DNA of 64,000 bases from the NCBI RefSeq assembly GCF_027943255.1, contig NC_072893.1, forward strand, positions 31,084,001-31,148,000, written 5' to 3'. The position numbers were made by a program, and so were the translations under genes. Below are positions 1 through 64,000 of this stretch, one piece after another. Origin of the DNA: Anastrepha obliqua. Taxonomy: Eukaryota > Arthropoda > Insecta > Diptera > Tephritidae. Within the stretch, counting starts at the first letter, position 1; each line of letters begins with the position of its first letter. The notes below the pieces were generated by a model. It ran no database searches. It was not told the origin of the DNA and worked only from the letters and a program-made list of their open reading frames with translations.

Positions 1-270
1 TGGTTATGGATAGGTCACACGTTTAGAAAACCAAAAGATAGCAACACGATAATGGCAATGGGCTGGAACCCACAAATGAGCAGAGGTCTCAGTTGTCCAA
101 AAAATACTTGGAAATGATCGATGTTCGTGAGCTAGCAGAGGCCGAGATCACATGGGATGGCGCAAAAATAAGAGCCCAGAACCGTGTACGATGGAAGAGT
201 CTTGTCGAGGCCCTATGCTCCAGAGCAGATAAGGAATAATATGGAAGTAAGAAATACTTGAAGCCATAAA
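1..270 (+). mobile_element. RTE-like LINE, C-terminal remnant
   Basis: The + strand reads WLWIGHTFRKPKDS and WNPQMSRG, then, after a frameshift near 120, RELAEAEITWDGAKIRAQNR and VRWKSLVEAL. This is the conserved C-terminal part of RTE-type endonuclease/reverse transcriptases. It is broken by frameshifts and stops and cut by the window edge. Confidence 0.65.
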
Positions 271-1555
271 CATATATTCTGAACATGTGTGCCACCACAA
301 TAGAAATCGAATGTAGGTATGTAGGTTAGATGGCAAGAGTATTCCAGGTACACTACTAGTAGCACTTACGTGCAGTTTTGATACCATAATGTGGACCTGC
401 GAACTAATTTAGAGAAGAGAAAACCATCTACAGCCATCCAGTGCTGTTGATGTAGTGCAAGAGAGAAAAGGTATCTAAGCTGGAGAATTTCTTTAAGCCA
501 TCCCCAAAGGGCACGCTAAGGAATCTCAAGCGCCCAGCCGCCAGAGCCCGACATTTAAAACGAATGTACCTGTTCGCGAATTTAGAAAAGCCTTACTTTG
601 CCTATTTGTCTTATACGCCATCTTTCATGTTCATCCCATGGCAAAAAAAGTAAAGGTATTGTGGTCTTATTTACTGTCCAATCAGACATCGTAGCCGACG
701 CTGAGCGCAACATATTATATCTTATACTAAAAGTATTAAAGCCATGACTATTCGCACAAAACTAAGGAATCCGTTGAACAAACCAGGTATATTTGCCGTC
801 TAAATATCTCACGTGGAAACTTCTTTAAAATTTCGAGTTGTGGGGACCACACCACTCACATTATAACATCTCTCCATCCAACAAATTCTACTCTCCCATT
901 ACTAATGTGAGAGGTGAATTAATAAGCGTAGATCAGAAAAAATTAAGGTCCCTCGCAAAAAAAAAAAATTCCTCAAATACAGCGGTTCCATGATGACACA
1001 GGCTACAAACTGTGTACCGCCACATGGTTTACGAATGTTGTGGCGAATGAGACTTCAGTCACACCTTATGAAGCGTCGTGCTCGCGCTGCAACCAGGGAA
1101 CGTCAATGAAAAAAGCTCATTTAACATTTGTGCTTTCTCATTTCATTAACATTCTCTGACCAGAGGTTAACAAAAAAAGTATTTTCATTACGTTGCTGTT
1201 AAGTTAAAAGCTCAAAAATCTGTTATTATCGATCACTCTCGACGTCCGCAAAATTTAATTCAGAAATGTGCAAACTTACGAAGCAATAATTAAAGGTGAT
1301 GTAAGTGTCTAATTTTCGCCCTGTGTCGGCCTTCTTGAGCAACTTAATAAATCTATCACGTCCTCTTGGAAAAGTTACTTTTTATTTCAGAGCAAATTCT
1401 AAAGAAAAAGTACTCGAAAGCATAGGAATGAAAACTTTTGCTAAAAATGTTAGTAGGCAATACTGTTTTTGTTGTGCCACAAAACGTAGGCAAAAGAGGG
1501 TGTTAAGTTTGTTCATGTTACAAAACCCAAAATGCAAAGAAACTAATGGGTAAAA
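271..1555. other. No recognisable gene (intergenic or upstream intron)
   Basis: AT-rich sequence with only short chance ORFs. No domain, tRNA or repeat could be recognised. The unseen 5' exons of the CUB/lectin gene need not be here. Confidence 0.5.
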
Positions 1556-2632
1556 TGGTGCCGTATTTCATGGAAACCAGGCGAAAAAGTTTGCGTGTAT
1601 CACTAATCGGCAACGAATTTCGTATTCGATACATATCGAAAGAGAACGAAGTTGTGCAGTGATGCTCTCCGATGCCTATCGAAGTTTCGGATTGCTGGAA
1701 TGAGTCCCAAGATGAAAGATGACCCAAGATGAGCCACGTTTAGGTCGGCCAAGTGATGTCGATGAAGACGTTATCAAGGCTTTAATCGAATTGGATCGTC
1801 AAGTAACTTTGCGTGAGATTGGAGAGAAGTTAAATATACCAAAACCAACCGTTCATGAGCATATAAAGAGTCTTGGACTGGCTTGATATTTGGGTACCAC
1901 ATGAATTGAAGGAAATTCATTTAACAAACCGAATCAACGCTTGTGATATGCATCTTAGTTGATCCGTTTTTGAAGCGGACTATCACTGGTGCTGAAAAAT
2001 GGATTGTTTACAATAACGTCAATCGAAAACGATCATGGTTCAAGCATGATGAAGCGCCACAAATGACCTCAAAGGCTAATATTCACCAAGAAGATTATGC
2101 TGCCAGTTTGGTGGGACTGGAAGGGTGTGATATATTTTGAGCTGCTCAGAGGAAACAAACGATTAATGCGGATGTCTACTGCCAACAATTGGACAAATTG
2201 AGTACAGCCATCAATGAGAAGCGACCAGAATTGATCAATCGTAAAGGCGTCATATTTCATCAGGACAACGCTGGACCACATACATATTTGGTCACTCGCC
2301 AAAAACTGAAAGAGCTTGGCTGGGAATTTTTGATGCATCCTCTTTATAGCCCTGACCTTGCACCGTCAGACTACAATTTTTTCGGCCTTTGAAAAACTCC
2401 TTAAATGGTAAAACTTTTGGCAATGACGAGGCTATAAAATCGCACTTGGTTCATTTTTTTGCAAATAAAGGCCAGAAGTTCTATGAGCGCGGAATAATGA
2501 ATTTGCCGGAAAGATGGCAAAAGGTTAATGAACAAAATGGAAAATATATAATTGATTAAAGTTCTTCTTAATAAAATTGTATTTACTGTCTTTAAAAAAC
2601 TCGGCAACTTCTTTCCGGGCAACCCAATAAAA
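1556..2632 (+). mobile_element. Mariner (cecropia-like), decayed, 5' end lost
   Basis: The + strand carries pieces of a mariner transposase in shifting frames: a helix-turn-helix part (GRPSDVDEDVIKALIELD, 1750-1800), WVPHELKE (about 1893), DPFLKRTITGAEKW (1964-2003), then FHQDNAGPHTYLVTRQKL (2254-2310) and LYSPDLAPSDYNFF (2341-2383), with GIMNLPERWQKVNEQNGKYI at the end. The 3' inverted repeat (aactcggcaacttctttccg and on to 2632) is of the type found in cecropia mariners. No matching 5' repeat was found. Stops and frameshifts make it inactive. Confidence 0.85.
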
Positions 2633-2639
2633 TATATTA

Positions 2640-3584
2640 TATTCTAAACAAAATAGATCTGGAACATAAAAAACACCCTGTAGATACAAATTTGAATGCA
2701 AGGGAATCCCAACAAACTTGATAATCTACCTCAGTATCCACAAAGTAAGCCACTTCACTGGCACTTAAATAAATTTCTCTGCTATCCAGACAATATACGA
2801 GTAACGTAGTTATTTTATACTATTTACGGCTGGAAAGGTACAGGCAAAAGTTCAAAGTTCATGTTGTACTCATTTTTAATTCATATTCGTTATGTTAGGA
2901 CATTTTTCTTTTTTTAGGTGTGTGCCGTTCCTTTAATTGGCGCCTGCTTAGTCTGCTGCCCTGCACTTGCGTACATTTCATCGCTGCTGTAAAATTTTGA
3001 ATTATGGAAAGGCGAATACTTACATACATACACATTTACGTATCTGTCGTTGTGCACTTTAAAGTGTATTTGTTTTATTTTTCGCCTTCACAATGTACGT
3101 GCTCGAAATATTTACAATTTGATAACCCGATAATGTGGCGCGCAGCAAATTATTATTGGGTAATAAATATTTTAGAGTTTTCATTGCAGCTGAAATTATT
3201 CTTAGTTGTGAAATGACCTTTCCTTCGATTGGTATTTACTAAATTATGTATTGAGCTGGCAATTTTTTACGACTGAAAAATTATGCTAAGTTTAGTTTTC
3301 CTTTTCAATTTTCTCAATAAGCGTAGATGAATAATTTATATGAAGCTATTTTTGTTTTATATCTGCATTTAAAAGTTGAAAGTTTATTGATACCAAAGGT
3401 CGTCCAAAACAAACCAAAAATGCATGGGAGCACACAGTACTTTGAGCTCATGTCAGGGGTGAGCAAAGATATGTTAGAATTTTGGTGGACAAGGTGGCAA
3501 GGGTTTATACAAGGTGGCGAAAAATCAATCAACCGTATTTGTTTTTGAATAACTTTTCTACTAAATAAAAATAAAAATAAATAA
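2640..3584. other. Mostly unannotated AT-rich sequence; lone MITE-end at about 3505-3530
   Basis: No gene recognised. At 3505 the sequence tacaaggtggcgaaaaatca resembles the inverted end of the MITE at 10095-10401, so it may be a solo end of that family. Confidence 0.35.
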
Positions 3585-4568
3585 AGTTTATGGAGATGCT
3601 GCTTTAAGTGAAACAACGTGCCGAGATTGGTTCCGTCGCTTCAAAGACGGTGATTTTAATGTTGACTACCGTCCGCGTGAAGGAAGGTCAGAAACCTTCG
3701 AAGACGCTGAATCGGAGTCATTGCTCATTGAGGATCCGTGGTAACCACAAGAAGAGTTTGCTTCAGTATTAGGAGTTACCCGCCAATCTATTTCCAAGCG
3801 ATTGCATGCTTTGGGAATGTCTCAGAAACAGGGGACTTGGGTTCCTTATCAGTTAAAATCAGGGGATGTTGAACATCGTTTTTTCGACGTGTCGACTGTG
3901 AACAACTGCTCCAGCGGCAAAAAAGGAAGGCCTTTTTTCATCGCATCGTGACGTGTGATGAAAAATGGATTCATTACAGCAATCCAAAGAAAAGAAAGTC
4001 ATGGGGACTGCCTGGTCATGATTCTACGTCGTCGCCTCGGCCGAATATTCACGCTTCGAAGGTTATGCTATGTATTTAGTGGGACCAAGTTGGTGTTATT
4101 TATTATGAACTGTTAAAACCAAGCGAAAGTATCACTGGGGATCAGTATCGACTTCAATTGATGCGAATGAGCTGAGCACTGCGCGAGAAGCGGCCGCAAT
4201 ACGCGGAGAGGCATGAAAAAGTGATTCTACAGCATGACGACGCTCGGCCTCACGTTGCCAAATCCGTTAAAACCTATCTGGAAACACTGAAAGGGGAAAT
4301 CCTACCCCACCCGCCATATTCTCCAGATATTGTGCAGTCTGATCATCACCTCCGCAGTTCCATTCATATGAAGACATCAAAAAATGGCTTGATCCGTGGA
4401 TGGCCTCAAAAGATGAACAGTTTTACCACGACGGTTTACGCGATCTACCAGAAAGATGGGAAAAAGTAGTAGCCAGCGATGGGCAATACTTTCTATGATT
4501 CCGTTGTAACCATTTTTTTAGAATAAACTTGTATTTTCATCAAAAAAAAACTGCAGTTGCGCACCTAA
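3585..4568 (+). mobile_element. Mariner (mellifera/capitata-like), 5' truncated
   Basis: Starts abruptly inside the transposase (VYGDAALSETTCRDWFRRF), then VTRQSISKRLHALGM, HDDARPHVAKSVKTYLETL (4236-4292) and PHPPYSPDIVQSDHH. The 3' inverted repeat ends gttgcgcacctaa at 4568. Same family as the copy at 55513-56733. Multiple stops: not active. Confidence 0.85.
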
Positions 4569-4570
4569 TA

Positions 4571-5690
4571 CAAATGAAGAAACCATTTCTTAAACAATTT
4601 TTTTGTTTTTTCAACATAGTCCCCTTTTAACCCCTCCATAAAGTAGGATTTGTCGAACTCTTCAAAATACGCCTCAGTCTCGGCGATGACTTCCTCGTTT
4701 GAACTAAATTTTTTCCCCGCGATCCATTTCTTCGTACACAGTTCATTCAGTTTAGCGGCGACAACTCCGAATCAATGTGTTGGTGTGTTATCGTGATGAA
4801 ACAGCACTTTCTTTTCAGCGATATTCGCCCGTGTCTCCTTCAAGTTTTTGTGAAAGCGGTCCAACACCTCCCTGTAGTATTGTCCAGTTATCGTTCTTCC
4901 TTTTTCTAAAAAATTCAAAAAGATGACTTCGTTCGCATCCCAAAAAATCGTCGCCATTACATTTTCGGCCGATGGGACTGTCTTCGCCTTCTTTGGAGCA
5001 GATTCAGCAGGAAAAATCCATTGTTTTGATTGTTGTTTAGTTTCTGGTGTTTAATGATGAGCCCAAGTTTCATCAAGGGTGACAACTCGATGCAAAAATT
5101 CCTTCGGATCTCGCTGAAGTCGCTCCAAACGATGCTTCGAAGTTAACTGTGAGAAATCGCGACCCCCGTCGAATCGACATTTTTTTCAGCGCCAAATTAT
5201 CATGTTAAATATTAATTCCGCTCTGGTCGACACACCTATGGCCTCTGTTACTTCGCGCACTTTCGTTCGTCGATTAGCGAGAATCATGTCGGGGACTTTT
5301 TGAATGATTACCTCGGTAACCACTACTGCCGGGCATCCTGGTCGCTGTTCATCAAAAACGGATGTTCGCTCAGGTTTAAATTCGTTGAACGAATATTTAA
5401 GTGTAATCATAGACAGCGAAACGTCCCAAAGACAGCATCCAACGTTGCTTTTATCTCCTCGCATTTTTCCCTATCCAAAAACAAAAAAAAAATTAATGAA
5501 CGGTACTGCTCTTTTTCCATCTTAGCGAAACACGTCTTGATAGATTAGCTGCCAAATCCAAACTAACATATCAATCAGTCTGAAATTTGTTTTGCCGTCG
5601 TTTGATATATGGCTGCTGACGTTTCTAAGACAACTTCACTCAGGAACGCCTTCTGTCATCAAACACGAGTACTTATTAAACCGCTCTCGT
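4571..5690 (-). mobile_element. Mariner of a different lineage, minus strand, decayed
   Basis: Minus-strand pieces: FDEQRPGCPAVVVTEVI and RRTKVREVTEAIGVS (5220-5350), VMATIFWDANEVIF with EKGRTITGQYYREVL (4860-4957), and EKKVLFHHDNTPTH (about 4772-4815), the second Asp block. A terminal motif at about 5668-5690 reads, reversed, cgagagcggtttaataagta. The 3' end is cut at 4570 exactly where the previous mariner's end lies. Confidence 0.8.
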
Positions 5691-5831
5691 AGATACTGGC
5701 TCCAATTCTATGGTCTATTTCCCAATTCTGGCAATCTTCTGTGTTTGGGAAAGTTGCGTTAAAGGATGTATTTAAGCGTAGTTGGTATTGGTGTATGTTG
5801 GTATTGAGTTACCAAACTATGTTGTATGGGG

Positions 5832-6630
5832 TATTATTATTATTATTAAAAGATCATTACGCACTGCGACCAGAGTTGATCTATTGCGCAAGGCCTATTT
5901 TTGTAACCCTAGAGTTCTCGGCCTTTTTTTACATTTTACCACAATTTTGGGTTTGTTGTTCCAAAGATTGCATGCAGATACAACGGCACCACCAAGGTGG
6001 TGAAGTCTTTGTCTGCCTCAGCCTGATGTGACCTGTAAGATATCCTGTTAAAAGACACAGATCTACTCTGCTTAGTGAGAGTAGCCTGTCGGATATTCCT
6101 TTGCTGGGACTTAGAAATTGTTTGGCTTGACGCTGACCGGCACAGTTTAGTCTTTTTTTTTATCTTACACATATTTTAATGGCACATATTTCTGCCTGCA
6201 TTATTGTTGGATAGAGTCCCATCGAAATCGATTTTTTGAATTTAGGCCCATTGATTCCTGTCCCTGCTCTAACATTTTCCAATTTGTACCCATCAGTGAA
6301 CCATATCTGAGATTCAGGCTTGAAATTGGTAGAATTAGTTCTCTAGGAAGTACGCTCGTTAATAATAACTTAGAAGTTCCTGAAGAGTATTGGTTTGGGT
6401 GATAGTAGTTCATCCCCATGAAGAATTGGATTATGTAACAAGCCTTCTAGGATCTTTAAATGTTCTTTCATATTCTCACTTTTAAGTTCAGATATACCTT
6501 TTAATCTTAAGGCACTCGAGCGATTGGAAGCTGTGGTATGTTCAGGAGCACACCCAATGCATCGGTTGGTCATGTTTTCATAGCCCCTGTAGTGCCGACA
6601 CATACCAGGCAACTGCACCGCCTATTTATT
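5832..6630 (-). mobile_element. I-type LINE, 3' fragment with RNase H
   Basis: On the minus strand: SSALRLKGISELKSENM (upstream of RNase H, about 6490-6520), WFTDGYKLENVRAGTGI with IMQAEICAIK (6180-6305), and a C-terminal SLSRVDLCLLTGYLTGH. The 3' end is a (TAA)n tail (ATT repeats at 5832-5848 on the + strand), typical of I elements. Frameshifted. Confidence 0.7.
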
Positions 6631-7044
6631 TCATTTACTGCTTTTCATTGCTTAACCTTGGGCCACCATGCCAAGGATGCATACGTGACTATGGGTTTCA
6701 CAACTGTGGCGAATGTCTAAATGGTCATTCTAGGGTTTAGTGTCCCTGACTAACCAAAAAGCCTTGTGTATGGGGTATGAATGAAAAGATTTTTGCGAGT
6801 CCCTTTCTTTTAATGGCTAAGTGGGAAAATTCTCTTAACCTGAGCGCCGCTAGTTATTTGCAGTAAGCCTCAATCGGTAATAGATGCAGTACGGCATTCA
6901 TCACTAACACCTTGCAAACCTTTCTAATGGTTCAAATTCTCCCAGATATAATTTGTATCAAGCTAAGATTGCAGCCACACATAAAATTTTTTTTCAAAAA
7001 AACGACTCACCAACGCATCAGCAATAAAAAATCGTGCTCTCAAT

Positions 7045-10000
7045 AATGGCCAAAAAAATTTAAAAATGTACTTTCAAAATGTTTCTGGATTGAGAACTAA
7101 ATCTAATCAACTTTTAGCGTTTAGTTCGCACATGGACTATGATATTTTTGTTCTCATCGAGACATGGTTAAATGAGAACTTTTTCGATAATGAGTTTTTT
7201 GATCCAAATTTATACCATGTCTATCGTAAAGACCGTGATGTCGAGAAAACTGGTCTCTGCAGAGGTGGAGGGGTTTTAATAGCTGTTCAACGGAAGCATA
7301 GCTCATCACTAGTATCTCTGAAAAACAATGATACACTCCTGGATCAGCTGTGTGTCTCTGTGCATGGTGCTTCAAATATATTGATTTGTGCGTCATATAT
7401 TCCTCCGTCAAGTATTGATACACTGTATAAAGCACATGTGGATAATGTTTTAGCTCTAACCTCAAATAACGGCAACTTTTGTGTTCTTGGGGACTTCAAT
7501 CTGAGTAATATTGAATGGTCTAGTTTAGATGATAGTACTGCATTATGTCCAAACAATGTTAGTAGTATATCTGAAATTTATTTGATTGATAATTTTTTAA
7601 GTTTTGGACTGGTTCAGATAAATAATTTCTCAAATAGTCTTTCACGAATTCTCGATCTCATTTTCATAAATGACAATATAAATTTTTCTTTATTTGAATG
7701 TGTAGACCCTCTGTCTACTCCTGGTCTGCATCATGTACCACTTGTCCTTCATTTAGAATTCTATGAGTTTAATGATTTTTATTCTGAGAATGTGACTACC
7801 AATTTTTGTTTTAAAAACTTTGATTTTAATATAATTAATTCAGCAGTTGATATTATAGATTGGGATTCTTTATTTACTGGGGTTGAAGTTGCCAATTGTT
7901 ATGATATTTTCAAGCATAATATAAATGATATCTGTAAAAATAATATACCAGTGATAAATAGGACTAGTTATGGAGTACCGTGGCATACCAAGGAACTGAG
8001 AAAACTAAAAAATTTGAGAAACAAATATTTCAAAAAGTTTAAGTTTTCTCATTCCATCACAGATAAAGATAAATATCTACATTTCTCTAGAGAACTTAAA
8101 TCTTTGGATAGGGACTTAAAGCGAAATTATATTCTCAAGTTCGAATCGGACATTAAATTAAATCCTAGTTCCTTCTGGCGTTATGTTAGATCTAGGAAAT
8201 CTTGCTCAAGCATTCCTTCAGTTGTCTTCTATAACGAAACTCAAGCACATACTTCTACAGATGCAGCCAATCTTTTCGCAGATTTTTTTTGTTCAAATTT
8301 TCAAGTAGACTCTGATTTGATTGATGAGTTTCATTCGAGCATGAATTCCTCAATCAATATTGGCTCTTTAACTTTTACGCCTTCTGATATCGAAGATGGA
8401 ATTCGGCAACTCAAAACATCAACAAAATCTGATGTAGATGGGCTATCTTCGTATCTTCTTAAAAACTGCTCTGCAATTGCCTATCCACTTTTGTTAATGT
8501 TTAACAAATCCCTTGATCGTGGAGAATTCATAGATGCCTGGAAAGTAACAACCATTAATCCAGTATTCAAAAGTGGAAATAAAAACAATATTGCTAATTA
8601 TAGACCAATTGCCAAATTATCCACGGTTTCAAAATTATTTGAATTAATAGTGAAAGATAAAATCTATTTCGTAGTTATAACGACTAACTAATTTCAGTAG
8701 ACCAACACGGCTTCATGAAAGGTAGATCTACTGTTTCAAATCTTGCTGTGTTCTCTGAATACTGTATATCATCGTTTAAAAAAAAACTCAAGTTGATGCT
8801 GTTTACACAGACTTTTCAAAAGCATTTGATAAGGTTAATCACAGGGTTTTAATTTCCAAATTGAGTGCTATAGGATTCCACTCCACTATTTTAAAATGGA
8901 TTAAATCCTATCTCTCCTCTCGGAAATGTGTTGTTAATGTTGATGGTGCGTCATCTATTTCTTTTATTGCGTCCTCTGGTGTTCCTCAGGGAAGTATACT
9001 GGGTCCCTTACTTTTTATACTTTTTATTAATGACATTTCTAGTTGTTTTAATAATGCAAATTTTCTCTTGTATGCCGATGATTTAAAGATATACTCGAGG
9101 ATTGCAAGTACAGTGGACTCTTTAAACCTTCAATCTGATCTAGATAACGTTGATTCTTGGTGTAAAAGAAATAAGTTAGATTTAAATATAAGCAAGTGTT
9201 TTTATATTTCTTATTCTAAATCTTGTTCTCTTATACCCACTTCCTACCACATTTATGGTTCTAGCTTATCTCATCGAAGTGAAATTACTGATCTTGGTGT
9301 GGTATTTGATTCCAAATTCTCTTTTCAAAAACATTTAAATCACACTATTTCAAAGTCTTATTCCGTACTTGCCTTTATTCGACGTTTTAGTTCAGACTTT
9401 GTTGATCCATATACTCTAAAGTTGTTGTATACGTCTCTGGTGCGTTCCAAGTTGGAATATGCTGCCTTTATTTGGAGACCATATTATGCTTGTCATATTA
9501 GTAGGCTTGAACGTGTCCAGAAAGCTTTTGTGCGTTATGCATTGCGTTCATTAAATTTCACTGATCCAATTCCATCCTATAAAAGTCGGTGCTTGCTTAT
9601 AAATCTAAAATCACTAGATATTAGAAGGACTATTCTCTCCATTACTTTCCTCTTCGATTTGATAAATGGGGTTATTGACTCCCCATCGCTACTCGAGAAA
9701 ATCTATTTCAATATTCCTCAGCGAAGTTTACGGAATCATGATTTTTTCTGGTTAGGGATGGCAAGAACTAATTATGCTTCCAATGCTCCGATTTCTAGAA
9801 CTCTGGGTGATTTTAATTCGCTTTCAAATCAGTCTGGCCTTGATTTCTGTTCCACAAAGAATCACTTCAAATTGGTTCTAAATGAATTGTTGAACTAAAT
9901 TCTTAGTATTAATCTAATCTTCTTCTGTAAATCTTAAAAAATGTATTCTTTTTCTTTCACTTTGAAACTAGTTAATTATAAGTTTAATTTTACTTTGATT

Positions 10001-10090
10001 AATTTATTTAGCATTAACCTGTTTTCATAGTCTGGAATAAATATTGTATTTTTAGACTATTAATTAAATACATAAATAAATAAATATATG
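7045..10090 (+). mobile_element. Nearly complete LINE lacking RNase H, ORF2 with two frameshifts
   Basis: Covers the endonuclease/RT ORF at 7066-9898, a 3' UTR and an A-rich tail (aaatacataaataaataaat) ending next to the MITE at 10095. No ORF1 or RNase H is seen. The layout fits the CR1/Jockey group; the exact clade is uncertain. It lies in the region upstream of exon 1. Confidence 0.85.
7066..9898 (+). pseudogene. LINE ORF2: endonuclease plus reverse transcriptase (frameshifted)
   Basis: First part (7066-8691): apurinic endonuclease with NVSGLRTK, DIFVLIETWLNENFF, VLGDFNLSNIEW and LDLIFINDN. Then the RT fingers, with NPVFKSGNKNNIANYRPIAK. The frame breaks near 8650-8690 and again at a run of nine A near 8780; between them the frame reads DQHGFMKGRSTVSNLAVF. 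The third part (8861-9898) has SGVPQGSILGPLLF and the catalytic LLYADDLKI (YADD at 9071-9082), then a thumb and C-terminal region to the stop at 9898. Only these two slips separate it from an intact protein, so it inserted fairly recently. Confidence 0.85.
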
Positions 10091-10094
10091 TATC

Positions 10095-10401
10095 TACAAG
10101 GAGCCGCAAAATTAATCACCTAGTATGAAGATGTACATATAATTTTTGCAAATATCGTCGTACGTGAATCATTCTTGAAACCTTTCTATTTTTTTATTTT
10201 TTATTTTTTTTATGTTTGATACTTGTGAACTACACACCTGCCGTAAACAAACAACGAAGCGCGTAAAGGTCAAAATAAATATTTCCAACACTCAAGTTTT
10301 CTTTACTACTATCCGTTTCTCCCAGTGTAGCATAGGGCCTCATTTTTTTTCTTTGGTAAAAACGAAATCGGATTAATTCCTTAATTTTGCGCCACCTTGT
10401 A
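10095..10401. mobile_element. MITE, about 307 bp
   Basis: The left end tacaaggagccgcaaaattaa and the right end, reversed, tacaaggtggcgcaaaattaa match at all but two positions; TA flanks both. No coding capacity. A similar single end occurs near 3505. Confidence 0.65.
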
Positions 10402-10592
10402 CTTTTCATATAGGCGCTGGAAATATTTTATATACAAATATTATCAAACTCAAATTGCAATTTTCCCATTTTCTTCCACTTATTAGTATCTTCTGCTTTA
10501 ATCGCATAACGGTTAATACTTTACCATAATTTAACGGCAAATAGCAAATGATAGAAAAAATATATGTAAATCCATTTTTCTCATATTTTCAG

Positions 10593-11415
10593 TGCGACTA
10601 TTGACGTACGCCAGACCAACAACGCCCAAGGCAGCAAAACGGGCGACAAGAACTGATGCTACTTTAGGGCAACCGTTAGACGACTCTTCCTTCGCCGAAA
10701 CCACCACGGAGCATACGAATACAAAAGCGAAAGCGAATAGCGAGGAGGGCGTCCGGGACAGCAATGCCGACAATGGCGGCAATGGTAATGCCAACAAACT
10801 GCACTACACGGGGGAATTTTTCGTTGAAACACTCTCGACATTAAGCGGTCGCGAACGTGGCAGTTTTGTTGATCACCATTCAGCAAGCAACACGTTGCCA
10901 ATTTCATGGTTCAGCTCACTTCAGCGCAACGACGCCAACCGTGATGGCGACGATGTTGACAGCCGGGAGTCCGACGCGGAGAGAAACGATTTCGATTCGG
11001 TCACATCAACGTCGGATGAGGATAATTTTGCTTTCGGCCATGATTACGAAGCCATCGGCAGTGGACATGGCCATTTTCAGCAACAACAACAACAAGCGTT
11101 TGCTACTAAATGGTTGCAACAAAGCTGGGATAAAGCGACCCATAGACGGTCACAAAACAATAGCAGTTGGAATGTTAGAAAAATGTGCCCAGAAAATAAA
11201 TGGCATGGCAATGCGAACAGCCAACAAGAAGAAGAAGAACAACGAGAAACAAGTAGTGGCACTACCTTTGAAAACCAGCCTGATAGAGGTGCAGGTATGG
11301 ATAGCAGAGGGAGTAGGAGGAGCCGCAACGAAATGGTAAACGAAGTGCACACAGAGTCCTTGGGCTTTTGGATGTTAAATGAACTATGCGAACAGGACGA
11401 CACCATCGAATTCAG
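10593..11415 (+). CDS. Exon 1 (visible): Asn/Ser/Glu-rich low-complexity region with polyQ
   Basis: Open reading frame bounded by an acceptor (tcatattttcag) and a donor (ttcag/gtgagc). It enters with two bases of a split codon and leaves with two. The protein is hydrophilic, with acidic stretches, a run of six Gln at about 11080-11097, QQEEEEQRE near 11220 and few Cys. Its last 25 residues (ending LCEQDDTIEF) join the next exon and may be the second half of a CUB domain, so the low-complexity part may be an insertion inside a CUB. GC content is clearly higher than in the flanking introns. Other frames here (10857-11339, and the minus strand) are shadows. Confidence 0.75.
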
Positions 11416-14400
11416 GTGAGCCAGCTAAATTCCCTTTTGAATTTTAAACGAATGACCTTAAACGCTTACCGTTATGATACATGCTTGTGTGTATGTATGT
11501 GAGTGTATAAATAACAAACACATGGACAATTTTGGTTTAACTGATGCTGTACAAATTACAGTAGTCTTATAAATGGACTAGTTCGCTACCAGAAATTCAT
11601 TTATTCATTCTTTCATCAGGTTACTAATACTAAAGCTTAAATATAACAGTTGGTAAACAATACGGTGAGATGCTCGTACATAAGTCACAATTCAAAAAGT
11701 GTATCTCCAGATTAAATTTTGACTTAAAAGTCTCTCGGGAGTTAGAGAATGTGTCTAATTTTTTACAGAATTGGTTAGACTGCCTGCAGAGGTACTCCTC
11801 AGGGAGGGATCCTCTCCCCTCTCCTCTGGATATTGGCAGTGAACTCCTTCCTGCTAACCCTAGAGAGAGAGGGTTGGCACGTCACTGATTATGCTGAAGA
11901 TTTGGCAATCTCTGTTAAAGACAATTATCCCAACATTTAGCGATTTATTAAAGATTATGGTTAATGGTTGGTCAAACGGTGTAGCACAGTTTTTTAATAA
12001 TATAAAATGGAAGCCCGTTATGGGTCATTTGTCAAGGTCAAAAGGCCCCCTAGCACATCATTAAATAAGAGCTGGAAACCTTTATGTGTCGGTGAACTGT
12101 TGAAAGTGGTATTTTATATTCCGGTATCAGATTGACAAAAATAAACAGAATGAAAAAAAATTGCAAAAAGGTTTACTATTTTCTCTATTTAATTTGGTAA
12201 CTATTTTTAAGACTACTGCCTCTGTTGAGATTGCATATTTATTTATTTCATCTATAAGATTACCACCTTGCTGATTATATGTGATTTCTATTCTATGGGA
12301 TTAACTACAAAAATGCAAAGAGACAAACACTTCTGAATAGGTACAGGTTCATTACAGCTGTAATTGGTTCTATGAACACTAATGTGGAAAGGTGTTTTCC
12401 ATTAAGCCTCGAGAGAGAACATAAAATGGAGTAAGCATTAATAGTTGAGCGCACACTGGTTTATTATCGACAGTAGACAGGGCGTTCGGTCGCAGAGTTA
12501 GGTTTCCAGCCGCGGAGAAGGGACCACGTTAGCTTTTTTATTTAGTCGCCATGTCGCAGGCGACGGTAAACAGACGGTGCTTTCACAGTCGAAGCGTATT
12601 TCAAGGCCAATGGTTCGTGTGCAACTTCGCCGTAGGTTTTGTTCACGTTACAATATTCGACCCTTACGTGAATTGATTCGTTCATGGGTCTTGATATTAA
12701 AATGATGAACTTCATCAGCACTACGAAGCGGCTAACATCTAACTCAGTTATCATTCGGTAGTCATCGAAAAATACATAGAGATCTCCTCTTGGAGCGTAG
12801 GGTCTGTACAATGGATCTAAATATTACTCTGTTAAGTGCTACACAGCAAATCTCATTTCTGTTGCAGTTAGCAGCATCGCGTTGTCTATTAATTGTTCTG
12901 CTCCAAGCGTTCGCGCGCTCTCTCAACGCCTACCTAACACTATGGTTCACGGGTTTACAGAGTGTGTTACCCATTCAACGTTACTTACACCGACCAATCT
13001 ATATCGGTACAATAGGACTCCATAGATACTCGGGTATTTTAGAGGAAATATTAAAAAAATTGGCTCTTGTCCTCTTTGCAATATTTATTGATAGTTAAAC
13101 TTTTATCATCAGTAATTATTTTTTTATTTAACTTTTAATTCTTAATTCCGCTATCAGACATCATAAACGCAGTAAACTGCTCCTCAACTCGTAGTTAGGC
13201 ATATTGTCAAAAATCTACCACTTTGGAGAGACAAATATTGAAAATTCGTCGGCATTGTATCAATTCCCTTGATATGAATCTCAAAATTTCATGCATATTC
13301 AAAAATGGATCTTACTTGATTTTGGTGTAGAAATTTAGTAGTAAAATGGTCCAAAGACTCTCTTAAATTTCTCTTCACTTCAAAACAGCTAACGTTGAAT
13401 TTGCTTTCTCTCTGTGAGCAATAGCTGAGGTAAAAAAGACAGCAAATTATTTAAAGTTGTTGACTCTGGCTTCCAAAAAAACTTTTGTATAGCTCTAAAT
13501 ATTTTTAAGTCATCTATATAAGGTGCCTACCTCGGCGGCCCACCTATTCATACGTGAATATCATTCGGTATGGGCCGCTCTAGAACCCCGCTCATTTCAC
13601 ACGTATTCACACACTCGTCGATTTTCATGAAGCACCATGGGCGAAGACTGTGTTGGTTTTTTTCGTATATCACCAACACAATCTCAGTTTTTTCATAAAC
13701 AAACCGCTGTCATGACTTCGGGGCGACAGCGAATCAGCTGATTATTTCAAATTCGCTGGGAACTGGTTAATAGCGTGATCTTGGCCACACCTTCTGAATT
13801 CTTTTCACCATAGACGCACACCACAAATTGGAGGAGGAGCTTGGTCAAACACCTAACAGAGAATGCACTCACCAATAGATCCTTAAGATACACCAAATTT
13901 TACATGTATAATTATAGAATAATAAGTTTAAATCTTAACTATTAATTATTTAAGTAAGAAGATAGCCGTTTTAAGAAAATGGGATATGTTCCAATTTTTC
14001 CAAGTTTTAAAAACAATTTTTTATGAACTAAAGTGTCGCATGTTGTTTGAACTTCAGCAGATATGTTCTTGTCCTTCATAGTTTTCATAAATATATAGCA
14101 ATTTTTACATTGATTTTCAAGAATATGCGTCTTCATATACGGCCCAGCCTTTCCAAAAGCTCTCCGGCATGGCCTGTACGAAGTCTTAAATGGGTAATCC
14201 AGAGATATTTTAGGTAGGTTAGGTAAAATGGTTGCCCACTTGGACGAGAAACACACATTTCATCTATTGCGGTGCAATTTATTTATTTTTTATTTATTTC
14301 AAAAAGTCAATAAACTACAAAAGTTCTTACTGACTAAAACGATAACTTACTGAATTGAATTACTTATTTAGAACACATTCTTGTGCAAAGAGACGTCGAC

Positions 14401-17400
14401 CAAATATTGTGCATAGAATTCGCAATCTCGTTGAGAGAATAAAAGAGAAAAGTTAGTAAAGAAACCATGGAAAAAACAGGTTGTATTTGTGGGCTGCGGA
14501 AAAGACCAAACCATGACTACTTACGATCATGTTAACCGCTTCATACTAATGAAACTCATCAGGTATATGATGTCTAAACCTGATACATCCACAGGGGCTA
14601 AAGCAACCCGGCTAGAGCAAAACAGTTTACAAGAAGGTACTGAGATGATTGCACCTCATTTTAGACAGACAGCTGGTGTAGAAAGAAGTTGAAGAAATGC
14701 CAAACCTCACCGAGTAGATACCCAACGGACAATGTTCGGAAAGAACACCCAGAAAGAAAGAAAATTCGAGAGTAGCAGTTTGGTTAACCTTAGAAATTCC
14801 CTCGAGCACCTTCGATCTACCCGTGGCTAGAAGGATTTCGGGACTTTACACGTTTATGTATACTAGCCCAGCACTCACCGAGTTGATGTTAAGTACACCT
14901 TTCCAGGAGTAGATCACAAGTTTTTAAGGGAATTCGAATCTTCTTATTTCGCGGGCAAAATCAACTGGAGGGTTTCCTATTTAGGCCTTTTAGTAGCTAG
15001 CGATGGGATGCATTGAGTGTAAACATCGGTGAAACTTTAACTCTTCTCGTTGCAGGACTTAATGGATGCCGCCACATTGATTTTGTGCATTAACATTTCA
15101 AAGAGTCATTATGCGAAAGCCTCTCGCGCCATCTGTGCTTACGCTTGATAAGGATTGGAAGGGGCCTTGCCAAAATGGGCTAGTTCTGGCTAGACTGTAG
15201 TGAGTCCGATTTATTGCACGGATAAGTACGCGCATAAATATTCACTTGTCTAGAAATTTCTATGCATACATCTACACATTTTTGGACCATATAAGCATCT
15301 TTCCTTCATCATCATCATCTTCTGCTTCTTCATTCATGCCACATTGTTCGCTTGATGTGGAATGTTGCAGAGAAGAGTAATTCACAAAATTATTAGAGGG
15401 GTAACGTGCAGATAATTAACGCGTCATAATTGCGGTTTGCCCTTTACGGGCGAACAAAAGTAAAGAGGAGCAGTTAATTTGATATCCTTTGTAGAAGGAG
15501 CACGTGTCCATTTGATTAAATCATCATTTGCTAGTGAACGGCGTTTAATTACTGGAAGATGTGTTTGTTGAGATGTCCGACCCTGATTGCACACTTCCCG
15601 AACTGAACAATGCCATTGACTGTTATTTATACGTAATTAACGCAGAGTGAAGTTGGTGGCTTGGCTCAAGTGCTGTGACGTATTGATACAAGTTCTTCAA
15701 TGTATTTTTCGTCTTTGCTGAATATTTATGTACGGATTAATGTGAAATAGGTAAACAATTTTGAATTTGATTTGATTACAAGATGAACATTTGATTAGCT
15801 TTTGAAATCATAAATATGGCTGTAGATTTCTATTAGAATATCAATAACATTTTATGGAGTCCTTATCTAACGGACATTGATGGCGAAAACGAAGGGGGTT
15901 AAACTATGTTAGTTGATTTGGAGCGAAGGTTTGTCCTTAAGGGGGGCACTATGAGCCATTACTGAACTAGCACTGCACTTAACGCTTTTCTAAATGCTTT
16001 ATCCTAGGATATTACAAACAAAGCTGCAGGTGCCCATACTGCGATACTTAATCTAAGGCGCGGATTGTCAACTACAGGCTCTACAAAATTCTGTGAAAAT
16101 TCAAGTTCATTCCCGCTGTGGCTGATCAGTATGCGCTTGAATTTTAAAAGCTCCTCTACATTCTCATCCCTGGCATTCATAAGTTCATCCAGAGTTTTCT
16201 GCGCTTTCCTACAGATGTTCATAAGCGAAGGGCTTGTTACCAAACAGGCAACGTCGTCCACATATGCTTGTGCGTGTCGTTTAAGGTGGTGAGCAGAGGA
16301 TCGATTACTAAGCACCAGAGCAATGGAGACAGCACACTGCCTTGGGCGCAACCTGTTTAACCCCGGATGACACATCAGATCTTCCTCTGTTCTTCTTCAA
16401 TTCACTAACACCCGGTCTATGCCATGCCTATTAGCAGAGCTACACATACTATCAAAATTGTCATTATCAAACGCCCCCTCTATGTTTAAAAAGATGCCGA
16501 TAGCGTAGTCCCTCCTGTCGATGGACATTCATAAGTTCACGGATGGATCGAAATTGCATCGAGATTTTGGTGATGGAGTATTCTGCAATAAGCTCTCTTT
16601 AAGCTAAAGTTAAGGCTACCGGATCACTGTAATAGTTTTCAAGCGGAAGTAGTCACAATTGATTGGCTGCTCACAATGCTGTACAATGCAAGTGAAGGAG
16701 TGGGCTTTCAGCATGAGTGTGTTAGGAATTACCAAATCTCTCTGTGCTTTTTGGCTCGACCTTTCAAATTTCAATTTCAACGCTAAAGGAATTTAGAAAA
16801 ACAAATTTATAAAAATTAAAAACTAGCATTTTTGAAGGTATACAAGGTGAAGTCCAAAATAAACAAGACTGGTGTCATAAAAATGTTTTTGACTGGTTAG
16901 TGCGTTGGAAGTTATATCCCTAGCTGACTTCCAGCCTGACCGACCGACTGACCGAAAACTCCATCGAAATTGTTTTTAAATTTATAAAAAATGAACCGAA
17001 ATCATCGTTGAAATTCATGGAATCGTAGTTGAATATCTCCAAAACATCGATTTATCACATTTTAACTGATCATTTGGGCTTACGAAAAGTCTTGGCACGT
17101 TTCATTGCACACAAGTTAACTGAGCACCAAAAATTGCTCAGAATTCAATATTCGAAAGACCTCATTAAAGAGGCGAGAAAAGACAAGAGCTTCCTTTACT
17201 ACATTGTAACTGGTGATGAAATGTGGCTAAGCTGAAGCTAAGCGTCAAGGTGCCGAATGTAAGGCCCCAGAGGAGCCACCACCCAAAAAATTGCATTTGG
17301 AGAAGTGAAAAATCAAGTCGATGTTCATTTGTTTTTACGATTCCAAGGAAATTGTCCACAAGGAGTTCGTACTATGAAAGGAAAACGTTTTGCGTCCGTA

Positions 17401-20400
17401 GAGACCATCCAAACGGCTCGTACCGAAATCTTGGACATTCCGGTCAATGATCTGACACTTTCGAAAAGCTTTTAGATCGCACAAGACAGTGTATCGAGGC
17501 TAGAGGGAACTATTTTGAATAAATAAACTCGAAGTTATCCGAACAAAGCTCCGGTCGTTTCTAGCTCGTTGAGCTCAGTCTTGTTTATTTTGGCTAAAAA
17601 GTTTAAAAGCAAATTATAAAAAGAACCGAAGATATTTCGTTTCAACAAACCCTATACAAGAATGTTCAACATTGAATACATCTCAAAATTATTAAATTTT
17701 ACTTTCAAAAAGTTTCCAGTTTACGTTTTATTTTTACTCCAGCCTATAAATAAGCAAATTTTGAGAAAAATTGAGGGCAATGCTCTATGTACTTGGAAGT
17801 GGGCGTGGGTGAATTGCTTTTTCAAGTGAGCCTAGTTTGAAGTATTTATGTGCGACAGTTTTGAAAAAAGTAAAAGAATGCTATTTTTTGAAAACTAATT
17901 TAAAACAATGAAGTATTTTGAAAATATTCTTGAAAAAAACATTGAATTATTTATTTTCTGATGACTAAGAATTAATACTTTCTTTAATACGATATTGCAA
18001 AGCCAAACTTGACTTCTCTACGCTTCAACTTTTCTTACCGCTGCGGTTTCGCATTTAACTTCAAATAAAAGATATTTTATGGCCAAAACTTGAGCTTCAA
18101 CGTTTACAAACTAAAAAACTTTCTACTGCTTTCTTCACATTTTCCTTTGAATTCTTGCAGAGTGTTTTTTCGTGCGTCCTTTGAAAGCGACAATGCTGAT
18201 GGCACCAACAACAACCGCAATAGCATGGAAAATGCCAGAAACAGCAGCCACAACAACAATGACAACATAAAACTTGAAGCACAACATGTCGTGTTCAAAA
18301 AAACTTTTAAATTTCAACTACGTAAAGGTAAGTGGTCGTACAAAAACAAAAATGTGCGAAAAGCAAAATTTCCCAACAATAAATGCAAGTAGAAAACTTA
18401 ACAAATTGGCCTTAAGTCTAATCACTGGACTTTTATTATTTATGGGTGATTTTTGATTCAACTTTGCATTAAATTTGTGGTACTCGCAATTCATTTATGA
18501 TAAGTAACGGGCATTTTTTTAAACCTATCAAACTTACCATGGCGGTTTGTCTCAAAACAGCTGCTAAAGTAAACACATAGTTTTAGCATCTCTCCTCAGT
18601 ATACCGCGTGGATACTCTGTACAATTTGATGCAGGGATATCTGAACGTAGTTGCTAGATGGGCCACGGATTGTGTCCTGTCGGTGAATCCTCTCATGACG
18701 GAGCTCGTCCTATTTTACGCGGAAAAATAAAAAACCCTCAGCGATGTATATTAGATATCGCAGGCAGAATTTCCACTGCACGTACCGCAATCACAGTGAG
18801 GGGTTCGGGCTATAGGCTCAACCTCACTTATGGGCACTCAAGCATCCTTGAGTTCATCTCGCTGTCAACGGATCAATGTACAGGGTTGGCCATATTAAAC
18901 TGACCCATTGAGTAACCCTATAACTTTTTACTGTAATTTGAAATCTAAGGTTTACGTCAACAAGCCAAAGACACTAGGCGCACTTAAGGCCAATATCCGA
19001 CGGGAAATAGCCGCCATATCGGCCGAGACGCTGGCCAAAACTATGGAAAACGCCGAAAAACGGGCACATTACGCTATACGAGCTAAGGGCGACCACTTGC
19101 GCGATATCATATTCAAAAAGTGATGTAAACGAATCTCCTTGAACTAAATTAAATGTTTTTCACAATGAAACACAAAAAAATGTTTCTTTTTCCATATTTT
19201 TTTAATAATCACATGGGTCAGTTTAAGATGGCCAACCCTGTATACTCTCGCTTAGTCCTACCGGAACTTTCGCCACTCACATTCCAACAAGGCAAGAGTA
19301 GATGGGTGGATGGATCGAAGTTGGAAGGAAAGGTTGGCGGAGGAGTTCTTTGTGAGGAGCTTTCCATCAGACTCCTATTCAGGTTACGGGACCACTGCAG
19401 TGTGTTCCAAGCAGAGGTAGCCGCAATCAAGGAAGCAGCTGATTGGCTGCTCACATGCGTAGTAACAGTCAAGAAAGTAAATATTTACTCCGACAAGCGG
19501 TAATTAGGGACCTCGGGTCAGTAACGGTGCATTCGAAACTGGACTCACTTTCGACTGCTTCTGAATTCTTTGATATAAGCCTCATCTGTGTTCCTGGTCA
19601 CAGCGACGTTGCGGGAAACTGTGAGACGGATGAGCTGGGCAGACAAGGGACATGTAAGGTGATCTCCCCGCGAAGGGATAGAATTGCATGCTGTGAGACT
19701 TAGAATTACCTCGCATACCTGGAATCATCTCAGTACCTTCTCCTTAACTGCCTTCCTCTGGCGGGGGTAAGATCTAGGCATCTTGGCTTTTACTTCTTTG
19801 CTAAACCTGCAGATAAAGCTGGCGTTGACATTAAAAGTCTGATGAACTTCATCAGCAGCATAAGGTGGTTGACACGTCATAATCTACACACTCTACACCC
19901 ATCCTCCTCAAATCTCCGTGCATGAAACACCAAAATGATAGAAAAAGTTTTTTCTCATAACTGTCGGTTTGGGCTGTAGGGAGGGTGGGAAAGCACCGGA
20001 ACCCCCATCTTGGCCAATGCCATCAGTTCATCAGTCAAAACCTTTGGAACCAATTTGGTACACACTTTGCGCATTTCAAGTTTTCCGGTAACGATTTCCC
20101 GCACATTGTAATAAGTTAAATTTAACTCTTCACTGATCTCACGTAGACTACCACGACGGTCAATGTTCAAAAATTCACGAACCCGATTCACATCTTCGCC
20201 TGTTTGCGTCGTCGGAGGCCTTCCAGATCGCTGTTCGTCTTCGACGACCTCCCGGCCTTCCTTGCACGACTTGTGCCCCGGTTTTACCAGAGCACTGGAC
20301 AGAGATTGGTCCCCGTAAGCCTCCTTGAGTAGCCCAATGATTTCGCTTTACGCAAAATTTGATCGAGTAACGTTGCCGATCGTTAACGATCGCTGCATTT

Positions 20401-23400
20401 TCGCCACTGCAAAATCCTAACACACTTTTAAAACAGCTTTCACGCGCGGAGCGATGTTGAGTGCACCGCTGTTGCCAGCGAACTGGAACCGGTTTCTAGT
20501 GGAAGGGGAAGGTCCAACGATAATTTTCCCCCACCAATCGAACCGGTTGAACGTTCCGCGCGGCAAGGCTCATTACTTTTCAATCAAACCCTGTATTATA
20601 TGTATGTGCATTTATACATATATACCGTTATAGTTACATATTTTATTTAAAAAAAATTCTCTTCTCTTCATCTACACAGACTGCCAATTGTTGTTGCGCG
20701 AAGTGACCAGAGGATCATTGGATTATACAGCACTTCCATTGTACAGCATCGATTGCACCGTACATTTTCCTCCATATCGGCTCTTCGAGACTGACAACCC
20801 ATCAACCCCTCCAAATCTCGAAAAGGGCGACATCCCACCGGCGGGTATACTCGTTGAACTGCAGCGCCTGAATGTGCCATGCAACAGTGGCGGATTTATA
20901 CGTTTCAACGACGGTTCGCGTTTGTGTGGCAAACTTGAAGAGCTGAATGCCGTCGATCGCAGTTATCATTTCGATGTGCGCAGCCGCACCACAGTACACT
21001 TCCACAAAAGTCCGATGTTCAGTCTCAGCTATAAGCTGGTTGATTACTGCTACAATGTGACGACAAGCAATCAGTCCGATGAATATTATGTGCGTCCAAG
21101 CATACGCAATGCGCTCGAGTGCTACTTTCGTATTCACCTGCCGTATGGAAATCGCATAAGCCTGACACTCGTGACCAACAATGACAGCGCCATACTGCAG
21201 CCAACCGATGGCATTCAATTAAATGCTGCTGGCGAACAGGACACTTTCAATATCTACACCAGTCAAGGCGTACAAATCGACACCCAACGCATAAATATGA
21301 CCGTAAAAAGCAGCAGTGGGAGCAGCAAAAAAAAATCCGGCACAACTTCAAGCGTGTACAAGCGTGCTGAGCCCAAGGCGGCGGCGCGAACTGATACGTG
21401 GAGCGCGCACAATCAGACGCGAGAGCATATTAACAAGCGCTCTACGAGTTCCTTGGATGGGTTTCTAAAGCTCATGGAAAACCAAGTAAAGGACTTTAAC
21501 TTCGGCGCGGGTGGCAAATCTATGCCGCCAGTGAAAGATTTTAGCAGCTGTGATGGCGTTATAATTAAGATATTCGAGAGCGATTCCATTCGCTGGTCAT
21601 ACTGTATAAACGATGTCAATCGCATGCGTGCTTTCATTCTAATCTCAACTGGTAATACGTTGAATATACATCTGTTCAAGGCCTCACATTTGCACTATAA
21701 CTCCATACCTCTAACGAATGGCCAGATTTCCGGTGTCGATCCCAATACGCCCCTTACAACACTGCCCACGATTTACTTATCCTATGCGGCGCTACCCATT
21801 CCCGAAGTCGTTGCCAGCTGCGAATTCGGTTGGGTTGCTATGCAGCAGTTTTGTATAACTGCGATAGAAATGGCCATGTCATGGCCAGATGCTGAAGAGT
21901 ACTGTGTGAATTTGGGCGGACATTTAGCTTCCATTCGCAATGAGCAACAACAACAAGTAGTCAATGAGCTACTTTTCCATAGTCCAGGCTATGGAGATCA
22001 AAACGCCTATTGGGTAGGCGGCTCGGATAGCAACTATGAAGGAGACTTTCGCTGGAGCGATGGACTGCTATTTCAGTACACAAGTAAGTTATAAAGTTAA
22101 AGTTATGCGTAGTATTGCACAATTTAGGTATGTGGGTGGGTGAAATGGTTGAAGTACCACTGTAGCACTCCTCAAGTAGCACTAAAGGGCCATTTTGATA
22201 GACCTCCAACGGGCAGATATCTACAGCCCCAGTCAAAGCTGTTGATGCAATGGAGAAGATTGATGTAATTGAGTTTGGCGCACTGCCCTAGGCTGTCGAA
22301 GAAAGGAGCGCCCAGTGACCCTAATCGTCTCGCTGCCAAATCCGGACATTTGCAGAAAAAGTGCTCAACAGTCTCCTTCTCCGAAAGGTTCGCACAGCTT
22401 CTGCAAGGAGGGTTAAATGGTAAATCTAGCTTTTTCGCATGTGTGCCGATCATCCAATGACCGGAAAATACAGCTACGAGTCTGGAAATTGAATGGCGCG
22501 GAGCTCGAAAGACTTTCTTAGTCCTCCGTCTATTGAACTAAGACCAACAGATCTTCAGAACAACACATGAAGAAATGGAACTTCATCTTTTCTGCGCATT
22601 CTTTAGAAATAAATTGTGCAATTCCCCTTCAATAAAAGTCAGGGGGATACCGATGACCGGGTAGGAGTTCTCTTAGACCAATTCAGTCGACTCCTGACTG
22701 TCAAGCTCATCAACTCATCATTTCCCTCTATGTTCCTATGTTTCGGAACCCATATCAGAGAAATGTTACCTGCACACCCAAGAGATTTGATCTCCTCATT
22801 ACAGGTGTTGACAAGTTTGGATCTGCACCATGGCGTCGTCAGAGTCTTAATCCCGGCATGACTATCGAAAAAAATTTTAATATCTCTCTCGATTCCGGGT
22901 TACCTTTGCATGCCTGTAGGGTCGCAAAGGTTTCTGCTTAAAAAACGCTAGTAGTATTTAAGGAAATAGATAAATTGCCTCATTTAGAGAAACCCCTGTT
23001 CTGGCTTCCAATTCCTTCGTGGAGCCGTCGGTGCAGTCAAAGGTCCCAACTTCGATGCAGATTTAATTTATAGAGCCCTTAAAAATTTTGAGCACAAGCA
23101 CTTAGCACTTCATAGATCAGCCATCATTCCAACAACATCATCTCTTGGAATGCTTTGAGCTTCTAATTTTTTTTCAGTTATTAGAGCTCATATTTAAATA
23201 TCTACGAGTATAAAATAAAATTTAGTCTAGATACGTAAATATTCAAGCTACTACGTTAGCCTTGAAGTCGTCGGATCAGCGTATTGCGTACTTCTCTTTG
23301 GCAGTTAAACTCCTAATCCGCAAATCGCGATGGTTGATCTTTGAGAGATGGAGATGAGAACGAACCGACTCCTACCAGACTGAGACTGTAGTCTCCACTG

Positions 23401-26400
23401 AGCCAAGATTTAACCACCACGATAGCTGTAAAACATGTCGAGGGAAACCTTAGCAGAAGGAAACTTTATCAACAGAGTATCCCTGCAATTATAACACTGG
23501 ACTCCTTCATGTTAGATTCCTTCTAAACTTGCGCTGTACTATCCAGATGATAGAGCAGACTTCATCTCATTTTGATTTATTTAGCACAAAATGTATAAAA
23601 CCCTTATCTCAAATTGTGTGAGGCTCACCAAGATTCCAAGAAATTAAACTGACACTTAGAAATCCACTTTGAGCCAGTGGAAGATAGGACTAAAACATAG
23701 TATGTGAGATCTCAAAGCGAACAAGGTTGAAGCGGAAGATGTGTACTCCCTGAAGGAGAATAAACATCTACTAACATCGAAGTCCTTATAAGGCAACATG
23801 AAGAACGCGCCTACGTTTTCAAATGTGGCGCAGAAGTATTTAGAATGAAAAAGTGCCATGGTAGAAGGGAGCACCTCCCTTATATTCTCTTATTGAGGTA
23901 GCTTAAAACTATGGTAATTAAGTGCCCTCGGTATAAGGGAGCACCTAAGTTATATTCTCTGTTTAAAACTAATTATGTGGTTGGTTTAGCAAGGGGAGCT
24001 AGTAATCCAAAGCTAATTTCTAGATCGTTGATATCGGAAGATCTAAACTATCTCTATCTGTGCGCTTCTACAAGTCACTAATCACTCATTGCATTCTTCT
24101 TCCCTTGCTTCATTCGAAAAGACTGGTTTCCAGGATGGACGGAACACAGCCACTACAATAAGCAGCCCAATGATGATGGTCTCAGCAGCCAGGACTGCAT
24201 AGAATTGCGGCGCTTTTTTCGCACACCGCCGGGTATACAAACGAATCGAAGTCCACTAACGAGCACTTTCATGTGGAATGATCGCGATTGCAGTGCGAAA
24301 AGCTTCGTGATATGCGAGCGAGCGATGAGCGATGGTAAGTTGATAAATGCGTGAGAGAGATTAGTGTTAAAGATCCGAGAAAAGAGGTAACGGAATTTGG
24401 AAAATGCAAAGAAATTTTGTATTGGAATAATAAAAAAAGAACAAAGTCAGTGTCAAACAAAAAAAAAGTTCGATAATTGCCAGAACGATAGAATACAAGA
24501 TTGTGCTTATCAGGGAGGCGTGACCTAACACTGCACACTGGTTGCGCTTATATGGGGCTGGTGGCCAAAAATACTTCCCGTAAAGATAGAGAGCTGAAAT
24601 TTTTTTCTGGGTATTAGAGATGAATTTAGATAGCTTACAGTAAATATTTGTGAAAGAGAAACTCCCGGACCCCCCCTGCGCTCCAGCAATAAATAATTTA
24701 AAAAATTCGCGATTCCATTTTTTCAATCATATATAACAGCAAATATTATTTAATTATAAGATAATAAAAATGATGAAAATTAAAGATGAATAATAAACAA
24801 AGTTAACATACGTCATCCAATAAATCATATGTAGATGATAAAAAAGTGGATTTCTGATTCTTTGGCAGATTTCTTTGACCTGTTATAAAAGGGTCTGATT
24901 TCAAAAGAAGCATTTTAATTAAATCTGTATTTGTCAGTATACGAGACATCTTCCTAGTGTGCTGCAGCCGGCACTTTTTTATTTCTTTATTGTTTGACTC
25001 TGCAGCTTCCTCTGAGAGCTCTCCAATCGAAACCAAAGCGTGCTCTATAACCTTTGGTGCATGAATTAAAATTTTATGCACTGTTGCTGGAAGGTAGTAC
25101 CATGGATACATTTCAATTAATTTATTCGCTGTATCTAGTGCGAATTTTTCGAATTTTTTTATATTTATTTTGTATCCTGATGCTAAGGCTTGCAGTATCG
25201 TAGCGCATCGGGCAATAACTTCTTCATCAATACCTGTAATCTGAGATGCTAAGCTTGGGTTACTGAAAAATTTTCTGGCAGTATTGCCATCGTTGGAGTT
25301 TCCTCTACCTCCATCCTTTGGCGTATCGACCAGTAACCCCATTTTCTCTCGAAACTCCGCTTGAATTTGATGTTTTTTCTTTAATACAATAGACTTGAGT
25401 TCTCCCGATCGTACTTGCCAAAGCTTTACATCCAGCTTGTACGAAATGTGCAAGAAATATTCGAAGAACCGGATATATGAATGAAGTGGTGATAGCCCAA
25501 ATTCAAAATACTTTTCTTGCACATCTCTTCCAACACATTCTTCAATATTATTCATTTCTGTAGGCTTTGCTCCACATATAAAGCATTTCATCGAGGACGT
25601 GTTGCTTAACGCGTTGCAAACTTTACCATCCACCATGGTTAATTGAAGGGCGTGCTTTATAGAAAGTGTTGTATTGCAAATTTTGTGCTCTGTTGTCTTC
25701 AAGTTAGCTATTTTCTCCTTGAAGTAGAGCTCTTCTTCGACGGAAAGTGCGGCGGTCTCCTTTTTAAATTGAAGCCTGAGTGGCCTACAATATCGGGTAG
25801 ACGATAGCCTGGGAGTTTTCCATATTACTTTAGAGTCGGTTACAAGCTGAAGTGGGACGTACGATGTGACAAATAAACTTTTCTCGTCATTAATACAATT
25901 GGAAAACTTTTGTTTATATTCGCTGTGGCCAGTGCTGCCATCGAATCCCCATTTTCCAATTAATGTTAGAGTTTTTTCAGTTTCATCCAAACGTTCTTCA
26001 ATTAAACTCTTTTGAAGCTCTAAAATACTTGAAGCCGTGTTGTCTAAAAGGCTTTGTAGTTCCACTTCTGCATGTGTTTCGTCTACAACAATATTATTTG
26101 GATATCTCAATGTTTTGAACTTAAGAATTTTTTCGTATCTTGGCAATAAGTTATAGGAAACTTCTGAATTTATAAATGATCTAATGACCAAGTATTGGTG
26201 TTTGGACAACCCAATGTCGACGACAAGCGACAAGACCTTTTCAATATTTATTTCAGTTGCATTAAGGCTTGGCTGAGAATCAGATGAGCGCAAAACAGAA
26301 GCTGCAGACTCATCATGCTTTTGTAGTAGGGCTATTCGGCGACGTTTCGTCCTTTTTGAGGACTCAACAAAATCCATTTTGGGCCGTCCACGACTAGAAC

Positions 26401-29400
26401 TCAGATCAATTTGTTGAGCACTACCAGTAGGCTTCAGGACAATAAATTCTTTAGTTTTTAGCCATTCAGATTGGTATTGTACAACTAAACTTCTAATTAT
26501 TTTGTACTGAATCCAGAAGGCAAATATCTTTTTGCAAATGTACTGAATACATTTCTTAAGGTCAATCGTATTGACTTCGTAGCCTTTGCTTTTTATGTTT
26601 AGTGCCAGTAAATTATTTATGCCTTGCATTTTTTCGGCATTCGTGCCTTTTTCTTTGCACCAAAGATCAAAAATGTGGATGCGTGAAAACACACAGTTAT
26701 AAGATGCTCCTATACAAAGAAAATAAAATGTGCAAAGCAAACATAAATTAGTACAGTAAATTTAATGTAAGAAAAGGTACAAAACAAACGACGAAAACGA
26801 AAACGAAACCAACAACACAAAGATCAACTGATAACGGTGGATATTTGTCCCATGAAAATAAATAAGACCACTTTAGTTTATTTATGAGTATAAGGTAATT
26901 AGCAACTTTTAGCAACTAAACTTTTCATGATTATTACCTTAAAACATTGACAAATACAGTGATGACACTCTCAATGGGGGCATCCGGGGGCAACACAACT
27001 AAAACTTTTAGTAAACATAAAAAAGACGTACACAAAATGCACAAAAAAGGTTAAGACGTTCAAAATCACACCAAAATGTTTGAATTGATAAAATAACCTT
27101 TAAATAAACATTTATTAAAGTAAATACCTTCAATTACAAAATCCATTTTAAATTATTAATATCGGACCACTTTGTCAAACGTTTGATCACTTTGAAGTAC
27201 GAATTCGCAATGACAAAGTACAAACAAAGCTCAGACGGGCTGCAAAAATGTACACAAGTTCATTCTTTCATTGCTATTTTTAAAAAGTTCCGTTAGATTT
27301 GCGGAAAAACCGGTTTGGCATTTTGAAGATTGAATATTTTAGTGTCAATTTGTGTTCGTTTTGTCCAACTATTTTGTGATGAAATTTTTGATTTTTGGCC
27401 TATGGACGCAACCAGTGTGCACTGGCGCAGTTGCGTGAGAGTAATATGAAAATCCAAACAAGAATGGACGAAGAAGAAGAACTTAACCAAACAGCACACG
27501 ATGATTGGTTGAAGCCAATTGCGGTATAATAACAAAAAACTGAGATTGTGTTGGTGATAAACGAAAAAAATCAACCAATGACAAATCCTTGCCGTGTGAA
27601 CAACGACGATTGGACCAGTGGGTGAATACATGCGAAATTAGCGGGCTGAAATATACTGCCGAGTACCCGATGACGTGACAGCCGAAGTTTACTTGCTCAA
27701 TTTCGTTTTTCACTATAGCCGAATGACAAACAACTTGGTAATCTATCATTCTTGGGAGATATCAACTATATTGATTTTTTTTCTATAAAAAGTCTCGATA
27801 ATTGCGGCCTACGATTTTCTTTTAAACAATTACAATGAAAAGAACTTAATTAATTTAATAATTAATTTTGAAGATTAATATATATATATATTTTTTGATA
27901 CTGTTATCATTATTTATTAATCTTAATACTAACTAAAGGGTGTTTTTTTTAGAGGTTAGGTTTTCAAGATGAAATAAAACGTATATAATTTTATGTTATG
28001 GCCAAGAATTTAGCTTTATTATAAAGATAAGGGTTTGCCATTATGTTTTAAAAATGATTTCGGGCAAGTGGCCGCCCCGGCTGGCTCGAATAAATTCCAG
28101 CCGAGAGGCCCAATTTTCGACCACTTTTTGCAGCAATTGGGGCCGTATGTCAGCAATAACGCGCCGAATATTCTCTTCCAAGACGTCAATCGTCTCGGGC
28201 TTATCTGCGTAGAAAAGCGACTTCACATAGCCCCACAAAAAATAGTCCAGCGGTGCTATATCGCACGATCTTGGAGGCCACGCCACAGGTCCACGACGCG
28301 AGATAATGCGCTCACCAAAAGTTTCCTTCAATAAATCGATTGTTGCGTTGGCTGTATGGCATGCACCGCCGTCTTGTGGGAACCAAAGGTCGTCCACATC
28401 AACATCGTCCAATTCAGGCACGAAAAAGTCATTAATCATGGCTCTATAGCGCTCTCCATTGACTGTAACATTATGGCCGGTTTCATTTTTAAAGAAATAT
28501 GGACCAATGATTCCCTTTGCCCATAGAGCACACCAAACAGTGACTTTTTGAGGATGTAACGGCGTCTCAGCAATGGCTTGTGGATTATGTTCACTCCAAA
28601 TGCGACAATTTTGGTTATTGACATACCCAACCAAAAGTGAGCTTCATCGCTGAACAAAATTTTCTTGTGATGCGTAGCGCGAACCGAACCATTATATTCG
28701 TAATAAATTTGCACGATTTGCAAACGTTGTTCAGGTGTAAGTCTATCCATTATGAAATGGCAAACCAAACTGAGCATAAATCAAGTGACAGCTGTCAAAA
28801 AGACCATCTACGAAAAAAGTAGTGCCAACTTGAAAACCTAACTTCTAAAAAAAACATCCTTTATAAGGTTTCAACTCTTAACCTAAATTATAGTACCTAC
28901 AGCTGCTTGAAGAAGTTTAAGGTTATTATGGGGGTCTCAAGTATGCGTTACAGGATTGGAAGGTCAATTCTTCTGAGACCTGACGAATTGACGGTATGCA
29001 ACAGCGACCGAGCCAATGGATTTGGATGATGTCCCAGCCTTTGGTAGTAGTTTTGTTGGATTACTGCTATTTCTGCTGCCACTAATGGAACATTTAGGTC
29101 TCGATGGATATTTTCATTGGTTATGTATCACGACGCTCCAGTGAACATTCTGAATATTTTAGATTGTTTTCGTTGTATAATTGCAATATTGCTGGCACTT
29201 GCATTACCCGACATTTGTGACGCATACGTCCAGATTGGCTTGATGATTGTATTGTAGAGAAGGCCTTTGTGATCAAGGCTAAACCCGGAACGGGAATTGA
29301 TTAGCCAATGAAGATCTTTCGTTTTTAGCTTCATCTGTCCACTTTTGGCCTAAATGTGCCTTTTCCATGTCAGGCGCCTGCCCATACGAAGATTTGTAAT

Positions 29401-32400
29401 TTCTTTAGAATGAGGTATGAGTGTGGAGTTTAGATATACACTGGAATTGTCGCTTCTATTTAGCGTGAAAGTCACATGCCTACAATTTTTCTCATTCACG
29501 TTGATGCGCCAGTCTGCCAACAACTTTACTATGAGTTTCAGATGTCTGTTTAGTTCGCCCGTAGTGTTATTGGACACTCGGAGCGACAAAGGATTGCAGT
29601 GTCGTCAGCAAACGTGGATGTAATTATTGGCGGGTTTGTTAGATGGTCAGCTGTGAATATTACATATCAAAGCGGAACCAGTACACTGCCTTGTGGTACG
29701 CCGGTTTTAACATCGACTTCATCAGTTAGGTAGTTTTTATATCTTACCATAAACACCCGAAGATTCTAATATTTGGTGTGAGCTTTGAGGCAGTGTACGT
29801 TGGATTTTGTAGACAAGTCCTTATCGAACGCTTGAGCTACCATCAAGAAATATGAGCAATATTCCCGTCGTTCAAAAGCATTCCTTATTTTGGAGCTGAT
29901 GCGATTGACTTGCTCAATTGTGCCGTGTTTCTGACGAAAACCGAACTGATGAACTGGAATAATGTTGTTTTGCTGCAGATGCGGCATTAGTTTTCGTTTC
30001 AGCAACTTTTCAAATAATTTGGAGAGAGATGGTAGCAGACTTATAGAAGTCTATGAAGCTCCCTTGGCTTTATTTACCATTATAATGGTCGATGTTTTCC
30101 ATTGAGGAGGAAAGTATCCAACTTGAAGAATAGCGCATTAAAAAGCACACTGAGAAATCTAACAGCGCCGTTTTGGAGCCTCTACTATGTTTTCAGTAGA
30201 TATTTGATCATACCCAGGTGTATTTTTAGAATTCATCTCGTTCTCAATTATTGACTTTAGTTCATGCGGAGAAATTTTTATTGCATTGTTATTATATTCA
30301 AGTGGTGATGAAGACTCACTACCAAATTTCGTCAAATCGGTTTGAGTTGTATTAGTTGGTGGGTTGGGTTGAACCACCATCTTCAAATGCTCAGCAAACA
30401 CATTGGTTGTTTCTGCATCTATCCGAGCCCCGGCGCCTTGATCGTCACGAATTGGTTCCTCAGATTCAGTTAGTGGGCTCAATTTGTGTGCCTTCCATAA
30501 GGGCAGATTAGCTCCCGTTGGCGATAGGTTTTGTATTAAACGTTTGTTATTATACTCTTTTTTCGAGTTTAAGCGCTTTTCTTAAAACTTTTTCGGTGTT
30601 TTTGAAACGCACCTTAAATGCAGGAGATCTATACTCTTGCTATTCTCTTCTGTAACTGCGTTTTTCCATAACGAGTCTTTCGGATTCACTATTTGCTATA
30701 TTATGGATTTTTTGTCGAGAGAAACTTGTGCACGATGTGGAGTGTCGCGCAGCAGACATGAGAATTGAGTTAAACATTTCCATCCAGTGGAATATATCAA
30801 TGTCTTCAACTGTATTTATTTGAGGGTTAGTTGCAATATGTGCGCTTATGTATTTTTTAAATTTTAACTAATTGGTGTTGGACGAAGTAAGTTTGTATGG
30901 GGGATCGGTAAACTGCGGTTCATCCATAACTACGAAACTCCCAGGGAGGGATCCGATGATAAGTCTGTGTTAGTATCAGCTGTAACTATATTTCTGGGAA
31001 GTCTTCTAGTGATACCGAAATCTATTAGGTTTACTAGGCTTTTACTTAATCATTTTAAGGGAAACTCCCTTAAATTAGAAAATACAAACTAAAATACTAC
31101 ATTTATTGACACATACTTTGTTTTAATGGTAGACATTTGTAGGGGTTGCCCTTTATATTTTACACTCTTGCATTCTACATGTGACGAGCTGTGTAATTCC
31201 ATATCTTTATCAAAAAATTTAGTATTGGGCTATGTTGAAAAATAAACAAACAAAAATTTCTTAAAAAATAGTGTCTTCATTTCTAACACGGGTACTTATT
31301 GAACCCCCTCGTAATTAAAAATTTGTATAAGTAACTTCAAGTTGTTGTCATCAATCATTTTAAGTAACTCAGCTGGTGGTAACTCGTGAGGTCCCGTCGC
31401 CTTGTTATTTTCAAACGACTGAATAGCTTTTCTTATTTCTGCTACAGTTACAGGTAGGCCCGTGCATTCCTGATGATATGATAAGTTTCAGGTCGGATGT
31501 CAGTTAACAAATTACGTATAAATTTATAGAAGAGAATGCAGAAGTGTATTGGCTTTCAAAAAGAATATTTTGAAAAACAATAAAGCCACTCCCATTATTA
31601 TTTTACTGTATTTTCATTATTGGACACGAACTATAAAGGCAACCTTCTAAATTTTTTTATAATTTAAGGGGTTAGGGGTAGTCAGAGACCCGAAAAAATC
31701 ATGATTTTCAATAAAACGTTTTGCTAGTCAGTTGCTTTATTTTACTAAAATAAAAACATAGTATTAATACCTTAAGTTTCGACTTGACTTCAGCGAAAGG
31801 TAAAAAAAATTAGTAATTGTAAAAGTTATCGATGTTTGTGCCCGTTTCTCCAGAAGTCTCTTGCAGTGATCATCACAAGTCCCTTGGAGATCCATCTAAA
31901 ATCAATCGGACAAGAGAAATTAGTTTTATTAATAGATAATTTTGTGTCTGATCGAAGCTTTTTTGTCTTGATTTTTTCAAAATTAACAATATGGCGGCCT
32001 CAGGAAATGTTTTTCAGATTTTCGAGAAAAAACTGACAATTAGTTGTTAAAAAAATCGAAATTAAAAAAAAAAAATCGAAATTAAAAAAAAAAAAAAAAA
32101 TTTCGATCAACCACGAGTTTTTTATGTTTTTCAAAAGCAGAATAAATTTTATTGAAATCTACCAAGCGGTTTTTAAGGTACAGTGATCACCAGTTCAAAA
32201 AACATAGTTTTGAGAAAAACGCATTTAAAGTTTTGCTATCGATATCCGGAGCGCCCGAGCGCTCTTTATTAATTGTAGAATAACTCGAAAAGCATTTGCC
32301 GGATTCACTTCAAATTTTCACACAATATTTTTAAGATATTATACTTTAAGAAAATGTGAAAAAACAATCGAATTTTTTCAAAATTTGGGGAGTCAGACCC

Positions 32401-35400
32401 CCTTAATAACTTAAGCCCTTAATAACTTCCAAATGTTGCTTCTTCGTGAAATTTGTCATTATGAAAATGTCAACTATGAATAACGTTTTGACATTGCCCT
32501 ATCTCAATTTCAGCTTTACAAATTTGTTAGTGTTTTTTCGCATATATACATATCTAACATTTCCACCTACAACCCACAGACTCTTTACGCCGCAGCTGGG
32601 TAAACGATTGTAATAAGACTGTCTCGTTGACGAAGGAGCATCCACGTGCCTCAATTTGGAGTCCCTCCTTTCCGCGCCAATATCCTGACAACGCGAATTG
32701 TTTCACGACAATAACAGCGCCCACAGGCTATCGCGTTGTCATCGAATTCGAAGAGCTTGTGATCGAGAATGAAGCGGGGTGAGTATGAGATTTAGAAGAC
32801 ATTTTAATCGTACGCCAATCGCAAATATTACCTTCTCGAAATTTTGCAGTTGTACTTATGACTATTTGGAAATTACCGAACCAACGCACTATGATAACTT
32901 CAAAACTACAAAATCTTCCAAAAACAAAAACACTATAAATATAAATAATAGTAATAAAAGTAATATTAACATAAGTAAAACCTTTCGAAAGCGAAGTTCT
33001 TATGAGAAACCTAGCCTTAGTTCATCGTATACTATGCCTACATCTACATCTACATCTACATTTACATCTAGTAATTCTAATGCCAACGCTTATTCTAATA
33101 CGTATACTAATTATGCCAACACGAATGCTGTAAATAATATAAATATGGATGTGAATGTGAATGCGAATGCAAATGTGAACACGAACGCAAACTACAACAC
33201 CAACACCAACATCAACACCAACTACTTGTATTCGAATAGTTATAACAACTACAATCTCGCGCAAACGAATTACCAGAAGCTGCTGCACATTTTCTCGAGC
33301 CTCTATCGGCCGCATACGAATTACCTAATACAGACACCCGACTATCCCCGAGGGAATCCCAACTATCCAGCCAATCATCACAATCGGATGCGCGCCGAAG
33401 GCAACGTGGATACGAACGCATTACCGAAACGTTTATGCGGCGATTGGAGTTCTAAACTGAAACTGCTGCGTCATGTGTCGACTGGCTCTTATTTGGGTTT
33501 GCATTTCGTATCCGACTACTCGCATCACTTTGGCGGTTACAAAGCGAAGACTTATATGGAGAATAGTGAGTATTTTTTAACAACTCTCTTCATTTCATAT
33601 TCCGCATACATACTCGAAATTGCTCATACAACGCCTCATGTCAGCTGCGATGCAATCCATTACACTACTTCGTACATTCTATGCAAAAGTGTAATCGAAA
33701 GTGCATACATTCTAACCACTAAGGGATCTGGAACGTAATTAGTATATTGGTTTATTCAAAAATTGAAGCCAGGAGCTTGGAAGCAATGCTATTAGAAGCG
33801 AAATTATTCTAATATATATATAATATATTTTTTTATTTCTACGAAAAAATTTGGGGACGAATCCTCACACTTCAACCTGAATGGCTATAACTTTTTCTCC
33901 ATGACATTTGTTGATTAGACATTGCCTTTTTTTAGCTTGCAATCTTTACTGCATCTCTCGCCTACATAAAACCAAATGTCAGTTTTCCGGACGACTTCAT
34001 AAACCACGACAACCCAGTGCGCCACAGCGGGTGGTCATCCGCATGGTAAAAGTCGTTGACCGAACAAAATCTGCATGCTGATGCTATGAAACTATGTAAG
34101 GAGAGACTTTATCAGCCTGCCGCGCAATTCTCTAATTATCTTTGAATTGTGGAAAGCAAGTAAAGAGCTACCACTACCGAAATCTAAGAAGCCCGTCAAC
34201 CTAGATAGGCCATATCGCCTATAAGCAGAGCTCTCAAGAGGGAAACCTACCCAAATAAATCATCGCCGAAATCAATTGACTTGAGCGAGCAGTCCTAGGG
34301 GAGCTGAACCTGCCGAAAGCCATCGGTCTTAAACCAATAAGCTTCTAAGAAATTAGTCTGGACAAGGTCGACATACCCATGCCATTGACAACATGTAACC
34401 ATTGCTTTTGCAAATTCCAACTGAAAACTCTAAACCACCTGCGCTATCAGTAGGCAAACGTGGCCCGAATGAAACGTGGGTCACACTAAGAGTCTACTTA
34501 AATTAAGTCGGAAGGATCTAAGAATCGTAGAAAGTGCCCGAACTGGGCACTGTCTAATAGAAAGGCATGCCAGTAGATTAGGGGCACCATCCAATGGCCA
34601 TTGTAGAAGCTCTCAGGATATAGAAAAGGAGGAGGAGGAAAGTCGAACAACTTCTATGCGGGTGCAGGGTTCTGTGTAGAAGACGATTGAGATTGCTCGG
34701 TCTCGCTTTTCTGGGCAACATTGGAGATGATGCGAATCTTAAACTAGCTAGTGTAGCCAGCGTTTTAAGGACCACACAATGGTTTAGAGAGGACCAAGTA
34801 TAGTAAGGAGAATAGTTCCGGTTGTATTGCAAGGGGCTTCTAACTGTCGAAGGACAGCCACTTCACCTAACCCAACCTATACTGAGAAGCTCCCATTAGA
34901 TCACAGCAAGTAAAGGGATCTAGTAGCTGGACACGAAGAACGTAGCTCAAAAACACCGTACTTACTATAGAACAGTCTTGGGGTGTCTTTGATTGTCGCT
35001 TGAAATTCCACAGTGATGTCTTTATTTTCGCGATTATGGAATATAATATAATGCTCACCAGCAGATTTTACTACACCTGCTGGTGGCAAAGTTGGAGACA
35101 ATCTAGACAGTCAAAAGTTACCTTCTTGAACTAAAATACAGGTCTCAGCAGTAGCCAAATGCGGCAATCGACGAACAAACACTACCTATCGTGGCCGTGT
35201 AATGGAGGAGAGAAAAGATAAACTGCCTTAGTCTAAGCGCCTAGCGCGAAAACCCGGACATTTGCAAATAAAATGTCAACAGTCTGTTTCTCTGCGAGAT
35301 CCCCACTACCAATGCAATGGGAGTTGTACGGAAATCCAAGTTTCTCCACCAGTGGGCGGAGAATACAGCTATACGCATGAAAATTTTATGGCGGGGATCC

Positions 35401-38400
35401 CCAGCACTTTAAGCATCCTGCTTTCCTCGTACTGAGGCCAAAGTGATTCTGAGATAGCACCCGATAAGATAGAATTACATTTTTCTTGAGTTTTTTAAGA
35501 AAGAAATTGTGCAGTTTCCCTTCAACAACAGTCAAGAGGGCACCGATGCCTGAGATGAGAGCAACTGAAAACGACAATTTCATTTCCCTCTATATTCATA
35601 TGCCCGGGAACCCAGATAAGGGAAATGTTTCCTGCACGTTCAAGACGTGTGATCTCCTCCTTACAGGAGTTGACTAGGAGAGAGTTGCAACACAGCGACG
35701 ACAGGGCCTTGATAGAAGCTTGACTATCGCAAAAGATATTTATGTCTCCCTCCCAACAGCATAACTATGAATGAATGTATTCCTGGAAGTATGAATCTAT
35801 GGGAACCCCCTAGATGACCAACATTTTATGTTCAAGTAACCTCCCGTGATAAGTTTCAAATCTTTAATTGGGTGAGGTCGAAATTACGTTTTCATTAAAA
35901 TTGAGGAGAACGTACCTATCCTGCTCGGATCCATTCGGTATTTTTCTTCTTCCTCATGATTAGTCAGTCTTTCCATTGCACAGCGGCCTTCCTCTCCCTT
36001 TTACACCTTTGGATCTTTTGTCGCCGTAAAGCACAAGCAACTCATCGCTCAATCATCTGCAATATTCCAAGTTGCTAATGCGTAACGGTCAATAAGTCTT
36101 GCATAGAATCCTTATCTCGAACACTTCAAGGGCCGCCTCGTCGGATGTTGTCGCCGTACCTGCTATTGCGCTATTCAAAACGACTGGCATGAGGAACTTA
36201 TAAAATTTTTTTTTTATTTTCTAAGTTCCTATTTAATGGCACCAAGTGGGAAACTGAATTAAAAAAAAAAATGTGTGTAGCGTAGTACACATAACAGAAG
36301 TGAAACCTTCAAGGCAGTCAAAGAAAGAGGGAGAGACCCGAGAGAGAATGAGAGAGTAAGAATATATATCTAAATTCACAACGTTTGCAGAGAATACAAA
36401 TAGCCATAATTTACAAAAAACGGAGAAGGGTCGACCGGTGTACTACTCCAAGCGTTTATCACCCGCACAAACGCAGTGATTCCAGGACCGCAGCAACGGC
36501 ACAAATTACCGCAAGGCAATACCAAGAAATCCGACGCCGGAATGGATATCACTTTATAGTACGCACAACCACTAGCCAGGAAATGGAAACAAGCGCCAAA
36601 AAGTAGGCACAAAAAAACGCCAAAAAAATTGGGACCAAAACACACCGGCATCAAGGAAATATAACGCCGAAAAGTAGTCACCAAAAATATATTTCCTACA
36701 AGTTTGCACCAACAAACAAGAGCCAAAAAGTAGGCAGTGTATATCTTTTTTCTCTCTCGCAGAACGAAAATGCCCAAAACGTTGCATGGCCTTGAAAGTT
36801 TATTCTCCATTCCCGCTCGTCCATCGACGCCTAAGAAGTTTCACTTAAAAAAAAAGTAAAATTTATTAAATGTATGTATCCATTGGCTCAAAAATAATAT
36901 TAAATTTTTTACTTTTACTTTGTAAAAAAATATTTTAAAACATAAAATATTTATTTGTGTTTTTACTTACTACCTGTAATTGTGTGTATGCCTTTCAGTG
37001 AATGTGTTTTCTACCACATACTCGTATGCGTTATGACGAATATATCGTCCCCTTAGTATTAAAATAGCCTATACATTTTTTGATGTTTTGAGAAAATGAA
37101 TTTCAAACTTTTTGTCGAAAGTAGCTCTCATTCAAATCTCGTTATGTCTGTAAATATTTATTATTTTTTGACTGACGTTTTGACCCACTTTGTGGAACTA
37201 GAATTTGACAAAATTTTGACCACATATAAAATCGACGATGGAGAATCCAAAAATTCAATAAAAAAATAATAGCCTATGAGCACATAGGCTATTGTTATAC
37301 TAAGGGGACGATATGTACCTGTGCATAAGTATGTATGTATATGCGTACTAATATGAGTTTGTACGTATTAAATTTTTATATACCCTATTTACTATCTATA
37401 ACTGTATAATTGAAAAATTCGGCAATACACAAAATTGTATTTTCTTAATATTGATACACTTCTCATTAGACTCATACGCATACACTCATACTCGTATATC
37501 GAAATGCTGCAAACATTTTTCCCCCACAAAGCTTTAACCACTCTTACTCTATTTCACCACCTCTTCTGCTTCCTTCGATCACATGTACATGTCACATCAC
37601 AATTTCTCTCTCACCTTTACATGTGTATGCCTATTGTAAAATACTTTTACTTTTGCCTCGTATTGCAACTAAAACTCCGATACTAAAATACTGAACATCC
37701 TACCAGGAAGTTATACGTTCCGTGGTAAGTCTCTCCAGTGCCGCGTGTATGTGTGTATGTGTTTTGTTGTGGTATACATACCCTGGAGGAGAATTTTCCA
37801 TATCACATCAAGGTTGCAGTGGTCAAGTCAGTAAGCTGGCACTCTTTAAACCTCCTAAAGACCAACAACAAACAAATGAATTCCCGCAGGGTATATGTAT
37901 CTCCATATACAGGCCAACAAATGCATACAATCACACAGTGGTCGCAGTTAACTTTTCAATGTTTTGAGTTGTATAGAATTTTTGTTTAGAAAAGTTTGCT
38001 TAATTAAGTTTTGTGGAGAAATAGAAATCTTGCATGAGTGTTTCTCTTTTTTGTGTGCATATTTAATATTTATAATCATAATGTTAAAAATATTTTGTTT
38101 GTTGAACTTTACTATCAAATAGTATAGGATAAATCGCGACTTAGCCTCTTGTTTAAAATAATGTTAAGTTAAATATAGCAACCATAGATTAATATGTATG
38201 TTTAAATCCACGTCATTATTACTTTAACCGTTAGTCGAAAATATTCCACGATATTTAGAAACCACAACTATTTTTAATGAAGATAGCGAGCCACTATATT
38301 TTGTGGAAAAATTTTATATTTGTTTTTATTATTGTTCATTTTATTATTGGGTATGGGAATAAAAAGGGGGTACGCGCCAATTATATATACATAGGTATAT

Positions 38401-41400
38401 GTACATGATGCTTTCCATTTCAATTCAACAGGCTATTCGGGTCATGCTCTTCGATTTCGATGTAACTCAAATATGTTGTTCTCTGGTCAAAATAATGAGA
38501 CACGTATTTTTTTGTTCGCCCGAAAAACATTTTTTTCAAGATTTATCGGCAATTTTGTTTTTCGGCTCAAAATCGATTTTTTAATTATTTAAGATGCTCA
38601 TAACTTAGTCAAAAATGAACCGATTTTAATGATTCTGAGTTCAAAAAGATCGCTATTTTTTGCATGAGCCACTTCATGTAGAAACAATTGCAAACAAGTA
38701 GTTAACAATTTTTTATTTTATTTTGCACTTCTTACGAGAGCATCGCGAACTGGCTCAATGAATAGATCAAGTCAAAAGTACTCGAACTTTTCGTCCGAGG
38801 AATTCGTATGCTGCCTGAAATGTGGAGCAAAATTGGCCGAGTTAGGACGGAAACTTATTCCAATATTTTTATTCATTTCATTCATATTTCATATTTTTTG
38901 TTAATTTCATTCGATTTTTCTTCTTGTAGTTTGGGGAAAAAGAAATCCATTATTTTCTCGGTAGATGGCTGTAGTGTTCGACATCTCGTAAAGTATCGAT
39001 CAAACAATTTCAAGTTTATACTCGATGTCAAGGTGACATTTCACACTAAAAAATTATTTTGCTGTTTTTTGTTTGTTCCATTCACCCGTGAGTTACAGGG
39101 CGTTAACTATGGAAGTTGACAAAGAGAAAATTCTACACGTTTTGCAGTTTTTCTTTGTTAAAAGCGAAATTGCAAACCAGCCCACTGAAATTCTGAATGG
39201 TGTTTATGATGCCTTTACTGTACAGTTGAATTATGTGCAATTTTTTTTCGTCGCTTTCGTTCAGGCATTTTTGATGTTAAAGATACATTTCGCACAGGGA
39301 CATCCGTCGATAATCGAAGTTGACCGGCATGTTAGTTGTTATTGCATCGCCCAGGATCTAAAGATATGCCTAAAACAATTTTAAACCATTTACGCAAAAC
39401 TTTAACGCAAAAATAAGCAGCGGCCTTAGACTTATACATTCAGTCTGTCTAATAGAATGTGCATCTGCAACAAAATATTTGGACAAGTTGACTTCCCCGG
39501 ACGAGGCCCAAAAAAAATACCTCTCCAATGCAAGATCAGAAGACATTGATTTGTTTATGACAAAGCCGAACATTTCGTTACGTGAAGCTAAGGCAGGTTT
39601 AAGGCAAAGTGATGTGCAGAAGACCTCCTTTTCCGGAGCACATTGAAAAAAGACTTGCGTGGACTAAGGAAAATGCAGAACGGAAATAGGCAAACGTCAT
39701 ACTCTCGAATAAATCTTCCTTTTGAGCGAATAGTTGCTTACGTCGGTCCTAGTGTAATGCTGATAATCGACAACTAAAAACACATAAGAATCTCGAAGAC
39801 AACGCCTGCCTATATGGAGATAATGACAGCATTCAAAAAAATTTGTCTTACTAAGGTTAGGTAGGTAGTGCTGGCCGTTAAAATATCTGACTTTGCCGGG
39901 GGCCATTGTGTTACCAGTGCCATGTATTTGGAGCCGAAGATACTATTTTAAGTAATTCTTAATGCACGTCTTCGCGAGCTTTAAGTCCAGGAAAATATAC
40001 TGATCTTAGGCACATTTGTCAAGTCCTACAAAGAGCAAAGAGCGGCTGACAGTGTCCCGTCAGTATTCCAATCAATATTTAGCAGTCTTTTCCAGAGAGT
40101 GAGAAAACAAAGTTTTTAATTTTCGTATTCCAAGTCCTTAGCATAATTTTTGTAGTTTTGTACGAGGTTGAATGTTCCCATATCGACTAGGTTTCCAGAG
40201 CTAAGTTCCGTTTTCAGAAAGGAGACTGATGGATGGATTTCGGATCTGCATTATTAAACCATTTCGAGTTAGTCCAAGGAGCCATAATTGCTTTAATAGC
40301 CACTTAGCTATCAATGCAAATGTTTGTCCAAGTATTAAGAGGAGTTAATTCCAGAGCCAACTCAGATGCATTTGTTGCGGCATATATTTCAGCTTAAAAT
40401 ATACTACAGTAATTAGGGAGTCTGAAAGACTTTTGGAGATCAAATTGCGGACAGAAGACAATCCGCTGGTATGTGGATTTTGGATATTTCTGCCATCCAT
40501 TTTGTTCTGTACCTTGGCTAGGCTTTTTCCATATTGAACATGTGGAATTACGTAGCCTGACTTTCCATTTACATCCAGAGTCTTGCTATGACCAGAAACC
40601 CTCTGCCAGAATTGTCCTCACATCTTCAGTCTTAAAGCAGATCTTTCGGCGAGTATCTTGCTACTATTGTAGTTTTATTGGATACCAGTCTTCTCGACTT
40701 TCTTTATTGTCTTTTTATATCGGCTGTTGAGGTTGTGCTCTTAGCGCCGATTACAAATATTTCTGCAATCCTTTGCACGCTCTCCAATTTCCATGCGACG
40801 CAATGTGTGAGTCGAGGAGAAAAGTCCCAAGTCTTACCGAGCATTATTCTGCATGTGTGTAAGGTATTAGGGGTTTTCTATGCTCTCTCTTCCACATTTA
40901 ATCTCCATGACAATTTGCTATCCACAATAATACCTAGGTATTTAGTCGATGTGTTTGGTGTCAACTCCCAACCCTCGGAGATGACCAGCTTGGAATCTTG
41001 CGCTTCCTTGTAAGGAGTAAAGTCTGTCTTAGCGGGATTTATTCCCAGTCTCACCTGTTCCGTCCACTTGTAGATCTCTCTAAGCGTCCTTGTGAGTATT
41101 TCATTCGAGAACACCTATGTGAGATGATACTAGTCATCGGTTTCGGTCCGCTTTTCCCAAGTTTGATTAGAATCTGATTTATAACAAGGTTACTTAGAAG
41201 TGGGAAGTGCACTCCCTGTGGAGTTTCTCTGTTTTCCCTTTTCGAGATTCTACTGGACGCTCATTCACCCATCACTATTCGACAGTTTATTAGGCTACCG
41301 ATCCAGTGTTGATCCAGTTGAATACAGGCCCTCTATCAAAGCTTCCGTATATGCATTGTTAAGGGCTCCAGATACGTCAAGGAAGACTCTCATTGGCTTC

Positions 41401-44400
41401 CTAAATGGCATCAGTCATTATCTAGAGAGTGAGTGTCGGCTAAGGAGTACTACAAGTATTATTTATTATTTTTCTTTCCTTTTGCGTTAAGTGTTGCTTT
41501 CTTCGAGACTTCATTTCCAACCACATCCTTAAGCTCGGATCGAATTTACACATTTATTTTGCATATCGTAGTGAGATGTTTGACACTTAAGTATGTCTAA
41601 ATAGGTGTATGTATGTGTAGTTTGTAATTAAAAATACTTTTATGTGTCTCCCCTTACTTAAAACAATGGAATTTTTTGTTAATTCGAGACCCCAAATACC
41701 ACCACAACAGCACAATCCTACGAGCCAGACAAACCTTTGCGTCTTTTATTGGTGCTAAATTTGTGCAGATGTACAGATTTAACAAAACTATATTGCACGT
41801 TTATGAATATTGCCAAACTAGCTGTGCGTGAGTGTACATCATTTGCGTGCCAACTTAAACTCTACTTAAACTGCTGCTGATTTCTTTTTTTTTTTTTTTT
41901 GATTGAGCATTTTGAAAAGCGCAGTGATTTGTGCATTGGATACCCGCAACATTACTCACATTACACTTTCTTCTTTTCTGCAATTCTCCTACTTTTAGCG
42001 GCTTCTGAATGCGCCAACGAACGCTTAAAATACTACAATGGTTCCTGTTATCTGTTCATTTCCTATCCCGAAGTCGATTGGTGGACGGCGCAGCAAGTAT
42101 GTCGTGGCATGGGCGCACGTTTGTCATCGGTGTCGTCCTCTGATGAACACAGGTAAATTTTGAGAATCTCTCACGAAATTCTCTTCGTAGCTACCTTTTC
42201 TATATCTCTCCGCAGATTTATTACATCGAATATACGAAATCAAATTGACTATTCGCCTCAACTGATCTACTGGCTTGGTGCAGAGCTGGAGAAAAGCGGC
42301 CAATTCGAGTGGACAGATGATACAAGAATGAGTTTCCAGGTAATGAGTATTGGGAAGTGGGAATGAAATTTGAGGAGATGGCATTACCCTGCACTGACTT
42401 AGATCTACATTCATGGGATTAGTGACCCTCTGGCCTTGTCGAATTGGAGTTATTTGCCCTTGGTAATAGACACATTGCGGAGAATAACTCTTGCCAACAA
42501 GTGCTACTTTGGACTCAGTAGGCAATTGAGTACTAAAGTCTGCTCTCGACGAACAAAACTAACACTTTATAAGGCTCACGTCATGCCCGACCTAACATAT
42601 GGCGCAGAAGCTTGGACGATGACAATATCCGATAAGGCGTCTTTGGGAGTGTTTGACAGAAAGATTCCGCAGAAGATTTTTGGATTCTTAAACATTGAGC
42701 TGTATGAGCTTTAAGAGGACATAGACATAGCGCAGCGAATAAAGATCCAGCGGCTTCATTTGTTGGGTCATGTCGCTCGAATGGGTACAACCGCTCCATC
42801 TCTGAGAGTGTTCGATGCGGTACCTTCTGGTGGTAGCAGAGGAAAAAAAAGGTCTCCTCTGCGTTAGAAAGATCAGGTCGAGAAAGACTTAGTTATACCT
42901 GGTGTGTCCCACTGGCGACAGTTAGCACGAGGAGGAAATAACTGGTGCGCTTTGTTAAACTCGCGAAAAGTCGGGTAAGCGGTTATCCCACAAATCGAGG
43001 AAAGGAAGAAGTCCAGACTAAGATGTACTGTTCCCACATATTGTGGTCTCTAATTACTGTTGATCTCTTTACCACATTATTTGAGTAAGGTTACGAGGCC
43101 ATAGGCTACGGTGAGGACTTGGTAATCCTTAAGACGGAAAAATTCGACTAAACTGTTTCTTTCGTGATGCGCTCGGTTCCTCTCGTAGTCGCTAAGTGGA
43201 ATAACGTCCACATTAGACAGGCCAACATTAGTCAGCAGGGCCGACACGCAGATTCGCTGATCAAAACCGACTGAGTTCGCATATATCTATTAAGACAGAA
43301 TGCCGTCTATGTCTGAACGACGCCTGAGGGTCGTTTAAATAAAAGTCCTTGCAAAAATAAAAAAAAACTACTTAACTGTTTAGGGTAAACTTTTTTTATA
43401 TTTCGACATTGTATCTTTTTAGGCTAATTCGTCCAACGTTGTTTTAGTTCCTTGATCCTTCCGAATAGGTAAAATTTGAAAAATATCCAATCGTTTCTGT
43501 TATCACCTCCTCGTTTGAATAAAATCCTTTTACCGCCAGACATTTCTTCAAATTGGGGAGCAAATATTAGTCCGAGGGAGCCAAGTCTGGAGAATAGAGG
43601 GATGTGAAACGAGTTGGAAGCCGATTTCCACCAATTTTGCTTCCACATTTGTTTCTGCAATCACCTCCACGTTTAAATAAAATCTTATTCCCGCCAGCCA
43701 TTTCTTCAAATTCGGGAACAAATAGCAGTCCGAGTGATCCAAGTCTGATTGCCAAACACAAAGAAATAGTCTCTGACGTAGACTTGGTGTGTGTTCTTCC
43801 AAGAGATGCTTCTAACTAAACCTAACCCAGATACGCGCTAGTGGTGCCCTCTCTCTGACTTGGCACGGACTTTTCAAACGACCCTCGAACACCAAGAGTT
43901 TACTTTCTCCAACGGCGGCTAGAAAACCAATTTATGCCGCCAATAAAAAAACACATCCGCCTAGAGTTCTTCATAGTGTTGAAAATAGATATCAAACTCA
44001 TCAGAATAGCAGAAAAAAAGTAGAGAAAAATATTGCGAAGTCATTGTCTGTTGTCATTCGCTCTATTCTTCCTACACTGGTAGATATGCGTATGCACTGA
44101 TTTCGATCTACTCTTTTCTCTTGTAGGGTTGGTTGCCTGGCCAAGGACAATTCGAGGAACTCCCCCCAGATGCCATCTGTTTGGGGCTGCAATGGAAGAT
44201 GTCACCAACGCCAATGCTGCCTTCGGGTTTGTATTGGCAATCACAAAAATGCAGTAAAGTCGGTGGATATGTATGTAAAAAACCAAAAGATTCATTTGGC
44301 ACATTTTCCGCCAACAACCTAACAGTTACAGGTGCCGAGGGAAGGCTAGTGTCACCAGGTAAGCTATTTAATTTAATAAAAGAAAGTCGGCTCGGAAATA

Positions 44401-47400
44401 TAGCTATTAAAAATTTTAAATATTGCCGAGAAAACTAGTTTTTGTAGAACTTATTGAACTCGTAAGGGACGTTTGCTGTATTGCTAATTATTAAGAAATC
44501 TGCTTCCACCATTTACGAAATGTTTATCTTTTTAATCCGTTTTAAAAAGCCTACCCCAACACATATCCCCTAAATATGGACTATTGGGTGCATATAAAAA
44601 CACCAGATCGTACCCGCATAATACTTCAATTCCAAAAAATAGATCTTGAGCCACAGGATGAGTGTCTCTATGATTTTGTCAGCATACAAGACTTCGAATT
44701 AGTCTCGCACATAACACTGGAGCCTGGAAGCAATCCCCAACCCATGGCCATGTTAACTTCTGAAGAGCAACTATCGTCGACGGACAATGAAGTGGACATA
44801 GGTGAGTTCGCATCGGAATACCGTAAACGACCGAAACGTAGTCTGCAAAGAGGTCTACGTATACCGAAAAAGCGGGGGAGCTACCCAAACGTCAACACTG
44901 CCAAAAATGAATACAGGTACACAAAGCAAACTCATAGTAGGAAAACTTTAAATCGGAAGCACGAAGGCGCTAGAAAAACGCACAGTGGCAATCTACGATT
45001 TAGAAGAGAAGTGCTTACAAAAACCGGGCATAGTGGTAATAAGTGGATTTCCACTGCAGCTGGCGTCGTAACGAAATATCAAAATCCCAAACATCGTCGA
45101 CGAAAAGCCAAGGCACATCGCCGCAAACGCAATAGTATTTTAGAGGAGGCTGACCAACTGATGTTGCCCCTTCCAGTAGATAATGCACAATCATTCCTGC
45201 CATATGTACGTTGGTGTGGCACACACACCGCCAATATGTCCAAATTCGACTTTGTTTCCAATTCAAATGAGGCAATGGTGAATTTTCACAGTGATTACTC
45301 CGTTAATGGTGCGGGATTCGCGGCCACTTGGAGAGCGATCGATATATCTGGCTGTCCGCTACAGACGCTCACTTCACGTGAGGGCACCGTCTTCAGTCCC
45401 AACTATCCACATTTTTTACTACATAACTTGAACTGTGCTTACGTGATACAAGCGCCAGCTGGCAGACGCATTTGGCTCGAATTCAATGAGTTCGATTTGA
45501 ATGTGGACGCAGTTTTGGAAGTGGACATTGGTAGCGGACCACTACGGCCCTTTCGCACCAAAGAAATATTGAGCGAGGGTATATTCGTTAGCGAGCGTGA
45601 ACAATTGCGCATACAATTTCGCACAGGACAGCATCCGAGAGGCAAAGGCTTCCAAGCTGTCTATCGCACAGGTGAGAAAATAGAGATTTACTTATATTTA
45701 TGTATGTAGAACCTTTTTGAGAGTTTGCATATTGCGCATAATCGTTACAGTGACACCATTGGAGCGACGTGAGCGGGTCATCAGTTTGAACTACAACAGC
45801 AGCGGTCATCTCTACCAACTCAACTACCCACGTGCGATGCCGGAAAATGTGGACTTCACACACCATTTAGTGGCACCGTTCGGTCAGAATATTATGCTCG
45901 AATTGCAAGGCGTTGAATTTAGTGAGAATGGCGATTGTATCGATGGTAGTCTCTTAGAGGTATAAAGCAAACATGAACTCGCCTTGCCATACGAGGTGTG
46001 TTCAAAAATTATCTCGAATTTTTTTGTTTTTTCAAAACTTATTTATTTATGCATTAATATCTATTGTGTCCCCTTCAAAGTAATCCCCATGAGATATTAT
46101 GCACTTGTGCCAACGTTTTTTCCAATCTTCGAAGCACTTCAAAAAATTATTTTTTTATCTTGTTCAGCTCCTCCTTCGATGCCGTTTTTATCTCGTCAAT
46201 CGTAGCGTAGCGTCGTCCTTTCATGGGTCTCCTCAGTTTCGGGAGCAAGAAAAAGTCACAGGGGGCCAGATCTGGGGAATACGGTGGCTGTGGCATCATT
46301 AGTGTGTTGTTTTTGGCAAAAAAGTCGCACACAAACAACGATGTGTAAGCAAGGGCGTGATCGTGATGCAAGAGCAAATTTTTGTTCTTCCTCAAATCCG
46401 GGGATTTCTGGCGGATTGCTTACAGGTAATATTCCTTATTGACCGTTTTACCCTATGGCCAGAACTCATGATGCACAACGTCCCTGCAATCGAAAAAAAA
46501 GGTAATCAAAACTTTTACATTCAACCGATCTTGGCACGCTTTTTTCGGTCAGGGGTTCATGCGGCAGCTTCCATTGAGATGATTGAGGTTTCCACGTCAT
46601 AACCATAAACCCACGATTCGCCACCAGTTATGACCCTCTGGAGCAAATTTGGTTCATCGTGGACAGAGTCCAACATCTCATTAGCAATGTCCATGCTGCT
46701 TTTGGTCGAAAATGAGCAGTTTTGGTACGAATTTTGCGGCGATCCGTTTCATTCCCAAATCATTGAGAAAAATCGAATGGCACGAGCCAATCGATATGTC
46801 TAGGTCCTCAGCAACTTCTCTAACGGCCCATATCATTTTCTTCACTTCATCAATTTTTTCATCTGTTGTTGAAGTGGTCGGGCGTCTGGCACGCTTTTCG
46901 TCGTTCACATCTTCTCGGCCTTCTGAGAACATTTTTTACCACCGATAAACGTTGCTTTGGTCCAAAGTAGCTTTTCCGTATGACACAGTCAACATTCGAA
47001 ATGCATCTGCGCACTTAATTTCGTTTTCCACACAAAATTTGATACAGGTTCTTTGACCGATCTTTTTGAATAGGTAAAAATCGAAGATGAGCATTCAAAA
47101 TAGCCGAATTCGTCGGCATGAGTGAGAGACATGAGTACCAACATATCGCCACAAAAAAATCGAAATTCGAATATACGTAATCTGCGAAAATTCAGAATTT
47201 GCGATACTTTTTGAACACACCTCGTAATTCTATAGTACACTAACGAGTTGTTACCATTTGTTCGCATCTTAGGTCTACGACAACTACGCGGACAATAATG
47301 GCACAAAGTGGCAACTTTGCAAGTATCAGCAGCCCACTACTCTTCCACACACCGGCCCACCCAGTTACGATGCGGAGCGCCAGAGTTCATCGTACGGTTA

Positions 47401-50400
47401 CTTACATCCGCAGGACACATTTTATACACACGACCGTTCAAGGTCAATGCCATCCATGTCAAGTAGTAGTAGACTTCAAACTAGAACAGTCGATGCCACA
47501 GCGCCACCAGTGTATATTACATCCTATCTAAATACGCTGCACATCCGCCAACGCACAGGCCTCCACTCGAATGCCCTACTAAATGCAACCGTGTCAATAC
47601 AATGGGGTGAGTTGAATAGATTTCGAGGAGCTAATTTAGTTTCTAATTTGTCACTGTAAACAGATAATACCTATAAAATGAAATTGGCTGCTGGTGAAAA
47701 AACCGTTGAATCCTGCCAACCCAATCCCTGTCAGTTCAATGGCAAATGCGTACCCAATAACGGTACGAACTATTGCCAGTGTAAGGGACACTACACGGGG
47801 AGGTAAGAAAACGCGAAATATAGTAACTTCTTCATTTTACACAATCCATATTATTCTACTTTACTTTTGAACAGATTTTGCGGCCTGAATATTTGCGAAC
47901 TGGAGCCCTGTGTCTTTGGCAGATGCGAGCTGACTGCAAATAGCTTTAAGGTAGGTTCAAAGTACGACTAATCTTTTTCTTTCATTTCAAAGTATTTCCA
48001 ACCTCCATCACTTCCTTGAAATAGTGTCAATGTCAGCCGGGTTACATGGGTCCAACATGCGAGCAAAAACAAAGGCCTTGTGCCGAAAACCCTTGCGAAG
48101 GACGTGGCGTTTGTTTCGAGCGAAATGGAGGCTACTTTTGTCGGTGAGTATTTTTACAAAACATTGCCAATAATACGACACAAGGAGGCATACTGTACAT
48201 TAGAGCGCCTCGTAAAAAAATTTTGTGACCAAATATTTCACCGCTTCTTGACCATTTATCGATTAGTAAAAATTGCGATGTGAATAATGCTTGTTGAAAT
48301 TAGGCTTACTAGGCCGAGAAGGGGAGCAGAAGCACTTTAATCGGGATGTACCCTATGGAAAGCATAATTGTGGTAAAAATGTGTATAATTTGCTGTGGGA
48401 AACTTACCATATTAGAGAACTATCCCTTAGATAGACATCCGAAAAGACTAAGTCAATTACAGAAATTAAATACCTAAAAATGTTGTTTAACTTAATTTAA
48501 CGGAGTACACTGACCTTTTTTTGTGAGAGGGGACGATAAAAATGTCAGAAACATTCAATTGATGCAGTCTCGCTCCCACTAAAGCAGACCTCCCCTCTTC
48601 GGATGACTTCCACCCCAGGACCGCATTTGCACTACATCGAGGGTGGAGCCGTGATTGTGGATAACAACCACAAAAGAAACCTGCATCCAGGCTCTCTACG
48701 TACGACGTATGAAGGTTATGCGTCGGTGATAGTCTCCATTACTCCATTAAGAAGTAAATGGAACTTCGAAAGTGTGCTGTAATGTCGTGTGCATTACTGC
48801 CTTGTCTGCGTATGATATGGTCGTGAGTCATTAACTTAAGCGTCCGTAATTGTTCTCGGTATGTCTGAGGCGACCTCCTCTGGAACATTGTTTCATGTTA
48901 GCTTTAGCACTTGTCGGGAAGTTCAGTTTGATCAGATGCGGCACCGGGCGTTAACATTATTTTGCTCTAGCTGCCGGTACTGAAACAGCTCTATTGTTCG
49001 CCTTTCTTCGTCCTGCTTGTGTAGCGTACGCAATACTACACTGACCTTTGGGCGCTGGCTGAATCACCACTTCAACCAACACTGACCTTAGGTAGGTTCC
49101 AGGACACAGGAAAATCGGGGGAAATGAAATTGTTAATGAGCTTGCCAGGAACGGGACTGGATTGATATCAGAGAACTCCTACTCGGTCATCGGCATCGCC
49201 CTGACTGTTGTTAAAGGAAATTTGCACGACTCATTTCTCAGGAAAGCGCAGAAAAGATGGAGCTCCATTTCTTCATGTGCGATTTCGAAAACTTTTTGGC
49301 TCTAGTGCAATAGACGGAGGACTCAGAAAGTCCTGACGACTCCACGCCATTTAATTCCCAATTCTCGTAGCTGTATTTACCGGTTTTTGGATGATCGGTA
49401 GACACGCGAAAAAGCAAGGTTTACCATTTAACCTTCATGGCAGAAGCTGTGGGGACTTTTCAAAGAGTGAGACTATTGAGCACTTTCGGTGTAAATGTCC
49501 CGATTTGGCAGCCAGACGATTAAGGTTGCTGGGCGCTCCTTTCTTCGTCAGTCTGGGTCAGTGCGCCAACTTAAGTCCCATCAATCTTCTCCCTTACATT
49601 AATAGCTCTAGTTGGCTGCAGATATCTGCACCTTGGAGGTCTGAAAATGGTAACAAAACGGAGATTGAGTGCTACTTGGGGAGTACCTAAGTGGTGTTTC
49701 AACCATTTCACCTACCTACACTCACCTTAATAGGTTCAAATTGCTCAAATAACAGTACTTGGACGAACTCCATCAATCGGCAGAGAGCGTTTACTTGATC
49801 TCGTACACTGCTGGCTGTCCTGTAATGGTATCCGGCAAAAGCATTGCTGATTTAAGTCTAAAAGTAAAAGGTTATCTGTCCGAACTTTCTCGCTTCATAA
49901 CTGCCATTAGGAGCCACGCTCTTCTACTATATTCACAACCTCCTTATTTACGACAAGAGTGAAAAAGGAAAGCTCTTGACTATAAATTCCTCCATTTTGG
50001 CTCTTCTTATTTTCGACCAACAAGAAAGTCTTTAAATCGGTAACCGCCTACACATGGGGCAAGAACTTAAAGGGATAAGATAGAAGACGATAAGTTGGTG
50101 CGTTTCGATATAGGCAGCCTCAGCCTACTAACTGGAGACTGACAGTGAATGAGGTTTCACACCACCCCTGAAAAAAATCTCAACTCAACTCAACTTCATA
50201 GTGGGCTTTATGCTGCCAGTCCGAAGTGCTCAGTAGGAGCAGCCCTACCCAAGTTGGAGCTTGGGCTTTGGTGAAATCTACTACCCAAGTTTCATAAGAA
50301 AAATGCGCTGCAATTGCAGTTTCTTGTCTTTAAATATTCTTCGTATATACCCAAAAATTTTATATTCAATATTCTGTTAATCTCCATAGTTGTCACGCTT

Positions 50401-53400
50401 GGTGGGAAGGTGCGAGATGTGAGCGGCGTATGCTACATATACCCTATAAACCGTTATCTGAACGCATGCTGCAAGAACCATTTTGGCTGGGATTAATAAC
50501 CGTTTTTGTTGTATTGGCTGTCATCGGTTTGGTTTGGTGCGCGAAACGACACTTCCCGGAAAAAATTGAAAAGCTATTGGCCGAAGAAGCAGATCGAAAT
50601 CGGCGTAAGTTTTAATGTTAGATTATAAATATTTTCGTGTATCTATAAATAAGTGTATATTTGAATATGTATTTGTGTAAGTGTAAGTTAAGCAATTATG
50701 TAATTAGGGTAGCTATTTATGTACCTACGTATGTAAGCGTGAAGGTGTCCTTATTGTCCGTATATATAATTATATCTTAGGCGTTAAACATTTTTGTAAG
50801 TAGTTCAGTTTTAAATGTTATATAGAAATGGCTAGAAACTTAAAAATATAATTGGCTATTATCTGTGTATATATATGTAATATAAGTACATGTGAGTGTC
50901 TACGTGTTTAAAATGCGTTCGGTTCTGTTAAGTATTTTAAGAGTATTTAAGATATATTAAAGCAAATAACATTTTATATTTTTGATATTGCTATTTGCCA
51001 GTATCGAGCTTGCATTCATTAACAAGGAAGAATAAAAATTATTTCTCATTCTGATGACGTAATTTGTAGATCCAGTTTTTCTTCTCCTTCCTGGGCTGCC
51101 CTAAGCTACTTCAGCTGAGTTCAATTAAGCGCACCAATTGTTTCTGCCTCTTGATCACCAGAGCCAGTTGGCCATTCCTCAGAGAAAAGTATAGTGAAAG
51201 AGATAGAGATAGAGATAGAGATAGAGATAGAGATAGAGATAGAGATAGAGATAGAGATAGAGATAGAGATAGAGATAGAGATAGAGATAGAGATAGAGAT
51301 AGAGATAGAGATAGAGATAGAGACAGAGATATAGATAGAGATAGAGATAGAGATAGAGATAGAGATAGAGATAGAGATAGAGATAGAGATAGAGATAGAG
51401 ATAGAGATAGAGATAGAGATAGAGATAGAGATAGAGATAGAGATAGAGATAGAGATAGAGATAGAGATAGAGATAGAGATAGAGATAGAGATAGAGATAG
51501 AGATAGAGATAGAGATAGAGATAGAGATAGAGATAGAGATAGAGATAGAGATACAGATAGAGATAGAGATAGAGATAGAGATAGAGATAGAGATAGAGAT
51601 AGAGATAGAGATAGAGATAGAGATAGAGATAGAGATAGAGATAGAGATAGAGATAGAGATAGAGATAGAGATAGAGATAGAGATAGAGATAGAGATAGAG
51701 ATAGAGATAGAGATAGAGATAGAGATAGAGATAGAGATAGAGATAGAGATAGAGATAGAGATAGAGATAGAGATAGAGATAAAGACAGAGACAGAGACAG
51801 ATATAGAGACAGAGATAGAGACAGAGATAGAGATAGAGATAGAGACAGAGATACAGATAGAGATAGAGATAGAGATAGAGATAGAGATAGAGATAGAGAT
51901 AGAGATAGAGATAGAGATAGAGATAAAGATAAAGATAAAGATAAAGATAAAGATAAAGATAAAGATAAAGATAAAGATAAAGATAAAGATAAAGATAAAG
52001 ATAAAGATAAAGATAAAGATAAAGATAAATATAAAGATCGCTATTTCTTATAGTCCTCGACAATGGGCTGAATAAAGCGCGGACATCGCACACCGTATCA
52101 ACAAAACTCGTGCAGCATTTTCACAGTTGTGCAACATATGGGTTTCAAATTCCATATCAGTCAAAACTAAACTACGCATATGTAATTCCAACGTGAAAGT
52201 GGTCCTGCTATATGGCTGCGAATCCTGGTCGCTTACATCCGTGCTTATCCGAAGGCTGCAATCTTTCGTCAACGCGTGCTTACGTAAAGTTTTGAGAATC
52301 TTGTGGCCTCGGTTAATTTCAAGCCTTATTACTTATTTCGACCAACGAACTCTCAATCGAGCTCATCATCAAACGCAGACGATTTTATTGGATAGGCCAC
52401 ACTTTGCGCAAAGATGTTGACGAGGTTTGCAGGGCTGCTTTGTGGTGGAGTATGCAAGTTGCAAGGAACCATGGAAGACCAAAGGCCTCCTGGCAACGTA
52501 TGCTGGATACGGATCTATTAAACTCAAACTCTATCTGGAATTCTCTCAAACAACTTGCTCGCAATCGAAATGATTTCAATAATTTTGTTCTGGCTCTACG
52601 CCCCAACAGAAGCTGAAGGAAATTACAGTCTGTGTTAGAAGAAAAGAATCGGTTTTTTTCTTGCAACTTCAAGATATGTCTCGTTCTGCTTTTTGCTGCA
52701 TAATAGTTCCACTCAAGGGCTACGACGCCAGCGCTAACTCAGGTTAGTGTCGTTCGAAACTTTCCCGTAAACGCAGCCAAACAAAAATGAGCGAGAGGCG
52801 GTATTTTTATGCACGCATTCGAAAGAGCCAAAATTATCTTACGCCGCCGCGGCTGTAAAAGTAATTAAAAAATCAAAAAAGTTTGTTATAATAGGAAATC
52901 AGCAGTATAAGCAGTACAAAAATATTGATGACTTTTCCGCACGCGCCTTGAAGCGAGTAACGACAAACAAGCAGGATAAAGTGAACGTCCAACTTTTTTA
53001 GCGGGACCTTCTTTGCGACTACGCCAAGCACGAAAAGCTCTTGCTAAAAAGGGAATAGATGTGAGTATCAACACCATCGAACGACGACTGAAGGAGGTGA
53101 ACATATCCTACCGTCCCACATCATCAAAACAACTGCTCTCAGAAAAACACATTGAGAAACAACGAAACAAGAAAATGGCGTCACAGAAATGGACTGGCCT
53201 TCCCAGTCCCTAGACGCCAACCCCATTGAAAATGTGTGGGGAACTATGAAAACGCATCTTGTCGAAAAGATAGTCCACGATTTAAAACAACTCGTGCGTC
53301 AAGTTCGCAAAATCTAGTCCTGTTTGTCGACGGGCTACGCAGAAAAGCTGGTTCAAAGCATGCCGAGAAGGTGTCAGGCTATACTCGACAACAATGGAGA

Positions 53401-54359
53401 CTACCCGGCTTATTGAATAATTGCGACTCGTAGTTTTGTACATACTTTCATGTAAAAAAAATTGTAAATATATATTTTTTTCACTCCATGAATAATCGCG
53501 GTTCCTTTTTTCTGACACAGGCTGTTTATGATATTTTTCTGCGGCTTTTTCTTTTCTTTTTCATTATTAGCACTATGGAAGAGGCAGCCCAGACTCAGGT
53601 GTAGCCCAGAAGGAGAGAAACAATTATCACATTATTTAAAAATCTGTTCTTAGAAATATTATGTATAATTTTCAATTAAGTTAATAGTCAATGTACACAT
53701 ATTAAAATATTCAAAATATTATTTTATTGTTAGATCTTTTAAGTCTAGATATAAGCTTTAAGTATCCAAACGTATTTTGCTAGCAGAATTTCGCCTGGCA
53801 TAAAATTTTGTAAACTTCGTCACACCTAAATGCAAGCTTACATATCTCTTTTTATAAAGACATATTTTGAATAATGCGTACTTTTAAACATTTACGATAA
53901 TTGCAAAACACACAACTCAACTTTTGTCCGAATGGAATCCACTTTGGGATTCTCGTGTTTGAGCTCATTTTTACAACTTCGTGCAACAAAATTTTTTTCT
54001 ACCTCTTTATCTCTTTCTCTCTCTTTTTCTCTCTATTTTCTCTTCTACCTGTTTGTTTGTTTTTTGATTTTTTTTTGCTCTTTCTATTTGATCAATATAT
54101 AGCACCTGGTTCCATACATGGACATCATCATCACACATCATTACGCGAGCAATTGCAATTTACAACTGCCATTCCACAGTCAACCGGCAATATCGCACCG
54201 GGCACACAACGCTCCATATTCAACAGATTGGGTATCAGAAAACCGTCACTTTTGAGCCTCAGCAGCCCCAATCCAATACCTGGAGGGGGAGGGGCAGCAG
54301 CGCGTACATTTTCACTTGACGATCTATTACGACCGCCTCCCCGACGTAAGATAGGCTAA
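10593..54359 (+). CDS. Large CUB / C-type lectin / EGF single-pass membrane protein (18 exons joined, N-terminus missing)
   Basis: Eighteen exons can be joined with every splice phase consistent, from an acceptor at 10593 to a TAA at 54357-54359, giving 2,172 codons. Domain order seen: low-complexity N-terminal part (exon 1), end of a possible CUB, a CUB-like domain, a second CUB-like domain with an insertion, C-type lectin 1 (exons 3-4), CUB (exons 5-6), C-type lectin 2 (exons 8-10), CUB (exons 10-11), CUB (exon 11), CUB (exons 12-13), three EGF repeats (exons 14-17), transmembrane helix (50481-50540) and a short cytoplasmic tail. Such modules bind extracellular ligands or sugars, so a cell-surface receptor or adhesion role is inferred; no ligand can be read from sequence. 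The start codon and signal peptide must lie upstream, because exon 1 begins in mid-codon after a splice acceptor. Introns are full of transposons. I do not recognise a named orthologue. Confidence 0.85.
11640..11940 (+). mobile_element. LINE reverse transcriptase fragment
   Basis: The frame starting near 11780 reads RGTPQGGILSPLLWILAVN, then DYAEDLAISVKD. This is the RT core; YAED replaces the catalytic YADD. In intron 1 of the host gene. Confidence 0.7.
11950..12550. other. Intron sequence, nothing recognised
   Basis: AT-rich, no ORF or repeat structure that I can support. Confidence 0.4.
12555..12770 (+). mobile_element. DUF4817-type transposase N-terminal remnant joined to a LINE tail
   Basis: In two frames the + strand reads VEAYFKANGSCATS and RRRFCSRYNIRPLRELIRSW, the N-terminal helix-turn-helix of DUF4817-type transposases (IS630/Tc1/mariner superfamily). 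Directly after (from about 12690) DIKMMNFISTTKRLTSN matches the tail of the LINE at 18720-19920 (DIKSLMNFISSIRWLT). Confidence 0.5.
13540..13740. repeat. Dispersed repeat copy, inverted relative to 27500-27700
   Basis: The reverse complement shares aaaaaactgagattgtgttg and gtgaaat-agcggg blocks with 27530-27650. Non-coding; family unknown. Confidence 0.5.
13775..13870 (+). repeat. Fragment of a fly dispersed repeat
   Basis: gacgcacaccacaaattgg-aggaggagcttggtcaaacac also occurs at about 61150-61200. It looks like the tail of a SINE or LINE family. Confidence 0.45.
13880..15950. other. Intron 1 sequence, nothing recognised
   Basis: Short chance ORFs only (for example 14489-14692). No domain or repeat could be assigned. 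Confidence 0.4.
15960..16530 (-). mobile_element. LINE reverse transcriptase fragment, minus strand
   Basis: The minus strand reads YAIGIFLNIEGAFDNDNFDS (near 16500), then AQAYVDDVACLVTSPSLMN (16200-16260, YVDD in place of YADD). RT palm motifs, with a frameshift between. Confidence 0.7.
16527..16760 (+). mobile_element. LINE RNase H fragment
   Basis: The + strand reads HKFTDGSKLHRDFGDGVFCN and, with stops, SSGSSHN-LAAHN. It has the TDGSK motif of LINE RNase H. It abuts an opposite-strand RT piece, so two separate insertions or a rearrangement are involved. Confidence 0.6.
16842..17600 (+). mobile_element. Internally deleted mariner
   Basis: The left end caaggtgaagtccaaaataa and the right end, reversed, include caaaataaacaagactgagc. 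Inside, ISKTSIYHILTDHLGLRK and LYYIVTGDEMWLS (17029-17235) give the HTH and first Asp block. The text then jumps to MKGKRFASVETIQTA, so the second-Asp region is deleted. Related copy at 59288-59897. Confidence 0.7.
17610..18160. other. End of intron 1, nothing recognised
   Basis: AT-rich sequence leading to the exon 2 acceptor. Confidence 0.4.
18161..18327 (+). CDS. Exon 2: Asn-rich linker and CUB-like end
   Basis: Acceptor aattcttgcag at 18160, donor gtaagt at 18328. Phase fits exon 1 (AG/A gives Arg) and exon 3 (G/AC gives Asp). It reads VFFRASFES, then an Asn-rich stretch with several N-x-S/T sites, then KKTFKFQLRK leading into DC. The V-x-F-R-A / F-K-F pattern followed by Cys is what the end of a CUB domain looks like, again interrupted by low-complexity residues. 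Confidence 0.75.
18720..19920 (+). mobile_element. LINE with RNase H, carrying an inserted DNA transposon
   Basis: GYRLNLTYGHSSILEF lies before the insertion (18883-19246). After it come YSRLVLPELSPL, RWVDGSKLEGKVGGGVLCEE, HCSVFQAEVAAIKEAADWL, VPGHSDVAGNCETDELGRQG (RNase H), and the tail DIKSLMNFISSIRWLT. Stops and frameshifts throughout. Confidence 0.7.
18883..19246 (+). mobile_element. Short DUF4817-type DNA transposon with matching ends
   Basis: The left end cagggttggccatattaaac and the right end, reversed, cagggttggccatcttaaac differ at one position; both are flanked by TA. Inside is a C-terminal transposase piece: KTLGALKANIRREIAAISAE, LAKTMENAEKRAHYAIR, DHLRDIIFKK (18950-19123). At 364 bp it is a deletion derivative that kept only the 3' end of the gene. 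Confidence 0.75.
19930..20593 (-). mobile_element. Mariner, minus strand, internally deleted, 3' end lost
   Basis: The minus strand reads EDEQRSGRPPTTQTGEDVNR (spanning two frames), SLREISEELNLTYYNVREIV, then jumps to PVLSHPPYSPN. The right end, reversed, is cagggtttgattgaaaagta, a mariner-type inverted repeat. It ends 87 bp before exon 3. Confidence 0.7.
20680..22083 (+). CDS. Exon 3: CUB-like domains and first half of C-type lectin domain 1
   Basis: Acceptor atctacacag, donor at 22084 (A/gtaagt). First unit, about 20680-21070: starts at DC, has Cys pairs, SGGFIRFNDGSRLCG and a closing SYKLVDYC, a CUB-like layout. Second unit from about 21110: ALECYFRIHLPYGNRISLTL, then a Ser/Lys/Ala-rich insertion (about 21240-21540, with a poly-Lys run), then SCDGVIIKIFES to about 21760. 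From about 21820 a C-type lectin fold begins: CEFGWVAMQQFCIT, then WPDAEEYCVNLGGHLASI, AYWVGGSD and FRWSDG, completed in exon 4. Confidence 0.9.
22120..22960 (-). mobile_element. LINE 3' fragment (RNase H and Cys motif), minus strand
   Basis: The minus strand has SHAGIKTLTTPWCRSK, IEGNDEL (RNase H) and MIGTHAKKLDLPFNPPCRSC, then KETVEHFFCKCPDLAARRL, a C-terminal zinc-knuckle-like part. Same family as 35150-35800 and 49130-49730. Confidence 0.75.
22961..24110. other. Intron 3 sequence, nothing recognised
   Basis: No domain or end structure seen. Confidence 0.4.
24122..24334 (+). CDS. Exon 4: second half of C-type lectin domain 1
   Basis: Preceded by a pyrimidine-rich tract and an AG at 24120-24121; donor gtaagt at 24335. 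Phase 1 joins exon 3 to read QYTNWFPGW. It contains QDCIELRR, MWNDRDCSAKSFVICE and so supplies the last Cys residues of the lectin fold. The sugar-binding EPN/QPD motif is not present in the usual place (KQPNDDG instead), so calcium-dependent sugar binding is uncertain. Confidence 0.85.
24534..24572. repeat. Transib left terminal signal: heptamer, 22-bp spacer, A-rich box
   Basis: CACACTG, 22 bp, GGCCAAAAAT. If the box is taken as the 9-mer GCCAAAAAT the spacer is 23 bp. Resembles a 23-RSS (CACAGTG, 23, ACAAAAACC). Confidence 0.85.
24803..27146 (-). CDS. Transib transposase (RAG1-like DDE core), two exons
   Basis: Join exon 27146-27128 (ATG, seven codons split at G/gtattt) to exon 26709-24803 (acceptor ttctttgtatag), giving 641 residues; the long open frame alone runs 26740-24803. 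The fold matches the RAG1/Transib core: first Asp in GKWGFDGSTGHSEYKQKF (residue about 263), second in MVDGKVCN (about 367), CFIC zinc pair (382/385), VHKILIH zinc His pair (551/556), and the catalytic Glu in EEAAESNNK (577). RAG1 has the same C-x2-C, H-x4-H and NES-x-NK layout. The N-terminal third has a basic RTKRRRIA stretch. No RING or RAG2-like partner is present. It would cut DNA at the CACACTG ends. No stop or frameshift was seen, so it may be active. A domesticated host gene is unlikely because the ends and target duplication are perfect. Confidence 0.9.
27391..27419. repeat. Transib right terminal signal: heptamer, 12-bp spacer, A-rich box
   Basis: Read inward on the minus strand: CACACTG, 12 bp, GGCCAAAAAT (13 bp if the 9-mer is used). 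Resembles a 12-RSS. The first six spacer bases (gttgcg) match the left end. Confidence 0.85.
27500..27700. repeat. Dispersed repeat, second copy of the one at 13540-13740
   Basis: Shares aaaaaactgagattgtgttg and gggtgaatac-tg-gaaat-agcggg with the reverse complement of 13540-13740. Confidence 0.5.
27936..28861 (-). mobile_element. DUF4817-type transposon, internally deleted (926 bp)
   Basis: Ends: aaagggtgttttttttagag on the left; the right end reversed reads aaaggatgttttttttagaa. The match continues through gttaggttttcaag. TA flanks both. The minus strand encodes MDRLTPEQRLQIVQIYYEYN and KILFSDEAHFW, then, after a frame change, CRIWSEHNPQAIAE, TVWCALWAKGIIGPYFF, DDLWFPQDGGACHTAN, DIAPLDYFLWGYVKSLFY and GGHLPEIIFKT (28041-28777). 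The residues between SVRATH and KILFSDEAH are deleted, removing most of the N-terminal DNA-binding region. Confidence 0.85.
29110..30740 (-). mobile_element. Jockey-type LINE, decayed
   Basis: In shifting minus-strand frames: ISPHELKSIIENEMNSKNTPGYDQIS (30190-30270, shown here in parts: ISPHELKSIIENEM and NTPGYDQIS), VHQFGFRQKHGTIEQV (29880-29960), VAQAFDK (near 29830), LADWRINVNEKNC, and LYNTIIKPIWTYASQM (29180-29260). This is the order of RT motifs in Jockey-clade elements. Many frameshifts. Confidence 0.8.
31215..31312 (+). mobile_element. 3' end of a mariner, same lineage as 4571-5690
   Basis: ctatgttgaaaaataaacaa and acttattgaaccccctcgta match the reverse complement of the element at 4571-5690 (its 3' flank and inverted end). 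Only the terminal about 100 bp remain. Confidence 0.55.
31315..31490 (-). mobile_element. RTE-like LINE RT fragment
   Basis: The minus strand reads LPVTVAEIRKAIQSFENNKA, TGPHELPPAELLKMIDD, the first RT block of RTE-type elements. Confidence 0.65.
31491..32560. other. Intron sequence with A-rich tract and a candidate terminal-repeat element
   Basis: Contains a poly-A/aaatcgaaattaaa tract at 32044-32102. ttaaggggttaggggtagtc (31666) and, reversed at 32385-32412, ttattaagggggtctgactc share a short TTAAGGGG end, so a non-autonomous element of about 745 bp is possible but weak. Confidence 0.3.
32580..32778 (+). CDS. Exon 5: first half of a CUB domain
   Basis: Acceptor caacccacag, donor gtgagt at 32779. 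It reads WVNDCNKTVSLTKEH, then SPSFPRQYPDNANC and an aromatic/aliphatic strand (RVVIEFEELVIE), the hallmark start of a CUB domain with its first two Cys. It follows an 8.2-kb intron that holds the Transib element, a DUF4817-type transposon and a Jockey-like LINE. Confidence 0.9.
32850..33565 (+). CDS. Exon 6: rest of the CUB domain, split by an Asn/Thr-rich insertion
   Basis: Only 71 bp after exon 5; acceptor attttgcag, donor A/gtgagt at 33566. The CUB continues with CTYDYLEIT, is broken by roughly 170 residues rich in Asn, Thr, Ser and Tyr (about 32900-33410, with ACATCT and AAC/AAT codon repeats), and resumes with KRLCGDWSSKLKLLRHV, a Tyr-rich strand and HHFGGYKAKTY, the normal CUB ending. 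The frame stays open throughout, so the insertion appears to be translated. An 18-residue minus-strand Ile/Val-rich reading of the repeat is a shadow. Confidence 0.85.
33570..34465. other. Intron 6 start, nothing firm recognised
   Basis: The frame after the exon 6 donor stays open by chance to 33738. No domain seen. Confidence 0.35.
34466..34870 (+). mobile_element. LINE C-terminal fragment
   Basis: GHTKSLLKLSRKDLRIVESA, TGHCLIERHASRLGAPSN and CRSSQDIEKEEEES match the LINE C-terminal domain downstream of RNase H. Ends in a cacctaacccaacct tail. Confidence 0.65.
35150..35800 (-). mobile_element. LINE 3' fragment, same family as 22120-22960
   Basis: The minus strand shows VNSCKEEITRL, HMNIEGNE-like RNase H text, then CKCPGFRARRLD. 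Frameshifted. Confidence 0.6.
36290..36800. repeat. Unclassified repeat with gccaaaaagtaggca sub-repeats
   Basis: A gag-rich purine tract at 36316-36362 is followed by three copies of gccaaaaagtaggca or close variants at about 36595, 36666 and 36722. No coding domain identified. Confidence 0.35.
37042..37314. mobile_element. MITE, about 273 bp
   Basis: The left end atatcgtccccttagtatta and the right end, reversed, atatcgtccccttagtataa match at 19 of 20; both continue into aatagcctat. A further small palindrome (aatagcctatgagcacatag) sits at the right end. No ORF. Confidence 0.75.
37707..37724 (+). CDS. Exon 7: candidate 18-nt microexon
   Basis: The sequence ctaccag / 18 nt / gtaagt fits phase 1 on both sides and reads RSYTFRG across the junctions. 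Leaving it out also keeps the frame, so it could be optional or spurious. Support is only the two splice signals and the phase; no database comparison was possible. Confidence 0.45.
37990..38985. other. Intron 7 sequence; one short copy of a dispersed repeat end
   Basis: gggtacgcgccaattatata at 38367-38387 matches the end of the repeat at 61000-61240. The rest is not recognised. Confidence 0.35.
38986..39385 (+). mobile_element. Mariner N-terminal fragment
   Basis: MEVDKEKILHVLQFFFVKSE, then NGVYDAFTVQLNYVQFFF and IIEVDRHVSCYCIAQDLKI (39109-39370) give the mariner HTH region, cut before the first Asp. Confidence 0.7.
39440..39700 (+). mobile_element. Possible Tc1-like remnant
   Basis: Frame pieces SARSEDIDLFMTKPNISLRE and RPPFPEHIEKRLAWTKENAE look like Tc1 transposase HTH and linker. 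Weak and short. Confidence 0.4.
39850..41450 (-). mobile_element. LINE fragment (RT and RNase H), minus strand
   Basis: The minus strand has PFRKPMRVFLDVSGALNNAY (41330-41410), ILTRTLREIYKWTEQVRLGI and KYLGIIVDSKLSWRLNVEE (40878-41114), and an RNase H relic ASELALELTPLNTWTN (near 40340). Related to the copy at 61320-62990. Confidence 0.75.
41999..42152 (+). CDS. Exon 8: start of C-type lectin domain 2
   Basis: Acceptor cctacttttag; donor AG/gtaaat at 42153. It reads SECANERLKYYNGSCYLF, then WWTAQQVCRGMGARLSSV, the first helix region of a C-type lectin-like domain with its two N-terminal Cys pairs. Confidence 0.9.
42216..42339 (+). CDS. Exon 9: middle of C-type lectin domain 2
   Basis: 63-bp intron before it; acceptor ctctccgcag, donor CAG/gtaatg. 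It reads IYWLGAELEKSGQFEWTDD, matching the W-x-G and F-x-W-x-D strands of the lectin fold. The following 1.8-kb intron carries an RTE-like LINE fragment and a duplicated mariner tail. Confidence 0.9.
42436..42985 (+). mobile_element. RTE-like LINE C-terminal fragment in intron 9
   Basis: LYKAHVMPDLTYGAEAWTMT, FDRKIPQKIFGF, IAQRIKIQRLHLLGHVARM and VFDAVPSGGSRG. Same family as 58540-59033. Confidence 0.75.
43020..43185 (+). mobile_element. LINE RT scrap
   Basis: GYEAIGYGEDLVIL (43085-43130) resembles the YADD block with GEDL replacing ADDL. Too short for a family. Confidence 0.4.
43430..43800 (-). mobile_element. Mariner C-terminal fragment with an internal duplication
   Basis: The minus strand reads LYSPDLAPSD and DCYLFPNLKKWLAGIRFYLN. 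A block of about 85 bp is present twice (about 43490-43575 and 43652-43735), so the FEEM-GG-ILFKRGGD reading occurs twice. Confidence 0.65.
44127..44358 (+). CDS. Exon 10: end of C-type lectin domain 2 and start of a CUB
   Basis: Acceptor ctcttgtag, donor G/gtaagc. It starts GWLPGQGQ, contains AICLGLQWKM and the closing QKCSKVGGYVCKK of the lectin domain, then a CUB-like start (LTVTGAEGRLVSPG) that runs into exon 11. No EPN or QPD sugar-binding motif is visible. Confidence 0.9.
44550..45671 (+). CDS. Exon 11: CUB with a basic insertion, then a complete CUB
   Basis: Acceptor gttttaaaaag; donor G/gtgaga at 45672. The first CUB has WVHIKTPDRTRIILQF and DECLYDFVSI, then about 160 residues of Arg/Lys-rich insertion (about 44705-45200), then VRWCGT and GAGFAATWRAID. 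The insertion holds three furin-type sites: RPKR before Ser near 44839, RFRR before Glu near 45007, and RRKR before Asn near 45130. The second CUB (about 45350-45670) is uninterrupted: GCPLQTLTSREG, SPNYPHFLLHNLNC, FNEFDLN, RIQFRTGQHPRGKGFQAVY. Confidence 0.9.
45751..45959 (+). CDS. Exon 12: first half of the last CUB domain
   Basis: 79-bp intron before it; acceptor atcgttacag; donor GAG/gtataa, a weak donor whose next in-frame codon is a stop. It reads YQLNYPRAMPENVDF, HLVAPFGQNIMLELQGVEF and GDCIDGSLLE, a CUB start with NYP in place of SPNYP. The next intron would be only 78 bp without the mariner that fills it. Confidence 0.85.
45992..47224 (-). mobile_element. Mariner filling a 78-bp intron (1233 bp)
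   Basis: Ends cgaggtgtgttcaaaaatta (left) and, reversed, cgaggtgtgttcaaaaagta (right), with TA at both sides. Minus-strand pieces: REDVNDEKRARRPTTSTTDE, WAVREVAEDLDISIGSCHSI (46690-46900), VITGGESWVYGYDVE (about 46595), LLLHHDHALAY (about 46355), PPYSPDLAPCDFFLLPKLRR (46235-46295). Frameshifts and stops. The host exons flank it at 33 and 48 bp. Confidence 0.9.
47273..47606 (+). CDS. Exon 13: second half of the last CUB domain
   Basis: Acceptor cgcatcttag; donor G/gtgagt. It starts VYDNYADNNGTKWQLCK, which continues exon 12 as a CUB (LEVYD motif across the junction). A Ser/Pro/Thr-rich insertion of about 60 residues (SMPSMSSSSR region) follows, then TSYLNTLHIRQRTG and ATVSIQW, the closing strands. 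This is another CUB interrupted at the same structural place. Confidence 0.85.
47664..47802 (+). CDS. Exon 14: first EGF repeat
   Basis: 57-bp intron before it; donor AG/gtaaga. It contains CQPNPCQFNGKCV and YCQCKGHYTG, an EGF repeat finished by the first codons of exon 15 (RFC). Confidence 0.9.
47875..47950 (+). CDS. Exon 15: end of EGF 1 and start of EGF 2
   Basis: Acceptor tttgaacag; donor AAG/gtaggt. It reads FCGLNICELEPCVFGRCEL: the last Cys of EGF 1, then the first three Cys of EGF 2. Confidence 0.9.
48025..48143 (+). CDS. Exon 16: end of EGF 2 and most of EGF 3
   Basis: Acceptor ttgaaatag; donor CG/gtgagt. It reads CQCQPGYMGPTCEQK (end of EGF 2), then CAENPCEGRGVCFE and YFC (EGF 3), completed in exon 17. 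Confidence 0.9.
48290..49125. other. Intron 16 sequence, nothing firm recognised
   Basis: No domain or terminal repeat could be supported. Confidence 0.35.
49130..49730 (+). mobile_element. LINE C-terminal fragment, same family as 22120-22960
   Basis: MIGRHAKKQGLPFNLHGRSC, KSETIEHFRCKCPDLAARRL (49391-49530). The opposite-strand copy at 22 kb reads almost the same. Confidence 0.75.
49745..50030 (+). mobile_element. LINE RT fragment
   Basis: PVMVSGKSIADLSLKVKGYL and LSRFITAIRS resemble the RT region after YADD in Jockey/R1-like elements. Low information. Confidence 0.45.
50390..50604 (+). CDS. Exon 17: end of EGF 3, juxtamembrane stalk, transmembrane helix, start of tail
   Basis: Acceptor tctccatag; donor C/gtaagt at 50605. 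It reads RCHAWWEGARCERR (EGF end), a short stalk, then a 20-residue hydrophobic helix at 50481-50540 (starts FWLGLITVFV, ends WC), followed by AKRH and a charged tail. Positive residues after the helix put the C-terminus in the cytoplasm (type I topology). Confidence 0.9.
51199..52038. repeat. (AGAGAT)n hexanucleotide array, about 840 bp
   Basis: About 120 copies of agagat with a cluster of agagac variants at 51781-51850. From 51922 it changes to (aaagat)n. Both strands are open by chance (Arg-Asp and Tyr-Leu repeats). In intron 17. Confidence 0.95.
52075..52620 (+). mobile_element. RTE-like LINE C-terminal fragment
   Basis: INKTRAAFSQLCNIWVSNSI, VVLLYGCESWSLTS, then after a frameshift near 52365 RRRFYWIGHTLRKDVDEV, RPKASWQRMLD. 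Confidence 0.8.
52960..53530 (+). mobile_element. Tc1-like transposon, internally deleted
   Basis: The N-terminal HTH (RLRQARKALAKKGIDVSINT, ERRLKEVNISYRP, 53013-53110) is joined straight to a C-terminal part (DWPSQSLDANPIENVWGTM, 53190-53250). The first Asp block is missing. Ends are not clear. Confidence 0.7.
54103..54359 (+). CDS. Exon 18: cytoplasmic tail and stop
   Basis: Preceded by a long CT-rich tract and AG at 54101-54102. Phase 1 joins exon 17. It encodes a His run (GHHHH), a Ser/Pro-rich part (SLLSLSSPNPIPGGGG), SLDDLLRPPPRRKIG, then TAA. A perfect donor-like gtaag overlaps the last codons (54346-54350), so transcripts might splice onward instead of ending here. No clear AATAAA follows within 1 kb. 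Confidence 0.75.
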
Positions 54360-55510
54360 ATTGAGCTTGATATTGAAAATCAAATTGAAAAACCAAACAA
54401 TGCAAACAAACAGTGCAAGCACAAAAACAAAAAACGAAAAAAAAAACAAAAAAAAAATTAACCCTTTGCAAACCCTTTAAATTCAATTCTATGCAATAAT
54501 CGAAAAACTCCACTGCAATTCACTTCAAGCGTTGTATATCTATCTATCTACCTGTTTCTCTCTTTTTCTCTCTGTCTCTTTCTCTAAATATATGTATGTA
54601 TGAGTTAATCTATAAATGCATACAAGTAATTGGTTTATAATTCGTACCTTTTTTATATCTTTTTTTGCAAGATTCCTAACAAAGAATACATTCGTAACTC
54701 GTTGTGTACACTCAAAATGCTGTATATCCTCCCCTCTCCTCAAAGAAACGTAACCGTTTTATGCTCAACATTTACTAAAAATTTTAAATAATTGCACACA
54801 TTTTTTCAGTTTTTTTCACATTCATTCATGTACAATTGTATGTATATACGTATAAGTATACAGAAATCACATGAACTTCAACCATTGCACCACAAATCGA
54901 AATTGAATGCTAACCAAGTAGAAAAAAAGACAGAACCAAAGTTGCTATCGACCTGCATATTCGTGTAATAATTTCATTTTCGTGATTGCCTTGTTGTTCA
55001 ACCGAATTCCCTAACAGAAGTAGTGAATTACTAAGCTTTTACTCGAGAGATTCTTCCCTGTGTTCGCTTAGCCTAAACTTTCCTTTCCACTAATTGTATA
55101 TATTTCCCCTGGTACTTTTACTCCGTCAACCAAATATGCAGGAACACAATTTTATTACCAAACAACCATAAATGGCATATAATATTCTGTTCCTAATTCA
55201 AATATATGTATATACTCGTATATATGCACAACACCCTTACACTGATCTCCACATTGAATTGGTACAAAATTTACTCGTTACATGCACGCTTCCTATGGGC
55301 TTTAGCTTCTAAAAGTATACATCACCAGCTTAGAATATTTCCTTTCCTTGCACCATGCTTGGCAGCTACTGCGGGCTTTAATATGTATGTATAAGTATGT
55401 ATGTAAAACACATCTAAATGTATCTTTATGGACAAGTACATATAAATAATATAATAATCGTATTAGGTTGGTCAGACCGTGACTAACTCTGGTGGCGTAC
55501 AGATAGAAAC
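54360..55510. other. 3' flank of the CUB/lectin gene
   Basis: AT-rich, with no clear AATAAA near the stop, so the 3' UTR end is not marked. Short chance ORFs only. Confidence 0.4.
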
Positions 55511-55512
55511 TA

Positions 55513-56733
55513 TTAGGTGCTCGACTAAGTTCTCACTGTTTTTTTGATGAAAATACAACTTTATTCTGAAAAAATGGTTACAAGTGAATCATTGAAAGTA
55601 TTGCCCATCGCTGGCTACAACTTTTTCCCATCTTTCTGCTAGATCTCGTATACCGTCGCGGTAAAACTGTTCATCTTTTGAGGCTATCCACGGATCAAGC
55701 CATTCTTCATATGAATGGAACTGCTGTGCCATCGATCGGAACAGGTGATAATCGAACGGCGCAATATCTGGAGAATATGGCGGATGGGGTAGGATTTCCC
55801 ATTTCAGTGTTCCCAGGTAGGTTTTAACAGGTTTGGCAACGTGAAGCCGAGCGTTATCACGCTGTAGACTCACTTCTTCATGCCTCTCCACATATTGCGG
55901 CTCAATCACATCAATTGAAGTCGATACCGATCCCCAGTGATGGTTTCGCTTGGTTTTAACAGTTCATAATAAATAGCACCAACTTGGTCCCACCAAGTAC
56001 ATAGCATAACCTTCGCAGCGTGAATATTTGGCCGAGGCGATGACGTAGAAGTATAACCGAGCAGTCCCCATGACTTTGTTTTCTTTGGATTGCTGTAATG
56101 AATCCATTTTTCATCACCCGTCACGATGTGATGAAGAAACCCCTTCCTTTTTTGTCGCTGGAGCAGTTGTTCACAGGCGAACGACGTTCAACATCCCTTG
56201 GTTTTAACTCATAAGGAGCCTAAGCGCCCTGTTTCTGAATCATTCCCAAAACATGCAATCGCTTGGAAATGGATTGGCGGGTAACCCCTAATACTGGAGT
56301 AAGTACAGATCCTCATTGAGCAATGCCTCCAATTCAGCGTCTTCGAAGGTTTTTGGCCTTCGTTCACGCGGACGGTCGTCAACATTAAAATCACCGTCTT
56401 TGAAGCGACAGAACCAATCTCGGCACATTGTTTCACTTAAAGCAGCATCTCCATAAACTTTTTGTAGCTCTCGATGCGCTTCAGCCGCCGTTTTTTTCGA
56501 ATGAAAGACGAAAATCAACACTTCCCGCAAATGACGATTATTCGGCACAAAATCAGACATTTTCACAAAATCAAAAGTATATGATACCAAAACAAAGTAA
56601 CTAATGTGTTGAAGCAGTTTTTTTACCATATGTCTAAGCTTGGTTTATGATGCTTAGGTTATGTTAGAATCAAATAGCATACACTGCTGGTGGCATCTAT
56701 TTACAAACAGCGGGAACTTAGTTGCGCACCTAA
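55513..56733 (-). mobile_element. Mariner (mellifera/capitata-like), near full length (1221 bp)
   Basis: Ends ttaggtgctcgactaagttc (left) and, reversed, ttaggtgcgcaactaagttc (right), with TA at both sides. Minus-strand pieces: MSDFVPNNRHLREVLIFVFH, CRDWFCRFKDGDFNVDDRPR (56400-56560), VTGDEKWIHYSNPKKTKSW (about 56110), LLKPSETITGDRYRLQL (55910), LQRDNARLHVAKPVKTYL, PHPPYSPDIAPFDYHLF (55740-55860). Frameshifts break it. Confidence 0.92.
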
Positions 56734-56749
56734 TAACATTCAATCACGA

Positions 56750-56890
56750 CCCACGCTCGTGTTGTTTATGTGTGATCCAACTATCTGTACACGACCTCGG
56801 CTCATGATATTTACGTTTGGCCCGACAATCTATTCACGAGCCTGAATCGTCATATTCATGTTTGGACCAAAATTTTCATCACAAGTCAGA
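56750..56890. repeat. Degenerate tandem repeat, about 46-bp period
   Basis: Three imperfect units around ttatgtgtgatccaactatc, ttacgtttggcccgacaatc and tcatgtttggaccaaaattt. Confidence 0.35.
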
Positions 56891-56934
56891 CTCGTTAAAC
56901 CACGGCAAGAAGTTAAACAAAAAACATTAATTAT

Positions 56935-57890
56935 ATCAATAAGTTAATCAAGTATATATTTGCCGTTGCTGTTTACAACCTCTTCCCACCTCTCGACCAA
57001 TTTGTTGATGGCGTTCCGCCAAAAATCGCGTGGTCTAGTGTTAAAGAAGTTCTTGAGCCAATTTTTAAGGAGCCTTTTGTTATCGAAGGTTTGACAGGGA
57101 GCGGAAAGGATGGTAATCGGTCGGTGCAAGGTCCTGAAAATACGGCGGGTGCTGAAGGGCTATTCATTGGCGCTCTTAGAGTGCGGCTATGATAACTTGT
57201 GCAACATGGGGCCTGGCGTTGTCGTGAAGGAGTATGGTTTGACCATGTCGATCGGGTCTTTTCAGTCGAATAGCCTCATTCACGCGGTGTAGCTGGACTA
57301 TGTAGAGCTTCTTGTTGAACGTGGCATTCTTTTCGAGCATTTCCCAGTGCAGCATATCCTACCAGACCCACCAAACACATTTCATGATCTTGTTTGGCTG
57401 AAGATCTGACTTGACTCTCGGCTTTGACGTACCTCCTGGAGCCAGCCACTCCTTACTTTGCTTCACATTGATATATAGCCACCATTTGTCATCTTCCGTG
57501 GCGATTCGCTACAAAAAGCGCTGTTGCTCGCTGGCGGGCGAGATGCTGAGAAGTAATTTGAAGCCGACTTTCTTTGCTCGTTTTTTTTTTTTCTTGAGCT
57601 CGTGAGGCACCCAGGCTCCCAATTCTTCGGTAAATTTCATTGAATGAAGGTGATAAGGAATCGTTTTATGATCGCAGTTCATCTTTTCCGCCAATTCACG
57701 ACTGGTTAGGCAACTGTTCTCCTTCGAAAGTGATTTGAGACCGAACTCACCGAACTCAGAAGGACCACCGCTGCGGCACGTGTCATCGACGTCAAAGTCG
57801 CTATTCGCCATTTTTGAACGTTGCAAACCATTTCCGTGCTGTAGACTCACCTATGACACCTTCTTCATACACCTCGCAAATGGCCGGAGC
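56935..57890 (-). mobile_element. Mariner (cecropia-like), minus strand, decayed
   Basis: The minus strand reads SDFDVDDTCRSGGPSEFGEF, SRELAEKMNCDHKTIPYHLH, GAWVPHEL (57600-57770) and, at the C-end, LLKNWLKNFFNTRPRDFWRN, INKLVERWEEVVNSNGKYIL (56944-57060). Many frameshifts between. Confidence 0.8.
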
Positions 57891-58224
57891 TGATATGGCA
57901 GCTTTTGGACGCCGATGAAAAGCAAAGAAGAGCAGGTGTCGAAAATCTTGAGATTTGCCTACTGAATATTCCATTTCTAAGCCTCGAAACTAATAAAAAA
58001 TTAAACAACTCAAAAATACAATTAACATAGTTTTGTAGAGCAGAAAGAGTTCTATCGAATGAATACTTACCCTTGGGCAAGCTGCAAAAAAATCGTTAGA
58101 AAATAAAGAAAAAATATTAAAACCTTATGAACTTATTCCCCAACCCAGTATATTAAACTTCAATTTAAAATGCTTCGGATTGTCCGATTTGGGTCATATT
58201 CATAGTTTTGTTGTATAATTTAAT

Positions 58225-58440
58225 GCTATTTTAAAGGTAGCTTCATAATGCCCCTCTCATAGAAGTCTTGGCCCTTATTGGCGACAAACTCAGAAAGTTT
58301 TGCAATGACAGAAAAAGGTGGTAGCCGCTTGGCGGCAGATCCGGACAATGTGGTGGATGCATTAAAACTGATGAACCAAGCTCCCGGAGTATTTTTATGT
58401 TTTTTTTTTGCCCCTCTTCTGGGGAAACTCCCTTCTCACA
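58225..58440 (-). mobile_element. Mariner C-terminal scrap
   Basis: ELGSSVLMHPPHCPDLPPSG, YHLFLSLQNFL. Confidence 0.6.
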
Positions 58441-58539
58441 ACTACTTTCTGCATTACTTCGGGAGGGCCCAGAATGGCGTCCATGAAGGGAACTAGTTCT
58501 ATTCACTTTCTCATATCTTCTTCTTCTTAATTGGCGTGA

Positions 58540-59033
58540 TAACAGCTTACGCGACTTTGGGCGAATTTAACAAAGCGCGCCAGTCGTTTCTTTCTCGCGC
58601 TAACCGGCGCCAGTTGGACACATCAAGTGAAGCCATGTTTCCTCCACTTGATCTTTTCAATGCAGAGGAAGTCTTTCCTTCCTCTGCTACCACCAGCTGG
58701 TACCGCTGGTACCGGAAGTGTTCGATTTTCAGAGCCGGAGCATTTCGGACGACATGATCCAGCCAACGTAGCCGCTGGATCTTTATTCGCTGTGCTATGC
58801 CTATATCGTCGTAGAATTTTTCTCTCAAACACTCCAAGCGTCGCTTCATCAGATGTTGTCATCGTCCACGCCTCTGCGCCATACGTTAAGACGGGCGTGA
58901 TGAGAGCCTGCTCCACGTATCGGAGGTACTGAATTATTTTTGCTGCATATCCTTCAACAGAATTCCAGTTATTTCTTGATGCGTGCTTGGCTGTTATCAG
59001 ATTGTTTACCTGCAACGGGTGTCCAAGCAGCAC
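58540..59033 (-). mobile_element. RTE-like LINE C-terminal fragment, same family as 42436-42985
   Basis: QALITPVLTYGAEAWTMTTS, VFERKILR (58850-58930), then IAQRIKIQRLRWLDHVVRNA and VSNWRRLARERNDWRALLNS (58547-58800). Confidence 0.75.
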
Positions 59034-59049
59034 CTTCAGCGTTTATCGT

Positions 59050-59285
59050 TTGAAGCATCTCAAAAATAATCACATTGGAAGAAAACATGCTCTGCATCTT
59101 CGAACGTGTTGGAGCAGTACGGGCAGTAGGGGTTGTCTGCCAGCTTAATATGGCAGCAATACGACCGAAAGCATCCGTGTCCGCTAATTAGCTGCGCTAG
59201 ATAAAAAACAGCAACGCCATGTTTGCTAGTCCCCCATGGTGCAATTTCAGGTAAAAGCCAATGCCCGTCGACTGATAGATCCCAT
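59050..59285 (-). mobile_element. LINE C-terminal Cys motif
   Basis: LISGHGCFRSYCCHIKLADN, PYCPYCSNTFEDAEHVFFQC: a zinc-knuckle-like C-terminus of R1/Jockey-type elements. Confidence 0.6.
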
Positions 59286-59287
59286 CT

Positions 59288-59897
59288 ACAAGGTGAAGTC
59301 CAAAATAAACCAGACTGAGCTAAAATAGAAATAACGGGAGCTTTGTTCTGATAACTTCGAGTTTATTTATTCAAAATAGTCCCGTCTGGCCTCGATACAC
59401 TGCAATACAAGCATTTCGAAAGAGTGTTTCAGATCATTGACCGAATGTTCGCCAGGATGTCGGTACAAGTCTTTTTGATGACATTTACGGACGCAAAACG
59501 TTTTCCTTTCATGACCAAATGCGATTTTCCGAATAGGTAGAAGTCACAGGGAGCCATATCAGGTGAATACGGTGAGGGATTGATGGCGAAAATCCCATTT
59601 CTAGTCAAACAATCAGTCACAAGAGTGGATCGATGGGATGGTGCATTATCATGCAATAAGCGCCAGCTTCCTCCTTCGCGGTATTCAGTGCGAATTCGAC
59701 GAATTCAACGAATGCGATGCAACAAACGCTTTAAAACGCTAATATAGCAAATTGTGGGCGATTCCCTTGGAATCATAAAAACAAATGAGCATCGACTTGA
59801 TTTTGATTTCTCCAAATGCGATTTTTTGGGTGATGGCTCGGCTACCTTTCGGCTCATTTTTATGACGCCAGTCTTGTTTATTTTGAACTTCCCTTGA
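59288..59897 (-). mobile_element. Internally deleted mariner, same family as 16842-17600
   Basis: Left end caaggtgaagtccaaaataa, right end reversed caagggaagttcaaaataaa. Minus-strand MHDNAPSHRSTLVTDCLTRN, NPSPYSPDMAPCDFYLFGKS (59500-59656), MKGKRFASVNVIKKT. Here the second-Asp region is kept while the N-terminal part is lost, the opposite of the 16.8-kb copy. Confidence 0.75.
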
Positions 59898-59899
59898 AG

Positions 59900-61000
59900 A
59901 ATGGCGGCACTTCTATGGATTGAAGAAGTTGTCTAGCTTTTTTCGAGTCGAGGGTGTCAATGTGTATGCAATGATGTCATTGATTTTGAGTTAGTCCTGA
60001 CTAGATATTCACAAATGTCATTCATTTCTTTTGCTTGTTAGTTGTCCAAGCGTTAAGCGTGAGCTGCTAAAATTTATTACAATTTGCGCGGAAGCTTGTA
60101 AATATGTATCGATGAACATTTGCCCGTATCAATAGCTTAGTTTCATTCAAATTTTCAATCTTTTTGCGTGCATATGCAGATGTATATAATTTCATACTTT
60201 GATCACAAAATACAAATATATTCTCTGAAAATCTGTAGTGTCTAACAGTGCAACCTAACGTAAATTTTGAAAAAAGAAAAAACAAAAAAAAACGTCGAAT
60301 CTACACTTGAACTGCGAGTACTTTTGCGGCTGCTGGTGGGCGTAAAACAACTAACTTTTTATGAAAACTTTATCGTATTTAGTGAATGCTACTAAAATTT
60401 TGAAATACTTTCGTTGATTAAATTTTTATTTTCACATTTTCCTGTAGTTAGCTTTACTGGAAGTATGCTAAGTAAAATATTTATCCGACAAAAACTTGTA
60501 GCTTCTCATTTCCATACAGCCACACACACTCACACTCATTTATGTAGCACAGTTTAGTTTAGCACATACCCGTGTGTATGTATGTATTTTGAAAAAACAA
60601 TTTTTAATGTGTATTTTGATTTTCACAATTCCGCTTTTTCTATAAAATTCTCCAAAATGTTTTTTCTTGATTGGAGGTGTATGCATTTTTTTCTAAAATA
60701 CTTTTATATCATTCTAAAATACTTGTAAATCATTACAAGTAACTCTCCTTTAGAAGAAACGGAAAGAACAAATGGGGATGTGTGTATTAGGGATGTCAAA
60801 ATCGAAAAAAAGATGTGTGTGATCCCGAAAATTTCGGGGTCTCGTTATGAAAATCCCGAAATCTCGGAATCAGTCCCGGGATATAGACATTCATTATTTT
60901 GCAACAACTGAATTTTTGAGAAACTTTCCTACCATATATTATATAATAATAAATAAATGAGGAGTGATGAAAATTTCGAGAATTTCCACCTAGGTTGGAT
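59900..61000. other. Unannotated; contains short cccgaaa/tttcggg motifs
   Basis: No gene seen. 60818-60890 holds several cccgaaatctcgg-like palindromic motifs. Confidence 0.35.
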
Positions 61001-61240
61001 TGGGCACTGAAGTTTTTTCTAATAGTGGTCGCCCCTCGGAAGGCAATGACAAACCTACGAGTGTATGGTATTTCTGCCATGAAAAAGCTCCTCATAAAAA
61101 ATATCTGCCGTTCGGAGTCGGCTTGAAGCTGTAGGTCCCTCTATTTTGTGGAACAGTATCAAGACGCACGCCACAAATAGGTGGAGGAGCTCGACTAAAC
61201 ACCCAAAAAAGGGTGTACGCGCCAATTATAAGGAAGGAGG
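61000..61240 (+). repeat. Dispersed repeat, full copy of the family seen at 13775 and 38367
   Basis: aaaaagctcctcataaaaaa, tgccgttcggagtcggcttg, gacgcacgccacaaataggt and gggtgtacgcgccaattata. I recall this block as common in tephritid genomes. Confidence 0.6.
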
Positions 61241-61319
61241 CTCTCTACGAATACCTAGGCTGAAAGATATATTCCTATTGTTTGAAAATTAAATTACGTC
61301 TAAATTACGTCCCCAGAAG

Positions 61320-62990
61320 CTGGAGATTAGCTAAGGTTGTTTTTATATCTAAGCCGGACAAAAGCAGTCACTTGTAGTCCCAAGGATTACAGACCGATTC
61401 GTTTCACATCATTTATATTGAAAACGTTCGAGAAACTGCAAAATGCGTACATTAAGGAAAGGACCGAACCTAACCTACTGTCGCCAAATCAGCATGCTTA
61501 CATGAAGGGAAAATCGACTGTCGGATAGTGATTTCCGAATGGGGGTCCAGTACAATTTCAAAAAAGACAAACAGAGAGACTCCACAAGGAGGAGTGTCCT
61601 CACCTCTTCTATAGAGTTCAGTGATGAATCAGATTCTCATCGAACTTGTGGATAGCGGACTAAAACTGACGATGATGGTTGTTATCATCTCACGTAGGTG
61701 TCCTTAAGTGATGAGTGAAATACTCACAAAGGTTCTCAGAAAAATCTACAAATGAACAGAATTGTTCAGACTGGAAGTAAATCCAGATAATACGGACTTA
61801 GTGCTATTCAATTAGCACTTAAAACATCGGGCAATACCTAGGTATTGTTGTGGATAGCAAATTGTCATGGAGCCTAAATGGCAAAGGATTGCAAGAATAT
61901 GTGTGACCGGCGCTATGAGCACAACTCCAACAGCGGCAATAGAAAGACTTCTCGACTGGCATCCAATCAAGTTAGTAGTAAGATCTGCACTAAGACTTAG
62001 GATGACTGGACGATTCTTACAAAGACCAACAAATGTTTGTAACAGTAGCATACAGGACATAAACGGAAGGTCAGACTATTTTATGCCACTAGTAAACTTT
62101 TGCGAGAGGCCTGGTTTTGTAATAGCACAGAATGGCTGGGAGAAGGGTTTAGAATCCGATTACCACGCATACAATATCTTTAAAGATGGATCCAAAATGA
62201 CGGAAGGACTAGGAGTGGCTGTCTTCTGTGCGTAGTTTGATCTCAAAAAGTCTTTCAGGCTTCCTAACCACTTTAGTATAATTGAAGTTGACATCTATGC
62301 TGTAATAAAAGCAGCTGAATTAGCGTTGGAATTTACACCCCTCGACACTCCAACAAGCATCTTCACTGATAGTCGAGGTGCTATTAAAGTACTGTAGATC
62401 CAAAATAGATAAGCTCTGCGAGAATAGATTGTTCACAATTTACAGGGTATCAATGTAATAAAGGGAAGTGAGATGGTGGGCAAGCTTTCTAATGCAAGCA
62501 ATCGCTTACCTTGGATGACTACGTCGAACATATATCCCTCACTCTCAGTTTTGAAGTTGGAACTAGACGAGGAACTAACTCTGGAAGCACAACCTATATG
62601 GGAAGATTCGAAATAATGCTACCAATTTGCAATACGAAAGCAATCAATTTTATTTTATCACGCCCAAGGAGGAAATATTGGACTACTGACGGGGCATTGG
62701 CTCACTCCATATCACGCAGCTAAAATGGGATTGACGCGTGTAACTTGTGCAAAGAAGAAAGGTGTACGTGAGAATACCTTTTTTGTCACTGCCCTGGTCT
62801 AAGCACAACTCGTTACAGCTGCATGTGGTCAATATACTTTTAATCTCTGAAGGATATTACTGACAAAAGTTTAAACTGTTTATTACAACTCGCCAAAACT
62901 CACGAGCTCATGCTTAGCACGACTCCAACAACACTGCTGACACTCAATCTCACATAGAGCACAAGAGTCAGAGCACAGATGTCTCTAACC
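61320..62990 (+). mobile_element. LINE with RT, RNase H and C-terminal region
   Basis: DYRPIRFTSFILKTFEKL (near 61385), ICVTGAMSTTPTAAIERLLD (61900-61960), AYNIFKDGSKMTEGLGVAVF (62170-62230), VDIYAVIKAAELALEFTPL (62285-62345), SIFTDSRGAIKVL, LTGHWLTPYHAAKMGLTRV (62690-62750). Stops throughout. Ends in ctaacccaacctaata. Confidence 0.8.
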
Positions 62991-63219
62991 CAACCTAATA
63001 ATTAGCTTGCACATATTAATTAAAGTAGCTTGAGGTATGCCCCAAAAGAGGTCCATGCTAAACAATTTAAAAAGTACGCAAATGCTTTTGCGGTTGAAAA
63101 AAATTCATGTATTTTTTAATCTCGTAAAATTTAATTAGGCGGAAAATAGTAAACTTGAATGTTCATTCATTTATGGTAAAATGAAAAATCAAGTTAGTTA
63201 AGCAAGTCAAGCGCGGTGA

Positions 63220-63990
63220 CACTCAGAGGCATAGGAAGCTGGACAACAAGATCGTACGGTCACAGCAAGATCCTCCTACAGGGACCGTCACTGCTCTTCA
63301 ATAAAGGTTTTACGGTTCGTTTTCCACAGAGCTCCGCATGGAGGATAGGGAAGATGATTGGTAGATTCGACAGTGAAATCTACACTGACGATTCGAATAT
63401 AAACTTTAGTGTGGAAGGTAACCTCTATTCGGAGCCAGAGAAGCATGCAAGTCACTAATGCTAAGAGGAACTATTTAGAATTGCTTAGTCATTTGCTTCA
63501 AATTACTCTGATAAGGGTTCTCGGTCATAGGAATATAAAGGAGAATGATATGGCAGATAAACTAGCAGGAAAAGGTTCGGCATGCACTATACATAACAGC
63601 GGCGGTGGCAGTGGCTACTCCAATCAACACAAGAAAAACATCCATTGCTTCTTACTACTATGCCTTAGCCGAAAGAAGGTGAAAGTAATTAACTATGTGC
63701 ATTACAAGAAAAACATAGCCATTGTACAACAACCAGAGGACGAATTACCTTTAAGGATGAGCTCCCCCAAGTATCTCACGTATAACTGCAACCCCTACAG
63801 GTCACTGGAAGGGGTTCATGCACCGACTTGATTGAAAGTCATCTGCAGAAGTTGTCTGGCTGGGGGGTGAAAGAAAATCTTTGCCACTATTTCTGCGAAT
63901 GTCCATTTCTAGCTAGAACAAGACTTCGCTCTTTCGATATGCCTTTCTGACAGGATATTAATGAAATCTCCGCCATACAGATATAAATTT
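63220..63990 (+). mobile_element. LINE RNase H and C-terminal fragment
   Basis: RSYGHSKILLQGPS, RFDSEIYTDDSNINFSVEGN, VLGHRNIKENDMADKLAGKG (63520-63580). Then C-terminal Cys text to about 63950. Continues to the window end. Confidence 0.7.
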
Positions 63991-64000
63991 TGCTGCTATA

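What the first reader, a model, noticed from the sequence alone, without database searches (positions are those of the whole stretch)
24534..27419. Apparently intact Transib transposon with a RAG1-like transposase in a fly intron
A two-exon gene encodes 641 residues with the full RAG1/Transib core layout: Asp in KWGFDGS, Asp in MVDGK, C-x2-C, H-x4-H and Glu in AESNNK, all in order. It has exact heptamer ends and a perfect CACTG target duplication. Most other elements in the window are broken; this one shows no stop or frameshift. Transib elements are the group from which the V(D)J recombinase RAG1 is thought to descend.
Basis: partly seen in the sequence, partly recalled or inferred. Interest (0 to 1): 0.9.

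Follow-up and report, generated by a model that had tools for sequence, protein, structure and literature searches.

The report
Complete RAG1-like Transib transposon in fly
A jumping gene of the Transib family, kin of the enzyme that shuffles our antibody genes, sits with whole ends and an unbroken reading frame in an intron of a fly lectin gene; it is a new but ordinary member of that family, with end sequences spaced unequally in a way that recalls antibody gene signals.

The parts
24529..24533 (.). left copy of the 5-bp target site duplication, CACTG
24534..24546 (+). left terminal inverted repeat CACACTGGTTGCG (3' end of the transposon relative to its gene); heptamer 24534-24540
   Evidence: identical over 13 bp to the other end
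24563..24572 (+). A-rich subterminal word GGCCAAAAAT, 22 nt after the heptamer
24803..26709 (-). exon 2 of the Transib transposase, stop codon included; holds D263, D367, C382, C385, H551, H556, E577 (numbering of the spliced protein)
26710..27127 (-). transposase intron, 418 bp, GT..AG; inferred. Four relatives shown (P0001, P0006, P0012, P0039) have predicted proteins that run upstream past the start of exon 2
27128..27146 (-). exon 1 of the transposase (ATGGATTTTGTAATTGAAG, MDFVIE+G)
   Evidence: inferred from sequence, no RNA evidence
27391..27400 (-). A-rich subterminal word GGCCAAAAAT, 12 nt after the heptamer
27407..27419 (-). right terminal inverted repeat (5' end of the transposon relative to its gene); heptamer 27413-27419
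27420..27424 (.). right copy of the target site duplication, CACTG
20640..22085 (+). host gene: lectin (CTLD) coding stretch upstream; limits are the union of matches to several lectin proteins
24109..24334 (+). host gene: exon just upstream of the insertion, approximate start; donor GATG|GTAAGT at 24335
32580..32883 (+). host gene: next coding stretch (CUB part) after the intron that holds the transposon; candidate acceptor CCCACAG|ACT ending at 32579

Best explanation
This is a structurally complete, single-gene Transib DNA transposon that inserted, antisense, into an intron of a CUB/C-type-lectin gene of a fly. Its spliced gene makes a RAG1-like DDE transposase. The enzyme should pair the two ends, nick beside each CAC heptamer, form hairpins on the flanking DNA and paste the element into a target with a 5-bp stagger, which leaves the CACTG duplication. 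Shown: ends, duplication, open frame, catalytic and zinc residues, predicted fold, place between colinear host exons. Inferred: splicing, expression, the chemistry (from HzTransib and RAG; passages of PMC6941560 and PMC11844651), and that this copy or near copies moved recently. Whether this copy is still active is open.
Against: T305 replaces an Asn found in 120 of 120 listed relatives, and L308 stands where none of them has Leu (P 103, T 10, S 4, A 3). No second copy in the window, and no genome-wide count could be made. No RNA evidence for the 418-bp intron. Between the stop and the end of the element the only poly(A)-type hexamer of the two sought is an ATTAAA 49 nt after the stop; there is no AATAAA. 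Pfam gives no family for the protein.
Confidence: 0.9

Rival explanations
1. A young but dead copy: the frame is still open, yet missense changes (N305T with P308L nearby, D282E) have disabled the transposase. It can move only, if at all, with enzyme from other copies.
For: N305 is invariant in 120 of 120 listed relatives and Leu at 308 is seen in none of them. The query has the longest end branch of its five-row clade, 0.39 against 0.15-0.32.
Against: At columns conserved in 95% or more, the query has 2 departures of 74; 30 of 120 relatives have 2 or more. In the weak alignments of this stretch, zebrafish RAG1 and amphioxus RAG1L lack the Asn (they keep the Pro that L308 replaces), so the Asn is not needed throughout the wider family.
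Confidence: 0.35
2. A domesticated RAG1-like host gene that has kept its frame by selection for a host function.
For: Long open frame; RAG-like genes are said to have been domesticated in sea urchins (PMC9885083, title and start of abstract in a search listing).
Against: Perfect ends and a perfect target duplication frame the gene, which marks a mobile insertion. It lies antisense in an intron of another gene. No selection test could be run without DNA of relatives.
Confidence: 0.03
3. A RAGL (ProtoRAG-type) transposon rather than a Transib.
For: RAG1-type catalytic core.
Against: 371.7 bits to HzTransib against 27.6 bits to amphioxus RAG1L. The element has little room for a second gene: outside the transposase gene it holds 269 and 273 bp, and of five ORFs of 60 aa or more listed around it only the transposase lies wholly inside; three cross an end and one lies outside.
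Confidence: 0.01

Closest known systems
HzTransib of Helicoverpa zea (PDB 6pqn, 6pqx and others)
   Different: 39-40% identity in the core. This protein has some 150 more residues at its N-terminus (641 against a deduced 489): a predicted helical domain and a basic stretch with RGRP; HzTransib aligns only from residue 162 of the ORF. The ends here are unequal inside the 13-bp repeat; Hztransib is described as having symmetric ends with little or no nonamer likeness (PMC8289069 passage).
Transposases P0001-P0003 from unnamed contigs, Drosophila yakuba LOC120322169 and D. ananassae LOC123257406
   Same: One supported clade (five rows with D. yakuba, 100/99; twelve rows with D. ananassae, 100/100)
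   Different: 59-62% identical; their DNA, and so their ends, could not be fetched
Transib5 of D. melanogaster and Transib2, N1-N3 of Anopheles gambiae
   Same: Transibs with unequal, 12/23-like ends (figure legend in PMC8355894, passage)
   Different: Here the offset between the two A-rich words is 10, not 11, and the nonamer likeness by itself is not above chance. Their sequences were not at hand.
Vertebrate RAG1 with 12/23 RSS
   Different: 13-18% identity; RAG2 and coding joints belong to the vertebrate system (recalled), this is a transposon

Membership tests
Transib superfamily | transposase related to HzTransib/RAG1 with DDE triad and ZnC2/ZnH2 residues | tested here: met
Transib superfamily | terminal inverted repeats that begin with CAC (heptamer) | tested here: met
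   CACACTG at both ends, 13 of 13 bp identical; one base off CACAGTG (recalled)
Transib superfamily | 5-bp target site duplication | tested here: met
   CACTG/CACTG; 1 of 33 inverted pairs in the window; 5 bp is the predominant length (PMC7204232 passage)
Transib superfamily | single protein, no RAG2-like gene | tested here: met
   of five ORFs of 60 aa or more listed around the element, one, the transposase, lies wholly inside it; a gene spliced from smaller pieces was not sought
Transib superfamily | repeated and mobile: other copies, empty sites | not testable with these tools
   The genome search unreachable in 14 of 14 attempts; no second copy in the window
Transibs with 12/23-like ends | nonamer-like word at 12 and 23 (+/-1) nt from the heptamers | tested here: inconclusive
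   GGCCAAAAAT at 12 and 22 nt; a shared word this long by chance in 3, 22 and 43 of 5000 random segment pairs for spans to 40, 60 and 100 bp; RSS nonamer likeness (7 of 9 and 6 of 9) not unusual; spacing 14/24 if the best nonamer match is taken
RAGL (ProtoRAG) transposons | RAG1L-RAG2L gene pair | tested here: not met
   no second ORF of 60 aa or more wholly inside the element

The most novel reading that the evidence does not exclude
The element is a live Transib with bipartite, unequal signals: a CAC heptamer plus an A-rich word read by an RGRP-type arm of the transposase at 12 nt on one end and 22 nt on the other, so that only unlike ends are paired. It would be a present-day transposon that obeys something like the 12/23 rule without RAG2.
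Probability: 0.15. Interest if true: 0.7.

Novelty: new member of a known kind. Interest (0 to 1): 0.35.

Why it matters
Transibs are taken to be kin of the ancestor of RAG1, and copies with whole ends and an open frame are useful for testing how such transposases work. Living ones in flies are known: Transib1 invaded D. melanogaster around 2013 (PMC11656972 passage). The added worth here is the unequal spacing of the A-rich word at the two ends, together with an RGRP stretch that lines up, weakly, with the nonamer-binding part of RAG1. If real, it gives a test object for whether end asymmetry came before RAG2. The element by itself is ordinary.

Tried and rejected
Pfam scan of the protein: no family at E 1.

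DNA of relatives, wanted to compare ends: the search for related loci gave none in viral contigs (28 and 118 stretches matched patterns, none confirmed) or genome contigs (43 stretches, none confirmed). So whether the relatives share the unequal ends is unknown.

A second Transib copy or fragment in the window: none by blastn (best match outside the element E 0.15) and none by tblastn with the query and the 120 listed relatives at E 0.01.

RSS nonamer likeness as evidence: rejected. A best score of 7 of 9 or more came up in 1114 of 10000 random 60-mers.

Kapitonov and Jurka 2005 is not held; what is said of Transib5 and the mosquito Transibs comes from passages of PMC8355894. A paper search for Transib in tephritid fruit flies and one with phorid names gave nothing used here.

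Full report
The element. Bases 24534-27419 (2886 bp) begin and end with the same 13 bp, CACACTGGTTGCG, in inverted order, and are flanked by CACTG on both sides. A scan of the window for perfect 13-bp inverted pairs 1-6 kb apart found 33, overlapping ones counted apart; one of the 33, this one, has an identical 5-bp flank.

The gene. On the minus strand an ATG at 27146 opens a 19-nt exon, followed by a 418-bp GT..AG intron and an exon from 26709 to 24803. The joined frame gives 641 residues with no internal stop. The exon border is inferred. It has some support from relatives: of the 59 whose N-termini were printed, P0001, P0006, P0012 and P0039 have predicted proteins that run upstream past the same point, and P0001 reads IGASQKCVF where this one reads EGASYNCVF. 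No RNA evidence was available.

How intact it is. At 74 columns conserved in 95% or more of relatives, the protein departs at 2: E282 (D in 119 of 120, E in 1) and T305 (N in 120 of 120). Near the second, L308 stands where relatives have P 103, T 10, S 4, A 3. Two departures is not unusual: 30 of 120 relatives have two or more. But two residues seen in no listed relative lie within four positions, so an open frame should not be read as an active enzyme. In the weak alignments of this stretch, zebrafish RAG1 and amphioxus RAG1L do not keep the Asn, while both keep the Pro. With a computed stop share of 4.7% of substitutions and frameshifts set, by assumption, at 9% of substitutions, the frame would stay open with probability 0.27, 0.07 and 0.005 after 0.5, 1 and 2% neutral change, so long neutral decay is unlikely.

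The place. Insect lectin proteins match the window in order at 20640-22085, 24109-24351, 32567-32883 and 33409-33570 (union of the matches of P0260 of Lutzomyia longipalpis, P0324 and P0342; three more, P0322, P0323 and P0329, are colinear as far as 32773). The exon before the element ends at 24334 with GATG|GTAAGT, and a candidate acceptor ends at 32579. The element begins after 199 bp of that intron, antisense to the host gene. A mariner-like element (27938-28862) lies in the same intron. The best-scoring named homologue of the lectin stretch is from Megaselia abdita, a phorid fly (57% over 34% of the query; 120 of 216 matches listed). The species was not identified.

Relatives. A tree of 46 rows (the query and 45 of the 120 relatives) places it with P0001, P0002, P0003 and D. 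yakuba LOC120322169 (100/99), inside a 12-row group with D. ananassae LOC123257406 (100/100). Best identity is 62%, so I take it for a separate family; DNA was not compared.

After the 13-bp repeat the two ends differ, but both carry GGCCAAAAAT: at positions 30-39 on the left and 20-29 on the right, that is 22 and 12 nt after the heptamer. A shared word of 10 or more came up in 3, 22 and 43 of 5000 random pairs of window segments for spans to position 40, 60 and 100, and in 13 of 10000 shuffles of the span to 60. The spans were chosen after seeing the word, so the larger figures are the fairer ones. The likeness to the RSS nonamer itself (recalled as ACAAAAACC; 7 of 9 right, 6 of 9 left) is not unusual, and by that match the spacers would be 14/24. 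According to PMC8289069 (passage) most Transib families have symmetric ends, with little or no nonamer likeness in the case of Hztransib; a figure legend of PMC8355894 (passage) shows Transibs with symmetric 20-22 bp spacers and names Transib5 of D. melanogaster and Transib2, N1, N2 and N3 of Anopheles gambiae among those with 12/23 asymmetry. So the layout is uncommon but not new. The protein has a stretch RGRPKMDFVESSKRTKRRR; the profile aligns this region, weakly (11.5 bits, i-Evalue 0.62), with GGRPRQHLLSLTRRAQKHR of zebrafish RAG1. That this is the nonamer-binding motif of RAG1 is recalled. That such an arm reads the A-rich word is a hypothesis only.

N-terminus. The first 96 residues of exon 2, before the RGRP stretch, form a confident helical domain in a model (pLDDT 94.0); HzTransib aligns only from model residue 150 on. 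No clear match among solved structures was found, which does not show that the fold is new.

What could not be done. The own-genome search was unreachable in 14 of 14 attempts, so copy number, empty sites and other copies' sequence at residues 305 and 308 are unknown. DNA of relatives was not found in the two contig collections searched.

Verdict. A new member of the Transib superfamily, whole in its ends and frame, in an intron of a fly lectin gene. The part worth following is the unequal, 12/22-like spacing at its ends.

Noticed in passing
window 27938-28862: Mariner-like element in the same host intron: inverted ends near 27934-27971 and 28826-28863 (92% over 38 bp), an ORF of only 197 aa on the minus strand (28041-28634). 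Named mariner-like from recall of such sequences; Pfam gave no family.
   Followed up: partly
window 7066-9898: Non-LTR retrotransposon with an endonuclease ORF (7066-8691) and a reverse transcriptase ORF (8861-9898) in separate pieces, so apparently broken.
   Followed up: partly
window 20640-33570 and 41998-47872: CTLD and CUB coding stretches occur twice in similar order on the plus strand, as if a lectin gene had been duplicated.
   Followed up: partly
window 3583-4548 and 55539-56461: Inverted pair of a repeat, 85% identical over 974 alignment columns, not identified.
   Followed up: no
window 51151-52093: Long tract of a short tandem repeat that reads as alternating Arg-Asp on one strand and Leu-Tyr on the other.
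   Followed up: no
window 26420-26707 (minus strand): N-terminal 96 residues of the Transib exon 2: confidently modelled domain with no clear match among solved structures and outside the part that HzTransib matches.
   Followed up: partly
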